A stretch of DNA of 33,894 nucleotides from Candidatus Omnitrophota bacterium (lineage in GTDB: Bacteria > Omnitrophota > Gorgyraeia > 2-01-FULL-45-10), in assembly GCA_016929115.1 (NCBI GenBank), contig JAFGJL010000024.1:1-33894 (forward strand), read 5' to 3'. Shown in pieces: positions 1 to 33,894 of this stretch. A program made the position numbers and the translations under genes. How positions within the stretch are numbered: position 1 is the stretch's first letter; the number at the start of each line of letters is the position of its first letter. The notes under the pieces were generated by a model. That model was not told the DNA's origin, made no database searches, and saw only the letters and a program-made list of their open reading frames with translations.

Positions 1-3000
1 GTCGCGCCGATATTGTTCCCGTCTATTCTGGCGGTATCCAGCCTGTCTTTTGTGTTATCCCAGGCAACGGCCCCGAACTCATCGCCGCCGATCCTGAATA
101 CGGCCTCCATGTCCTGCAAGGACGGGTTTTCGAATATGTAGTTGATGAGGGCCTTGAAATTATCGTTACCCCTGAAGATGCCGTCGCGCTCCGATATGTT
201 CTTTGACCTGTAGAGGACCATCTTCATTATGAGCGCCCTCCTGGCCACTTCAACATCCGCAGCCACGCCTCGGGCCAGCGCATCTTGATAATTTTTGATC
301 AATATTTCATAGGTATTGGCGGCGTCATATTGTTCATGTATGGGGGCATGGACGCCGGCATATTCATTGCTTAATCCGTAACGCTCGTCGAGCTCGTATT
401 CCTTGCGCGCCTTATCCGAATAGACGCCAAGGCCGCTTTGCCGCCTGACCTTCGCGCCGCTCTCATCCGTAAGGCTTAAAAGTTTTTTCATCTCCTCCCC
501 AGCCCTGCCCGCATCGCCTTTCATGGCCGCTTCCAGAAAGCTCTTATAGTAAGGGCTGAACCTAAGCTGGACGGCCTTCGCCACTTTCGAGGCTTGCCCT
601 CCCAGCTCGTCCGCCAATGCCGGCGCCTTTTCAGGCGAGGTTGCGCTGGTTGTGACTTCGGACAACCCTCCGTACATGTTTACCATATCGATGCCTATCT
701 CCTTAAGCATGCGCTCATAGACTTGAGGAGCAACTTCCTTGTCAAGATACGGCAGGATAGTCTCGCCAACGTCTTTTATTACCGCACGCTTGAATGCCAG
801 GTCCTCCTCGGTCTTTGGGTCGATGACCCTGTTGAGCGCCTTCTGGATACCCTGCTTTTGAGCTTCCGTGCTCACGCCCTTGAATATAAGGAAATATTCG
901 GGCCCCATATTATAGACCTCGCAAGTCACGCCCGGTGCCTCGCGCGCCAAGGCCCGATTGAAATGCTCCTGGAACAAGCGGCCTATGACATCAAGGGCCG
1001 CATCGCCCAGCGCGTGGCTGCCGACGCCGAGCCTCTTGCCCATATCGTTAAAATCGCCCTTAAAGTTCTGTATCTTGAAATAACCGACCTGGACCCCTTT
1101 CGAGCGCTGCAGGGCAGCGACCAACCTCTCTTCATACGCATCCCTGTTGTCGAGCGCTCCCGGCGCCCTCCTAGACTGGAACGCCAGTCTCTCGATGCCC
1201 TTCGCCAGCTTGGCTTCATTCGCTTTTTCTTCAGGCGTGAGCTGCCGCACCGCTGCCGTGTCCATGACCACAAGGGTTGTGTCGTCCTCCGACCTTGGCC
1301 CGCGCAGCAGCCGCGCCATCTCAGCGATGCCCGCGCCTTTCTTTATCGCATCCGAGGCTTTTTGCTCAAAGGCTTCGTCAGCGTCGACGGGCAATATCTG
1401 TCCGGTATTCTCATCCACCTTGTGGAACAGGGCGCTCTCAAATCTGCCGTCCTTTTCGTTCCAGACCCTGGCAGGAGCTTCGGAAAGCCCGTCGCTGAAA
1501 AGGACGGCGTAGCGGGCGTTCCTGCTGATCACGACGCTTGCCCTCTTCGGAGATAGCTTTGTAAGCGGGCCGAGGCCGACACCTACGGTCGCATTGTCCA
1601 CCTTCGTCGGACTGTCAAGCATCTTCCCCTTGTCATCCATTATCATGACATTATGGCTGCCGGCGGAAAGGCGATAGGCTGTACCTGTTGCGGCATCGAC
1701 GATGACAATGGTATATGTCATGAAGTCGGCTATTGACCTGTTGGTCTTTTGGGTGAACGCAAGCGCGGCCTCCTGGAGGCAGCCGTAATAATCCATCAGC
1801 GCTTGCGATACCATCCTCTCGTCGCCCTTGGCCTCGGCTATGGCGTCCATCAGCGTCTTTTTGTACTTTGCCTCGAATATAGCGGGTGCGTTGATATCCC
1901 TGTAGGCATCCTTATATTCCTTTATCCCGCCTTTATATTTTGCTTTTTCTTCGGCGGGAAGGTTATTGAACGCCTCGACAAGGTCACTTACGACCACAAG
2001 CCACGGCGAAGCCATTATCCCGTGCCCCATGGCGTCAGCTATCTGCATGACGGTGAACCGCCCGTCCGAGGTTCTTTCCTGCCTGTGCCAGTCGCCGCCG
2101 ATGCCCTGCAGCTGTTTGTGATATACGCCGATACCGGGGACTACCCTCTCGAGCGCTTTTTGCATCGCTTCCTGATGCGCCATCGATTGGTTATCGGTGA
2201 TCTCCAGCAGTTCGTTGGCGCTAGCGATATCGCCGTTGTCGAAGAAAAATACGCGAGCCTGCATCATTTCGGTCCGTTCGGTGCTCGTTAATTTCGCGCC
2301 TCGCTTTACCCTCGCTTTGTCGAGGGCTGCGTACGCGTCCATGGCGCCTTCAAGGTATCCGCCGAACGTCTTGTAGGCCAGTAAGTTCCCCAGGTCCCTC
2401 ATGCCATCGTTAAAGGATATGCCGGCGTTGCGCATAAGCCTGGCCGCGTATAGGGCGTCGCGGCTCAACTGGGCGGTTTCGAATTCTTTTCCTGTCTGCC
2501 CTGAGAGCTCGTGCGAAAGCTCATGCACGAGGCCCATGCTGAGCACGATCCTCCTCGTCTCTCTTTTCGCTATCCTTGTGATAGCCCTGTTCACGCCTAT
2601 AAAACCGTTATAGAGGTGGTCTTCAAACATATGGGTGGAGGAATCCAGCATGGTCATGACCAGCGTGGGAGGCAGCCTGTTTATGTCGCCTTCTTTACCA
2701 AGCCTTGCCAGGGCTTCGGAGATAAGGTTGCCCACATCCTCTTCGGATAATTGCAATTCCTCGTCGACCACTACTTTCAGCGGCCGCTTATTGACCGTAG
2801 GCATTATCTCGAGCGCTATTCCCGCCGCTTTCAGGCGCTCGCCGAAGGTCTCCACGCCTGCAGGGTCCTTGAATTCCGCTTTTATACGCCTGCCTAACAC
2901 CACCTTCTCCGACTCGCGCCCCGCGCCTGTCTTCAGCTCCATCGCTTCGGCATGGGCGACGGGCCCTGTGGGCGGTGTGAAAAGGACAAGCTCCTCGGCT

Positions 3001-6000
3001 TTGCTGTAGGGAATGCCTTGCTCGGCCATCATCCTTAATATGGACGCATAAGGGGCTATATCTTTTCTGACCTGCAGTATCGTCGTGCCGCCCTTTTCGC
3101 GTTTCAGGGCCTTCTCCTCCGCCTCTCGCGCGAAGAAGTCGTTTATCCCTTCGCGCACCGCGCTTATAACCAAGTTGTTCAGCTCATTATCGTTCTCGTC
3201 CGTGTAAAATCCGTCCCCCACGTACATCCTGCGCAACTGCTCCATCAGGACTTCCAGCGTTGAGCGTTGGGCCATGCCGAGGTCGACATACTGGACAGGC
3301 TCTCCCATAGCCCGGGCGTTTTCCCTTCGCACAAGGTTCTTTCCGTATAGGTCCGAGATGGAGACGCCCTTATCGTTATCGAATGTCAGGAGCCAGCCCC
3401 TGATAACTGTCTTGACGGCATCGCGGTACGCCGCCTTTCTCTGTTGCGGGTCGGAGATCTCATCCAAAGCTACGCCGTCAAGGAATTCGCCGAAGGAAAA
3501 GGCACCTATCCGGTTATCGCTTAACTGGTTGTAGAAACTTCGCGGATCCCCCTTGTCGCGTTCCGCATCCGCGAACTCCTTGGCGCTTACCATACCCTTA
3601 ACGAAAATGGCGACACCATCCAGCTCGCGGAAGTCCCTAAACTGCTTCACCTCTTTATCAGCTATCTCTGCTATGCTAGGCTGCTCCCGCTCGAAAGCAT
3701 GGTAGCCGGGCGTCCTGTAGACACGCAAGCCGAACACCGCGGGTTTTCCATCGACCATAGCTTCAACCCGAAAAACGTCTTTCTCCGCGCCGCTGCGTAT
3801 GTATGAAACGCGGGTGACGACGATCGTGCCCGCGAGCGGATATAACGCCTTTATCCCCTGCGTGCCCTGCACCTCGCTGCCGATAAGCTGCCGTATAATC
3901 GCCTCGTATTGTGAGTTATTGATCTTTCTTGTGACGCCATCCTCTTTGAGCTCGAATTTGACGACTGGATCCAGGCGGACAGGTTGAGCGCCTTGAGACG
4001 GCATTGCCGCAGCCTGCATGTAATCCCGCATGGTCGCGCGCCGTTCGGCCCGGGCCATGGCCCAGACGGGCTTATCCAGCATGGCAGCGGCTCCATCGAG
4101 TGGTGGAAGCTCGTTGCCCGGCTTCCAGCTTTCCGCTGCCTCGGCTATGAAATGGTCGCCGGTGATACCTGCGACGGCCTCATGCACTATGAGATCGGCT
4201 ATTTTCTTGGCGTCCGAAGCGTACTTAGCATTGATATGTATGCCCTGTCCGCCGGCGTGGGCGTCAAAAACCGCGTTGCCCACATCCACCAGATTTATAT
4301 CCAGTTCGCCGCTCTGGACCTGCCGCGCGATCTCGTTCAATTTATCGGCGTTTACCCGGTTCTGTCTCGAGAGCGCCCCCGCCATTGCCCGGATACGCTT
4401 CGCGGCTTCTGCGCGCATCGCGGCATCTACTGCTATCGCCTTTCCTGCCCGATACGCCTCCCTTATAGGCCTATCGATGTCGACCTGATGGACGCGATCG
4501 ACCAGACGGGCAAGTGACATAGTAACAGTCTTTCCACTATCCCCGAACATAAGCATTTTTCCGTCGGGAAGCGTAATCCGCACCGTTCGCCCCTTTACGA
4601 GTTGCCTTTGCACATATATTGCCGCCCGGAATGCGATTATCTTGTTATCGCCCCAGACCGGGGCCATGGCAGTCGATAACATGCTTGCAACCTGTATAGA
4701 TGACATGGAAGCGATAGCGCGATAGAGATCGCCCGTCATATCGCTTTCCGTACCGGCTAACAGGCTGAAATAGGGACACACATATCCTTCTTCGCTCCTG
4801 AAAGTTGGTACTATCGATATATAAGATATGTTGCTCTTCCTGAAGAGGTCGCAAAGGTTTTCCGTGTGAAATCCGCCCGTGACGATGATGGCGGCCTTGA
4901 GCTTTTCGCCACCAAATATTATATTTCGTAGGAACGCATCATCTCTCTTGAACGAGTAGTCATAAAATGAACCTATCTTCTCGATATATACGTTGATGGA
5001 TGTAATATCGTTGTCAAGCTTGGCCTGGATAGAGTATTTCGGAGCTTCGCGGTCGACAAAACGGATGTAGTTATTTATGTCAAAACGGTCCTTGTGCGCG
5101 AGGTAGTATTTATAATCGTCACGCGTGATTTTTATTTCAAAGATGTTCTTCATTATTATAAGGTCTTTGCATAGCTCGGCAAGATGGCGCTGCGTATCGT
5201 TCTCGCAGAGGGACTGCCGTACGGCCTCCTCAAGCCGGGCCATCTCGTCGTTAAGAGCGGCTTTATCGATCATCTCATACATGGAAACGTAGCCGATATA
5301 GGCATTCAGTTTCGGGTAATCCTTAATATTAGCCTCTACCCCCCTAGCCTTCTTTATAAGATAAAGATAGAATTCGCTCGGGCCCAGCCTTCCTTCCTTG
5401 AACTCGAGCGTCATCGCCATGAGCTCTTTTAGGTCCTTCTTCGACATGGACTTCTGGAGCTTATCGATGAGGGCGTCTCGCTCGATGTCGGCCTTCTTGA
5501 AATTTATGAACTTCTCCCTGTCCAGCGCCTGTTTGAGCTGGCCTATAGCGGGGAATGACCCAAGCGTCACGCCTTTCTTGTCGGCGTACCCCAGTAGGGT
5601 CTCAAGATAATCCTTGAACTCCATACCCTGTTCCTTATAGGCATTATGGGCGATGTCAAAATCGATGAGATCCTTTGAGTATATCCTGGGCTTCAGGTTG
5701 GTCAATATGTGGCGAAGCGACTGCAGCCACTTGTCGACCTTTGTTTTATAGGCCAGGGAATCCCTGTAGACAGCCAGGTTATCCAGGTAAAGATCGGGGT
5801 CTTCCACGCCCCAGAGCTTTACTTTGCCCGGGTTGTTGACGGCAAAGGACTCGCCACCGTTCAAAAGGCCTTCTTTAACGAAATAGTCTGTCACCTTTGC
5901 CCGGTCTTTGGGGTCTCTTATCTCCGTAAATAACGAAAGATCATATTCCCCTGAGCCGCCCTCGAGGTTTACCGACTCGATCCCGTATTCGTTCGCAAAA

Positions 6001-6335
6001 TAACCAACCAGATCAGAGATACTACGCTGCGCATAATAGTTGCAATGGGCATCTTGTATCTGAATGACGATCTTCCTGCCGGTTCCCATGAACGAATCTT
6101 TGACGTAGCCCAGGTATGCAGGCACCACGATCGCCTCGAGGCGCGATTCTCCGGATGGGCCTGAGCCGCCAGAACTAGCGGAGCTGACGCGAGAAAGCTC
6201 CGGCACTGTCCTGGCAGCCCAGGCTATGTCATATGATGCCTGACTAAACAAAAAAGCCACCAAGGTAAACGCTGTAACCAGCGTTTTTAGTGGCTTTTTG
6301 TATATGGATATCCAAGATCTCGCGTCTAATCTCAT
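1..6335 (-). CDS. Giant multidomain exported signalling protein (partial, C-terminus outside window)
   Basis: One frame stays open for 2,111 codons from the ATG at 6335 to the window edge. Start chosen because GGAGG lies 5 nt upstream; an in-frame ATG 12 nt earlier lacks such a site. Residues 1-38 form a signal peptide or anchor (hydrophobic 18-35). Residues about 88-515 resemble TraB/ChaN/Tiki proteins (D95, H97, E125, H490 in TGGFHT). H718-E719 and H728 lie in an HEAVAG-type motif. Residues about 800-1060 look like a degenerate protein kinase: D995-L-Y-G-K-N1000 as catalytic loop and D1018 in VDLG as the DFG equivalent. HELSH at 1271-1275 is an HExxH zinc motif. Residues about 1395-1690 are a SpoIIE/PP2C phosphatase (GGD 1413-1415, D1434 in DAMGHG, D1615 in FSDGLSEA, D1684/D1685). 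A degenerate GGDEF (MGPEYF, 1810-1815) precedes an intact RIGGDEF (2083-2087) without an RxxD inhibitory site. Domain motifs are seen; overall function is unknown. Confidence 0.85.
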   Translation of the reverse strand, partial: MRLDARSWISIYKKPLKTLVTAFTLVAFLFSQASYDIAWAARTVPELSRVSSASSGGSGPSGESRLEAIVVPAYLGYVKDSFMGTGRKIVIQIQDAHCNYYAQRSISDLVGYFANEYGIESVNLEGGSGEYDLSLFTEIRDPKDRAKVTDYFVKEGLLNGGESFAVNNPGKVKLWGVEDPDLYLDNLAVYRDSLAYKTKVDKWLQSLRHILTNLKPRIYSKDLIDFDIAHNAYKEQGMEFKDYLETLLGYADKKGVTLGSFPAIGQLKQALDREKFINFKKADIERDALIDKLQKSMSKKDLKELMAMTLEFKEGRLGPSEFYLYLIKKARGVEANIKDYPKLNAYIGYVSMYEMIDKAALNDEMARLEEAVRQSLCENDTQRHLAELCKDLIIMKNIFEIKITRDDYKYYLAHKDRFDINNYIRFVDREAPKYSIQAKLDNDITSINVYIEKIGSFYDYSFKRDDAFLRNIIFGGEKLKAAIIVTGGFHTENLCDLFRKSNISYISIVPTFRSEEGYVCPYFSLLAGTESDMTGDLYRAIASMSSIQVASMLSTAMAPVWGDNKIIAFRAAIYVQRQLVKGRTVRITLPDGKMLMFGDSGKTVTMSLARLVDRVHQVDIDRPIREAYRAGKAIAVDAAMRAEAAKRIRAMAGALSRQNRVNADKLNEIARQVQSGELDINLVDVGNAVFDAHAGGQGIHINAKYASDAKKIADLIVHEAVAGITGDHFIAEAAESWKPGNELPPLDGAAAMLDKPVWAMARAERRATMRDYMQAAAMPSQGAQPVRLDPVVKFELKEDGVTRKINNSQYEAIIRQLIGSEVQGTQGIKALYPLAGTIVVTRVSYIRSGAEKDVFRVEAMVDGKPAVFGLRVYRTPGYHAFEREQPSIAEIADKEVKQFRDFRELDGVAIFVKGMVSAKEFADAERDKGDPRSFYNQLSDNRIGAFSFGEFLDGVALDEISDPQQRKAAYRDAVKTVIRGWLLTFDNDKGVSISDLYGKNLVRRENARAMGEPVQYVDLGMAQRSTLEVLMEQLRRMYVGDGFYTDENDNELNNLVISAVREGINDFFAREAEEKALKREKGGTTILQVRKDIAPYASILRMMAEQGIPYSKAEELVLFTPPTGPVAHAEAMELKTGAGRESEKVVLGRRIKAEFKDPAGVETFGERLKAAGIALEIMPTVNKRPLKVVVDEELQLSEEDVGNLISEALARLGKEGDINRLPPTLVMTMLDSSTHMFEDHLYNGFIGVNRAITRIAKRETRRIVLSMGLVHELSHELSGQTGKEFETAQLSRDALYAARLMRNAGISFNDGMRDLGNLLAYKTFGGYLEGAMDAYAALDKARVKRGAKLTSTERTEMMQARVFFFDNGDIASANELLEITDNQSMAHQEAMQKALERVVPGIGVYHKQLQGIGGDWHRQERTSDGRFTVMQIADAMGHGIMASPWLVVVSDLVEAFNNLPAEEKAKYKGGIKEYKDAYRDINAPAIFEAKYKKTLMDAIAEAKGDERMVSQALMDYYGCLQEAALAFTQKTNRSIADFMTYTIVIVDAATGTAYRLSAGSHNVMIMDDKGKMLDSPTKVDNATVGVGLGPLTKLSPKRASVVISRNARYAVLFSDGLSEAPARVWNEKDGRFESALFHKVDENTGQILPVDADEAFEQKASDAIKKGAGIAEMARLLRGPRSEDDTTLVVMDTAAVRQLTPEEKANEAKLAKGIERLAFQSRRAPGALDNRDAYEERLVAALQRSKGVQVGYFKIQNFKGDFNDMGKRLGVGSHALGDAALDVIGRLFQEHFNRALAREAPGVTCEVYNMGPEYFLIFKGVSTEAQKQGIQKALNRVIDPKTEEDLAFKRAVIKDVGETILPYLDKEVAPQVYERMLKEIGIDMVNMYGGLSEVTTSATSPEKAPALADELGGQASKVAKAVQLRFSPYYKSFLEAAMKGDAGRAGEEMKKLLSLTDESGAKVRRQSGLGVYSDKARKEYELDERYGLSNEYAGVHAPIHEQYDAANTYEILIKNYQDALARGVAADVEVARRALIMKMVLYRSKNISERDGIFRGNDNFKALINYIFENPSLQDMEAVFRIGGDEFGAVAWDNTKDRLDTARIDGNNIGA
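6250..6299 (-). terminator. Intrinsic-terminator-like hairpin inside the 5' coding region of the giant gene
   Basis: A 10-bp perfect outer stem (6251-6260 with 6290-6299, AAAAAGCCAC/GTGGCTTTTT) encloses an 8-bp inner stem (6267-6274 with 6279-6286) with a 4-nt loop. On the minus-strand transcript it ends in six U. It starts about 34 nt after the first base of the start codon and encodes part of the hydrophobic signal segment. Structure seen; a role in premature termination or attenuation is inferred. Confidence 0.6.
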
Positions 6336-6340
6336 CTTGG

Positions 6341-6345
6341 CCTCC
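6341..6345 (-). promoter_or_regulatory. Ribosome binding site deciding the start of the giant gene
   Basis: GGAGG on the minus strand, 5 nt before the ATG at 6335. An in-frame ATG at 6347 overlaps this site and has no comparable sequence upstream, so 6335 is preferred. Confidence 0.6.
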
Positions 6346-6362
6346 ATGGCCGAACTTACTAA

Positions 6363-6405
6363 AACTTTTTAAATAGTTGCCAAAAAAATAACTTTTTGAT
6401 TAGTT
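6363..6405. repeat. Tandem near-palindromic 16-nt repeat in the leader of the giant gene
   Basis: AACTTTTTAAATAGTT (6363-6378) and AACTTTTTGATTAGTT (6390-6405) match at 14 of 16 positions and are 27 nt apart start to start. Each has AACT/AGTT inverted ends. They lie between the predicted promoter and the start codon of the giant gene, a plausible place for a repressor or an RNA-level control site. No regulator can be named. Confidence 0.45.
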
Positions 6406-6450
6406 AAGTTTACGCTTATTTACGTTTACACACCTCCTTACTCACTTATA

Positions 6451-6478
6451 ATTATATCATGTATGAGGGAGAATTCAA
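6451..6478 (-). promoter_or_regulatory. Predicted sigma70-like promoter for the giant gene
   Basis: On the minus strand TATAAT (6451-6456) is preceded by TGA, giving an extended -10 element. TTGAAT (6473-6478) fits a -35 at 16 bp spacing. The transcript would have a leader of roughly 110 nt. An orphan AAGGAGG (6433-6439) lies just downstream of the expected transcription start without a usable start codon beside it. Confidence 0.5.
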
Positions 6479-6520
6479 ATCATAAATATTACTTTTTTAT
6501 AGCCTAACATGCTCTGCAAA

Positions 6521-6560
6521 TTTAAAAGCCCGACGGTTTTAAGTTCATCGGGCTTTTAAA
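6521..6560 (-). terminator. Intrinsic terminator after the tRNA-Thr/tRNA-Tyr pair
   Basis: A 13-bp perfect inverted repeat (6521-6533 with 6548-6560; core AGCCCGA/TCGGGCT) with a 14-nt loop and A/T-rich outer arms giving a U-tract. It lies a few bases beyond the tRNA-Tyr CCA end and separates the upstream operon from the giant gene's promoter. The symmetric arms could act in both directions. Confidence 0.75.
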
Positions 6561-6564
6561 GTTA

Positions 6565-6650
6565 TGGTGGTGAGAGAAGGATTCGAACCTTCGAAGGCTT
6601 TCGCCGCCAGATTTACAGTCTGGTCCATTTGGCCGCTATGGTATCTCACC
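6565..6650 (-). tRNA. tRNA-Tyr (anticodon GTA)
   Basis: Class II tRNA of 86 nt. The acceptor GGTGAGA pairs with TCTCACC, discriminator A, and CCA is encoded. The anticodon stem CCAGA/TCTGG carries loop CTGTAAA with GTA. A long variable arm and the T-loop GGTTCGAATCC are present; the long variable arm is expected for bacterial tRNA-Tyr. Confidence 0.95.
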
Positions 6651-6716
6651 GGAAACAACAACTTCTTGGGGCTTGCCATACGAACCCCGAGTCGGCTACT
6701 CCTCGATGGCGTAGTA

Positions 6717-6792
6717 TGGAGCTAGCAGAGGGAATCGAACCCCCGACACCCGGTTTACAAAACCGGTGCTCTACCTGCTGAGCTATGCTAGC
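6717..6792 (-). tRNA. tRNA-Thr (anticodon TGT)
   Basis: A 76-nt tRNA including encoded CCA. Acceptor GCTAGCA pairs with TGCTAGC; the D-arm contains TAGCTCAG. Anticodon stem CCGGT/ACCGG carries loop TTTGTAA with TGT; the T-arm is GGGGGTTCGATTCCC. Its first 10 nt overlap the end of nnrD. A 66-nt spacer separates it from tRNA-Tyr, so the two are probably one transcript. Confidence 0.95.
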
Positions 6793-7646
6793 GTCTTCAA
6801 TGCTTCGGGTAGCTTATCTAAAAGATCGGTCGCGATAAGCGCTAGGACGCCCTTATCCTTCATCGCTATATCGCCTGCCAGGCCGTGGATATACACGCCC
6901 AAAACTGCCGCGGTGAAAGTATCGAGGCCCTGCGCGATGAAAGCCGCTATGATGCCTGTTAACACATCGCCGGTGCCGCCTGACGCCATACCCGCATTGC
7001 CGGTCTCGTTTACATGGCAATCGCCGGTCGGGCTGGCTACGATAGTGCGATACCCCTTCAAAACCAGAACAGTATTATACTCACGGGCGAAGTTGAGCGC
7101 AATATCTTTTCGGTCCGTCTGGACATCGGCTGAATCTTTCCCAGTCAATCTTGCCATCTCTCCGGGATGAGGCGTAAGGACATGCGGAGCCTGGACCTGT
7201 TTCAACTCCTCGATCTGGCCGGCGAATGCATTCAGGCCGTCCGCATCAATGACAAGTGGCTTGTCGCATTTCTTTGTAAAACTGCGCACCAGGTTCTGTG
7301 TCTCCTTGTTCTGGGAGATGCCGGGCCCTATCGCGATACAGTTGCATCTTTCGGAAAAATTCAACAACGCCTTTTCGGCGAGCAGGCTCAGAGAGGAATC
7401 TTTCGTCTCGAAGAACGGTTTGACCATCACCTCCGTAAGCTTCGCCGCCAGGATAGGGTATATGCCCTTCCCTACGGCCAGCGTCACGAGGCCGGCGCCC
7501 GAAAGGACGGCAGCCTGGCTCGTGAGATAAGCCGCGCCCGTATAGCCGGCAGAGCCGGCAATCGCAAGGACATGGCCGAAGTCGCCTTTATGAGCGTCGG
7601 GTGAGCGCTTCGGGAACCTCGCTATCATTTGCTGTATCGTTTCCAT
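6783..7646 (-). CDS. nnrD: ADP-dependent (S)-NAD(P)H-hydrate dehydratase
   Basis: Predicted to repair hydrated NAD(P)HX to NAD(P)H with ADP. The 287-aa protein matches the YjeF C-terminal (ribokinase-like) family: glycine-rich N-terminal strand (AIAGSAGYTGAA, about 29-40), GPGI near 107-110, LTPHPGEMARL (157-167) and NAGMASGGTGD (217-227) with the presumed catalytic D227. The N-terminal epimerase half (NnrE), fused in many bacteria, is missing, so this is a stand-alone dehydratase. The start lies 1 nt after the acpS stop, pointing to translational coupling. Its TAG stop at 6783-6785 lies inside the acceptor stem of the downstream tRNA-Thr, so tRNA processing must cut within the last codons of this mRNA. 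Confidence 0.93.
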   Translation of the reverse strand: METIQQMIARFPKRSPDAHKGDFGHVLAIAGSAGYTGAAYLTSQAAVLSGAGLVTLAVGKGIYPILAAKLTEVMVKPFFETKDSSLSLLAEKALLNFSERCNCIAIGPGISQNKETQNLVRSFTKKCDKPLVIDADGLNAFAGQIEELKQVQAPHVLTPHPGEMARLTGKDSADVQTDRKDIALNFAREYNTVLVLKGYRTIVASPTGDCHVNETGNAGMASGGTGDVLTGIIAAFIAQGLDTFTAAVLGVYIHGLAGDIAMKDKGVLALIATDLLDKLPEALKTLA

Positions 7647-7647
7647 G

Positions 7648-8034
7648 CTATCTTTCCTTTTTAAGCAATATCGCCTGGGCTACAGCGTAATTATGCGAGT
7701 GGGACATGCTGATGATCACATCAGCTATCTTCCGCCTTCTCTTCAGGGCGAGGGCATCACCGCTGAAACGTATGGACGGTCTTCCATCTTCGTTGTTCAC
7801 AACCTCTATATCCGTCCACCTGAGCGGATGCGCCCGCGGCGCTCCGAAGGCCTTGATGACCGCTTCCTTTGCGGCGAAGCGAGCCGCGAAATGCTGCGGC
7901 GCGAACCTTTTCGAATTTGAGTAGGCAATCTCCCGGGCGGTGAAGACCTTCTCTAGAAAGCTCCTACCCCACTTCTCGACCGCTTCTTTCATGCGGGGTA
8001 TCTCGACAATGTCCACGCCTGCGCCTGATATCAT
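7648..8034 (-). CDS. acpS: Holo-[acyl-carrier-protein] synthase
   Basis: Transfers 4'-phosphopantetheine from CoA to acyl carrier protein. The 128 residues match the usual AcpS size. The Mg-binding aspartate sits in GVDIVEI (D8) and the catalytic glutamate in ARFAAKEAVIKAFG (E57). The ATG overlaps the pdxJ stop by 4 nt (ATGA), and nnrD follows after 1 nt. This pairing with an NAD(P)HX repair gene is common in bacteria. It uses CoA, linking loosely to panB/panE elsewhere in the window. Confidence 0.95.
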   Translation of the reverse strand: MISGAGVDIVEIPRMKEAVEKWGRSFLEKVFTAREIAYSNSKRFAPQHFAARFAAKEAVIKAFGAPRAHPLRWTDIEVVNNEDGRPSIRFSGDALALKRRRKIADVIISMSHSHNYAVAQAILLKKER

Positions 8035-8744
8035 CGCGCCAGCTCCTTCATCTCCCTTACGGCCGCGTCCAGGCCGCTAAAGAGGGCTTTCGATATTATC
8101 GAATATCCGATGTTAAGCTCGTTCATATCCTCTATGGCGGCTACAGGCCGCACATTCACATAGTCAAGGCCGTGGCCGGCATTCACTTCCAGACCCAGCG
8201 AGCGCGCGTAAGATGTCGCGCGTTTTAATTTTGCGAGCTGCTTGTTTCTTGCCGGGCCCGGCTTCGCATTCGCGTATTCTCCGGTGTGCAGCTCTATTAT
8301 ACCTGCGCCGACGCGCTTTGAGGCGTCTATCTGCAACTTCTCGGGATCGATAAAGAGACTCGTCTCGATCCCGCTCTCCGCGAGCCGTCCCACGACGGCG
8401 CGGATCCTCTTCTCTCCCCTTGCGACGTCCAGCCCGCCTTCGGTCGTGAGCTCCTGCCTGCGTTCCGGAACGAGCGTTGCCTGGTCCGGCCTTATCCTGC
8501 AAGCGAACTCAACGATAGCCGACGCTATTGACATCTCGAGATTGAGCCGGGTCCCGAGGCTCTTGCGTAACCGGCGGACATCATCATCTTGGATGTGGCG
8601 CCGGTCCTCGCGCAGGTGGCAGACGATCGAATCGCAGCCCGCCTCTTCGCAAATCCTCGCTGCTTCGACAGGGTCAGGTTCTTTACCCTTCCGCGCCTGT
8701 CTTACGGTCGCTATATGATCGATGTTTACCCCGAGCTTTGGCAT
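8031..8744 (-). CDS. pdxJ: Pyridoxine 5'-phosphate synthase
   Basis: Condenses 1-deoxy-D-xylulose 5-phosphate with 3-amino-2-oxopropyl phosphate to give pyridoxine 5'-phosphate. The 237-aa TIM barrel begins MPKLGVNIDHIATVRQAR, the normal family N-terminus. The known catalytic residues fall at the positions of the E. coli enzyme: H43 (VCHLRED), E70 (LNLEMS) and H191 (NAGHGLDYVN). The frame is open 64 codons further upstream, but that stretch overlaps cdaR and does not resemble the family, so the ATG at 8744 is used. It lies 2 nt after the cdaR stop and overlaps acpS by 4 nt. Confidence 0.95.
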   Translation of the reverse strand: MPKLGVNIDHIATVRQARKGKEPDPVEAARICEEAGCDSIVCHLREDRRHIQDDDVRRLRKSLGTRLNLEMSIASAIVEFACRIRPDQATLVPERRQELTTEGGLDVARGEKRIRAVVGRLAESGIETSLFIDPEKLQIDASKRVGAGIIELHTGEYANAKPGPARNKQLAKLKRATSYARSLGLEVNAGHGLDYVNVRPVAAIEDMNELNIGYSIISKALFSGLDAAVREMKELAR

Positions 8745-8746
8745 GG

Positions 8747-9193
8747 CTATTCCGCGCGGGTTGCCTTCTGGATGGTAACAGTGACTTTCGTGGATGTCGA
8801 CTCCATATAGACGCCTGGTATCGGCCTTAAAGGGACGGACTTCGAGAACGTCCTGAACGCGCCGTCGATATTTACTGGCGCCGTGGATGCCGCCGATATC
8901 TTTTCTAGCAGGTCCTTTGATCCGACCGCGAGGCAATACTCCGGTGAGAGCGTCGGCTTGCCGCCTTCGATCTCATACCCGGACCTCAATTCTCCCTCTA
9001 TCATAGGCTTTATAGCCAATCTCTTCGCCGTTATGCCCTCTGAAGGGAATATCTTCTTCAAAAATTGCATCTCCTCCTCGGGCCCTTTATTGATCTCCTT
9101 GTCGACATAGAACCACAGTATCAGCGCAAGCATCAGCGCTATTACCTTCAAGCCGATGTTTTCCGTAAAAAATCTGATTATTATCTTAATCAT
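8747..9193 (-). CDS. cdaR: Single-domain YbbR/CdaR-like membrane protein
   Basis: A 148-aa protein with one N-terminal membrane segment (NIGLKVIALMLALILWFYV, residues 12-30), the YbbR hallmark, followed by one extracytoplasmic beta-rich repeat. YbbR/CdaR proteins bind the membrane diadenylate cyclase CdaA and modulate it, and the gene directly follows cdaA here (15-nt gap). The Firmicutes protein usually carries several YbbR repeats, so this is a minimal version. It lies 2 nt upstream of pdxJ. Family is confident; the regulatory role is inferred from position. Confidence 0.8.
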   Translation of the reverse strand: MIKIIIRFFTENIGLKVIALMLALILWFYVDKEINKGPEEEMQFLKKIFPSEGITAKRLAIKPMIEGELRSGYEIEGGKPTLSPEYCLAVGSKDLLEKISAASTAPVNIDGAFRTFSKSVPLRPIPGVYMESTSTKVTVTIQKATRAE

Positions 9194-9208
9194 TTTTTGA
9201 ACCCGCTT

Positions 9209-10012
9209 TTATACGTGTTTCGTCAGAAAACGGGAAATCGGACCCTCGTTCCACTTTCTTCTGGGACGCGGCCGGTAGCACAGGCCCCTAAGGACCAACA
9301 CAAGATTATTCTCGTCGAGATTGCGCGTTAGCTTGCCGCCCGCCGATACGGATATCGCGCCGTTCTCTTCGCTCACTACGACACACACAGCGTCAGTGTC
9401 TTCGCTTAAGCCCATGGCCGCTCTGTGGCGCATACCAAGCGACCTCGAGAGGCCCCTCATGTCCGGCGTAAGCGGCAAGAGGCATCCCGCCGCTACGATC
9501 CTGCCGGACCGGATGATGATGGCCCCGTCATGCAGGACGGTCTGCGGCATAAATATCGACGTTATGAGCTCTTCGCTCACCTTGCTGTCAATGGGCACCC
9601 CAGTCTCTATATAGGTCTTTAAACCGACCTGCCGCTCTATGGCTATCAGGGCCCCGGTCTTCTGCTTCGAAAGTTTCAGGGCGGCGCGGGATATCTCTTC
9701 GATAACCTCAAGGGCACCGCGGTGCATCCCGAACTGTCCCAACCGCTCCAATCCCCGCCTCATCTCCGGCTGGAAGATGATAAGAAGCGCTATGACCGAG
9801 ATCGGTAATAGCCGCGTCAGGACCCACTCGATCGTCTCCAGCCCAAGCTGCTTAGTGGTGATGATTATAGCGACGATAATTATGATGCCCTTTAAAAGCT
9901 GTTCGGTGCGCGTCCCCTTTATAAAGAGAAAGACCATGTAGATGAAATACCACAACAGAAAGATCTCGAGGACGGGTTTCCAGTAAGCCAGATATGGGAT
10001 AATAAGTTGCAT
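9209..10012 (-). CDS. cdaA: Membrane diadenylate cyclase (c-di-AMP synthase)
   Basis: Makes cyclic di-AMP from two ATP. The 267-aa protein has three N-terminal membrane segments (about 10-30, 40-58, 65-82) and then a DAC domain with both signature motifs: DGA at 162-164 (LHDGAIIIR) and RHR at 195-197 (GMRHRAAMGLSE). This is the CdaA/DacA architecture. In Firmicutes the operon is cdaA-cdaR-glmM; here folP precedes it (6-nt gap) and cdaR then pdxJ follow, with no glmM. c-di-AMP typically governs potassium and osmotic balance and wall homeostasis. Confidence 0.95.
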   Translation of the reverse strand: MQLIIPYLAYWKPVLEIFLLWYFIYMVFLFIKGTRTEQLLKGIIIIVAIIITTKQLGLETIEWVLTRLLPISVIALLIIFQPEMRRGLERLGQFGMHRGALEVIEEISRAALKLSKQKTGALIAIERQVGLKTYIETGVPIDSKVSEELITSIFMPQTVLHDGAIIIRSGRIVAAGCLLPLTPDMRGLSRSLGMRHRAAMGLSEDTDAVCVVVSEENGAISVSAGGKLTRNLDENNLVLVLRGLCYRPRPRRKWNEGPISRFLTKHV

Positions 10013-10018
10013 TCTAAG

Positions 10019-10915
10019 CTATCCTCGCCTTAATATATTTTCGGTCATGCGAGCAACCTGGATCACTTCTCTGACATCATGCACCCGTAAGAGACGCGCG
10101 CCCTTCATGATAGCTACGGTGCAAGTAGCCAGCGTCCCCGCTAGCCGTGCTGACGGATCGTCCAAGCTTAACACCTTGCCGATAAAAGACTTACGGGATG
10201 TGCCTACACATACCGGGCGCCCAAGTTCGCCAAGCTTGTCAAGCCGGCGCAATATTTCGAGATTATGCTCGACGGTCTTCCCAAAACCTATGCCAGGATC
10301 TACTATGATGCTTTCATCGGCGACTCCGGCGCGCCGTACCTTTTCGATGGATAAACGCAGGCTCTCGATAATCTCGCCCATAAGGTCGCCGTAGCTCGGG
10401 TTGCGCTGCATCGTCTCGGGCTCACCCTTCATATGCATCAGGATAAGGCCCGCTCCGTATTTCGCAACGACCGCGCCCATCGCCGGATCATAACCAAGGG
10501 CCGATACGTCGTTCACGATGGCCGCGCCTGCCTTAAGTGCCTCTTCGGCCACTCTCGCTTTTCGCGTATCGACCGATATAGGCACGCCCAGCTTCTTCGA
10601 GAGCTCCGCTATGACGGGCAGGACACGGTCGATCTCTTCCCCTGCGCCGACCGCACGCGCACCCGGACGGGTCGACTCTCCGCCGATATCTATTATGTCA
10701 GCGCCGTCTTTGGCCATCTCAAGGGCGCCTTTTACGGCCGCGTCTTTATCAAAGAATGTGCCGCCGTCCGAAAAAGAATCGGGCGTCACGTTCAGGACGC
10801 CCATTATATACGTACGGGCGCCAAGGTCCAGCCGATATTTGCCGGCCTTGAAGGAAAATTCGTTACGCGCCGGCCGCCGGCTGTTTGTCTTCTGTTGAGG
10901 AGGACTTTTGATCAT
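10019..10915 (-). CDS. folP: Dihydropteroate synthase
   Basis: Joins 6-hydroxymethyl-dihydropterin pyrophosphate to p-aminobenzoate in folate synthesis, the cofactor supply for the methyl branch encoded elsewhere in the window. The 298-aa TIM barrel shows GVLNVTPDSFSDGG (about 39-52), the IDIGGESTRPGA loop and ISVDTRKARVA. The start overlaps the 3' end of ftsH by 53 nt in another frame; the first 20 or so residues are not family-like, but no later start precedes the conserved core. The Shine-Dalgarno is weak, so coupling to ftsH translation is likely. Confidence 0.93.
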   Translation of the reverse strand: MIKSPPQQKTNSRRPARNEFSFKAGKYRLDLGARTYIMGVLNVTPDSFSDGGTFFDKDAAVKGALEMAKDGADIIDIGGESTRPGARAVGAGEEIDRVLPVIAELSKKLGVPISVDTRKARVAEEALKAGAAIVNDVSALGYDPAMGAVVAKYGAGLILMHMKGEPETMQRNPSYGDLMGEIIESLRLSIEKVRRAGVADESIIVDPGIGFGKTVEHNLEILRRLDKLGELGRPVCVGTSRKSFIGKVLSLDDPSARLAGTLATCTVAIMKGARLLRVHDVREVIQVARMTENILRRG

Positions 10916-12776
10916 CGGGCGGAAATCCCAAAAGCGTTCTGACCTCGTCGGCCTCGAGCACTTCTTTCTCCAGCAGCTTATCGGCCAACAGTTTCAGTTT
11001 TTCCCTGTTTCTGACGAGTTCTTCTTTAGCCTTCTGGTAACATTCGTTGACGATCCGGTGGACCTCCTCATCTATGATGCGCGCGGTCTGCTCGCTGTAA
11101 TTACGCTCCTCGATGATGTCGCGGCCGAGGAAAAGCTGCTCCTCGCGGTGTCCGAATGTCAGATGGCCGAGCTTTTCGCTCATGCCGAAGCGCATAACCA
11201 TCTTGCGCGCCAACGCCGTCGTCTCCTTCAGGTCCTGGCTGGCGCCTGTCGTAGTCTTGTTGAACACAAGCTCTTCACTGGCGCGACCGCCCAGAAAGCA
11301 TGTGATCCTGATCAGCAGATCGTCTTTAGTATAAAAATACTTGTCCTCGGTCGGGATCTGTATGGTGTAGCCACCCGCCACACCCCTTGGCAGTATAGTG
11401 ACCTTGTGCAGCGGGTCGGCCCCCGGTATGACAAGGGCGAGGATAGCATGGCCCGCCTCATGGTATGCCGTAATCTCACGGTCTTTCTTGGACATCACCT
11501 TCGATTTCTTCTCGGGGCCCGCCATGACGCGTTCCATCGATTCCTGCAGCTCAGGCATGGTAACGCTCTCCTTGCCATGCCTGGCCGCCAGGAGCGCCGC
11601 TTCGTTGACGAGATTAGCGAGGTCAGCCCCGGAGAAACCGGGCGTCTGACGGGCAATGATCAATAAGTTGACCGATTTATCGAGCTTGACCTTCTTTGTA
11701 TGGACCTTCAGGATAGCCTCGCGCCCCTTGATGTCCGGCCTATCGACGACTATCTGCCTGTCAAACCTGCCGGGCCTCAACAAGGCAGGGTCAAGGACAT
11801 CGGGCCTGTTCGTAGCGGCTATGAGTATGACGCCTTCCTGCGTGTTGAATCCATCCATCTCGGATAAGAGAGCGTTCAGGGTCTGCTCACGTTCGTCATG
11901 GCCGCCGCCGATCCCGGCAAAACGCAGGCGCCCCACCGCATCGATCTCGTCGATGAATATGATGGCGCCCCTCGCCGACTGCTTTGCTGACTTTTTTGCC
12001 TGGTCGAACAGGTCCCTCACCCTCGAAGCACCGACGCCTACGAACATCTCGACGAAGTCGGAGCCCGATATGGACAAGAACGGCACGTTCGCCTCACCGG
12101 CCACCGCCTTTGCGAGCAGGGTCTTGCCTGTGCCCGGAGGCCCCATAAGCAGGACGCCCTTAGGTATCTTCCCGCCAAGCACCTGGAACCTTTTCGGGTC
12201 CTTAAGAAACTCGATGACCTCCTTAAGCTCCTCCTTGGCCTCATCGACGCCGGCGACATCCTCAAAGGTCACTTTGAAGTTCTGGTCCGAGGCCAGGACC
12301 GTGCGCGATTTCCCGAACGACCATAGCCTGCCGCCGCCAGCGCCTCCGGGCGAACGGTAAGCGAAGAGCCAGAGGAAGAGTATGAATAGGAACATTGGCC
12401 CCAGAGAATAGAAAAGGTTTAAGAGCAGCGTCTTCGGCGGCCGTATATCAAAACCCTTAACGTTCTCTCTGAGCAGCCTCAGGAGGTCCTGGTCGTTCTC
12501 AGGCACATTGACGGAGAATTTCGCGCCGCTAGCGAGCTCGCCTTTTACGACACTGTCGGTCTTGAAGCACGACTTTATATTCTTCGTCTCGGGATTGGTC
12601 CTGACCATCTCGAAAAAGGCGGCATAGGATATCTCTTCCACCTGCTTCTCCGAAGATTGGTTCCAGGTCTGGATCAGGTAGAATATGCCCAGCGCTATAA
12701 GAACCCATATAACGAAGTTGCCCTTGGGCCTCGACGGAACCGGTTGGCCTTTGCCTTTTCCTCTTTTTTGTTCCAT
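10863..12776 (-). CDS. ftsH: ATP-dependent membrane zinc metalloprotease
   Basis: Degrades membrane and short-lived cytosolic proteins as a membrane-bound hexamer. The 637 aa are normal for the family. There are two membrane segments (about 20-36 and 118-140) around a short outer domain, then the AAA+ module with Walker A GPPGTGKT (212-219), Walker [10 protein letters not shown] (272-280) and second region of homology [20 protein letters not shown], and the protease motif HEAGH (439-443). It is the first gene of the operon, with a good promoter at 12799-12827 and a weak GGAG site 10 nt before the ATG. Confidence 0.97.
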
Positions 12777-12798
12777 TAGTTTTAAGCTCCGATGGGGT

Positions 12799-12827
12799 AT
12801 TCTATCAAAATATTATGCTTATATCAA
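12799..12827 (-). promoter_or_regulatory. Predicted sigma70-like promoter for the ftsH-folP-cdaA operon
   Basis: On the minus strand TTGATA (12822-12827) and TAGAAT (12799-12804) are exactly 17 bp apart. Transcription would begin near 12792, about 16 nt before the ftsH ATG. The -35 lies next to the tilS stop, so tilS read-through can add to the same operon. Confidence 0.6.
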
Positions 12828-12828
12828 G

Positions 12829-13827
12829 CTATAATGACTTAAACTCAAGCGCCGTTGATGTCCTGGATACCCGTATGCCGCCCGGCAGGTGCAGCGAATT
12901 ACCCTTGCGGTTGTGCTTTATGAAATGCTCCATATCCTTCCAATGCTTGAACGAAAGCTTCTTTATTTCGCCTCCCGCCTTTTCCAGTGCGCCGCGCAGT
13001 ATCTCTTTCTGCAGCGCCCTTGGCTGTAACACAAGATCTTTGAGGTCGATACAGACGTTGCCGGCGCCGCCGCGGACGATCTGCGGCTGGAGGCGCGTCC
13101 TTTCCTTGTCGATGAATTCGAAATCCTCCCTGAGGTGTTCGGCGAAGTTGCAAAGGACCCGTTTCAGCCGGGGGTTATACTTTTCGAGGAACGGGATTAT
13201 CTCGGCGCGCACGACGTTCCTGAAATAGACCGGCTGGAAGTTTGTGCTGTCGGTACGGTACGCCATGGCATGCTCCTCCAGATAGGCCTTGATCGCGCCC
13301 TTTTCCGTCCAGGCAAGTGGCCGTACCACCCGGAACCTGCCTTCCGGCCGCGAAGGCGATATGCCTACGACCCCTTTTAGCGATGCGCCCTTTATGAGGC
13401 GCATGAGTACCGTCTCGGCCTGGTCGTCAAGGGTATGCCCTGTGGCGATGACATTGGCGCGCGCCTGTTCTGCGGCCTCCTTATAGAATTTGTAGCGCTC
13501 TTCCCTGCCGACCTCCTCCGTAGAGCGAGCCTTGTCCTTCAGCTCTTTTAGGCTCACGCGCTTGTGAAAACAGTCTATACCGAGGCCGTCGGCAAGGCGG
13601 CGGACAAAAACGGCATCATCCCCGGATTCCTTACCCCGCAACCCGTGATCGAGATGGCAGGCCGCTATTCTTTTCAGCTTCAGTTTGTCTTTGAGCCTGG
13701 CAATGGCATGCAACAAAAAGACCGAATCCGGGCCGCCGGATACAGCGGCTAGAATGCTGTCGCCCTCCTTCAGCATATCGTACTGCCTGACCGTTTTCAG
13801 CACCCGTTCGATCAAATTGGACGGCAT
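12829..13827 (-). CDS. tilS: tRNA(Ile)-lysidine synthase, short type
   Basis: Uses ATP and lysine to convert C34 of tRNA-Ile(CAU) to lysidine so that it reads AUA. The PP-loop SGGPDS is at residues 30-35, followed by CHLDHGLRGKESGDDA and ATGHTLDDQAETVLMRLIKG, all TilS signatures. At 332 aa it is shorter than the E. coli or Bacillus enzymes and appears to lack the far C-terminal domain, like the Aquifex-type enzyme. It starts 4 nt after the release-factor-like gene. Confidence 0.93.
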   Translation of the reverse strand: MPSNLIERVLKTVRQYDMLKEGDSILAAVSGGPDSVFLLHAIARLKDKLKLKRIAACHLDHGLRGKESGDDAVFVRRLADGLGIDCFHKRVSLKELKDKARSTEEVGREERYKFYKEAAEQARANVIATGHTLDDQAETVLMRLIKGASLKGVVGISPSRPEGRFRVVRPLAWTEKGAIKAYLEEHAMAYRTDSTNFQPVYFRNVVRAEIIPFLEKYNPRLKRVLCNFAEHLREDFEFIDKERTRLQPQIVRGGAGNVCIDLKDLVLQPRALQKEILRGALEKAGGEIKKLSFKHWKDMEHFIKHNRKGNSLHLPGGIRVSRTSTALEFKSL

Positions 13828-13831
13828 CTAT

Positions 13832-14248
13832 TCAATACTCCATCTCTACGCGCCTGCGAAATTCCTTCTTCCTTGCGCGCATCTTTTTGCCGGCGAGCAT
13901 CTTCTCTTTGGCGGCCTTCGAGCGCTTCCGCTTCTGTCTGCGCAGCTTCTCCATCTTCTGTATCTCTTCGAGCGCATTGCCGAGCACCATCAGCTCGATC
14001 TTGCGCACCAGTATCTTGCGGGCCATGAAACGGTTCAGGGCCTGGGAGCGCTCGCTCGAACTCTTGACCTCCACGCCGCTCGGCGCATGCTTCAGGTAGA
14101 CGGCCGTCGAGGACTTGTTCACATGCTGTCCGCCAGGGCCCCTCGACCTGATAAAGGATTCAACAAGGGCATCCTCCCTTATGCCGAGGCGCGCCATCTG
14201 TTCGCGCAGCTCTTTTCCCTTGTGATGGCTCACGCCGAACTTATTCAT
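13832..14248 (-). CDS. Peptide chain release factor-like ribosome rescue protein (GGQ domain)
   Basis: A 138-aa protein with the class I release-factor catalytic motif GPGGQHVNK (GGQ at 39-41), which hydrolyses peptidyl-tRNA on the ribosome. It lacks the codon-recognition domains of RF1/RF2 and ends in a very basic tail (about 103-134, rich in K and R), as in ArfB/YaeJ-type rescue factors that probe the mRNA channel. The orthologous name is uncertain: it could be ArfB-like or the related RF-H-like group. GAGGTGAGG lies immediately before the ATG. Confidence 0.85.
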   Translation of the reverse strand: MNKFGVSHHKGKELREQMARLGIREDALVESFIRSRGPGGQHVNKSSTAVYLKHAPSGVEVKSSSERSQALNRFMARKILVRKIELMVLGNALEEIQKMEKLRRQKRKRSKAAKEKMLAGKKMRARKKEFRRRVEMEY

Positions 14249-14264
14249 TCCTCACCTCAAAGCA

Positions 14265-14310
14265 AAAAGACGTTTCCATCCAGCCTCTTCGCCGGATAGA
14301 TACGTCTTTT
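14265..14310 (-). terminator. Terminator-like hairpin between the GGDEF gene and the release-factor-like gene
   Basis: A 9-bp outer stem (AAAAGACGT 14265-14273 with ACGTCTTTT 14302-14310) surrounds an inner GC-rich stem around 14278-14297. The minus-strand RNA ends in a U run. It fits the end of the GGDEF-gene transcript, only about 20 nt before the next gene's start, so it could also act as an attenuator. Confidence 0.6.
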
Positions 14311-14333
14311 GGATATCACCGGGATCCGGCCCT

Positions 14334-15194
14334 TCACTCAGCCTCTTCTTTTGGCGCAGGCGCCGCCCCGGCGCCAAGATCGATCTTCTTTATCTCGGAC
14401 TTCTTGATGGCCATAAGGGCTTCGCCCTTGTCGATCCGGACCTTTAGCACGATCGCATCATCGGTCTCCCGTATGATCTCGCCTTTATACATGGCGCCTG
14501 ATTTCAGGTATACCGTTGAGGCGTTGGGATCCTCAACGGGCGTTAACGTGACCTGCGCGGATTTGATGTTGAGGGTAAAATAGCCGCTGAATAGGCGCGC
14601 GCCTGATAAGGCAACGACGCCCACCAGCCCCAGGAGACACGTCACAAGCAAAAACCGCCGCAGGTTGGATATGACAATGCCGTTATAGGTAATCGACCTG
14701 CCGCGGCCGTGTTTCTTAGCGACATACATGGCCTTGTCGGCTTTCGCAAGAAGGTCATCCATCGTCTCGCCGTTGTCAGGACAGGTGGCTACGCCGCCCG
14801 AGAAGCTCATCTTGAAGAGGCGCCCCTTAAGCAGGAACTCCCTGTTCCTTATGTTCTTCTGAAGCATGCCAGCGATCACACCGACTTCCTTCGACCTCTT
14901 GTCCGGGAATACGATGACGAACTCGTCCCCGCCGAAACGGACGATGGCGCAGTCGAGGCCTTCAAGGCCGAGGCGCAGGCTGCTCGCGAAATATTTAAGG
15001 ACCTCATCCCCGCTCAAGTGGCCGTACTTGTCGTTGAAAGACTTGAAATGGTCGATGTCAAGAAGAAGGATCGACCAAGGCTTATTGGACGCCTTGTAAT
15101 CGGCTTTAAGCCGGTAAAAAAGCGGCGTCAACGCTTCTTTCAAATAGCACTTAGTCAGGAAATCGAGTTTTGCGTTGGCCAGTTCTTCAAGCAT
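14334..15194 (-). CDS. Diguanylate cyclase with C-terminal membrane anchor and extra beta domain
   Basis: Predicted to make cyclic di-GMP. The 286-aa protein opens directly with a GGDEF domain (DFLTKCYLKEAL at 11-22, LLDIDHFKSFND at 44-55, RFGGDEF with GGDEF at 88-92, ADKAMYVAKKHGR at 152-164). There is no RxxD inhibitory site five residues before GGDEF, so product inhibition is not expected. A membrane segment follows (about 181-199), then roughly 85 residues including VYLKSGAMYKGEIIRETDD, a small beta-rich stretch of unknown role, and an Ala/Pro/Glu tail. The order enzyme-membrane-outer domain is the reverse of the usual sensor-first layout. AGGAGG stands 4 nt before the ATG. Confidence 0.9.
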   Translation of the reverse strand: MLEELANAKLDFLTKCYLKEALTPLFYRLKADYKASNKPWSILLLDIDHFKSFNDKYGHLSGDEVLKYFASSLRLGLEGLDCAIVRFGGDEFVIVFPDKRSKEVGVIAGMLQKNIRNREFLLKGRLFKMSFSGGVATCPDNGETMDDLLAKADKAMYVAKKHGRGRSITYNGIVISNLRRFLLVTCLLGLVGVVALSGARLFSGYFTLNIKSAQVTLTPVEDPNASTVYLKSGAMYKGEIIRETDDAIVLKVRIDKGEALMAIKKSEIKKIDLGAGAAPAPKEEAE

Positions 15195-15202
15195 GTTTCC
15201 TC

Positions 15203-15583
15203 CTACTGCTGACGTATCGACCGCCTGAGCCTGTTCTTATACAGCTCTACCGCTTCCTTGTTCTCTATGCCGAGTTCCATGGTCATTATATACAACACCG
15301 AGGCGAGGGGGAACAAGGTGTTGTTAGCGTCGGCATAGAATAGATCGACAGACTGGATGATGACATGGACCGGGAACTGCGTAGGAAAGTGCTTCTTGAT
15401 CTCCCAGTCCTCATAAGGACGCCTCAGGACCGTGCTCTCATAAAACGCCATTCCTTCGTAGACGCCCATCAGATATCGCGCCTTCTGGTCATTATCCATC
15501 TCTTTCCACTGCCGCCCGTCGATGGCAAAGGCGCTGTTTGCGCAGAGGAATAGGATAAGTAAAATTGCTATCGCTTTTTTCAT
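15203..15583 (-). CDS. Small exported protein of unknown function
   Basis: A 126-aa protein with a clear signal peptide (MKKAIAILLILFLCANSAFA, cleavage predicted after residue 20). The mature part is helical in appearance, with motifs KARYLMGVYEGMAFYES and ASVLYIMTMELGIENKEAVELYKNRL; I do not recognise a named family. The frame is open for 63 more codons upstream, but that stretch runs through the tRNA-Met gene, so the ATG at 15583 is used. It lies 8 nt before the diguanylate cyclase and is likely cotranscribed with it. The Shine-Dalgarno is weak. Confidence 0.75.
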   Translation of the reverse strand: MKKAIAILLILFLCANSAFAIDGRQWKEMDNDQKARYLMGVYEGMAFYESTVLRRPYEDWEIKKHFPTQFPVHVIIQSVDLFYADANNTLFPLASVLYIMTMELGIENKEAVELYKNRLRRSIRQQ

Positions 15584-15601
15584 ATATATCCAGCAAGAAC
15601 T

Positions 15602-15667
15602 GTCCCTCCGGTGCTCCCTTGGGTCGCACCTGCGGGACAAACCTTGCCCAACTTTATATAGGGCAAG
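15602..15667. repeat. Two adjacent stem-loops between tRNA-Met and the exported-protein gene
   Basis: GTCCC (15602-15606) pairs with GGGAC (15634-15638) around GGTGC/GCACC (15610-15614 with 15626-15630), with symmetric 3-nt internal loops. CTTGCCC (15643-15649) pairs with GGGCAAG (15661-15667), immediately after the tRNA 3' end. GCAAGAACTG occurs at both borders of the segment. The GGGAC/GTCCC core resembles the repeats that flank the 28.4-30.4 kb island, suggesting a dispersed REP-like element. Confidence 0.45.
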
Positions 15668-15670
15668 AAC

Positions 15671-15747
15671 TGGTAGCGGGGACTGGATTTGAACCAGTGA
15701 CACGCCGGGTATGAGCCGACTGCTCTGCCAGACTGAGCTACCCCGCC
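15671..15747 (-). tRNA. tRNA-Met (anticodon CAT), probably elongator
   Basis: A 77-nt tRNA with encoded CCA; acceptor GGCGGGG pairs with CCCCGCT (first pair a G-U wobble). The D-arm contains TAGCTCAG; anticodon stem GTCGG/CCGGC has loop CTCATAC; the T-arm is CTGGTTCAAATCCAG. It lacks the three G-C pairs next to the anticodon loop and the mismatched first pair of initiator tRNA, so elongator Met is favoured. A CAT anticodon could also be the lysidine-modified tRNA-Ile2, which the TilS encoded nearby would act on. Confidence 0.9.
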
Positions 15748-15779
15748 GCTGAATAACATCTATGAGAAACATCAGGCTG

Positions 15780-15845
15780 TCGGCGAATCCGCCGAAGCAT
15801 TCCGTCCATTGCGCGTTGGATGCGAAGGCGGAGAGCTACCCCGCC
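15780..15845 (-). other. tRNA-Met leader with a stem-loop and a copy of the tRNA 5' end
   Basis: Between the promoter and the tRNA lies a 6-bp stem-loop (TCGGCG/CGCCGA, 15780-15795). A perfect 13-nt copy of the tRNA 5' terminus (15833-15845, identical to 15735-15747) lies 98 nt upstream of the gene's own end. It may be the scar of a duplication or an insertion beside the tRNA. Confidence 0.45.
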
Positions 15846-15867
15846 AGGTAACTTTTAAACGCTATAT

Positions 15868-15894
15868 ATTATACCGCTCTTCCGGTTTTGTCAA
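15868..15894 (-). promoter_or_regulatory. Consensus promoter upstream of tRNA-Met
   Basis: On the minus strand TTGACA (15889-15894) is followed after 15 bp by TATAAT (15868-15873); TAATAT two bases on gives 17-bp spacing. The -35 overlaps the larE stop codon. It gives the tRNA, and possibly the genes after it, a strong start of their own. Confidence 0.65.
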
Positions 15895-16718
15895 TATATG
15901 TACTCATGCATGCTGCCGGTCCTGTACCCTTCGAGGTCCAGCGTTATGTATTTGAATCCGAGGTCCTTCAGGTGCCGTATGACCTTGCGTCTCGTCCGCT
16001 CCTTCAGGATCTTGGAAAAATCGCTCCCGTAGAATTCGAGCCGCGCGATATCCCTGTGAAGCCTTACCCTGACCTGCTTGAAAGCCGCGCGCCTCAAGTA
16101 GGCCTCGGCCCTCTCGATCCGCGCCAGCGCCTCCCTGGTGATCGTCTCATGAAAAGGCACGCGCGAGGCTAGGCATGCGAACGACGGCTTATCCCACGTT
16201 GGCAGCTTAAAGCGCCTGGAGAACTTCCGTATCTCATCCTTCTCGATCCTGGCTTCAAGGAGCGGGCTGCGGATACCCATCTCGCGCGCTGCCTTCATCC
16301 CGTACCGGACGTCTTTAAGATCATCGTAGTTTGCGCCGTCCGCTATATTCTCGAACCCGTATCTCCGCCGGATGTCCGACATATCCCTGAACAGCTCCTT
16401 CTTGCAATAGTAGCACCTGTTCACGGGATTGGCCTTGAAGTTCTTTATGCCGAGTTCCTTTGTGTGGATTATTTTATGCCGGGCCCCGATCAACTTTGCC
16501 GCGTCCCTGGCATCCCTGTACTCGGTATTCGGGTAAGTCTCCGAACGCGCAGTGACGGCCAGGACATTGTCTTTCCCGAGAGTATCGACCGCCACCTTCA
16601 ACAGAAACGTGCTATCCAACCCGCCGGAATAGGCGACGACCACGCTCTTCAGGCTTTCTAAAATCCCCTTGAGTTTTTTTAATTTTGGATTTTGAGATGT
16701 AATTTTGATTTTTGACAT
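15891..16718 (-). CDS. larE: LarE-family PP-loop sulfurtransferase
   Basis: LarE inserts sulfur into the pyridinium precursor of the nickel-pincer cofactor of lactate racemase and related enzymes. The 275-aa protein has the PP-loop SGGLDS (31-36), RCYYCKKELF (C102, C105), ADGAN (127-130 region) and FACLASR (C182). A CxxC pair plus a third cysteine matches the [4Fe-4S]-dependent LarE type rather than the single-cysteine sacrificial type. larB, larC and larA are not in the window, so the substrate is unproven. The first 11 or so residues are encoded by a low-complexity AT repeat and lie outside the usual family start. It begins 18 nt after mnmA. Confidence 0.85.
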   Translation of the reverse strand: MSKIKITSQNPKLKKLKGILESLKSVVVAYSGGLDSTFLLKVAVDTLGKDNVLAVTARSETYPNTEYRDARDAAKLIGARHKIIHTKELGIKNFKANPVNRCYYCKKELFRDMSDIRRRYGFENIADGANYDDLKDVRYGMKAAREMGIRSPLLEARIEKDEIRKFSRRFKLPTWDKPSFACLASRVPFHETITREALARIERAEAYLRRAAFKQVRVRLHRDIARLEFYGSDFSKILKERTRRKVIRHLKDLGFKYITLDLEGYRTGSMHEYIY

Positions 16719-16737
16719 TTGAATTTTGAATTTATTT
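16670..16737. repeat. Low-complexity AATTTTGA-type repeat across the mnmA/larE junction
   Basis: A run of imperfect AATTTTGA/ATTTTTGA units fills the gap between mnmA and larE, touches the mnmA stop and supplies the first 15 or so codons of larE. The composition differs sharply from the GC-rich genes on both sides. Confidence 0.55.
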
Positions 16738-17840
16738 TAGGACGCTTCCTTGATCCATCCCCCACCCAACACGACATCTTTATCGTAAAAAACGACTGCC
16801 TGCCCGGGCGTCGGCGCTTCCTGGAGCCGGTCGAAATCCACCCTGACCGAATCCGGGCCGATCCTCGTCACGGTCGCGTCGTCCTTTTTGTGATTATACC
16901 TGATCTTGGCCTTTGCCCTCAAAGGCTTATCTATACCCTCTGTCGCGATCCAGTTGAGCCTGTGGGCGATGAGGGTTTTCTTGAGGACCTCGCTCTTAAT
17001 CCCCACGATGACGCGGTTATGCGCGATGTCGATGGCAGTGACGTAGAGCGGTTCCTTGTACGCTATGCCCAGCCCCCGCCTCTGCCCTATCGTATAAAAA
17101 GGTGTGCCCTTATGGGAACCGAGTATCTTCCCTGACCCGTCGACGATATCGCCTTTCTTGATCTCCATACCGGTCTTTTTCCGTATGTACTCGGCGTACT
17201 CGAGATCCTGTATAAAACAGACATCCTGGCTTGAGGCGGCATCGAACGCGGTTAATTCAAACCTTTTCGCCGCCTTCCGCGTCCTGTCCTTGGTGTATCT
17301 GCCGAGCGGAAAGACCGCGCTCTTGAGTTGTTCCTGGGAAAGGGAAAAAAGAAAGTAGGCCTGATCCTTAGCTCTGTCGCGGCCTTCCCGCAGCAGATAT
17401 CTCTTGCCGCGGCGCTCGACCAGCGCGTAGTGGCCTGTCGCCACAAGCTCCGCGCCGAGCGATCTTGCCTTAGAGACAAACAGCCCGAACTTTATCTTTT
17501 CATTGCAAACGACGCAGGGGTTCGGCGTCCTGCCTTTCAGATACTCATCGCAGAAATAATCGATGACCTCGCGCTTGAAATCATCGCTGAGATCGAATAC
17601 ATAGTAAGGTATATCAAGCCGCTCGGCGACGGCCCTGGCCCTTGCGATCGCTTCCAGGCTGCGGCATGCCCGGCCGAAGCATGAGCCGCACTCTTCCTTC
17701 GGCCACATCCTGAACGTCGCGCCGATGACATCGTATCCTTCTCTTTTAAGGAGCGCCGCGGCGACCGCCGAGTCGACGCCGCCCGACATCGCGGCGACGA
17801 TCCGTTTACCGGGCGAACTTTTCCTCCGCAGCAATGTCAT
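16737..17840 (-). CDS. mnmA: tRNA-specific 2-thiouridylase
   Basis: Makes the 2-thio group of U34 in tRNAs for Lys, Glu and Gln using ATP and a persulfide carrier. The 367-aa protein has the PP-loop SGGVDS (19-24), the catalytic cysteine in TPNPCVVCN (C109) and the second cysteine in SSQDVCFI (C208), with the later motif YTIGQRRGLGI. A local cysteine cluster (C51, C54, C59) sits where many anaerobe sequences have one or two cysteines. Its start overlaps the end of apbE by 35 nt in another frame. Confidence 0.95.
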   Translation of the reverse strand: MTLLRRKSSPGKRIVAAMSGGVDSAVAAALLKREGYDVIGATFRMWPKEECGSCFGRACRSLEAIARARAVAERLDIPYYVFDLSDDFKREVIDYFCDEYLKGRTPNPCVVCNEKIKFGLFVSKARSLGAELVATGHYALVERRGKRYLLREGRDRAKDQAYFLFSLSQEQLKSAVFPLGRYTKDRTRKAAKRFELTAFDAASSQDVCFIQDLEYAEYIRKKTGMEIKKGDIVDGSGKILGSHKGTPFYTIGQRRGLGIAYKEPLYVTAIDIAHNRVIVGIKSEVLKKTLIAHRLNWIATEGIDKPLRAKAKIRYNHKKDDATVTRIGPDSVRVDFDRLQEAPTPGQAVVFYDKDVVLGGGWIKEAS

Positions 17841-18858
17841 ATCGCTTGCCCAGCCCCTTTGTCATCTCGACCTTGAAGCCCTCGCCGTCTTTCAGCACAA
17901 GGATCGCGTCCGTGCCCTTCAACGATCCTATTATATTAAAGCCTTCGCTCCCCAGGACACAGAGCGCCGTGGTCAGCATATCGGCTGTCGTCGCGTCGTC
18001 AGCTATCACCGTCGCGCTCATGACCGTGTCGCCTATCGGCCAGCCTGTCCTCGGGTCAATTACATGCGAGTACCTCATGTCGGCGAGCATGGTATATCGT
18101 TCATAATCGCCGGATGTCACGATCGCCTTATCCTGTATGGAGAGCTCCATGACCACCCTGTCCTTCCTTCGCGGATTCTGTATACCGACCCTCCATAATT
18201 CGCCTTTGGATTTCCGGCCCAGGCAGTACATGTCGCCTCCGCAGTTCACGATCGCGTTCTGTATCCCGTTCTTGCGCAGGACATCGATCGCCCTGTCCGT
18301 CGCGTAACCTTTCGCCACTCCTCCCAGATCGACGCCCATGCCGTCAGTGGGGAACGATATGGTCCTGCGCGCCGGGTCGAGAAGGAGGCGCTGGGAACCC
18401 ACAGATGTAAGGACGGCCTCAAGCCGCTCTTTGCTCGGCACGGTGCCTGCGGACAGGGTGTAATCCCACACCTCGACCAGCGGTTTCACCGTTATGTCGA
18501 AAGCGCCGCCGGTCTTCGCGCTGTACTCTACGGACTTATTGATGAGCCTGAACACTTCGTCCGGCAGGACGAGCAATTCGCCCGCCTTCAGGCCGTTTAT
18601 CGCGGATATCTGACTGTCGTATTTAAAGGAGCTGAAGACGCCTTCTATCCTCTCGATCTCCCTGAAGGCCCTGCTGATCGCCTCTTCGGTCACCTTGACG
18701 GTCGCGCCTGTCGCAGGGACCTTTATCTGGACGATCGTATCCATGTAGACCCTCTGCCGTTCGACCATGACCGCGCCCGTAAAATACGACCAGGCATAGA
18801 AGAGACCGAGGACCACAGCTGCCAGAAGAACAAGAAAGAACGCGTTCCGAGCTCTCAT
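17806..18858 (-). CDS. apbE: FAD:protein FMN transferase (ApbE family)
   Basis: Attaches FMN covalently to a threonine or serine of target flavoproteins on the outer face of the membrane. The 350-aa protein starts with one membrane anchor (about 6-27) with no lipobox cysteine. ApbE motifs follow in order: VYMDTIVQIKV, DSQISAINGL, DITVKPLVEVWDY, GVDLGGVAKGYATDRAID, VNCGGDMYCLG, YSHVIDPRTGWPIGD and the metal-site region DDATTADMLTTAL. Typical targets are RnfD/RnfG or Nqr subunits; none is in the window, though Rnf would fit an acetyl-CoA-pathway organism. GAGGTGA precedes the ATG by a few bases. Confidence 0.93.
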   Translation of the reverse strand: MRARNAFFLVLLAAVVLGLFYAWSYFTGAVMVERQRVYMDTIVQIKVPATGATVKVTEEAISRAFREIERIEGVFSSFKYDSQISAINGLKAGELLVLPDEVFRLINKSVEYSAKTGGAFDITVKPLVEVWDYTLSAGTVPSKERLEAVLTSVGSQRLLLDPARRTISFPTDGMGVDLGGVAKGYATDRAIDVLRKNGIQNAIVNCGGDMYCLGRKSKGELWRVGIQNPRRKDRVVMELSIQDKAIVTSGDYERYTMLADMRYSHVIDPRTGWPIGDTVMSATVIADDATTADMLTTALCVLGSEGFNIIGSLKGTDAILVLKDGEGFKVEMTKGLGKRYDIAAEEKFAR

Positions 18859-18867
18859 ACATTCACC

Positions 18868-19962
18868 TCATCTTAGTTTGGTAAGCACCTTATCTATATC
18901 GACATACTTTTCTATCATGCCCACTATGATCTTTATTTTATCGGTATCCTGGGGCTTCAGCTTGACGGTCATAGAATTGACCCGAGCCGCGATCGCATAG
19001 GTGTCTTCCTTGGTGGTGAGGACCGGTATCCTCGATCTTTTCAAGAGCGTCTGGGTCGACCCTTTCGGGGCAAGGCCGCCGCAAAGAATGATCCCGGATA
19101 TGGCGCAAACCTTCTTCATCTTGCCAAGCTGGAGATCGCAGATCGCCCTTATCATGTCATCCCTGTCGCCGGGCACTATGACCATGGAGCGCGGCTGCAG
19201 GAGCGGAAGCGCGTCCTTCACGTTCATGGCGCCGATCAGGATGCGCTCGGCCGTCTGGTCGAAGTCGACGTCCTTGTAGAACGGGTCGAGCTTTATCTCC
19301 TCCATTATCTCGCGGATGGTCGGTATGTCGAGGATATGCTGGTAGGGCAGTATCCCCAGGATGTTCATCCCCTTCCGCTCCAGCCCTTTCCGGACAAAAC
19401 GCGCTATCTTGTCGTATTTCTCGGGCAGGACCTTATTCACTATGACGCCGGCCAGGCTGACGCCTTCCCTGTCAAAAAGCGCCTTGTTGAGCGAGAACTC
19501 GTCGATCGGCTTGCCTATGCCGCCGGAGGATATCAAGAGGACGTTCGCGTCGAGCAGTTTGGCCACGGACGCGTTGGAAAGGTCAAAGACGCTACCTACG
19601 CCCGCGTGGCCTGTCCCCTCGATTATGACCAGGTCGTTATCCCTGGCGACGCGCTGGTACGCCTCCTCGATAAGCTTGGCGTAATTCTCGTCCGGCCCCT
19701 TCTCGATGAAACGCTCGGTGAACCCCTTGTCGATGGCGATCGGCGACATGTCCTTGATGTTGCATTTTATGCCGAAGACCTCTTCGATGAGCACGGAATC
19801 CTCGTCGACCTTGTACCCCTGTTCGATCAGGTACCTTTGGCCGATCGGCTTGATGAAGCCTACACGCTCAAAACGCTTCTTGAAAGCCGCGATAAGGCCG
19901 AGCGAAACGGTCGTCTTGCCGTCGTTCTGCATCGTCGCGGCTATGAATATCTTCTTCGCCAT
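18868..19962 (-). CDS. P-loop/DRTGG-domain protein, like the N-terminal part of phosphotransacetylase
   Basis: A 364-aa protein. The N-terminal half is a dethiobiotin-synthetase-like P-loop ATPase (FIAATMQNDGKTTVSLGL, about 6-23; DNDLVIIEGTGHAGVGS near 108-124; GVIVNKV near 177). The C-terminal third (about 240-350) fits a DRTGG domain (GDRDDMIRAI; ISGIILCGGLAP; IPVLTTKEDTYAIA). This two-domain unit is known as the N-terminal regulatory part of long phosphotransacetylases and also as a free protein; the Pta catalytic domain is absent. Placement between acsE-like and apbE genes suggests a link to acetyl-CoA/acetyl-phosphate metabolism, but the function of the free form is unknown. Confidence 0.8.
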   Translation of the reverse strand: MAKKIFIAATMQNDGKTTVSLGLIAAFKKRFERVGFIKPIGQRYLIEQGYKVDEDSVLIEEVFGIKCNIKDMSPIAIDKGFTERFIEKGPDENYAKLIEEAYQRVARDNDLVIIEGTGHAGVGSVFDLSNASVAKLLDANVLLISSGGIGKPIDEFSLNKALFDREGVSLAGVIVNKVLPEKYDKIARFVRKGLERKGMNILGILPYQHILDIPTIREIMEEIKLDPFYKDVDFDQTAERILIGAMNVKDALPLLQPRSMVIVPGDRDDMIRAICDLQLGKMKKVCAISGIILCGGLAPKGSTQTLLKRSRIPVLTTKEDTYAIAARVNSMTVKLKPQDTDKIKIIVGMIEKYVDIDKVLTKLR

Positions 19963-19994
19963 ATTTTAAATATTCCCGGTTTGTCGTCGCACGA

Positions 19995-20036
19995 TTAATT
20001 TCAATTCATTTCTATCATTTCAACCAATTTCAATTG
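19995..20036. repeat. Low-complexity TTGAAAT repeat at the end of the second methyltransferase gene
   Basis: Four imperfect TTGAAAT/TAGAAAT units (minus strand) run from the last codons of the 20020-20841 gene into the intergenic space. The AT composition contrasts with the coding neighbours, as at the mnmA/larE junction. Confidence 0.45.
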
Positions 20037-20841
20037 GCTTATTACCAAGTCTCCCTTCCCTGAACGCCCTTATGTAATCTCCGCAGTATTCATCAAGGCC
20101 CAGGAGCGCCCTGGACGCCGACAGGCTTGACATCAGGCGGCTGTCCAGCGGATCCACTATCGCGGCGTCAAGCCCACGCTCTATCGCCATGGCCAGGAAT
20201 GAGGCGTTTATGAGGCTCCTGTTCGGCAGGCCGAATGAGATGTTCGAAAGCCCGCAGATCGTCTTTACATTGCCGATAGCCCTTATCAGAGGTATGGAGT
20301 CGAGGAACTCTTTCGCCTGTCCGGGCTCCGTGGATACAGGCCTTACAAGAGGATCAAAGTACAGGGCTTCTTCCGGGAAACCCGCCGCCTTAACGCGGCC
20401 CAGGATGGTCTTAGCGATCGCCGCGCGCTCGACAGCAGTGTCCGGCATACCGCTCTCGCCCATCGTCAAGGCGATCAGCTTGGCGCCGTATTTCGAGGCG
20501 AGCGGCAGGATCTTCGAGCAGCGCGACTCCTCGGCGGTTATCGAGTTTATGATAACACTGCCAGTCCCTTTATAGGCGGATAAAGCCCTCTCTATCGCGA
20601 GGTGGTCCGGGCTGTCTATACATATAGAGACGCCCGGCATGCCGTTCTGGATAACGCCTATGACCCACTCGATATCCCGCAGCTCCTCGCCGGATGTCAC
20701 GGCGCAATTGACGTCTATGAATTGGGCGCCTGCCCTGGCCTGCGATACGGCCTCGTTAAGGATGGCGCCGGCGTCGCGCGCGGCTATCATCTCGCGGATG
20801 CCTTTTCTGGTTGAATTGATGCGCTCGCCTATTATCAGCAT
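20020..20841 (-). CDS. AcsE-like pterin-binding methyltransferase, divergent paralog
   Basis: A 273-aa pterin-binding TIM barrel related to methyltetrahydrofolate:corrinoid protein methyltransferase. Counterparts of the Moorella folate-binding residues are present: D76 (ICIDSP), N99 (IINS), D163 (YFDPLV) and N200 (GLSNIS). Overall it is more distant from classical AcsE than the 22676-23464 gene, with INSITAEESR and CIDSPDH in place of INSTDADEEK and CLDSTKAD. It overlaps panE by 7 nt. It may serve another corrinoid partner or methyl donor; that is inference. Its last codons come from a low-complexity repeat. Confidence 0.82.
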   Translation of the reverse strand: MLIIGERINSTRKGIREMIAARDAGAILNEAVSQARAGAQFIDVNCAVTSGEELRDIEWVIGVIQNGMPGVSICIDSPDHLAIERALSAYKGTGSVIINSITAEESRCSKILPLASKYGAKLIALTMGESGMPDTAVERAAIAKTILGRVKAAGFPEEALYFDPLVRPVSTEPGQAKEFLDSIPLIRAIGNVKTICGLSNISFGLPNRSLINASFLAMAIERGLDAAIVDPLDSRLMSSLSASRALLGLDEYCGDYIRAFREGRLGNKPIEIG

Positions 20842-21776
20842 GGCAGTTTCACCGCCTCCTCGTAGCTCGATTCGATGGTCTTGACGAGGTTCGTCAGCGC
20901 CTCGTTCACGGGCGTCGGGATGCCGAGGGCCTTGCCCTGCCGGACTATCGCGCCGTTTATGAAATCTATCTCGGTTCTTTTGCGCGCAAGGACATCCTGG
21001 AGCATGCTCGAGATATTTCCGGCCGTGGCCTTGCAGACCGATTCCACCTTCTGCACGGGATCGTCGTAATTAAGGCGGATACGCTTGCGCTTGGTCACCT
21101 TCACCGCCTCGTGCACCGCGCCGCGGAGGAGCTCCCTCGTCCCGGGATATTCTATAAGTTTCCCGTTATGGAGCCGCATCACCGCGGTCAGGGCGTTTAT
21201 GCCTACATTTATGACGAGCTTCGACCATATGACAGACTGGATGTCCTTGGATATTTTCGTCTCCAGGCCCGCCTTTGTCAGGATGTTCGCGACGTCGCGG
21301 ATCATGCCCAGTACCTTGCCGTCGGCATTTCCGATGACTGTATCGCCCTTGCCGGCATGGCGCACGCGCCCCACTCCCAGGAAAGTCGCGCCGTGGTTCG
21401 TGACGCCCGCGATGAGCCGCTCCTGTCCGAAATGGTCGTTCAGGATCTGGATGTTCCCCACGCCGTTCTGCAGCGTAAGCACGGAAGTCTTTGGCCCGAC
21501 CATCTCCTTGATATCCTTGCAGGCGTCCTCGGTCGAGTAGCTCTTCACGCAGATGACGGCGAGGTCGCACACGCCCGCCTCTTTCGCCTCAGAAACGACG
21601 TTCACCTTTGCCGTGAACTCACCGCTCGAGCCCTCGACGAATATGCCCCTGTCGTTTAATTTTTTGGCGCGCTCGGCCCTCTTGTCGACAAGCCAGACGT
21701 CCTCTTTCGCCTTTGTCTTTAGCAGGGCCGCGATGAGGTAACCCATAGCGCCGGGACCGACGACCGCTATCTTCAT
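20835..21776 (-). CDS. panE: 2-dehydropantoate 2-reductase
   Basis: Reduces ketopantoate to pantoate with NADPH on the route to CoA. The 313-aa protein has an N-terminal Rossmann motif (VVGPGAMGYLIAALL, about 5-19), VKSYSTEDA and the LTLQNGVGN segment (100-108), then the C-terminal helical domain with KLVINVGINALTAVM. The start overlaps the panB stop by 4 nt (ATGA). With panB it forms a pantoate unit placed between two methyltransferase paralogs. Confidence 0.93.
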   Translation of the reverse strand: MKIAVVGPGAMGYLIAALLKTKAKEDVWLVDKRAERAKKLNDRGIFVEGSSGEFTAKVNVVSEAKEAGVCDLAVICVKSYSTEDACKDIKEMVGPKTSVLTLQNGVGNIQILNDHFGQERLIAGVTNHGATFLGVGRVRHAGKGDTVIGNADGKVLGMIRDVANILTKAGLETKISKDIQSVIWSKLVINVGINALTAVMRLHNGKLIEYPGTRELLRGAVHEAVKVTKRKRIRLNYDDPVQKVESVCKATAGNISSMLQDVLARKRTEIDFINGAIVRQGKALGIPTPVNEALTNLVKTIESSYEEAVKLPC

Positions 21777-22627
21777 TTACGCACCTCTTGGACTTTGAGT
21801 TTTTTTGCCTCTTCGGCCTTGATCGCGAAGGAATGTTCCGGGCCGGGGAACAGCCCTGCCTCCACCTCAGCCTTAAACTTCTTCAAGCCGTCCAATATGG
21901 CCGGCGCAAGTTTTACATACTGCTTGACGAACTTAGGGACGAACCTGTCAAAAAGGCCCACCATATCGTTCACGACAAGGACCTGGCCGTCGCATGAAGA
22001 CCCCGCGCCGATACCGATCGTCGGGACTTTGAGCTTATCAGTTACGAGCTGGCCGACTTCATCAGGAACGCACTCAAGGACGACGGCAAAGCAACCCGCC
22101 TTTTCCAATTTCAACGCCTGATCCAGGATCTTCTTGGCAGCCTCGGCATCCTTTCCCTGCACCTTATATCCGCCGAGCTTCGAGATGGTCTGCGGCGTAA
22201 GGCCGAGATGGCCCAATACCGGGATGCCTGCGTCGACGATCGCCTTCGTGACCTCCAGCACCTCGTCCCCGCCTTCCAGCTTCACGGCATCGCAACCGGC
22301 CTCCTTCATGAAACGGCCGGCGTTCCTGACAGCGTCCTCCTTCGATACCTGGTACGACATGAACGGCATGTCGCCGACAAGAAACGCGTATTTCGTGCCG
22401 CGCCGGACGGCCTTGGCGTGATGTATCATCTCGTCCATCGTCACCGGCACGGTCGATTCATAACCCAGCACGACCATCCCGAGCGAGTCGCCGACCAGTA
22501 TCGAGTCGATCCCCGCCTCGTCGACGAGACGCGCCATCGGGTAATCGTAGGCCGTCAGCATCGTTATCTTCCTGCCTTCGCGTTTCTTCGCGTGCAGGTC
22601 CGTTATCGTTATCTTCTTTCTTTCCAT
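21773..22627 (-). CDS. panB: 3-methyl-2-oxobutanoate hydroxymethyltransferase
   Basis: Transfers a hydroxymethyl group from 5,10-methylene-tetrahydrofolate to ketoisovalerate, giving ketopantoate. The 284-aa barrel shows LTAYDYPMARLVDEAGIDSILVGDSLGMVVLG (about 24-55), GTKYAFLVGDMPFMSY and HLGLTPQ, all standard PanB blocks, and GIGAGSSCDGQVLV. It draws on the same one-carbon folate pool as metF and acsE. GGAGG lies 10 nt upstream, just after an 18-nt palindrome. Confidence 0.95.
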   Translation of the reverse strand: MERKKITITDLHAKKREGRKITMLTAYDYPMARLVDEAGIDSILVGDSLGMVVLGYESTVPVTMDEMIHHAKAVRRGTKYAFLVGDMPFMSYQVSKEDAVRNAGRFMKEAGCDAVKLEGGDEVLEVTKAIVDAGIPVLGHLGLTPQTISKLGGYKVQGKDAEAAKKILDQALKLEKAGCFAVVLECVPDEVGQLVTDKLKVPTIGIGAGSSCDGQVLVVNDMVGLFDRFVPKFVKQYVKLAPAILDGLKKFKAEVEAGLFPGPEHSFAIKAEEAKKLKVQEVRK

Positions 22628-22653
22628 CTTTTGGCTACCTCCAAGTTGTGCCA

Positions 22654-22671
22654 GGTTCCCGGCCGGGAACC
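22654..22671. repeat. Perfect 18-nt palindrome between acsE and panB
   Basis: GGTTCCCGGCCGGGAACC is fully self-complementary and lies 4 nt after the acsE stop. It has no U-tract, so it is not an intrinsic terminator. It looks like a REP-type element or an intercistronic RNA stabiliser. Confidence 0.6.
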
Positions 22672-22675
22672 ATCG

Positions 22676-23464
22676 TCACTTCTTCCTGTACGCGTCAAGG
22701 AATGAATCGCAATATATCTGTTTATTCATAATAAGCTCAGCCGCTATAAGCGCGTCCATGAGGTCCTTGTCGAGCGGGTCGATAATAGCCGCGTTTAAGC
22801 CGTTCGCTACAGCCATGGTTAGGAACGTCCTGTTGATAAGGCTCCGCGCTTTCGTCCCCTGCGAAACGTTCGAGAGCCCCACGACCATGTTCGGCGGCGG
22901 ATCGCTCAAAAGCCGGAACTCCCTTATAGCCTCCAGTACCTCCAACCCTTGCGCCTGGGCCACGTTGACCGGCAGGACTATCGGGTCGAGGTAGATGTCC
23001 TCTGTGTTGACGCCCATGTCCATCGCCTTCGCCACGATAGTCGCCGCCAGCTCAAGGCGCTTCTCCTTAGTGTTGGGCACGCCGGACTTGTCCATCGTGA
23101 GGGCGATGACCTGCGTCTTGTACTTCTTGGCAAGCCGGAATATCGTGTTCATCTTCTCTTCGTCGGCATCGGTAGAATTGATTATCGCGCGGCTCTTGGC
23201 TATCTTCAGGCCTTCCTCAATGACGTCCGCCTTCGTTGAATCCAGGCAGAGCGACACGTCGGTGACCGACTGGATCGATTCGACGAGCCACTTCATGTCT
23301 TCCTTCGGATCCTTCGAATAGGGGCCGACGTTCACGTCGAGCGCTTTAGCGCCGGCTTGGGCCTGCTCGACGGCAAGGTGCTGGATGACGTCTATCTCCC
23401 TGTCCATGATGGCCTTGGCCAACGCCTTGTACATCCCGTTTATCAATTCGCCTATGATGATCAC
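22676..23464 (-). CDS. acsE: 5-methyltetrahydrofolate:corrinoid/iron-sulfur protein methyltransferase
   Basis: Moves the methyl group from methyl-tetrahydrofolate to the cobalt of the AcsC/AcsD corrinoid protein. The 262 aa match the Moorella enzyme in length and numbering: D75 (SLCLDST), N96 (AIINST), D160 (YLDPIV) and N199 (GLSNVSQ, the residue that contacts N5 of the pterin) fall at the same positions. It starts with GTG behind AGGAGGG, 14 nt after acsD. This is the primary acsE of the cluster; a divergent paralog lies at 20020-20841. Confidence 0.95.
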   Translation of the reverse strand: MIIIGELINGMYKALAKAIMDREIDVIQHLAVEQAQAGAKALDVNVGPYSKDPKEDMKWLVESIQSVTDVSLCLDSTKADVIEEGLKIAKSRAIINSTDADEEKMNTIFRLAKKYKTQVIALTMDKSGVPNTKEKRLELAATIVAKAMDMGVNTEDIYLDPIVLPVNVAQAQGLEVLEAIREFRLLSDPPPNMVVGLSNVSQGTKARSLINRTFLTMAVANGLNAAIIDPLDKDLMDALIAAELIMNKQIYCDSFLDAYRKK

Positions 23465-23478
23465 TTTAAGACCCTCCT

Positions 23479-24402
23479 CTACCGCTTTCGCATTATCATG
23501 TCGATATACTTCGTCACGAGCCTCGCCGTCTCGGGATGGCGCACGACGAGCAGGTCCGCGCCCGCCTGAAGCATCGCGACGGAAGTCGCCGTCTCCCAGT
23601 TGACACCCTGCTTCTCGCCGAGTTCCTTCGCCTCCTTCACCTTCCAGGCCTCCTGCCCCACGAAAAGCGCGAGCGGCATCGAAAGCATCTTATCGCCGAT
23701 GAACGCCGCGAGCCGCGCCCTCTCCATGATGGAATAGACATACTCCATCCCGTAGCCGAGCGAGGCAGTCGTCGGGTGCATCGCTATCCTTTTCGGGTCG
23801 AAGCCCATGTCCGATATGAGGATGTTGAGCTGCTTCGCTATATTTATGTCTATGGGCGAGTCCGCGATGATAGAATGACCGTCAGCGAGGCATGTCGCGG
23901 TGAGCGTCTTGTAGTTATCCTGCGTCGCTATGCCGAAAAGGCAGTTCTCGCCTTTCAGCGCCTGGCTCGCTTTCGGCAGCGCCTCATTGTCCTTATCGTC
24001 GTCACCGCAACCCAACACCACCAGAGGCACCTTGACCGCCTGCGCCATCGCTTTAAGAGTCGCGACGGCCTCGTCAGACGGACGGCCGCCCCAATCCGGA
24101 TGGATACTCTGCATCCGCACGCAGAGTATCTTGGCGCCGAACTCCGAAACGCACCGCTGGGCCCACTTTACAGGGTCTTTCAGGGAGTCGCCCCACGCCT
24201 TCTTCAGAGGCTCGGGCCAGTCAACCGGCTCGCAGTCGAAGACCTCAAGTCCGGCGATAGGCGGATGAGGCATCTGGCCTTCCTCGAAAAGGAACGGGAG
24301 CGTTGTTTCGCCGCCGATCTTCACCGGGCCGCGGCCGGCCTTGCCTATCTCTACCGTGTTTATGCCGCCGCTATATTTTTCCTTTACCAGCTCTATGCCC
24401 AT
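23479..24402 (-). CDS. acsD: CODH/ACS complex corrinoid protein small (delta) subunit
   Basis: Partner of AcsC in the corrinoid iron-sulfur protein that carries the methyl group to acetyl-CoA synthase. The 307-aa TIM-barrel protein has family blocks GGETTLPFLFEEG (about 31-43), NRP-like DPVKWAQRCVSEFGA, ADSPIDINIAKQLNILISDMG and MHPTTASLGYGMEYVYSIMERARLAA. GAGGG lies 6 nt before the ATG. It overlaps the end of cooC by 32 nt, so the genes are translationally linked. Confidence 0.95.
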   Translation of the reverse strand: MGIELVKEKYSGGINTVEIGKAGRGPVKIGGETTLPFLFEEGQMPHPPIAGLEVFDCEPVDWPEPLKKAWGDSLKDPVKWAQRCVSEFGAKILCVRMQSIHPDWGGRPSDEAVATLKAMAQAVKVPLVVLGCGDDDKDNEALPKASQALKGENCLFGIATQDNYKTLTATCLADGHSIIADSPIDINIAKQLNILISDMGFDPKRIAMHPTTASLGYGMEYVYSIMERARLAAFIGDKMLSMPLALFVGQEAWKVKEAKELGEKQGVNWETATSVAMLQAGADLLVVRHPETARLVTKYIDMIMRKR

Positions 24403-25171
24403 ATGTTTCCCTCACTTGAGATTTCATCGCCTTTTGGAATATCGCCTCGACCTCCGACCTCAGGGCCGCGTCATACAGGTTGAATATCGACCTGCCTGAA
24501 ACGCTTAAGCTTGCCAGCCTCTCGTCGAACGGTATGGCGCCGCCGAGCTCAAGACCGCTGGCGTCCACCTCCAGTTGCAAAGCGCCGATGTCACCGGTCA
24601 GCTTGTTCACCACAAGATACGTCTCGCCCAGGTCTATGCCCATCTCCCTGGCAAGGTCGTAGATCTTCTTTGCCGAGCGCACTCCGAAGACGGAGTAATC
24701 GCTCACCAGAAGAAGCTTGTCGATGCGCCTCATCGTCCTGCGCGATATATGTTCCATGCCCGCGGCGTTATCTATGATGACCAGGTCGTAGTTCTTCGTT
24801 ATCTTCGATATGATACCGCGCAGGAGGTTGTTGACGTAGCAATAGCAGCCCGGGCCTTCCGGGCGGCCCATCGTAAGGAGGTCGAACCCCTTCGCCTCTT
24901 CGCTGACCGCCTCCTGGACCTTCATCTCGATGAACCTGTCCTTGGTGATGCCGGACGGCAGTTTATCAAGGTGTTTCTGGACGTCCTCGACGATCCCGAC
25001 GATCGACGGCGCGTCCTTGACGCCGAGCAGTTCCGGAAGGTTCGAGTTCGGGTCCGCGTCGATAGCCAGCACCGACCCGCCCTTCTTCGCGCAGACATAC
25101 TCCACCAGGAGAGCCGCGAGCGTGCTCTTCCCCGTGCCGCCTTTGCCGTTCACCGCTATAATCGTACCGAT
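24371..25171 (-). CDS. cooC: CooC-type nickel-insertion ATPase for CODH/ACS; probable AUC start
   Basis: A MinD/SIMIBI-class ATPase that assists metal-centre maturation of CO dehydrogenase or acetyl-CoA synthase. It has the deviant Walker A KGGTGKST, IDADPNSNL and the CxC motif GPGCYCYVNN, which in CooC binds nickel at the dimer interface. The first canonical start in frame is GTG at 25153, which would remove the first beta strand (TIIAV) and leaves GGGGAGG 23 nt away. An AUC at 25169-25171 lies 5 nt after GGGGAGG and gives an N-terminus of normal CooC form, so I place the start there. If only canonical starts are accepted, use 25153 (260 aa). It overlaps acsV by 16 nt. Confidence 0.88.
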   Translation of the reverse strand: MGTIIAVNGKGGTGKSTLAALLVEYVCAKKGGSVLAIDADPNSNLPELLGVKDAPSIVGIVEDVQKHLDKLPSGITKDRFIEMKVQEAVSEEAKGFDLLTMGRPEGPGCYCYVNNLLRGIISKITKNYDLVIIDNAAGMEHISRRTMRRIDKLLLVSDYSVFGVRSAKKIYDLAREMGIDLGETYLVVNKLTGDIGALQLEVDASGLELGGAIPFDERLASLSVSGRSIFNLYDAALRSEVEAIFQKAMKSQVRETYGHRAGKGKI

Positions 25172-27048
25172 GGGAACCTCCCCATGTCAGTGTGCGGGAA
25201 AAAGAGTGAGGCGATATATTCGTCCATATACCGCGGCTCGGAGCTCAGGTCGAGATATGTTATCCCCTTATGTATCTCGTGCGTCTTCAGGAACGCCTCG
25301 CGCGACAGGAGCGAAAGACGCGCGCCGGCGAGCGAGGAGTTGCCTATATAGGCATACAACTTCCGGTCGATATCGGGCAGAAGCCCTATAGAAACGGCGC
25401 TCTCCACATTGATATAGCTGCCGAACCCGCCGGCGATGTATATCCTCTTTAAGTCCTCGGCCTTCTTGCCGACCTTGTCAAGCAGCGAGATGATGGCGCT
25501 GTATATAGCCCCCTTCGCCCTCTTCAGGTTCTCGATATCGTCCTCGGTGATCACGATATCCTTGCCGACGGCGCTCTCGTCCTTAAAGGCCACGACGAAC
25601 TCGTAGCCATATTCGTTCTTCCTTATCCTTTTTGAGGCGAGGCCGCGGTCTATCTTGCCGTTTCGCGCTATTATCTTCCGTTTAGCCATCTGGAAAAGAA
25701 GGTCTATATAACCGGACCCGCATATCCCGCGCGGCTTATCGCTGCCTATCGTCTCGCAGGCGACGCCGAGCTTTTCATCGATCGAGACCTTCTGGATGGC
25801 GCCCTTCACCGCCTTCATCCCGAAAGCGAGGCCGCTTCCCTCGAACGCCGGGCCGGCGCTCGCCGCGGCTCCGATCATCCACTCCTTGTTGCCCAGGACT
25901 ATCTCGCCGTTCGTCCCGATATCGATTAGGAGCGCGAGATCTTCCTCTTTATACAGGCCGCTCGAGAGCACGCCCGCCACGATATCCCCTCCCACATATG
26001 TGGCGACTCCAGGCACCGAGAAGAACAAGCCCTTAGGGTTAAGCTCGATCCCCACCTCCGAGATGGGCGTCGTGGGAAAGGCTGTTACGGTCGCCACATA
26101 AGGCTCTTTGCGGATATGCGTAGGGTCGATCTTCAGCAAAAGGTGCATCATCGTCACGTTGCCCGCGCACAGGACCGCTCCGACTGTCGCCAGGTTGATC
26201 TCGCAGGCCTCTGCCATGTCCTCGACCATCTCGTCTATGTTGCTCACGATGGCCTCGCTCAGTTTTTCAAGGCCCTCGGGCGTCGAGCCGTAGATGATGC
26301 GTGTTATGATGTCCGAACCGTATCCGGCCTGCCGGTTATACGCTATACGCGTGGCCAGCACCTTCTTCGAATGCAGATCGATGAGCTCGCCCGTCACGGT
26401 AGTGGTGCCTATATCGAAGGCAAAGCCGTAATTGAGCCTTGTAGTGTCGCCGGGCTCCAGGGCGAGTATCTCGAACGCCCCGTCCTTATAGCCGACCGTG
26501 GCGGTCACCTTGAAATCGCTTTCCCTGAGGACGTCGCCCAGATGCTTGACGTTCGCGAGGTGGGTCGAGACGGACATGGTCTTGAACCTGTCCTCAAGAG
26601 CTTTGTAGATCCTGCCAAGGTCGCTTATGCTGTCCTCATGCGTAGGCCTGTCAAGCTCGAGGTATATCTTCTCGACCATCGGCGCGTGCTTGAACGGCAG
26701 GTCTTCTTCCGGAAGCATGTCCGGAGCGCATTCTTCCGACTCGGCTGTGAGGTGGGGGTGCGTCTCGATCGATTCCTGCGGGATGAAGACCTCGAGGTCG
26801 CTCTCGACTATCGATTCGCAGGCGAGTACGACGCCTTTTTTGCGCTCCTCCTCGCTCACGAGCCGCGACCGCTCGCTCTTGACCGCTCCCTTCCTGACCA
26901 CCACCTTGCATTTGCCGCAGAGCCCTTCGCCGCCGCATGACGCGCTTAAGAATATCCCCGCGCGCAGGCACGCCGTAAGGAGGTCCGTACCCCGCGGCAC
27001 TATCACGTGCTTATTGTGCGGCTCAAAAGTGACTACGAATTCGCTCAT
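25156..27048 (-). CDS. acsV: Reductive activator of the corrinoid iron-sulfur protein (RACo/AcsV)
   Basis: Uses ATP to re-reduce inactive Co(II) of the AcsC/AcsD corrinoid to Co(I). The 630 aa are normal for RACo. An N-terminal plant-type [2Fe-2S] domain has cysteines C38, C44, C47 and C77 (C-x5-C-x2-C-x29-C). A linker and a large ASKHA-like ATPase domain follow (FAFDIGTTTVTGELIDL, LLIDIGTNGEIVLG, GICGSGYIDLLFQMAK, RIYIAGGFGSYI). The start overlaps the acsC stop by 4 nt. Confidence 0.95.
   Translation of the reverse strand: MSEFVVTFEPHNKHVIVPRGTDLLTACLRAGIFLSASCGGEGLCGKCKVVVRKGAVKSERSRLVSEEERKKGVVLACESIVESDLEVFIPQESIETHPHLTAESEECAPDMLPEEDLPFKHAPMVEKIYLELDRPTHEDSISDLGRIYKALEDRFKTMSVSTHLANVKHLGDVLRESDFKVTATVGYKDGAFEILALEPGDTTRLNYGFAFDIGTTTVTGELIDLHSKKVLATRIAYNRQAGYGSDIITRIIYGSTPEGLEKLSEAIVSNIDEMVEDMAEACEINLATVGAVLCAGNVTMMHLLLKIDPTHIRKEPYVATVTAFPTTPISEVGIELNPKGLFFSVPGVATYVGGDIVAGVLSSGLYKEEDLALLIDIGTNGEIVLGNKEWMIGAAASAGPAFEGSGLAFGMKAVKGAIQKVSIDEKLGVACETIGSDKPRGICGSGYIDLLFQMAKRKIIARNGKIDRGLASKRIRKNEYGYEFVVAFKDESAVGKDIVITEDDIENLKRAKGAIYSAIISLLDKVGKKAEDLKRIYIAGGFGSYINVESAVSIGLLPDIDRKLYAYIGNSSLAGARLSLLSREAFLKTHEIHKGITYLDLSSEPRYMDEYIASLFFPHTDMGRFPSVRL
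25177..25183 (-). promoter_or_regulatory. Strong ribosome binding site pointing to a non-AUG start of cooC
   Basis: GGGGAGG on the minus strand lies 5 nt before AUC at 25171 and 23 nt before the first GTG. No ATG, GTG or TTG in the cooC frame lies between the site and that GTG. Confidence 0.6.
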
Positions 27049-28379
27049 TTCCAGTTTCTCAGGAACACAGGTATCCCCGACGCCTCGCGCGGGCCGACGC
27101 TCACCTTCCAGCCCGACACCTCTTCAAGCTTGCCGCTGAGGACAGAGACGTAGCCGGGTATGATGACGCGCTTGTGCGCGACCATCGTCTCGATGCCGCT
27201 CTTCTTGAGCGTATCGGCTATCTTCTCGGCCGTGAACTTCTCGGCCGCCCAGGCGGTCAGGACCGACATCCCCTCGGAATCGCAGCAGACTATATAGGTA
27301 GGGACCTTGCTCGCCTCGATCTCTCCCGCCACCGTAAAGTAGGTGATGGAGAAGTTCGTTGTCACCGCCACCGGCGAATCCTTTGTCACCTTCCCGACCT
27401 CATAGATCTTCGGCTCCACCTGTACCGGCTTCTGGGGGTCCGCGTAGATATCCTGACGGGCCACGAGAAGCGGCAGCATGAAATCCTTTTCGACGCACTT
27501 CACCATGATGAGCGAAGTGTATTTCATCACATAGGTGATCGCCTCGGCAAGCTCAAGGTCAGCGCCGTCAGTGCCTGTGAACGCCATGATCGGGTATCCG
27601 AGGGGCCTGAAGCTCTTCTTCAGCGCGGTGCGCCGCGCGAACGTAAAGTCCTGTATATGCCGGGCAAGTCCTTCCCTGCCCAGATTGATGACGATCTCCT
27701 CCACGCCGGACTTCTTTATCCTGTCGGTAAGCTGCGCCGCTTCCTCGAGGTTCGCGCAGCTTACGGCAAGCGGCGCGTTGTTCTCCTTGGCGAGCTTCAC
27801 GAACGCGTCGAGCCTGCCCGCCTCGGCGCCGATTATGAGCGGCCTGCGCCCCGTGCACGCCTTTATGGCCTCCGTGATGGCCGCAGCGTCGTTACTGTAC
27901 AGAGCCAGGTTCATCTGCGATGAGGACGCGACTTGCCTCACCACCCTGGAGAACTGGTTCTTGTCGTGCGAGGAGTTCCTTATACATAGAAGGTCGGGCG
28001 CTATCTTTTGCCCGACGCGCTCAAAACTCAGGGCGTTTATCTTCGCTACGCGGTCGGCGAGCTCCGCCTCAGTGAGCGTATCGTCGATGAGTATGCCTAT
28101 CCCCGCCGGATGGTAGAACTTCTGCTCGTGCCGATACATGACGGTCTCGTTGCCCATCTCGAGCTTGTTTTCGCCGCTCCCGATGGTCACGAGCTTGATC
28201 GGCGGCTGGCTCGCGCTCTCAAGAGCCTCCTTCGCCTGCGCGCTGACGTGCGGGCACTTGTCAAGCGACGCCTTCTTCTGGGCAAGCGCCATGGCAAAGG
28301 CAAGGCACGTCGCGAACCCGCAGTCCTTGCAGTTCGTCTTCGGCAGCAGCTTGTATATATCTAACCCCGTCAACGCCAT
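27045..28379 (-). CDS. acsC: CODH/ACS complex corrinoid iron-sulfur protein large (gamma) subunit
   Basis: Carries the B12 cofactor and a [4Fe-4S] cluster and delivers methyl groups to AcsB. The 444-aa protein opens with the cluster domain: C17, C20, C25 and C42 (TNCKDCGFATCLAFA...DKCP). A TIM-barrel middle (YHPAGIGILIDDTL, MNLALYSNDAAAI, EEIVINLGREGL) and a C-terminal B12-binding region (YFTVAGEIEASKVPTYIVCCDSEG) follow. GGAGG is 8 nt before the ATG. The left end of the acsB-acsC island starts only about 20 nt upstream, so its promoter situation differs from that of a contiguous acs operon. Confidence 0.96.
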   Translation of the reverse strand: MALTGLDIYKLLPKTNCKDCGFATCLAFAMALAQKKASLDKCPHVSAQAKEALESASQPPIKLVTIGSGENKLEMGNETVMYRHEQKFYHPAGIGILIDDTLTEAELADRVAKINALSFERVGQKIAPDLLCIRNSSHDKNQFSRVVRQVASSSQMNLALYSNDAAAITEAIKACTGRRPLIIGAEAGRLDAFVKLAKENNAPLAVSCANLEEAAQLTDRIKKSGVEEIVINLGREGLARHIQDFTFARRTALKKSFRPLGYPIMAFTGTDGADLELAEAITYVMKYTSLIMVKCVEKDFMLPLLVARQDIYADPQKPVQVEPKIYEVGKVTKDSPVAVTTNFSITYFTVAGEIEASKVPTYIVCCDSEGMSVLTAWAAEKFTAEKIADTLKKSGIETMVAHKRVIIPGYVSVLSGKLEEVSGWKVSVGPREASGIPVFLRNWK

Positions 28380-28400
28380 AACTCTTTCCTCCCGTCATCG

Positions 28401-28467
28401 CGGGAAAAATAGGGACTGTCCTAAAAATGCCTATTTCGTATTGAATGGGACTGTCCCATTTTTCCCC
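28401..28467. repeat. Left border of the island: paired GGGACTGTCCC-type repeats
   Basis: Two inverted copies of a GGAAAAAT-GGGACTGTCC element (cores near 28411-28421 and 28446-28456). The stretch AAAATAGGGACTGTCC (28406-28421) is the exact reverse complement of 30417-30432 at the other end of the island. Confidence 0.65.
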
Positions 28468-28514
28468 GAACCTATCGTAATGACCCGAAACTCCATTAGC
28501 ACATCAAAGGCCGT

Positions 28515-28664
28515 GCAGCCATGGGGGTCTCGCTAATTTTTCTCTCAAGGATTTCCAGCATTAGTGGTATTGCCACCCAGTGCTGGTCCTACACAATCTC
28601 CTACCTTATATCTTTCGGGTATCGCAACCTTAGAAAAATTTTACGCTGCGACCCCCATGGCTGC
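28515..28664. other. Long structured non-coding element (possible ncRNA or MITE-like unit)
   Basis: The outer arms GCAGCCATGGGGGTC (28515-28529) and GACCCCCATGGCTGC (28650-28664) pair perfectly over 15 bp. A second pair AATTTTTCT/AGAAAAATT (28535-28543 with 28632-28640) lies inside. Within the loop CCAGCA/TGCTGG (28555-28560 with 28581-28586) encloses GTGG/CCAC. No convincing coding frame crosses it. It occupies most of the 407-nt gap between acsC and the PIN gene; I see nothing else there beyond the border repeats. Confidence 0.55.
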
Positions 28665-28786
28665 CCGGCCTTCGACCCTTACCGAGCGCCACAGCTTCCT
28701 GTGCAACCTTCTAAAATTGGTGCCAATGCTCCTCTCAAACTCGTGGCGGCATCCAACCATACATAAACAACCCGCTTTAAGAACTC

Positions 28787-29389
28787 TTATTGTAGCAAAC
28801 TCATAATTTCTCGCAGGCAGTCACTTGGAGATACAGCCTTCACATGATACATATTCCAGATAGTATCCGCCTTGCTGAGTATGTGCTTTTTATCACATGT
28901 GACGAAAAAAGAATATTCTCTATTTTTTTGCGCATTAAATATATTTCGCACATCTATTTTGTCTCCTCTTGTTAGTTGCATCTTTTGAGGAAACAATACG
29001 TTTTTGATTTCCTTAATTTTCAATATTTCATTGATAGTACTAACTGCATCGTCTGAAACGATCCTGTCTTTGACCCAATCCTTTAACAATAACGGCACCT
29101 TTTTCATTTCTTCTTCTGTCCCTTGAGTAATTTCTAGCTTGTTTATTTTTTCTTCTTTCTCAAGACTTCGTAATTGCTCCATTGCTTTTTTGTCGCACGC
29201 TTCCGGTGGATAAATAGCACACGAATCAACGAGCATAAAAATATCATCTATGGTAATGTCCATGTCATCATTCATTTTTAGCCTTGCTTCAATTTGTGCT
29301 ATCACCTCGTCATCTCTATATTTATATTTGGGGAGACCCTGCAAGGTAGGGTATCCGTCTATGGGGCGGTCCCAAACTCCTCCGAGCAA
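28787..29389 (-). CDS. PIN-domain-like protein (putative ribonuclease)
   Basis: Up to 200 aa. A PIN-like pattern is visible: a first acidic residue in FMLVDSCAIYPPE, then DKIDVRNIFNAQKNREYSFFVTCDKKHIL and the closing HVKAVSPSDCLREI, like the VapC-type nuclease core with its last Asp in TCDK. No antitoxin-like gene is adjacent. The start is uncertain: TTG at 29389 has no good Shine-Dalgarno, while ATG at 29275 (162 aa) has AAGG 6 nt upstream and retains the whole PIN core. AT-rich composition unlike the acs genes; part of the island. Confidence 0.6.
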   Translation of the reverse strand: MLGGVWDRPIDGYPTLQGLPKYKYRDDEVIAQIEARLKMNDDMDITIDDIFMLVDSCAIYPPEACDKKAMEQLRSLEKEEKINKLEITQGTEEEMKKVPLLLKDWVKDRIVSDDAVSTINEILKIKEIKNVLFPQKMQLTRGDKIDVRNIFNAQKNREYSFFVTCDKKHILSKADTIWNMYHVKAVSPSDCLREIMSLLQ

Positions 29390-29408
29390 ACCGTATTTTA
29401 TTACACAG

Positions 29409-29849
29409 CTATTTATCTATTTTATATTGTTGCTGTCCATATTTATCTGTAAAAGTTGTAGAGCTTCCATCATCTCTAACCTGCCCAATATAATTCCCGC
29501 TTCTACCATATACATTTCGGGTTGTTGGCATTGACAAATAAGATGCAGTATACTTTTGTTGGCTAAGCATTAGCTGTTGATGATAAGCTTGTTGTGTATT
29601 AACAGCACCGGAAACTGTATTGCAGGCGCTTCCCGCCATCCAGCGTAGATTTTGCCAAAATGTTCGAGATGAATTTCTGCTTTTTAACTCTTGTCGCAAA
29701 ATGTCGAGCGCTACAGCTCTTACACCTACCAATCTCTTTTCTTTCTCCGATAAAGTCTTTTTTAGCTTTTCTAGTGACTCAGCATTGGGACCAAGTGGCA
29801 ATTTTTCAGCGAGGAAATTTCCTATATTTATAATTTCTTGGTCGCTCAT
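29409..29849 (-). CDS. Hypothetical protein with a Gly/Tyr-rich C-terminal tail
   Basis: A 146-aa protein from the ATG at 29849; GTG at 29858 and ATG at 29942 are alternatives, the latter overlapping the preceding gene in a poorly protein-like stretch. The first half is a charged helical region (FLAEKLPLGPNAESLEKLKKTLSEKEK type). The second half ends in RSGNYIGQVRDDGSSTTFTDKYGQQQ, a YD/G-repeat-like tail seen in surface proteins. No signal peptide in this frame. No family recognised. Lies in the AT-rich island, 19 nt before the PIN gene frame. Confidence 0.5.
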   Translation of the reverse strand: MSDQEIINIGNFLAEKLPLGPNAESLEKLKKTLSEKEKRLVGVRAVALDILRQELKSRNSSRTFWQNLRWMAGSACNTVSGAVNTQQAYHQQLMLSQQKYTASYLSMPTTRNVYGRSGNYIGQVRDDGSSTTFTDKYGQQQYKIDK

Positions 29850-29881
29850 TTTTTTCACATCAATTTTTTGATACTCAAGTT

Positions 29882-30124
29882 TTAGTACTCCAGACTTTTT
29901 AATAACGTCGTGAGATTTTCTTTTTTTGCAACTTGCATACATTCGTTAAGGGCTATATTCTTCGCTATTTCATCTCCTCGCGTTTCAACCTCAAGACCAG
30001 AGGTGGCATTCATCGATTTTATTAATTCTTCGTCATTCTTTTTTTCAATAACGTCTTTTACGCTTTCTGCATAAACTAATGATGATATTTGCAATAAAAC
30101 CAATAGTACTATTATTTTTTTCAT
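29882..30124 (-). CDS. Small exported protein of unknown function
   Basis: An 80-aa protein with a clear signal peptide (MKKIIVLLVLLQISSLVYA, cleavage predicted before ESV) and a short charged mature part. GGGGAGG lies 8 nt before the ATG at 30124. The frame is open 73 codons further upstream, but that stretch is structured repeat DNA, so it is not included. First gene of the island; function unknown. Confidence 0.6.
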   Translation of the reverse strand: MKKIIVLLVLLQISSLVYAESVKDVIEKKNDEELIKSMNATSGLEVETRGDEIAKNIALNECMQVAKKENLTTLLKSLEY

Positions 30125-30202
30125 TTTAATGACCTCCCCTTCAATCACCCGTCCGTCTACGCGTCGAGCGTGATAATTTCTTTTAGAGTGCAGTGATGCT
30201 CT

Positions 30203-30312
30203 GGCGCCGTATAGCCCCGAAGGGCGGGGCGCCTGACGCGACGTAAAAATCGCGAGGTTACAACGAACCGAGCGATTTTTCCGAGCGAGATTTCCCTCTG
30301 GAAAATCGAGCG
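30203..30312. other. Structured repeat segment with a terminator-like hairpin, downstream of acsB
   Basis: Three hairpins in a row: GGCGCC (30203-30208) with GGCGCC (30228-30233) over GCCCC/GGGGC; AAAAATCGC (30245-30253) with GCGATTTTT (30272-30280) plus GGTT/AACC inside; and an imperfect GATTTCC/GGAAAATC arm near 30288-30307. The middle one has a U5 end on either strand. The 320-nt gap 30125-30444 holds these, the right border repeats and no supported gene. Confidence 0.55.
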
Positions 30313-30383
30313 GTCGCGGAAGGTGCCCTGCCCTTCGGGACACATTCAGCGAAGACGGAAAATGTTAAAGAGCCGGCAAGATT

Positions 30384-30432
30384 GGGACAGTCCCCACCAC
30401 AACTTTGAGGCTCCGGGGACAGTCCCTATTTT
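30384..30432. repeat. Right border of the island: GGGACAGTCCC-type repeats
   Basis: Two cores, TTGGGACAGTCCCC (30383-30396 region) and GGACAGTCCCTATTTT (30417-30432). The second is the exact reverse complement of 28406-28421. It ends 12 nt downstream of the acsB stop. Confidence 0.65.
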
Positions 30433-30444
30433 GTCCGCCTCGCC

Positions 30445-32661
30445 CTACATCATAGATGGCATGTCTAATGCCGGATGCTTCACCTTCTGCAAATACTCGA
30501 CGAGCGCCGCGGCGTCGGTCGCGACCGTCTCGTCCGCGATCTTGTCAAATAGCTCAGGCATGCCCATATCCTTGCACCGCGCCTTTAGCCTGTCGCCGAG
30601 CGCCTCTTTCAGCTCCTTCGGCATCCACACGAGCCGCTTCAGGCCGCCCTCCGCGGATATAAACTTCTTTGAAGCCAGGTAGAGCCTCCCTACGCCAAGG
30701 AACCCGGGCGTCTGGTTGCCGCCGCCCACAGAGCCGGCCAGCGTCGTGAACTTCATGCCCGCCGGGGTATCGCCCGTATATTCGCGGTTCACGACCATGA
30801 CGCCGTTCGCTTCCGGCACGATGGCGACTATGCACTCGAAGCAGCCGCATGACGTCATCGGAGAATCCATGAGCGAATAGACGGCCATCCGCGATATGTG
30901 GTGGTGCGATTTATCGTAAACGAACTCATTGACGCCTTCCCACATGCCCTTCTCCGCGTCCAGGACCTTTCCTTTCTTCACCGGCTGGTTACCGCCTGTC
31001 GGCGTTATCTCATGCGCCGCCTTGGCGTCGAGCCAGGAATAGGCGCCGCAGAGGCCCAGCCTCTCCGGGCTCACCACGCAGACATGGTCCGGCGCGAAAC
31101 TCTGGCAAAGCGTGCAACTGTAGAAGGTATCTACGGACTCATCGGTCATGCCGGCTATGCGCGCGTCCCTTTCGGAGTACGACTTCGCCGCGTCGGCAAG
31201 CACTTTCGACATCGCCTTTTCGTCGGTATAGAGCGTTGCCTGGACCTTGTCGACGATAGCGCCGAACTCGTCATGGAGCTTAGCCACAAGAATATCGCCA
31301 AAGTGGCGTATCTTGAACCCGGCCTTCTTCGCCTCCTTGGATATGCGGATCCAGCACATGTCGCGCTGGCCCATATGGAATATGCCCATCGCGTAGTTAA
31401 GGAACTTGTGTATCTGCCGCTCCAGTATCGGCTCAAAATCCGTTACCATCTTCCTTCCAGCGACCTCTATGAATATCCCGAGCGGCGCGGAATCCCCTTC
31501 ATTGAACGAGTCTATCTCGGGCCCCACAACCTCTACCTTGCCGTCCTCGACCTCGTTCATCCTCCGCATCTTCAGGTACTCGAACGCCGAGGAGAACTTG
31601 CCGCCGAACTGGGCGTACATCTCCGCGCGCCTCACCCGTTCGCCCTCGAACGCTGCCGAGAACGGGACCGGTATCGGCACTTCGGCCACCTTCACCTTTA
31701 TGCCGCGCATCTCAATAGCCCGCTTAGCTATTTTCTTATGGTCCTTTTCGACTATGACGCATTCATCGTGCTGGCAGACGCCCGGCACATTCACTTCCGG
31801 AAGGTCCAAGTCCGTAATGATCGGCACACCCGCTGCCAGAGCGCCCGCGCCCGCCGCCGCCTTCAGTTCATCCGCGCCTCCCAGGAGCATCGCGAACGCA
31901 GGCACCCTCTCCCTCACGTAATCGACGCATGCCTTAGTGTTGCCGGCCTTGATGCCGCCGTATGTGAGCGCCGCGCGTATCGCGAAATTGAGAACGTAGA
32001 TGATGGAGAGCGTATCACGGCCGTATGGAACGACATATGATTCGAGGCCCATCTGCAGGCCGCCTTCTTTCAACTGGTCTATGATGCTCACGCCGCCGAC
32101 ATTGTCGCCAACGAGAGTCAGTATGTTGCGCTTCTGCAGCTCCCGAACTATCTCAACGGCGGTCTTGGCGTCCGGCGCCTTCCCGATTATGACCGCGATG
32201 CCTGATATGCGGCCGTCAACAAGCTGGATGCCGAGCGAGCGCAAAAGCGTATCGGAAAAGAATCCGGGGCATTCGGGCTGGGGTTCCAGCTTATGGAGAT
32301 ATTTGAGCGCCAGACCGACCTCGCCGGCGAGTATCGCGCCTACGCCGGAAGATAACGCGTCCTGGAGGAAACTGTTCCACGACTCATCCGGCTGGACGGT
32401 CTTCAGCATCGACTTCGCGTGGCCGAGCACCTTGGCCGCGTCCTCGAGAGTCTTCACCTCTGATCCCAGCAGTGCGTTCGCCAACGGAAGATAGAACGCG
32501 GTCTCGGGGAACGCCAAAGCATGGCGCGGCCCTTTCTCCTTTGTCGTCGACTCCATCAGCCCTTGCACTATGTCGTAGACCTTATTGGAGCCGTTCACCA
32601 TGAGGCCTGCCACCATCTTCAACGCCTTCGTCTCATCCTGCATGGTGTTGACTTTCGACAT
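30445..32661 (-). CDS. acsB: Acetyl-CoA synthase (CODH/ACS beta subunit)
   Basis: Assembles acetyl-CoA from CO, the corrinoid methyl group and CoA at the nickel A-cluster. The 738 aa are full length. The A-cluster ligands are all present: C516, C519, C528 and C538 (CTLC-x8-C-x9-C) for the cubane, and C605-G-C607 for the distal nickel, a constant offset of ten from the Moorella numbering. The N-terminal region (CO tunnel domain) and C-terminal FLGVGRLYLASKKFISAEGG are intact. AGGGGG lies 4 nt before the ATG. The adjacent acsA (CO dehydrogenase subunit) seen in many acs clusters is not in this window. Confidence 0.97.
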   Translation of the reverse strand: MSKVNTMQDETKALKMVAGLMVNGSNKVYDIVQGLMESTTKEKGPRHALAFPETAFYLPLANALLGSEVKTLEDAAKVLGHAKSMLKTVQPDESWNSFLQDALSSGVGAILAGEVGLALKYLHKLEPQPECPGFFSDTLLRSLGIQLVDGRISGIAVIIGKAPDAKTAVEIVRELQKRNILTLVGDNVGGVSIIDQLKEGGLQMGLESYVVPYGRDTLSIIYVLNFAIRAALTYGGIKAGNTKACVDYVRERVPAFAMLLGGADELKAAAGAGALAAGVPIITDLDLPEVNVPGVCQHDECVIVEKDHKKIAKRAIEMRGIKVKVAEVPIPVPFSAAFEGERVRRAEMYAQFGGKFSSAFEYLKMRRMNEVEDGKVEVVGPEIDSFNEGDSAPLGIFIEVAGRKMVTDFEPILERQIHKFLNYAMGIFHMGQRDMCWIRISKEAKKAGFKIRHFGDILVAKLHDEFGAIVDKVQATLYTDEKAMSKVLADAAKSYSERDARIAGMTDESVDTFYSCTLCQSFAPDHVCVVSPERLGLCGAYSWLDAKAAHEITPTGGNQPVKKGKVLDAEKGMWEGVNEFVYDKSHHHISRMAVYSLMDSPMTSCGCFECIVAIVPEANGVMVVNREYTGDTPAGMKFTTLAGSVGGGNQTPGFLGVGRLYLASKKFISAEGGLKRLVWMPKELKEALGDRLKARCKDMGMPELFDKIADETVATDAAALVEYLQKVKHPALDMPSMM

Positions 32662-32710
32662 GTATCCCCCTTATTATCCAATAACTAACGACCAGCAACT
32701 AACGACTGCT

Positions 32711-33577
32711 TTACAATCCCGCCGCTTCTAAGACCATCGGCACCTTTTTATCCCAGCCGATGGGCATGACATGTATGCCCTGGCATAAAGGCTTCGATTC
32801 CTTTATAAGGCGCGCCGCGATCTCAATAGATGTCGCCGACTTGTCCTTCGTCATTTCCATTTCCTTTATGAGATTATCCGGGACTAATACGCCCGCCACG
32901 TTCTTGTCCATGTATCTTGCCATGCCGGCGCTTTTTAAGAGCACGATGCCGGCAAGTATCGTCGTCTTCAGGTGCTTTGCCGCGTCAAGGAACTTTTTGA
33001 ACAGTTCTATATCATAGACCGCCTGGGTCTGGAAGAACTGCGCGCCGGCCTCGATCTTCTTCTCCATCTTTATTATCTCCGGCTCAAGCGGGTCGGCACC
33101 CGGATTTACGACAGCGCCGGCGCAGAACTTCGGAGTGCCCTTCAGGGGATTCCCCTTCATGTCCTTGCCGCCCTGAAGCGTCTTGATGGCCTCCAAAAGC
33201 TGGACCGAGCCGAGGTCGAATACGGGCTTGGCCTCGGGGTGGTCGCCCAGAGTAGGATAATCGCCGGTGAGCGCAAGGACGTTCTCGATGCCGAGGACCG
33301 AAGCGGATAGAAGGTCCGACTGCAGCGCAAGGCGGTTACGGTCCCGGCAGGTCATCTGGAATATAGGCTCGATGCCGCGCTCCTTTAAAAAATGGCACAC
33401 GGCGAGGGACCCCAGCCGCAGCACAGAGCTCTGCATGTCCGTCACGTTGATCGCGTCGACGCGCCCCTTTATAAGGTCAGCGTCCTCGAGCATCTCTTTT
33501 ATATCGGTGCCCTTCGGCGGCCCTATCTCGCTCGTCACTACGAATTTTCCCGCTTTTACTTTTTCACAGAATGTCAT
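32711..33577 (-). CDS. metF: 5,10-methylenetetrahydrofolate reductase, acetogen type
   Basis: Reduces methylene- to methyl-tetrahydrofolate, the last step before AcsE. The 288-aa flavin TIM barrel shows the catalytic glutamate segment VVTSEIGPPKGTD (E17), FQMTCRDRNRLALQSDLL and NVLALTGDYP with the folate-binding aspartate, and AGAQFFQTQAVYDIELFKKF. The zinc-binding MetV partner found beside metF in several acetogens is not adjacent here. It lies 12 nt after folD and 49 nt before acsB. Confidence 0.93.
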   Translation of the reverse strand: MTFCEKVKAGKFVVTSEIGPPKGTDIKEMLEDADLIKGRVDAINVTDMQSSVLRLGSLAVCHFLKERGIEPIFQMTCRDRNRLALQSDLLSASVLGIENVLALTGDYPTLGDHPEAKPVFDLGSVQLLEAIKTLQGGKDMKGNPLKGTPKFCAGAVVNPGADPLEPEIIKMEKKIEAGAQFFQTQAVYDIELFKKFLDAAKHLKTTILAGIVLLKSAGMARYMDKNVAGVLVPDNLIKEMEMTKDKSATSIEIAARLIKESKPLCQGIHVMPIGWDKKVPMVLEAAGL

Positions 33578-33589
33578 GTTGCTCTCCGA

Positions 33590-33894
33590 TCAGAATGCGT
33601 TGATCCACCGATTCTGCGCCTTGAACATCTCGACAACGTTGCGCATGAGGATCGCCGTTGTGAGCGGCCCGACACCGCCCGGAACGGGCGTTATGTAAGA
33701 GGCTCGCTGCGCCGCCGTATCGAACTCGACGTCCCCCACTATCTTGTCGCCGACGCGGTTTATGCCGACGTCTATGACGATAGCCCCTTCCTTTACCCAT
33801 TCACCCTTGACGAGTCCCGCCTTGCCTACAGCGACGACGAGTATCTCGCCGCGCTTCACGTGCTCAGGGAGTACACCGCGCTCGCCGGTCGCGA
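33590..33894 (-). CDS. folD: Methylenetetrahydrofolate dehydrogenase/cyclohydrolase, C-terminal part
   Basis: Interconverts methylene-, methenyl- and formyl-tetrahydrofolate. The frame runs off the right edge, so only about 100 C-terminal residues are visible. They cover the NAD(P)-binding half with [30 protein letters not shown] and the signature [19 protein letters not shown]. It precedes metF by 12 nt, completing a folD-metF-acs order for the methyl branch. Confidence 0.93.

What the first reader, a model, noticed from the sequence alone, without database searches (positions are those of the whole stretch)
1..6335. Signal-anchored giant protein joining ChaN-like, kinase-like, HExxH, PP2C and GGDEF modules
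More than 2,111 codons without a stop, N-terminal export signal, then motifs of a TraB/ChaN-like domain, a kinase-type D-x4-N loop plus a DFG-like aspartate, HELSH, a full SpoIIE phosphatase set and an intact GGDEF. Kinase-like, phosphatase and cyclase modules in one exported chain are unusual. If it is really outside the cytoplasm, ATP or GTP supply is a puzzle, so topology or substrates may be unconventional.
Basis: partly seen in the sequence, partly recalled or inferred. Interest (0 to 1): 0.85.

Follow-up and report, generated by a model that had tools for sequence, protein, structure and literature searches.

The report
Head-and-tail modular giant protein, truncated
The window starts inside the gene for a huge exported protein of an uncultured Omnitrophota bacterium; it belongs to a family in which one conserved front end (a hydrolase-like domain) and one conserved back end enclose a changing assortment of signalling-type enzyme domains, and why a cell would export such enzymes is an open, testable question.

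Summary
The reading frame is real: minus strand, ATG at 6335 behind GGAGG, at least 2,111 codons, cut by the contig edge (window = whole contig). It belongs to a large modular family in Omnitrophota. A near-constant head (signal peptide ending AWA|A plus a ~490-residue TIKI/ChaN/erythromycin-esterase-type domain; 73/73 relatives keep DxH, E 28 residues later, and GGFH) is followed by shuffled modules and, in complete relatives, a constant C-terminal tail ending ID..I..W...VL.SL. That tail is missing here and not found in the assembly. A complete 5,014-residue relative from another family combines head, HExxH, atypical kinase, two canonical kinases and tail, so misassembly is unlikely. Giant Omnitrophota proteins are known; I found no description of this head-plus-tail design. 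Function is inferred: an exported multi-enzyme protein, possibly acting on another cell.

The parts
6216..6335 (-). Start codon (6335-6333) and Sec-type signal peptide, residues 5-44 of P0001, predicted cleavage AWA|A; GGAGG ribosome site at 6341-6345
   Evidence: Sequence; the pattern K.PxK..ITLxAFLFN...DxAWA|A recurs in most of 83 head-bearing ORFs
4713..6170 (-). Constant head: TIKI/ChaN/Ere-like alpha/beta domain with a long helical insertion (aa 60-545); D99-x-H101, E129, GGFH 491-494
   Evidence: 73-row alignment with these residues invariant; AlphaFold2 mean pLDDT 92.2; bridged to Pfam PF04187; Foldseek top hits include 3b55, EreC and HopBA1 but none significant
4068..4280 (-). Linker module with conserved HAGGQGI...IVHE..AG...DH..AE motif (aa ~690-760), function unknown
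   Evidence: Recurs after the head in about 25-35 loci
3123..3905 (-). Atypical protein-kinase-like domain (aa ~815-1075): SGAEKDVFRV glycine loop, Arg instead of beta3 Lys (GLR), D999-x4-N1004, VDLG
   Evidence: Six relatives in 384 genomes; profile-profile match to canonical kinases P=7e-5 with negative controls at or below 1.1% probability; three-strand N-lobe pattern in a low-confidence model
2388..2960 (-). HExxH module (aa ~1130-1320), HELSHE at 2525-2508, gluzincin-like
   Evidence: 19 of 21 homologues keep HExxH; model core pLDDT 75-92 resembles M1 aminopeptidases and selecase, Foldseek probability mostly 0.9-1.0, E 0.01-0.08
1260..2099 (-). SpoIIE-type PP2C phosphatase (aa 1417-1696): GGDW, DAMGHG, SAGSH, SDGLSE, EDDTTLVV all present
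   Evidence: Pfam PF07228 E 5.1e-8, above cut-off; motif positions
543..1184 (-). GGDEF-like domain 1, normal order, degenerate signature (IQNFKG...GSHALGD...YNMGPEYF), aa ~1722-1935
   Evidence: Alignment with five relatives; PDB profile match to a GGDEF structure 3icl, weak
3..230 (-). GGDEF-like domain 2, cut by the contig end: RIGGDEF signature (95-75) lies before the beta1-like segment RIDGNN (29-12)
   Evidence: In two complete relatives the post-signature segment matches canonical beta1/alpha1 (9-10.6 bits, shuffled controls at most 2.5), and the family profile matches DosC 4zve in swapped order

Best explanation
This is the 5' part of a gene for a modular giant protein of a family found in Omnitrophota. 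SHOWN: the family has a constant N-terminus (signal peptide plus TIKI/ChaN/Ere-type head with an invariant D-x-H, E, H active-site set), a constant C-terminal tail in complete members, and an interior built from interchangeable modules; here these are an HE-motif linker, an atypical kinase-like domain, a gluzincin-like HExxH domain, an intact SpoIIE/PP2C phosphatase and a GGDEF-derived module whose cyclase activity is doubtful. INFERRED: the protein is exported by Sec. The head, and perhaps the HExxH domain, act as hydrolases or peptidases that process the protein itself or neighbouring envelope proteins. The kinase and phosphatase modules work outside the producer's cytoplasm on phosphoproteins, most simply where another organism supplies the nucleotide, that is, on or in a cell it contacts. 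The tail probably serves a step common to all members (sorting, anchoring or processing). Confidence is about 0.9 for identity and architecture, about 0.65 for export, and about 0.35 for action on another cell.
For: Frame and signal. Head family: (419 stretches encode a relative; the 79 loci kept are all Omnitrophota). TIKI link. The H-to-E spacing is 28 here (H101, E129), as in RRSP (His3902/Glu3930) and Bcr135 (His85/Glu113) per PMC6254334. Module shuffling. Tail: (19/24 held-out head ORFs versus 4/308 others; two of the four are ORFs of 1,600 and 3,911 aa and two are ORF ends open at the locus edge). Complete relative L214 (5,014 aa; head E 1.7e-205, HExxH E 3e-67, atypical kinase E 1e-18, tail E 3e-32, two canonical kinases). 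Modules. Context: giant ORFs are common in Omnitrophota, and peptides of a V. archaeovorus giant protein rose about 3-fold in cells attached to larger cells (PMC10066038).
Against: The gene is truncated, so its own tail and the rest of its modules are unseen. Export is predicted, not shown. No known energy or nucleotide source exists outside the cell. No secretion system or target was identified. The kinase-like domain lacks the beta3 lysine and may be inactive. The HExxH fold match rests on six sequences and E about 0.01-0.08. The tail profile found nothing in this genome, although one closed giant here (C34) ends in a similar motif by eye. Nothing here tests action on another cell.
Confidence: 0.5

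Rival explanations
1. Structural giant: an exported surface or coat protein in which the enzyme-like modules are captured domains used as bricks, mostly no longer catalytic.
For: Published giants are proposed to form a coat or adhesins (PMC10066038); GGDEF domain 1 is degenerate and domain 2 looks rearranged; the beta3 lysine is lost in the kinase-like family; interior content varies widely between relatives.
Against: Catalytic residues are kept where the rest has diverged: head set 73/73, HExxH 19/21, D/N/D of the kinase-like family in six of seven, PP2C motifs complete, canonical kinases intact in L214. Pure bricks should lose them.
Confidence: 0.22
2. Cytoplasm-facing signalling scaffold: the N-terminal hydrophobic segment is a membrane anchor and the modules work in the producer's own cytoplasm, where ATP and GTP exist.
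For: Kinase, SpoIIE phosphatase, GGDEF, HATPase, PAS and sigma-70 region 4 domains are typically cytoplasmic; no second membrane segment in P0001.
Against: Positive residues precede and an AxA site follows the hydrophobic segment (N-in/C-out, cleavable); the same AWA|A pattern is conserved in most relatives; TIKI-type heads in animals (Tiki) are extracellular by established knowledge.
Confidence: 0.2
3. Assembly or annotation artefact that joins unrelated genes.
For: The ORF ends at a contig edge; three of the four head-bearing ORFs in this genome run off contig ends.
Against: No stop in 2,111 codons, even GC3, contiguous alignment of aa 3-771 and 22-725 to single ORFs in other genomes, and a complete relative with head, HExxH, kinase and tail inside one 128-kb contig.
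Confidence: 0.03

Closest known systems
Giant ORFs of Omnitrophota/Velamenicoccia (Seymour et al. 2023, PMC10066038)
   Same: Same phylum; long single ORFs with few annotated domains; linked to cell attachment or predation
   Different: That paper calls them poorly conserved; here a conserved head, a conserved tail and identifiable modules are shown. This copy is only 6.3 kb long as assembled, below their 20-kb criterion
TIKI/ChaN/erythromycin-esterase superfamily (Pfam PF04187, PF05139; structures 3b55, EreC, HopBA1, RRSP)
   Same: Order of strands and His/Glu residues, 28-residue H-to-E spacing, export in Tiki
   Different: Asp replaces the first Glu of the 2His/2Glu set, a ~300-residue mostly helical stretch separates E129 from H494, no Pfam or PDB match of P0001 itself above threshold
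MARTX-type multi-effector proteins (architecture only)
   Same: Constant ends around interchangeable enzyme modules; a TIKI-type enzyme can be one of them
   Different: No repeats-in-toxin or autoprocessing cysteine protease recognised, no known delivery; the TIKI domain is the head, not a cargo module. A likeness of plan, not of descent
SpoIIE/RsbU phosphatases
   Same: All catalytic motifs
   Different: Placed inside an exported giant instead of a cytoplasmic sensor
Diguanylate cyclases (GGDEF)
   Same: Signature letters, FK, GH and GD elements
   Different: Elements split over a degenerate domain and an apparently permuted one

Membership tests
TIKI/ChaN/Ere superfamily (head) | Sequence homology to a known member family | tested here: met
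   Direct Pfam match is marginal (3 of 25 members, best E 0.009), but divergent Omnitrophota heads match both the head profile (E 2e-14 to 6e-73) and PF04187 (E 4e-4 to 1e-5)
TIKI/ChaN/Ere superfamily (head) | Catalytic (E/D)-x-H, E 28 residues later, and H on a late strand | tested here: met
   D99-x-H101, E129, H494 invariant in 73/73; spacing as in PMC6254334; the first acid is Asp, not Glu
TIKI/ChaN/Ere superfamily (head) | Fold match | tested here: inconclusive
   Model pLDDT 92; 3b55, EreC and HopBA1 among the top hits but E 0.09-0.7; the large helical insertion dominates
SpoIIE/PP2C phosphatase | Curated family score and metal-binding motifs | tested here: met
   PF07228 33.5 bits, cut-off 25; motifs
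Protein kinase (Hanks type) | Beta3 lysine, catalytic-loop D and N, DFG D | tested here: not met
   D, N and D kept, lysine replaced by Arg in all seven; no Pfam kinase match to the segment. Works-like claim only; fold support is weak
Gluzincin metallopeptidase | HExxH helix in a zincin fold with a downstream third ligand | tested here: inconclusive
   HExxH in 19/21 and a nearly invariant downstream Asp; Foldseek probability up to 1.0 but E 0.01-0.08; no Pfam match
Diguanylate cyclase (GGDEF) | GGDEF domain with canonical order and intact signature | tested here: not met
   No Pfam match in P0001; normal-order copy degenerate, intact signature in permuted context
Omnitrophota giant ORFs | ORF longer than 20 kb | tested here: inconclusive
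   At least 6.3 kb, truncated; relatives with the same head have open frames of 15 kb (L214) up to about 36 kb
Any of the above enzymes | Measured activity | not testable with these tools
   Needs protein

The most novel reading that the evidence does not exclude
Omnitrophota encode a polymorphic family of exported multi-enzyme proteins: a constant TIKI-type head and a constant C-terminal tail carry interchangeable kinase, phosphatase, peptidase and nucleotide-signalling modules to the outside, where they act on another cell's signalling proteins after processing by the head or the HExxH module. The GGDEF-derived module would be a circularly permuted member of that fold.
Probability: 0.25. Interest if true: 0.88.

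Novelty: new variant of a known kind. Interest (0 to 1): 0.64.

Why it matters
Giant Omnitrophota proteins have been described as poorly conserved and functionally opaque. A shared head and tail give a handle: they let the whole family be found by profile, sorted into module sets and tested for location and processing. If exported kinases, phosphatases and peptidases act on other cells, they would be candidate tools of a predatory or epibiotic lifestyle in a widespread uncultured phylum. If not, the family raises the question of how signalling enzymes with signal peptides are kept supplied with nucleotide.

Tried and rejected
Finding the missing 3' end: no overlapping contig end, no tail match, downstream homologue hits only in other proteins. 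Naming the head by direct Pfam, NCBIfam or PDB sequence search: nothing above threshold, solved only by intermediate sequences. FlgM-like match at 648-688 (E 0.02): below cut-off, rejected. PDB hits to centrin for the head and LINE-1 ORF1p for the HExxH module: short or helical stretches, not significant, rejected. Foldseek coiled-coil hits of the head (SMC, JetABC): due to the helical insertion, rejected. Rotating the GGDEF segments in silico did not raise the joint profile score over native order; only the separate segments match, so permutation is suggested, not proven. Kinase-like model too poor to call a fold. Tail versus Pfam and PDB: no family. Viral collection for the kinase-like and GGDEF modules: nothing. 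A large catalogue of the interior modules was not made.
Full report
OBSERVATION. The window is the whole of contig G000:C52 of a 1.50-Mb, 79-contig assembly. The finding lies on the minus strand: a frame open from 6347 to 3 (P0001, 2,115 aa). The ATG at 6335-6333 is the likely start: it follows GGAGG (6345-6341) and gives the M-x-DARS beginning seen in many relatives. The frame leaves the contig, so the 3' end is unknown. Base composition at third positions is even along the frame.

HEAD. The first ~560 residues recur at the N-terminus of large ORFs in 31 of 38 related genomes. A scan of 84,980 species gave 419 relatives, and all 79 loci kept are Omnitrophota. Among 73 aligned heads, Q98-D99-A100-H101, E129, E166, E182, R468-D469 and G491-G492-F493-H494 are invariant. 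AlphaFold2 gives pLDDT 92: DxH, E129 and H494 each follow a beta strand, with a long helical insertion before the last. Direct Pfam and PDB searches are marginal, but divergent heads of other Omnitrophota giants match both the head profile (down to 6e-73) and Pfam ChaN/TIKI (E down to 1e-5). The published TIKI catalytic set is E-x-H, then E, then H, with 28 residues between the first H and the second E in RRSP and Bcr135 (PMC6254334). The same spacing occurs here, with D for the first E. Foldseek lists 3b55 (Bcr135), EreC and HopBA1 near the top, but not significantly. I conclude that the head is a TIKI/Ere-type domain with an intact, slightly altered active site; its activity is untested.

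EXPORT. A positively charged N-terminus, a hydrophobic stretch and AWA|A precede the head. 71 of 83 relatives have a detectable hydrophobic segment there. Giants without this head in the same genome (contig C70) carry a closely similar signal.

MODULES. Residues 560-800 carry a conserved HAGGQGI...HE...AG...DH motif of unknown function. Residues 815-1075 are kinase-like. Six relatives were found in 384 genomes. The catalytic-loop Asp and Asn and the DFG-type Asp are kept in all but one, and one relative reads DLKPAN; the beta3 Lys is Arg in every one. Profile comparison with canonical kinases from other giants gives probability 62.5%, P 7e-5, with the catalytic loops in register, against at most 1.1% for four control alignments. 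The model of this part is poor. Residues 1130-1320 keep HExxH in 19 of 21 homologues; the modelled core (pLDDT 75-92) resembles M1 aminopeptidases and selecase, Foldseek probability up to 1.0, E 0.01-0.08. Residues 1417-1696 are a SpoIIE phosphatase with all motifs.

GGDEF REGION. Residues 1722-1935 align with the normal order of a GGDEF domain but with signature YNMGPEYF. RIGGDEF at 2085 is followed, not preceded, by a beta1-like segment (RIDGNN here; RFDANNLG...N..WG..IGD in a relative). A PDB profile search independently placed these two segments on DosC in swapped order. The post-signature segment scores 9-10.6 bits on canonical beta1/alpha1 in two relatives; shuffles reach at most 2.5 there. 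Rotating the order did not add score, and in two other relatives neither piece scores. So permutation is suggested, not shown, and cyclase activity is not supported.

ARCHITECTURE. P0001's modules occur in other giants in other combinations. Interiors of relatives include methyltransferase, SLT, phosphoglucomutase, HATPase, metallophosphatase and HEAT domains. Complete relatives share a C-terminal tail: a profile trained on half of the closed head ORFs finds 19 of 24 held-out ones and 4 of 308 other ORFs at E below 0.01. Two of those four are ORFs of 1,600 and 3,911 aa, the latter being the 3' part of the head-bearing L214, and two are ORF ends open at the locus edge. The tail has no known family. 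L214, a complete 5,014-aa ORF from another family, has signal, head, HExxH module, atypical kinase, two canonical kinases with intact beta3 Lys, D-[LI]-K-P-x-N and DFG motifs, and the tail. This is the best evidence that P0001's combination is natural.

MECHANISM. Shown: homology, conserved residues and architecture. Inferred: Sec export, hydrolase activity of the head, and action outside the cell. Retention of catalytic residues in diverged modules argues against pure structural bricks. Lack of a nucleotide source outside the cell argues either for action in or on another cell, or for a cytoplasm-facing topology; the signal features favour export. Published giants of this phylum are associated with attachment (PMC10066038), which fits but does not prove contact-dependent action.

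NOVELTY. Giant Omnitrophota ORFs are known, and so is their proposed link to predation. I found no description of the constant head, constant tail and TIKI assignment in the papers I could search; the key preprint on giant genes cited by PMC12057145 is not held, so priority is unverified.

Noticed in passing
L215:9731 to L216:6567 (same assembly, contig C70, about 9731-35567): Three tandem giant ORFs (about 2,723, 3,855 and 2,036 aa), each with a YD[IL]AWA-type signal and no TIKI head detected. The first carries PEP-utilising, PAS and canonical GGDEF domains, the second GGDEF, metallophosphatase, sigma-70 region 4, HATPase and cytidylate-kinase domains.
   Followed up: partly
L169 (463-aa ORF): A stand-alone protein with a signal peptide and the same atypical kinase domain (DLKPAN, Arg for beta3 Lys): a small exported kinase-like protein that would be easier to test.
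   Followed up: partly
G127:C6 (part read as L213): An open frame of 57,099 aa around an HExxH-module match; 5,000 codons read without a stop.
   Followed up: no
L163 (IMGVR_UViG_3300045144_000334): A contig of the viral collection carries a complete 2,116-aa head-and-tail giant, 49% identical in the head; either a bacterial contig filed as viral or carriage on a mobile element.
   Followed up: no
window 14334-15194 and 9209-10012: Ordinary GGDEF protein (E 3.5e-33) and CdaA-type c-di-AMP cyclase upstream of the giant gene.
   Followed up: partly
window 25156-32661: RACo-type activator and CO dehydrogenase/acetyl-CoA synthase subunit genes, a Wood-Ljungdahl cluster.
   Followed up: no
L083, L029, L121: Several head-bearing giants have another ORF ending in a tail-like motif just upstream, hinting at tandem giant genes.
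   Followed up: no

Follow-up and report, generated by a model that had tools for sequence, protein, structure and literature searches.

A predicted RNA element with gene-specific loop letters spans the first codons of giant genes in one class of Omnitrophota

Comparative evidence shows that giant genes in one class of Omnitrophota, uncultured bacteria, carry, across their first ~60 codons, three predicted hairpins (P0, P2 and P4) and an 8-bp pairing between two segments named E1 and E4. On this evidence P2, the terminator-like hairpin at which the analysis started, is the middle helix of a larger putative element, and the covarying core of that element is the loop–loop pairing E1:E4. A conserved fold in the messages of giant genes points to an undescribed form of control over them. 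Such genes are costly, and little is known of how bacteria control them. An RNA fold that overlaps the signal peptide would also explain the unusual conservation of the peptide and its flanks.

The window (the whole stretch of 33,894 nucleotides that was analysed) comes from a genome of 79 contigs and 1.50 Mb, here G000, and its features are collected in Table 1. The giant open reading frame on the minus strand has 2115 codons counted from an upstream ATG at 6347 and is open at the window edge; by the same numbering, a Pfam SpoIIE domain covers residues 1433–1696. The in-frame ATG at 6335 is the likely start codon and is preferred over ATG 6347, since GGAGG stands five bases before it. The predicted promoter would imply a 5′ UTR of ~110 nt for the giant gene.

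Table 1. Features at the start of the giant gene, in window coordinates.
Feature	Position	Strand	Remarks
Giant gene with signal peptide	3..6335	-	3′ end beyond window
Predicted sigma-70-type promoter TTGAAT-16-TATAAT	6451..6478	-	Consensus scans
Shine-Dalgarno GGAGG	6341..6345	-	5 nt ahead of likely start codon ATG 6335-6333
P0 hairpin	6312..6340	-	CCAAGAT (6340-6334) with ATCTTGG (6318-6312)
E1 = GACGCGAG	6319..6326	-	+10 to +17 from start codon; exact reverse complement of E4
P2, terminator-like hairpin	6251..6299	-	In signal-peptide codons of KKPLKTLVTAFTLVAFL
U-tract of P2 (T6)	6250..6255	-	Homologs have codon bias towards T at this place
P4 hairpin	6159..6224	-	Outer 6224-6211 with 6172-6159, inner 6202-6197 with 6184-6179; A4 and A5 covariation
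E4 = CTCGCGTC	6186..6193	-	P4 loop, complementary to E1

The 5′ UTR has a T-run at window positions 6384–6378, and homologs likewise have one ~50 nt ahead of the start codon. In many homolog 5′ UTRs (e.g. L005, L006, L021, L022 and L037) a T-run lies directly 3′ of a hairpin. Together, hairpin and T-run form a second terminator-like structure ahead of the gene, which is weak in the window. Further upstream, a terminator-like hairpin at ~6557–6519 (minus strand) lies just past tRNA-Tyr. The tRNAs of the window are at 6565–6650 and 6717–6792, and tRNA genes are also upstream in L009, L012 and L021.

The original prediction placed a perfect 10-bp outer stem, an 8-bp inner stem and six U's in the first codons of the gene, and all of these are present at 6250–6299. 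On the minus strand, the outer stem joins 6299–6290 (AAAAAGCCAC) to 6260–6251 in a perfect 10 bp, and the inner stem joins 6286–6279 to 6274–6267 over 8 bp, with loop GTTA. Five of the six U's are shared with the outer stem, as part of its 3′ strand, and stem and U-tract are thus partly double-counted. P2 begins at +37 relative to the likely start codon. Its minimum free energy on the minus strand is −28.2 kcal/mol (z = −5.5), and none of 200 dinucleotide shuffles is as low; the plus strand at the same site gives z = −3.5. A feature of intrinsic terminators is a GC-containing stem followed directly by a U-rich tract, and P2 has this arrangement. A simple terminator scan of the window, with a loop limit of 8, found three terminators, none at P2. 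The best combination of hairpin and U-tract near the start of the window gene scored −26.9; when the codons were redrawn at fixed protein according to the usage of that gene, the mean was −3.6, and 0 of 60 redraws were as low.

A homolog search with the N-terminal 194 residues as query found matches in 62 of 97 related genomes, and the 84 loci came down to 75 once duplicates were removed. A hairpin of −12 kcal/mol or lower followed by a T-run stands near the start of the reading frame in 43 of these 75. P2 is conserved, with compensatory changes, in Omnitrophota homologs ~50% identical in protein. RNAalifold found no common structure over all 27 hairpins together, because they fall into two register classes offset by one base. 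The alignments were split into these classes as A2 (17 sequences) and A3 (8); the two hairpins with a 3-nt deletion in the loop, L012 and L020, were omitted. In the first class, 87.9% of cells are paired and 19 cells show double changes, where shuffles give 6.7; in the second, 91.0% are paired, with 12 against 3.8.

Codon choice gives a second line of evidence. At fixed protein, 38 genes with the element average −21.0 against −5.8 for redrawn codons, and in 28 of the 38 at most one of 60 redraws is as low. The 36 other homologs average −7.2 against −3.8, with 6 of 36 at that level, and the comparison between the groups is descriptive because the element group was chosen partly by its hairpin (L063 was retained in it although the hairpin was undetected in the fetched stretch). 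At the U-tract of 27 genes, TTT accounts for 48 of 49 Phe codons (27.8 expected from each gene's usage) and TTA or TTG for 20 of 23 Leu codons (6.3 expected). The P2 stem ends between +74 and +108 from the start codon (median +87.5, 32 genes), and stem and T-run are kept despite an unrelated peptide in L027, L030, L039, L049 and G004:C322. (In our table of 3′ ends, the G004 row in fact represents a 5′ element.) The proposal that selection maintains the structure is thus borne out by the homologs, in which the same hairpin occupies the same place and its pairing is kept by compensatory changes rather than lost, and by the synonymous codons. Its suggested terminator-like character agrees with the codon bias of the U-tract and with the stem and T-run of homologs with unrelated peptides (G004, L027 and L030).

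P2 was not found in all genes that have E1: none is clear in L061 and none was seen by eye in G393. L031 has, in place of P2, a long near-perfect palindrome with GGGACAG. A similar GGGACAG palindrome lies 3′ of another gene (L157), perhaps a dispersed repeat that was co-opted as P2.

In P0 of the window, the start codon sits at the junction of 5′ strand and loop, and E1 is within the loop. In homologs, different letters pair at the same position (e.g. CTATTAGAT/ATCTAATAG). Over the 9 pairs of P0, 72.1% of cells are paired, with 12 double-change cells, and 2 of 500 shuffles reach this paired percentage. P4 lies ~60 nt beyond P2 and in the window encodes the signal-peptidase region AWAAR plus the linker after it. 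The P4 model matches the window at G000:C52:6154-6226:- with E = 1.1e-12, the sequence itself being part of the model. With copies from 3′ ends included, P4 has 21 pairs, 87.0% paired cells and 70 double-change cells against 24.0. The A4 alignment omitted L031 and also L029, which has a long insertion between P2 and P4. This insertion is in frame and resembles a dispersed palindromic repeat; E1 and E4 of L029 are still complementary.

E1 is an 8-nt sequence of the P0 loop with a median position of +7 from the start codon (32 genes); its partner E4 mostly falls shortly beyond the codons of the signal peptide. Across 19 aligned sequences, 96.7% of cells in the 8 bp of E1:E4 are paired, with 20 double-change cells against 2.5 and 0 of 500 shuffles as high, a statistic that is not independent because the A4 rows were picked for a complement already seen. 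A less biased count comes from a covariance model of P0, P2 and P4, since this model holds no E1:E4 pairs. Run over 63 loci, it gave 61 rows, of which seven (four antisense echoes, two 3′ copies and one weak match) were excluded from the count. Letters were present at both sites in 32 of the 54 usable rows, and one site was gapped in 22. In these 32 rows, 19 of which are A4 rows, 247 of 256 E1:E4 pairs are Watson–Crick against a permuted mean of 176.3. Reduced to 15 unique combinations, the count is 111 of 120 against a permuted mean of 62.5 and a maximum of 90. The 13 rows outside model building hold 100 Watson–Crick pairs out of 104, and codes from outside model building include GACGGTAG/CTACCGTC, AACGGCAG/CTGCCGTT, AACTTCAG/CTGAAGTT and AGTGCTCG/CGAGCACT.

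The letters of this pairing tend to differ between genes of one genome, with four different codes in G286. Among 13 genomes with at least two genes, codes (typed by hand) are repeated within a genome once against 3.96 expected (fraction 0.029), a modest effect. A second exact copy of a gene's own E1 lies ~100–125 nt upstream of E1 in nine of 44 genes (L005, L006, L007, L020, L045, L062, L130, L131 and L143), against 0.17 expected. Most of these copies are 7–11 nt past a −10-like box, and so near the predicted 5′ end of the transcript. Inspection by eye also showed near copies in L018 and L031 and perhaps one in the window (AAGTGAG, ~6448–6441). Two control windows held no upstream E1 copies of at least 7 letters. 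Private codes were not shared significantly more with a gene's own 5′ UTR than with those of other genes (480 of 5000 shuffles as high).

A model of P4 alone, run over 40 genomes, gave 48 rows, which by their positions were classed as 29 in gene starts, 13 past a stop codon and 6 that echo the same palindrome in antisense. The non-internal sense matches (13 of 13) are P4-type hairpins that lie −1 to 110 nt past the stop, many with a T-run. Five genes with such a hairpin have both ends on a single contig, and in all five the loop at the 3′ end complements the gene's own E1 exactly: L045 with the rare GACGTGAG/CTCACGTC, L061 and G393 with GACGCGAG/CTCGCGTC, and L055 and L006 with GACGCTAG/CTAGCGTC. 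L006 has both an internal E4 and the 3′ copy. No internal copy was found in L055 or L061 within the fetched locus, in L045 (judged from the upstream copy of the same code) or, on visual inspection, at the start of the G393 gene. Three further genomes have a 5′ fragment that lacks an internal E4 and agrees with a 3′ end on a different contig (G017, AACGCTAG/CTAGCGTT; G033, GACGCTCG/CGAGCGTC; G003, GACGCTAG/CTAGCGTC), and the two may belong to one gene.

Eighteen 3′ ends were examined. Four were unusable (L158 and L174 were not reached, L162 was masked and L169 is probably out of frame), and L157 and L172 were compared without a given E1. Genes with an internal E4 and a clean 3′ end had a 3′ copy in 0 of 9 cases, and no partner was found past the stop codon in L026 and L052. 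The spacing of E1 and E4 runs from ~150 nt up to ~14 kb.

All 11 homologs in named genomes are from Candidatus Omnitrophota or Omnitrophus, and in a sample of the phylum the full model matched 29 of 384 genomes at E <= 0.001, all of one class. The giant proteins (window 3–6335 and homologs) share an N-terminal domain with the motif DAHCNYYAQ, for which there was no confident Pfam or NCBIfam match, and the domains after it vary (SpoIIE, methyltransferase, M48). Complementary E1/E4 were also found in three genes without a DAHC motif read (L116 with PPDK_N, L120, and L128 with GNAT); the element thus goes with the start of the gene and not with any one protein family. Over the element, no Rfam family scored at or above its gathering threshold; in the window and across 20 homolog loci tRNAs alone did so, and in 6 loci, with E allowed up to 1, every non-tRNA match fell below gathering. 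Searches of the open-access literature in PMC turned up no such element named in Omnitrophota. Two other candidates were rejected: a ligand-binding riboswitch, for which there was no Rfam match, and a programmed −1 frameshift at GCUUUUUUG, which would meet an immediate stop in many but not all homologs and for which no close downstream structure was seen.

We think there is an even chance that P0, P2, P4 and E1:E4 act together as a cis-acting mRNA element that controls giant secreted-protein genes through a latch, an early terminator and codes of their own. The mRNA channel of an initiating ribosome covers the position of E1 (median +7). With E1 at ~+7 to +14, inside this footprint, the kiss and initiation would exclude each other, and E1:E4 could be a latch that holds the untranslated giant mRNA silent or limits initiation. 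P2 would be an early intrinsic terminator, cutting some transcripts short before the polymerase has copied the long gene, and it might be relieved by a closely following ribosome or another antitermination step. An own loop code for each gene would keep the pairing inside one message. Counting against this explanation, an internal P4 would be unfolded by each translating ribosome. We propose tentatively that the private loop–loop code of each gene amounts to self-recognition of the message in cis, over up to ~14 kb, that gates translation and, via P2, transcription.

The fixed distance of stem and U-tract from the start codon while the peptide changes would also suit a plain translation-coupled attenuator, in which P2 terminates unless the first ribosome covers it and P0 and P4 are incidental or tune initiation. 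Ribosomes are able to repress terminators in coding regions (PMC7858274, in excerpt). This reading is unlikely, as it leaves the covarying E1:E4 and the 3′ copies unexplained and as, in the excerpted text of PMC4824070, the first ~100 nt have the least ribosome protection in E. coli. According to the same excerpt, an E. coli terminator that lies within the first 100 bp of a coding region is efficient and mostly escapes ribosomal repression because the ribosome is still behind; in a construct of Li et al., translation cut efficiency by only about 10%. These early terminators weaken the case for a P2 relieved by the ribosome. If Omnitrophota resemble E. coli, P2 would stop transcription strongly by default, and relief would have to come from RNA polymerase pausing (perhaps at P0), from a factor or from the fold itself.

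The hairpins past stop codons, the E1 match in genes with both ends known and the second E1 copies near predicted 5′ ends are what one would expect of end-to-end or 5′ clamping of the mRNA, in which the kiss protects long messages from decay or recycles ribosomes and P2 is a stability or pause structure. However, E4 is mostly inside the coding region, only ~150 nt off and unable to join the ends, and the nine internal-E4 genes with clean 3′ ends have no 3′ copy. We give clamping a low probability.

The pairing letters themselves bear on whether RNA or DNA is the paired form. Cells with G.U outnumber those with A.C by 72 to 15 in P2 and 65 to 18 in P4, as expected for sense-strand RNA; in P0 the counts are 17 to 12. 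E1:E4 has 147 Watson–Crick cells, 0 G.U and 3 A.C (G.U in 0 of 152), and a DNA repeat could give this zero just as a strict kissing helix could. A DNA-level inverted repeat, with E1 and E4 as operator half-sites, recombination sites or mobile-cassette ends and not as RNA partners, would account for the missing G.U cells and for an element that precedes different domains. It is very improbable: both copies lie in loops of covarying, G.U-holding hairpins, their spacing ranges from ~150 nt to ~14 kb, several codes in one genome are hard to fit to one binding protein, and the place relative to the start codon is fixed. RNA is favoured by the loops of covarying hairpins, the fixed distance and the gene-specific codes. 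Least credible of all is a by-product of signal-peptide codons, in which AAA/AAG for Lys would naturally pair with TTT/CTT for Phe/Leu. Lys-rich and Phe/Leu-rich arms do pair here and randomised codons keep some hairpin, but the gap between observed and randomised energies in the 38 element genes, the survival of P2 through peptide change (L027, L030 and L049) and the compensatory pairs contradict it.

In the proposed cis-acting element, an intragenic terminator-like hairpin would be joined in one fold with a covarying start-codon kiss. Each gene's letters predict its own partner, which makes the idea testable. If it is true, long-range cis pairing with gene-specific codes joins the known bacterial mRNA controls, as a new class of gene-specific mRNA self-recognition encoded through coding sequence.

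In attenuators of the trp type, an intrinsic terminator lies in or close to a short reading frame. Another attenuator of this layout is pyrBI (PMC4824070, in excerpt). P2 is similar in being intrinsic-terminator-like and ~90 nt into a translated frame. Unlike in classical attenuators, there is no leader peptide, P2 sits in the main gene's own signal peptide, and no antiterminator strand was seen by eye in homolog 5′ regions. The EAR processive antitermination RNA, as excerpts of PMC7858274 present it, is likewise a cis-acting RNA of a very long transcription unit; unlike EAR, the Omnitrophota element has no Rfam match. Terminators of IS elements limit read-through from outside promoters (PMC2965389, in part), and hairpins near the gene start could similarly block read-through, with tRNA genes upstream in the window. 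In icaR of Staphylococcus aureus, a 3′ UTR motif pairs with the message's own ribosome-binding region and interferes with initiation (PMC3868564, in excerpt). A 3′ UTR segment complementary to the gene's own initiation region is likewise found in all five genes that have a P4-type hairpin past the stop and both ends on one contig, and in none of nine internal-E4 genes with clean 3′ ends. The Omnitrophota pairing differs from that of icaR in its site just past the start codon, in being formed by hairpin loops, in having a second partner that is usually within coding sequence, in letters that covary across genes and in the terminator-like hairpin placed between the two. By analogy, the element would work most like the self-pairing of icaR, as described in that excerpt, combined with an attenuator.
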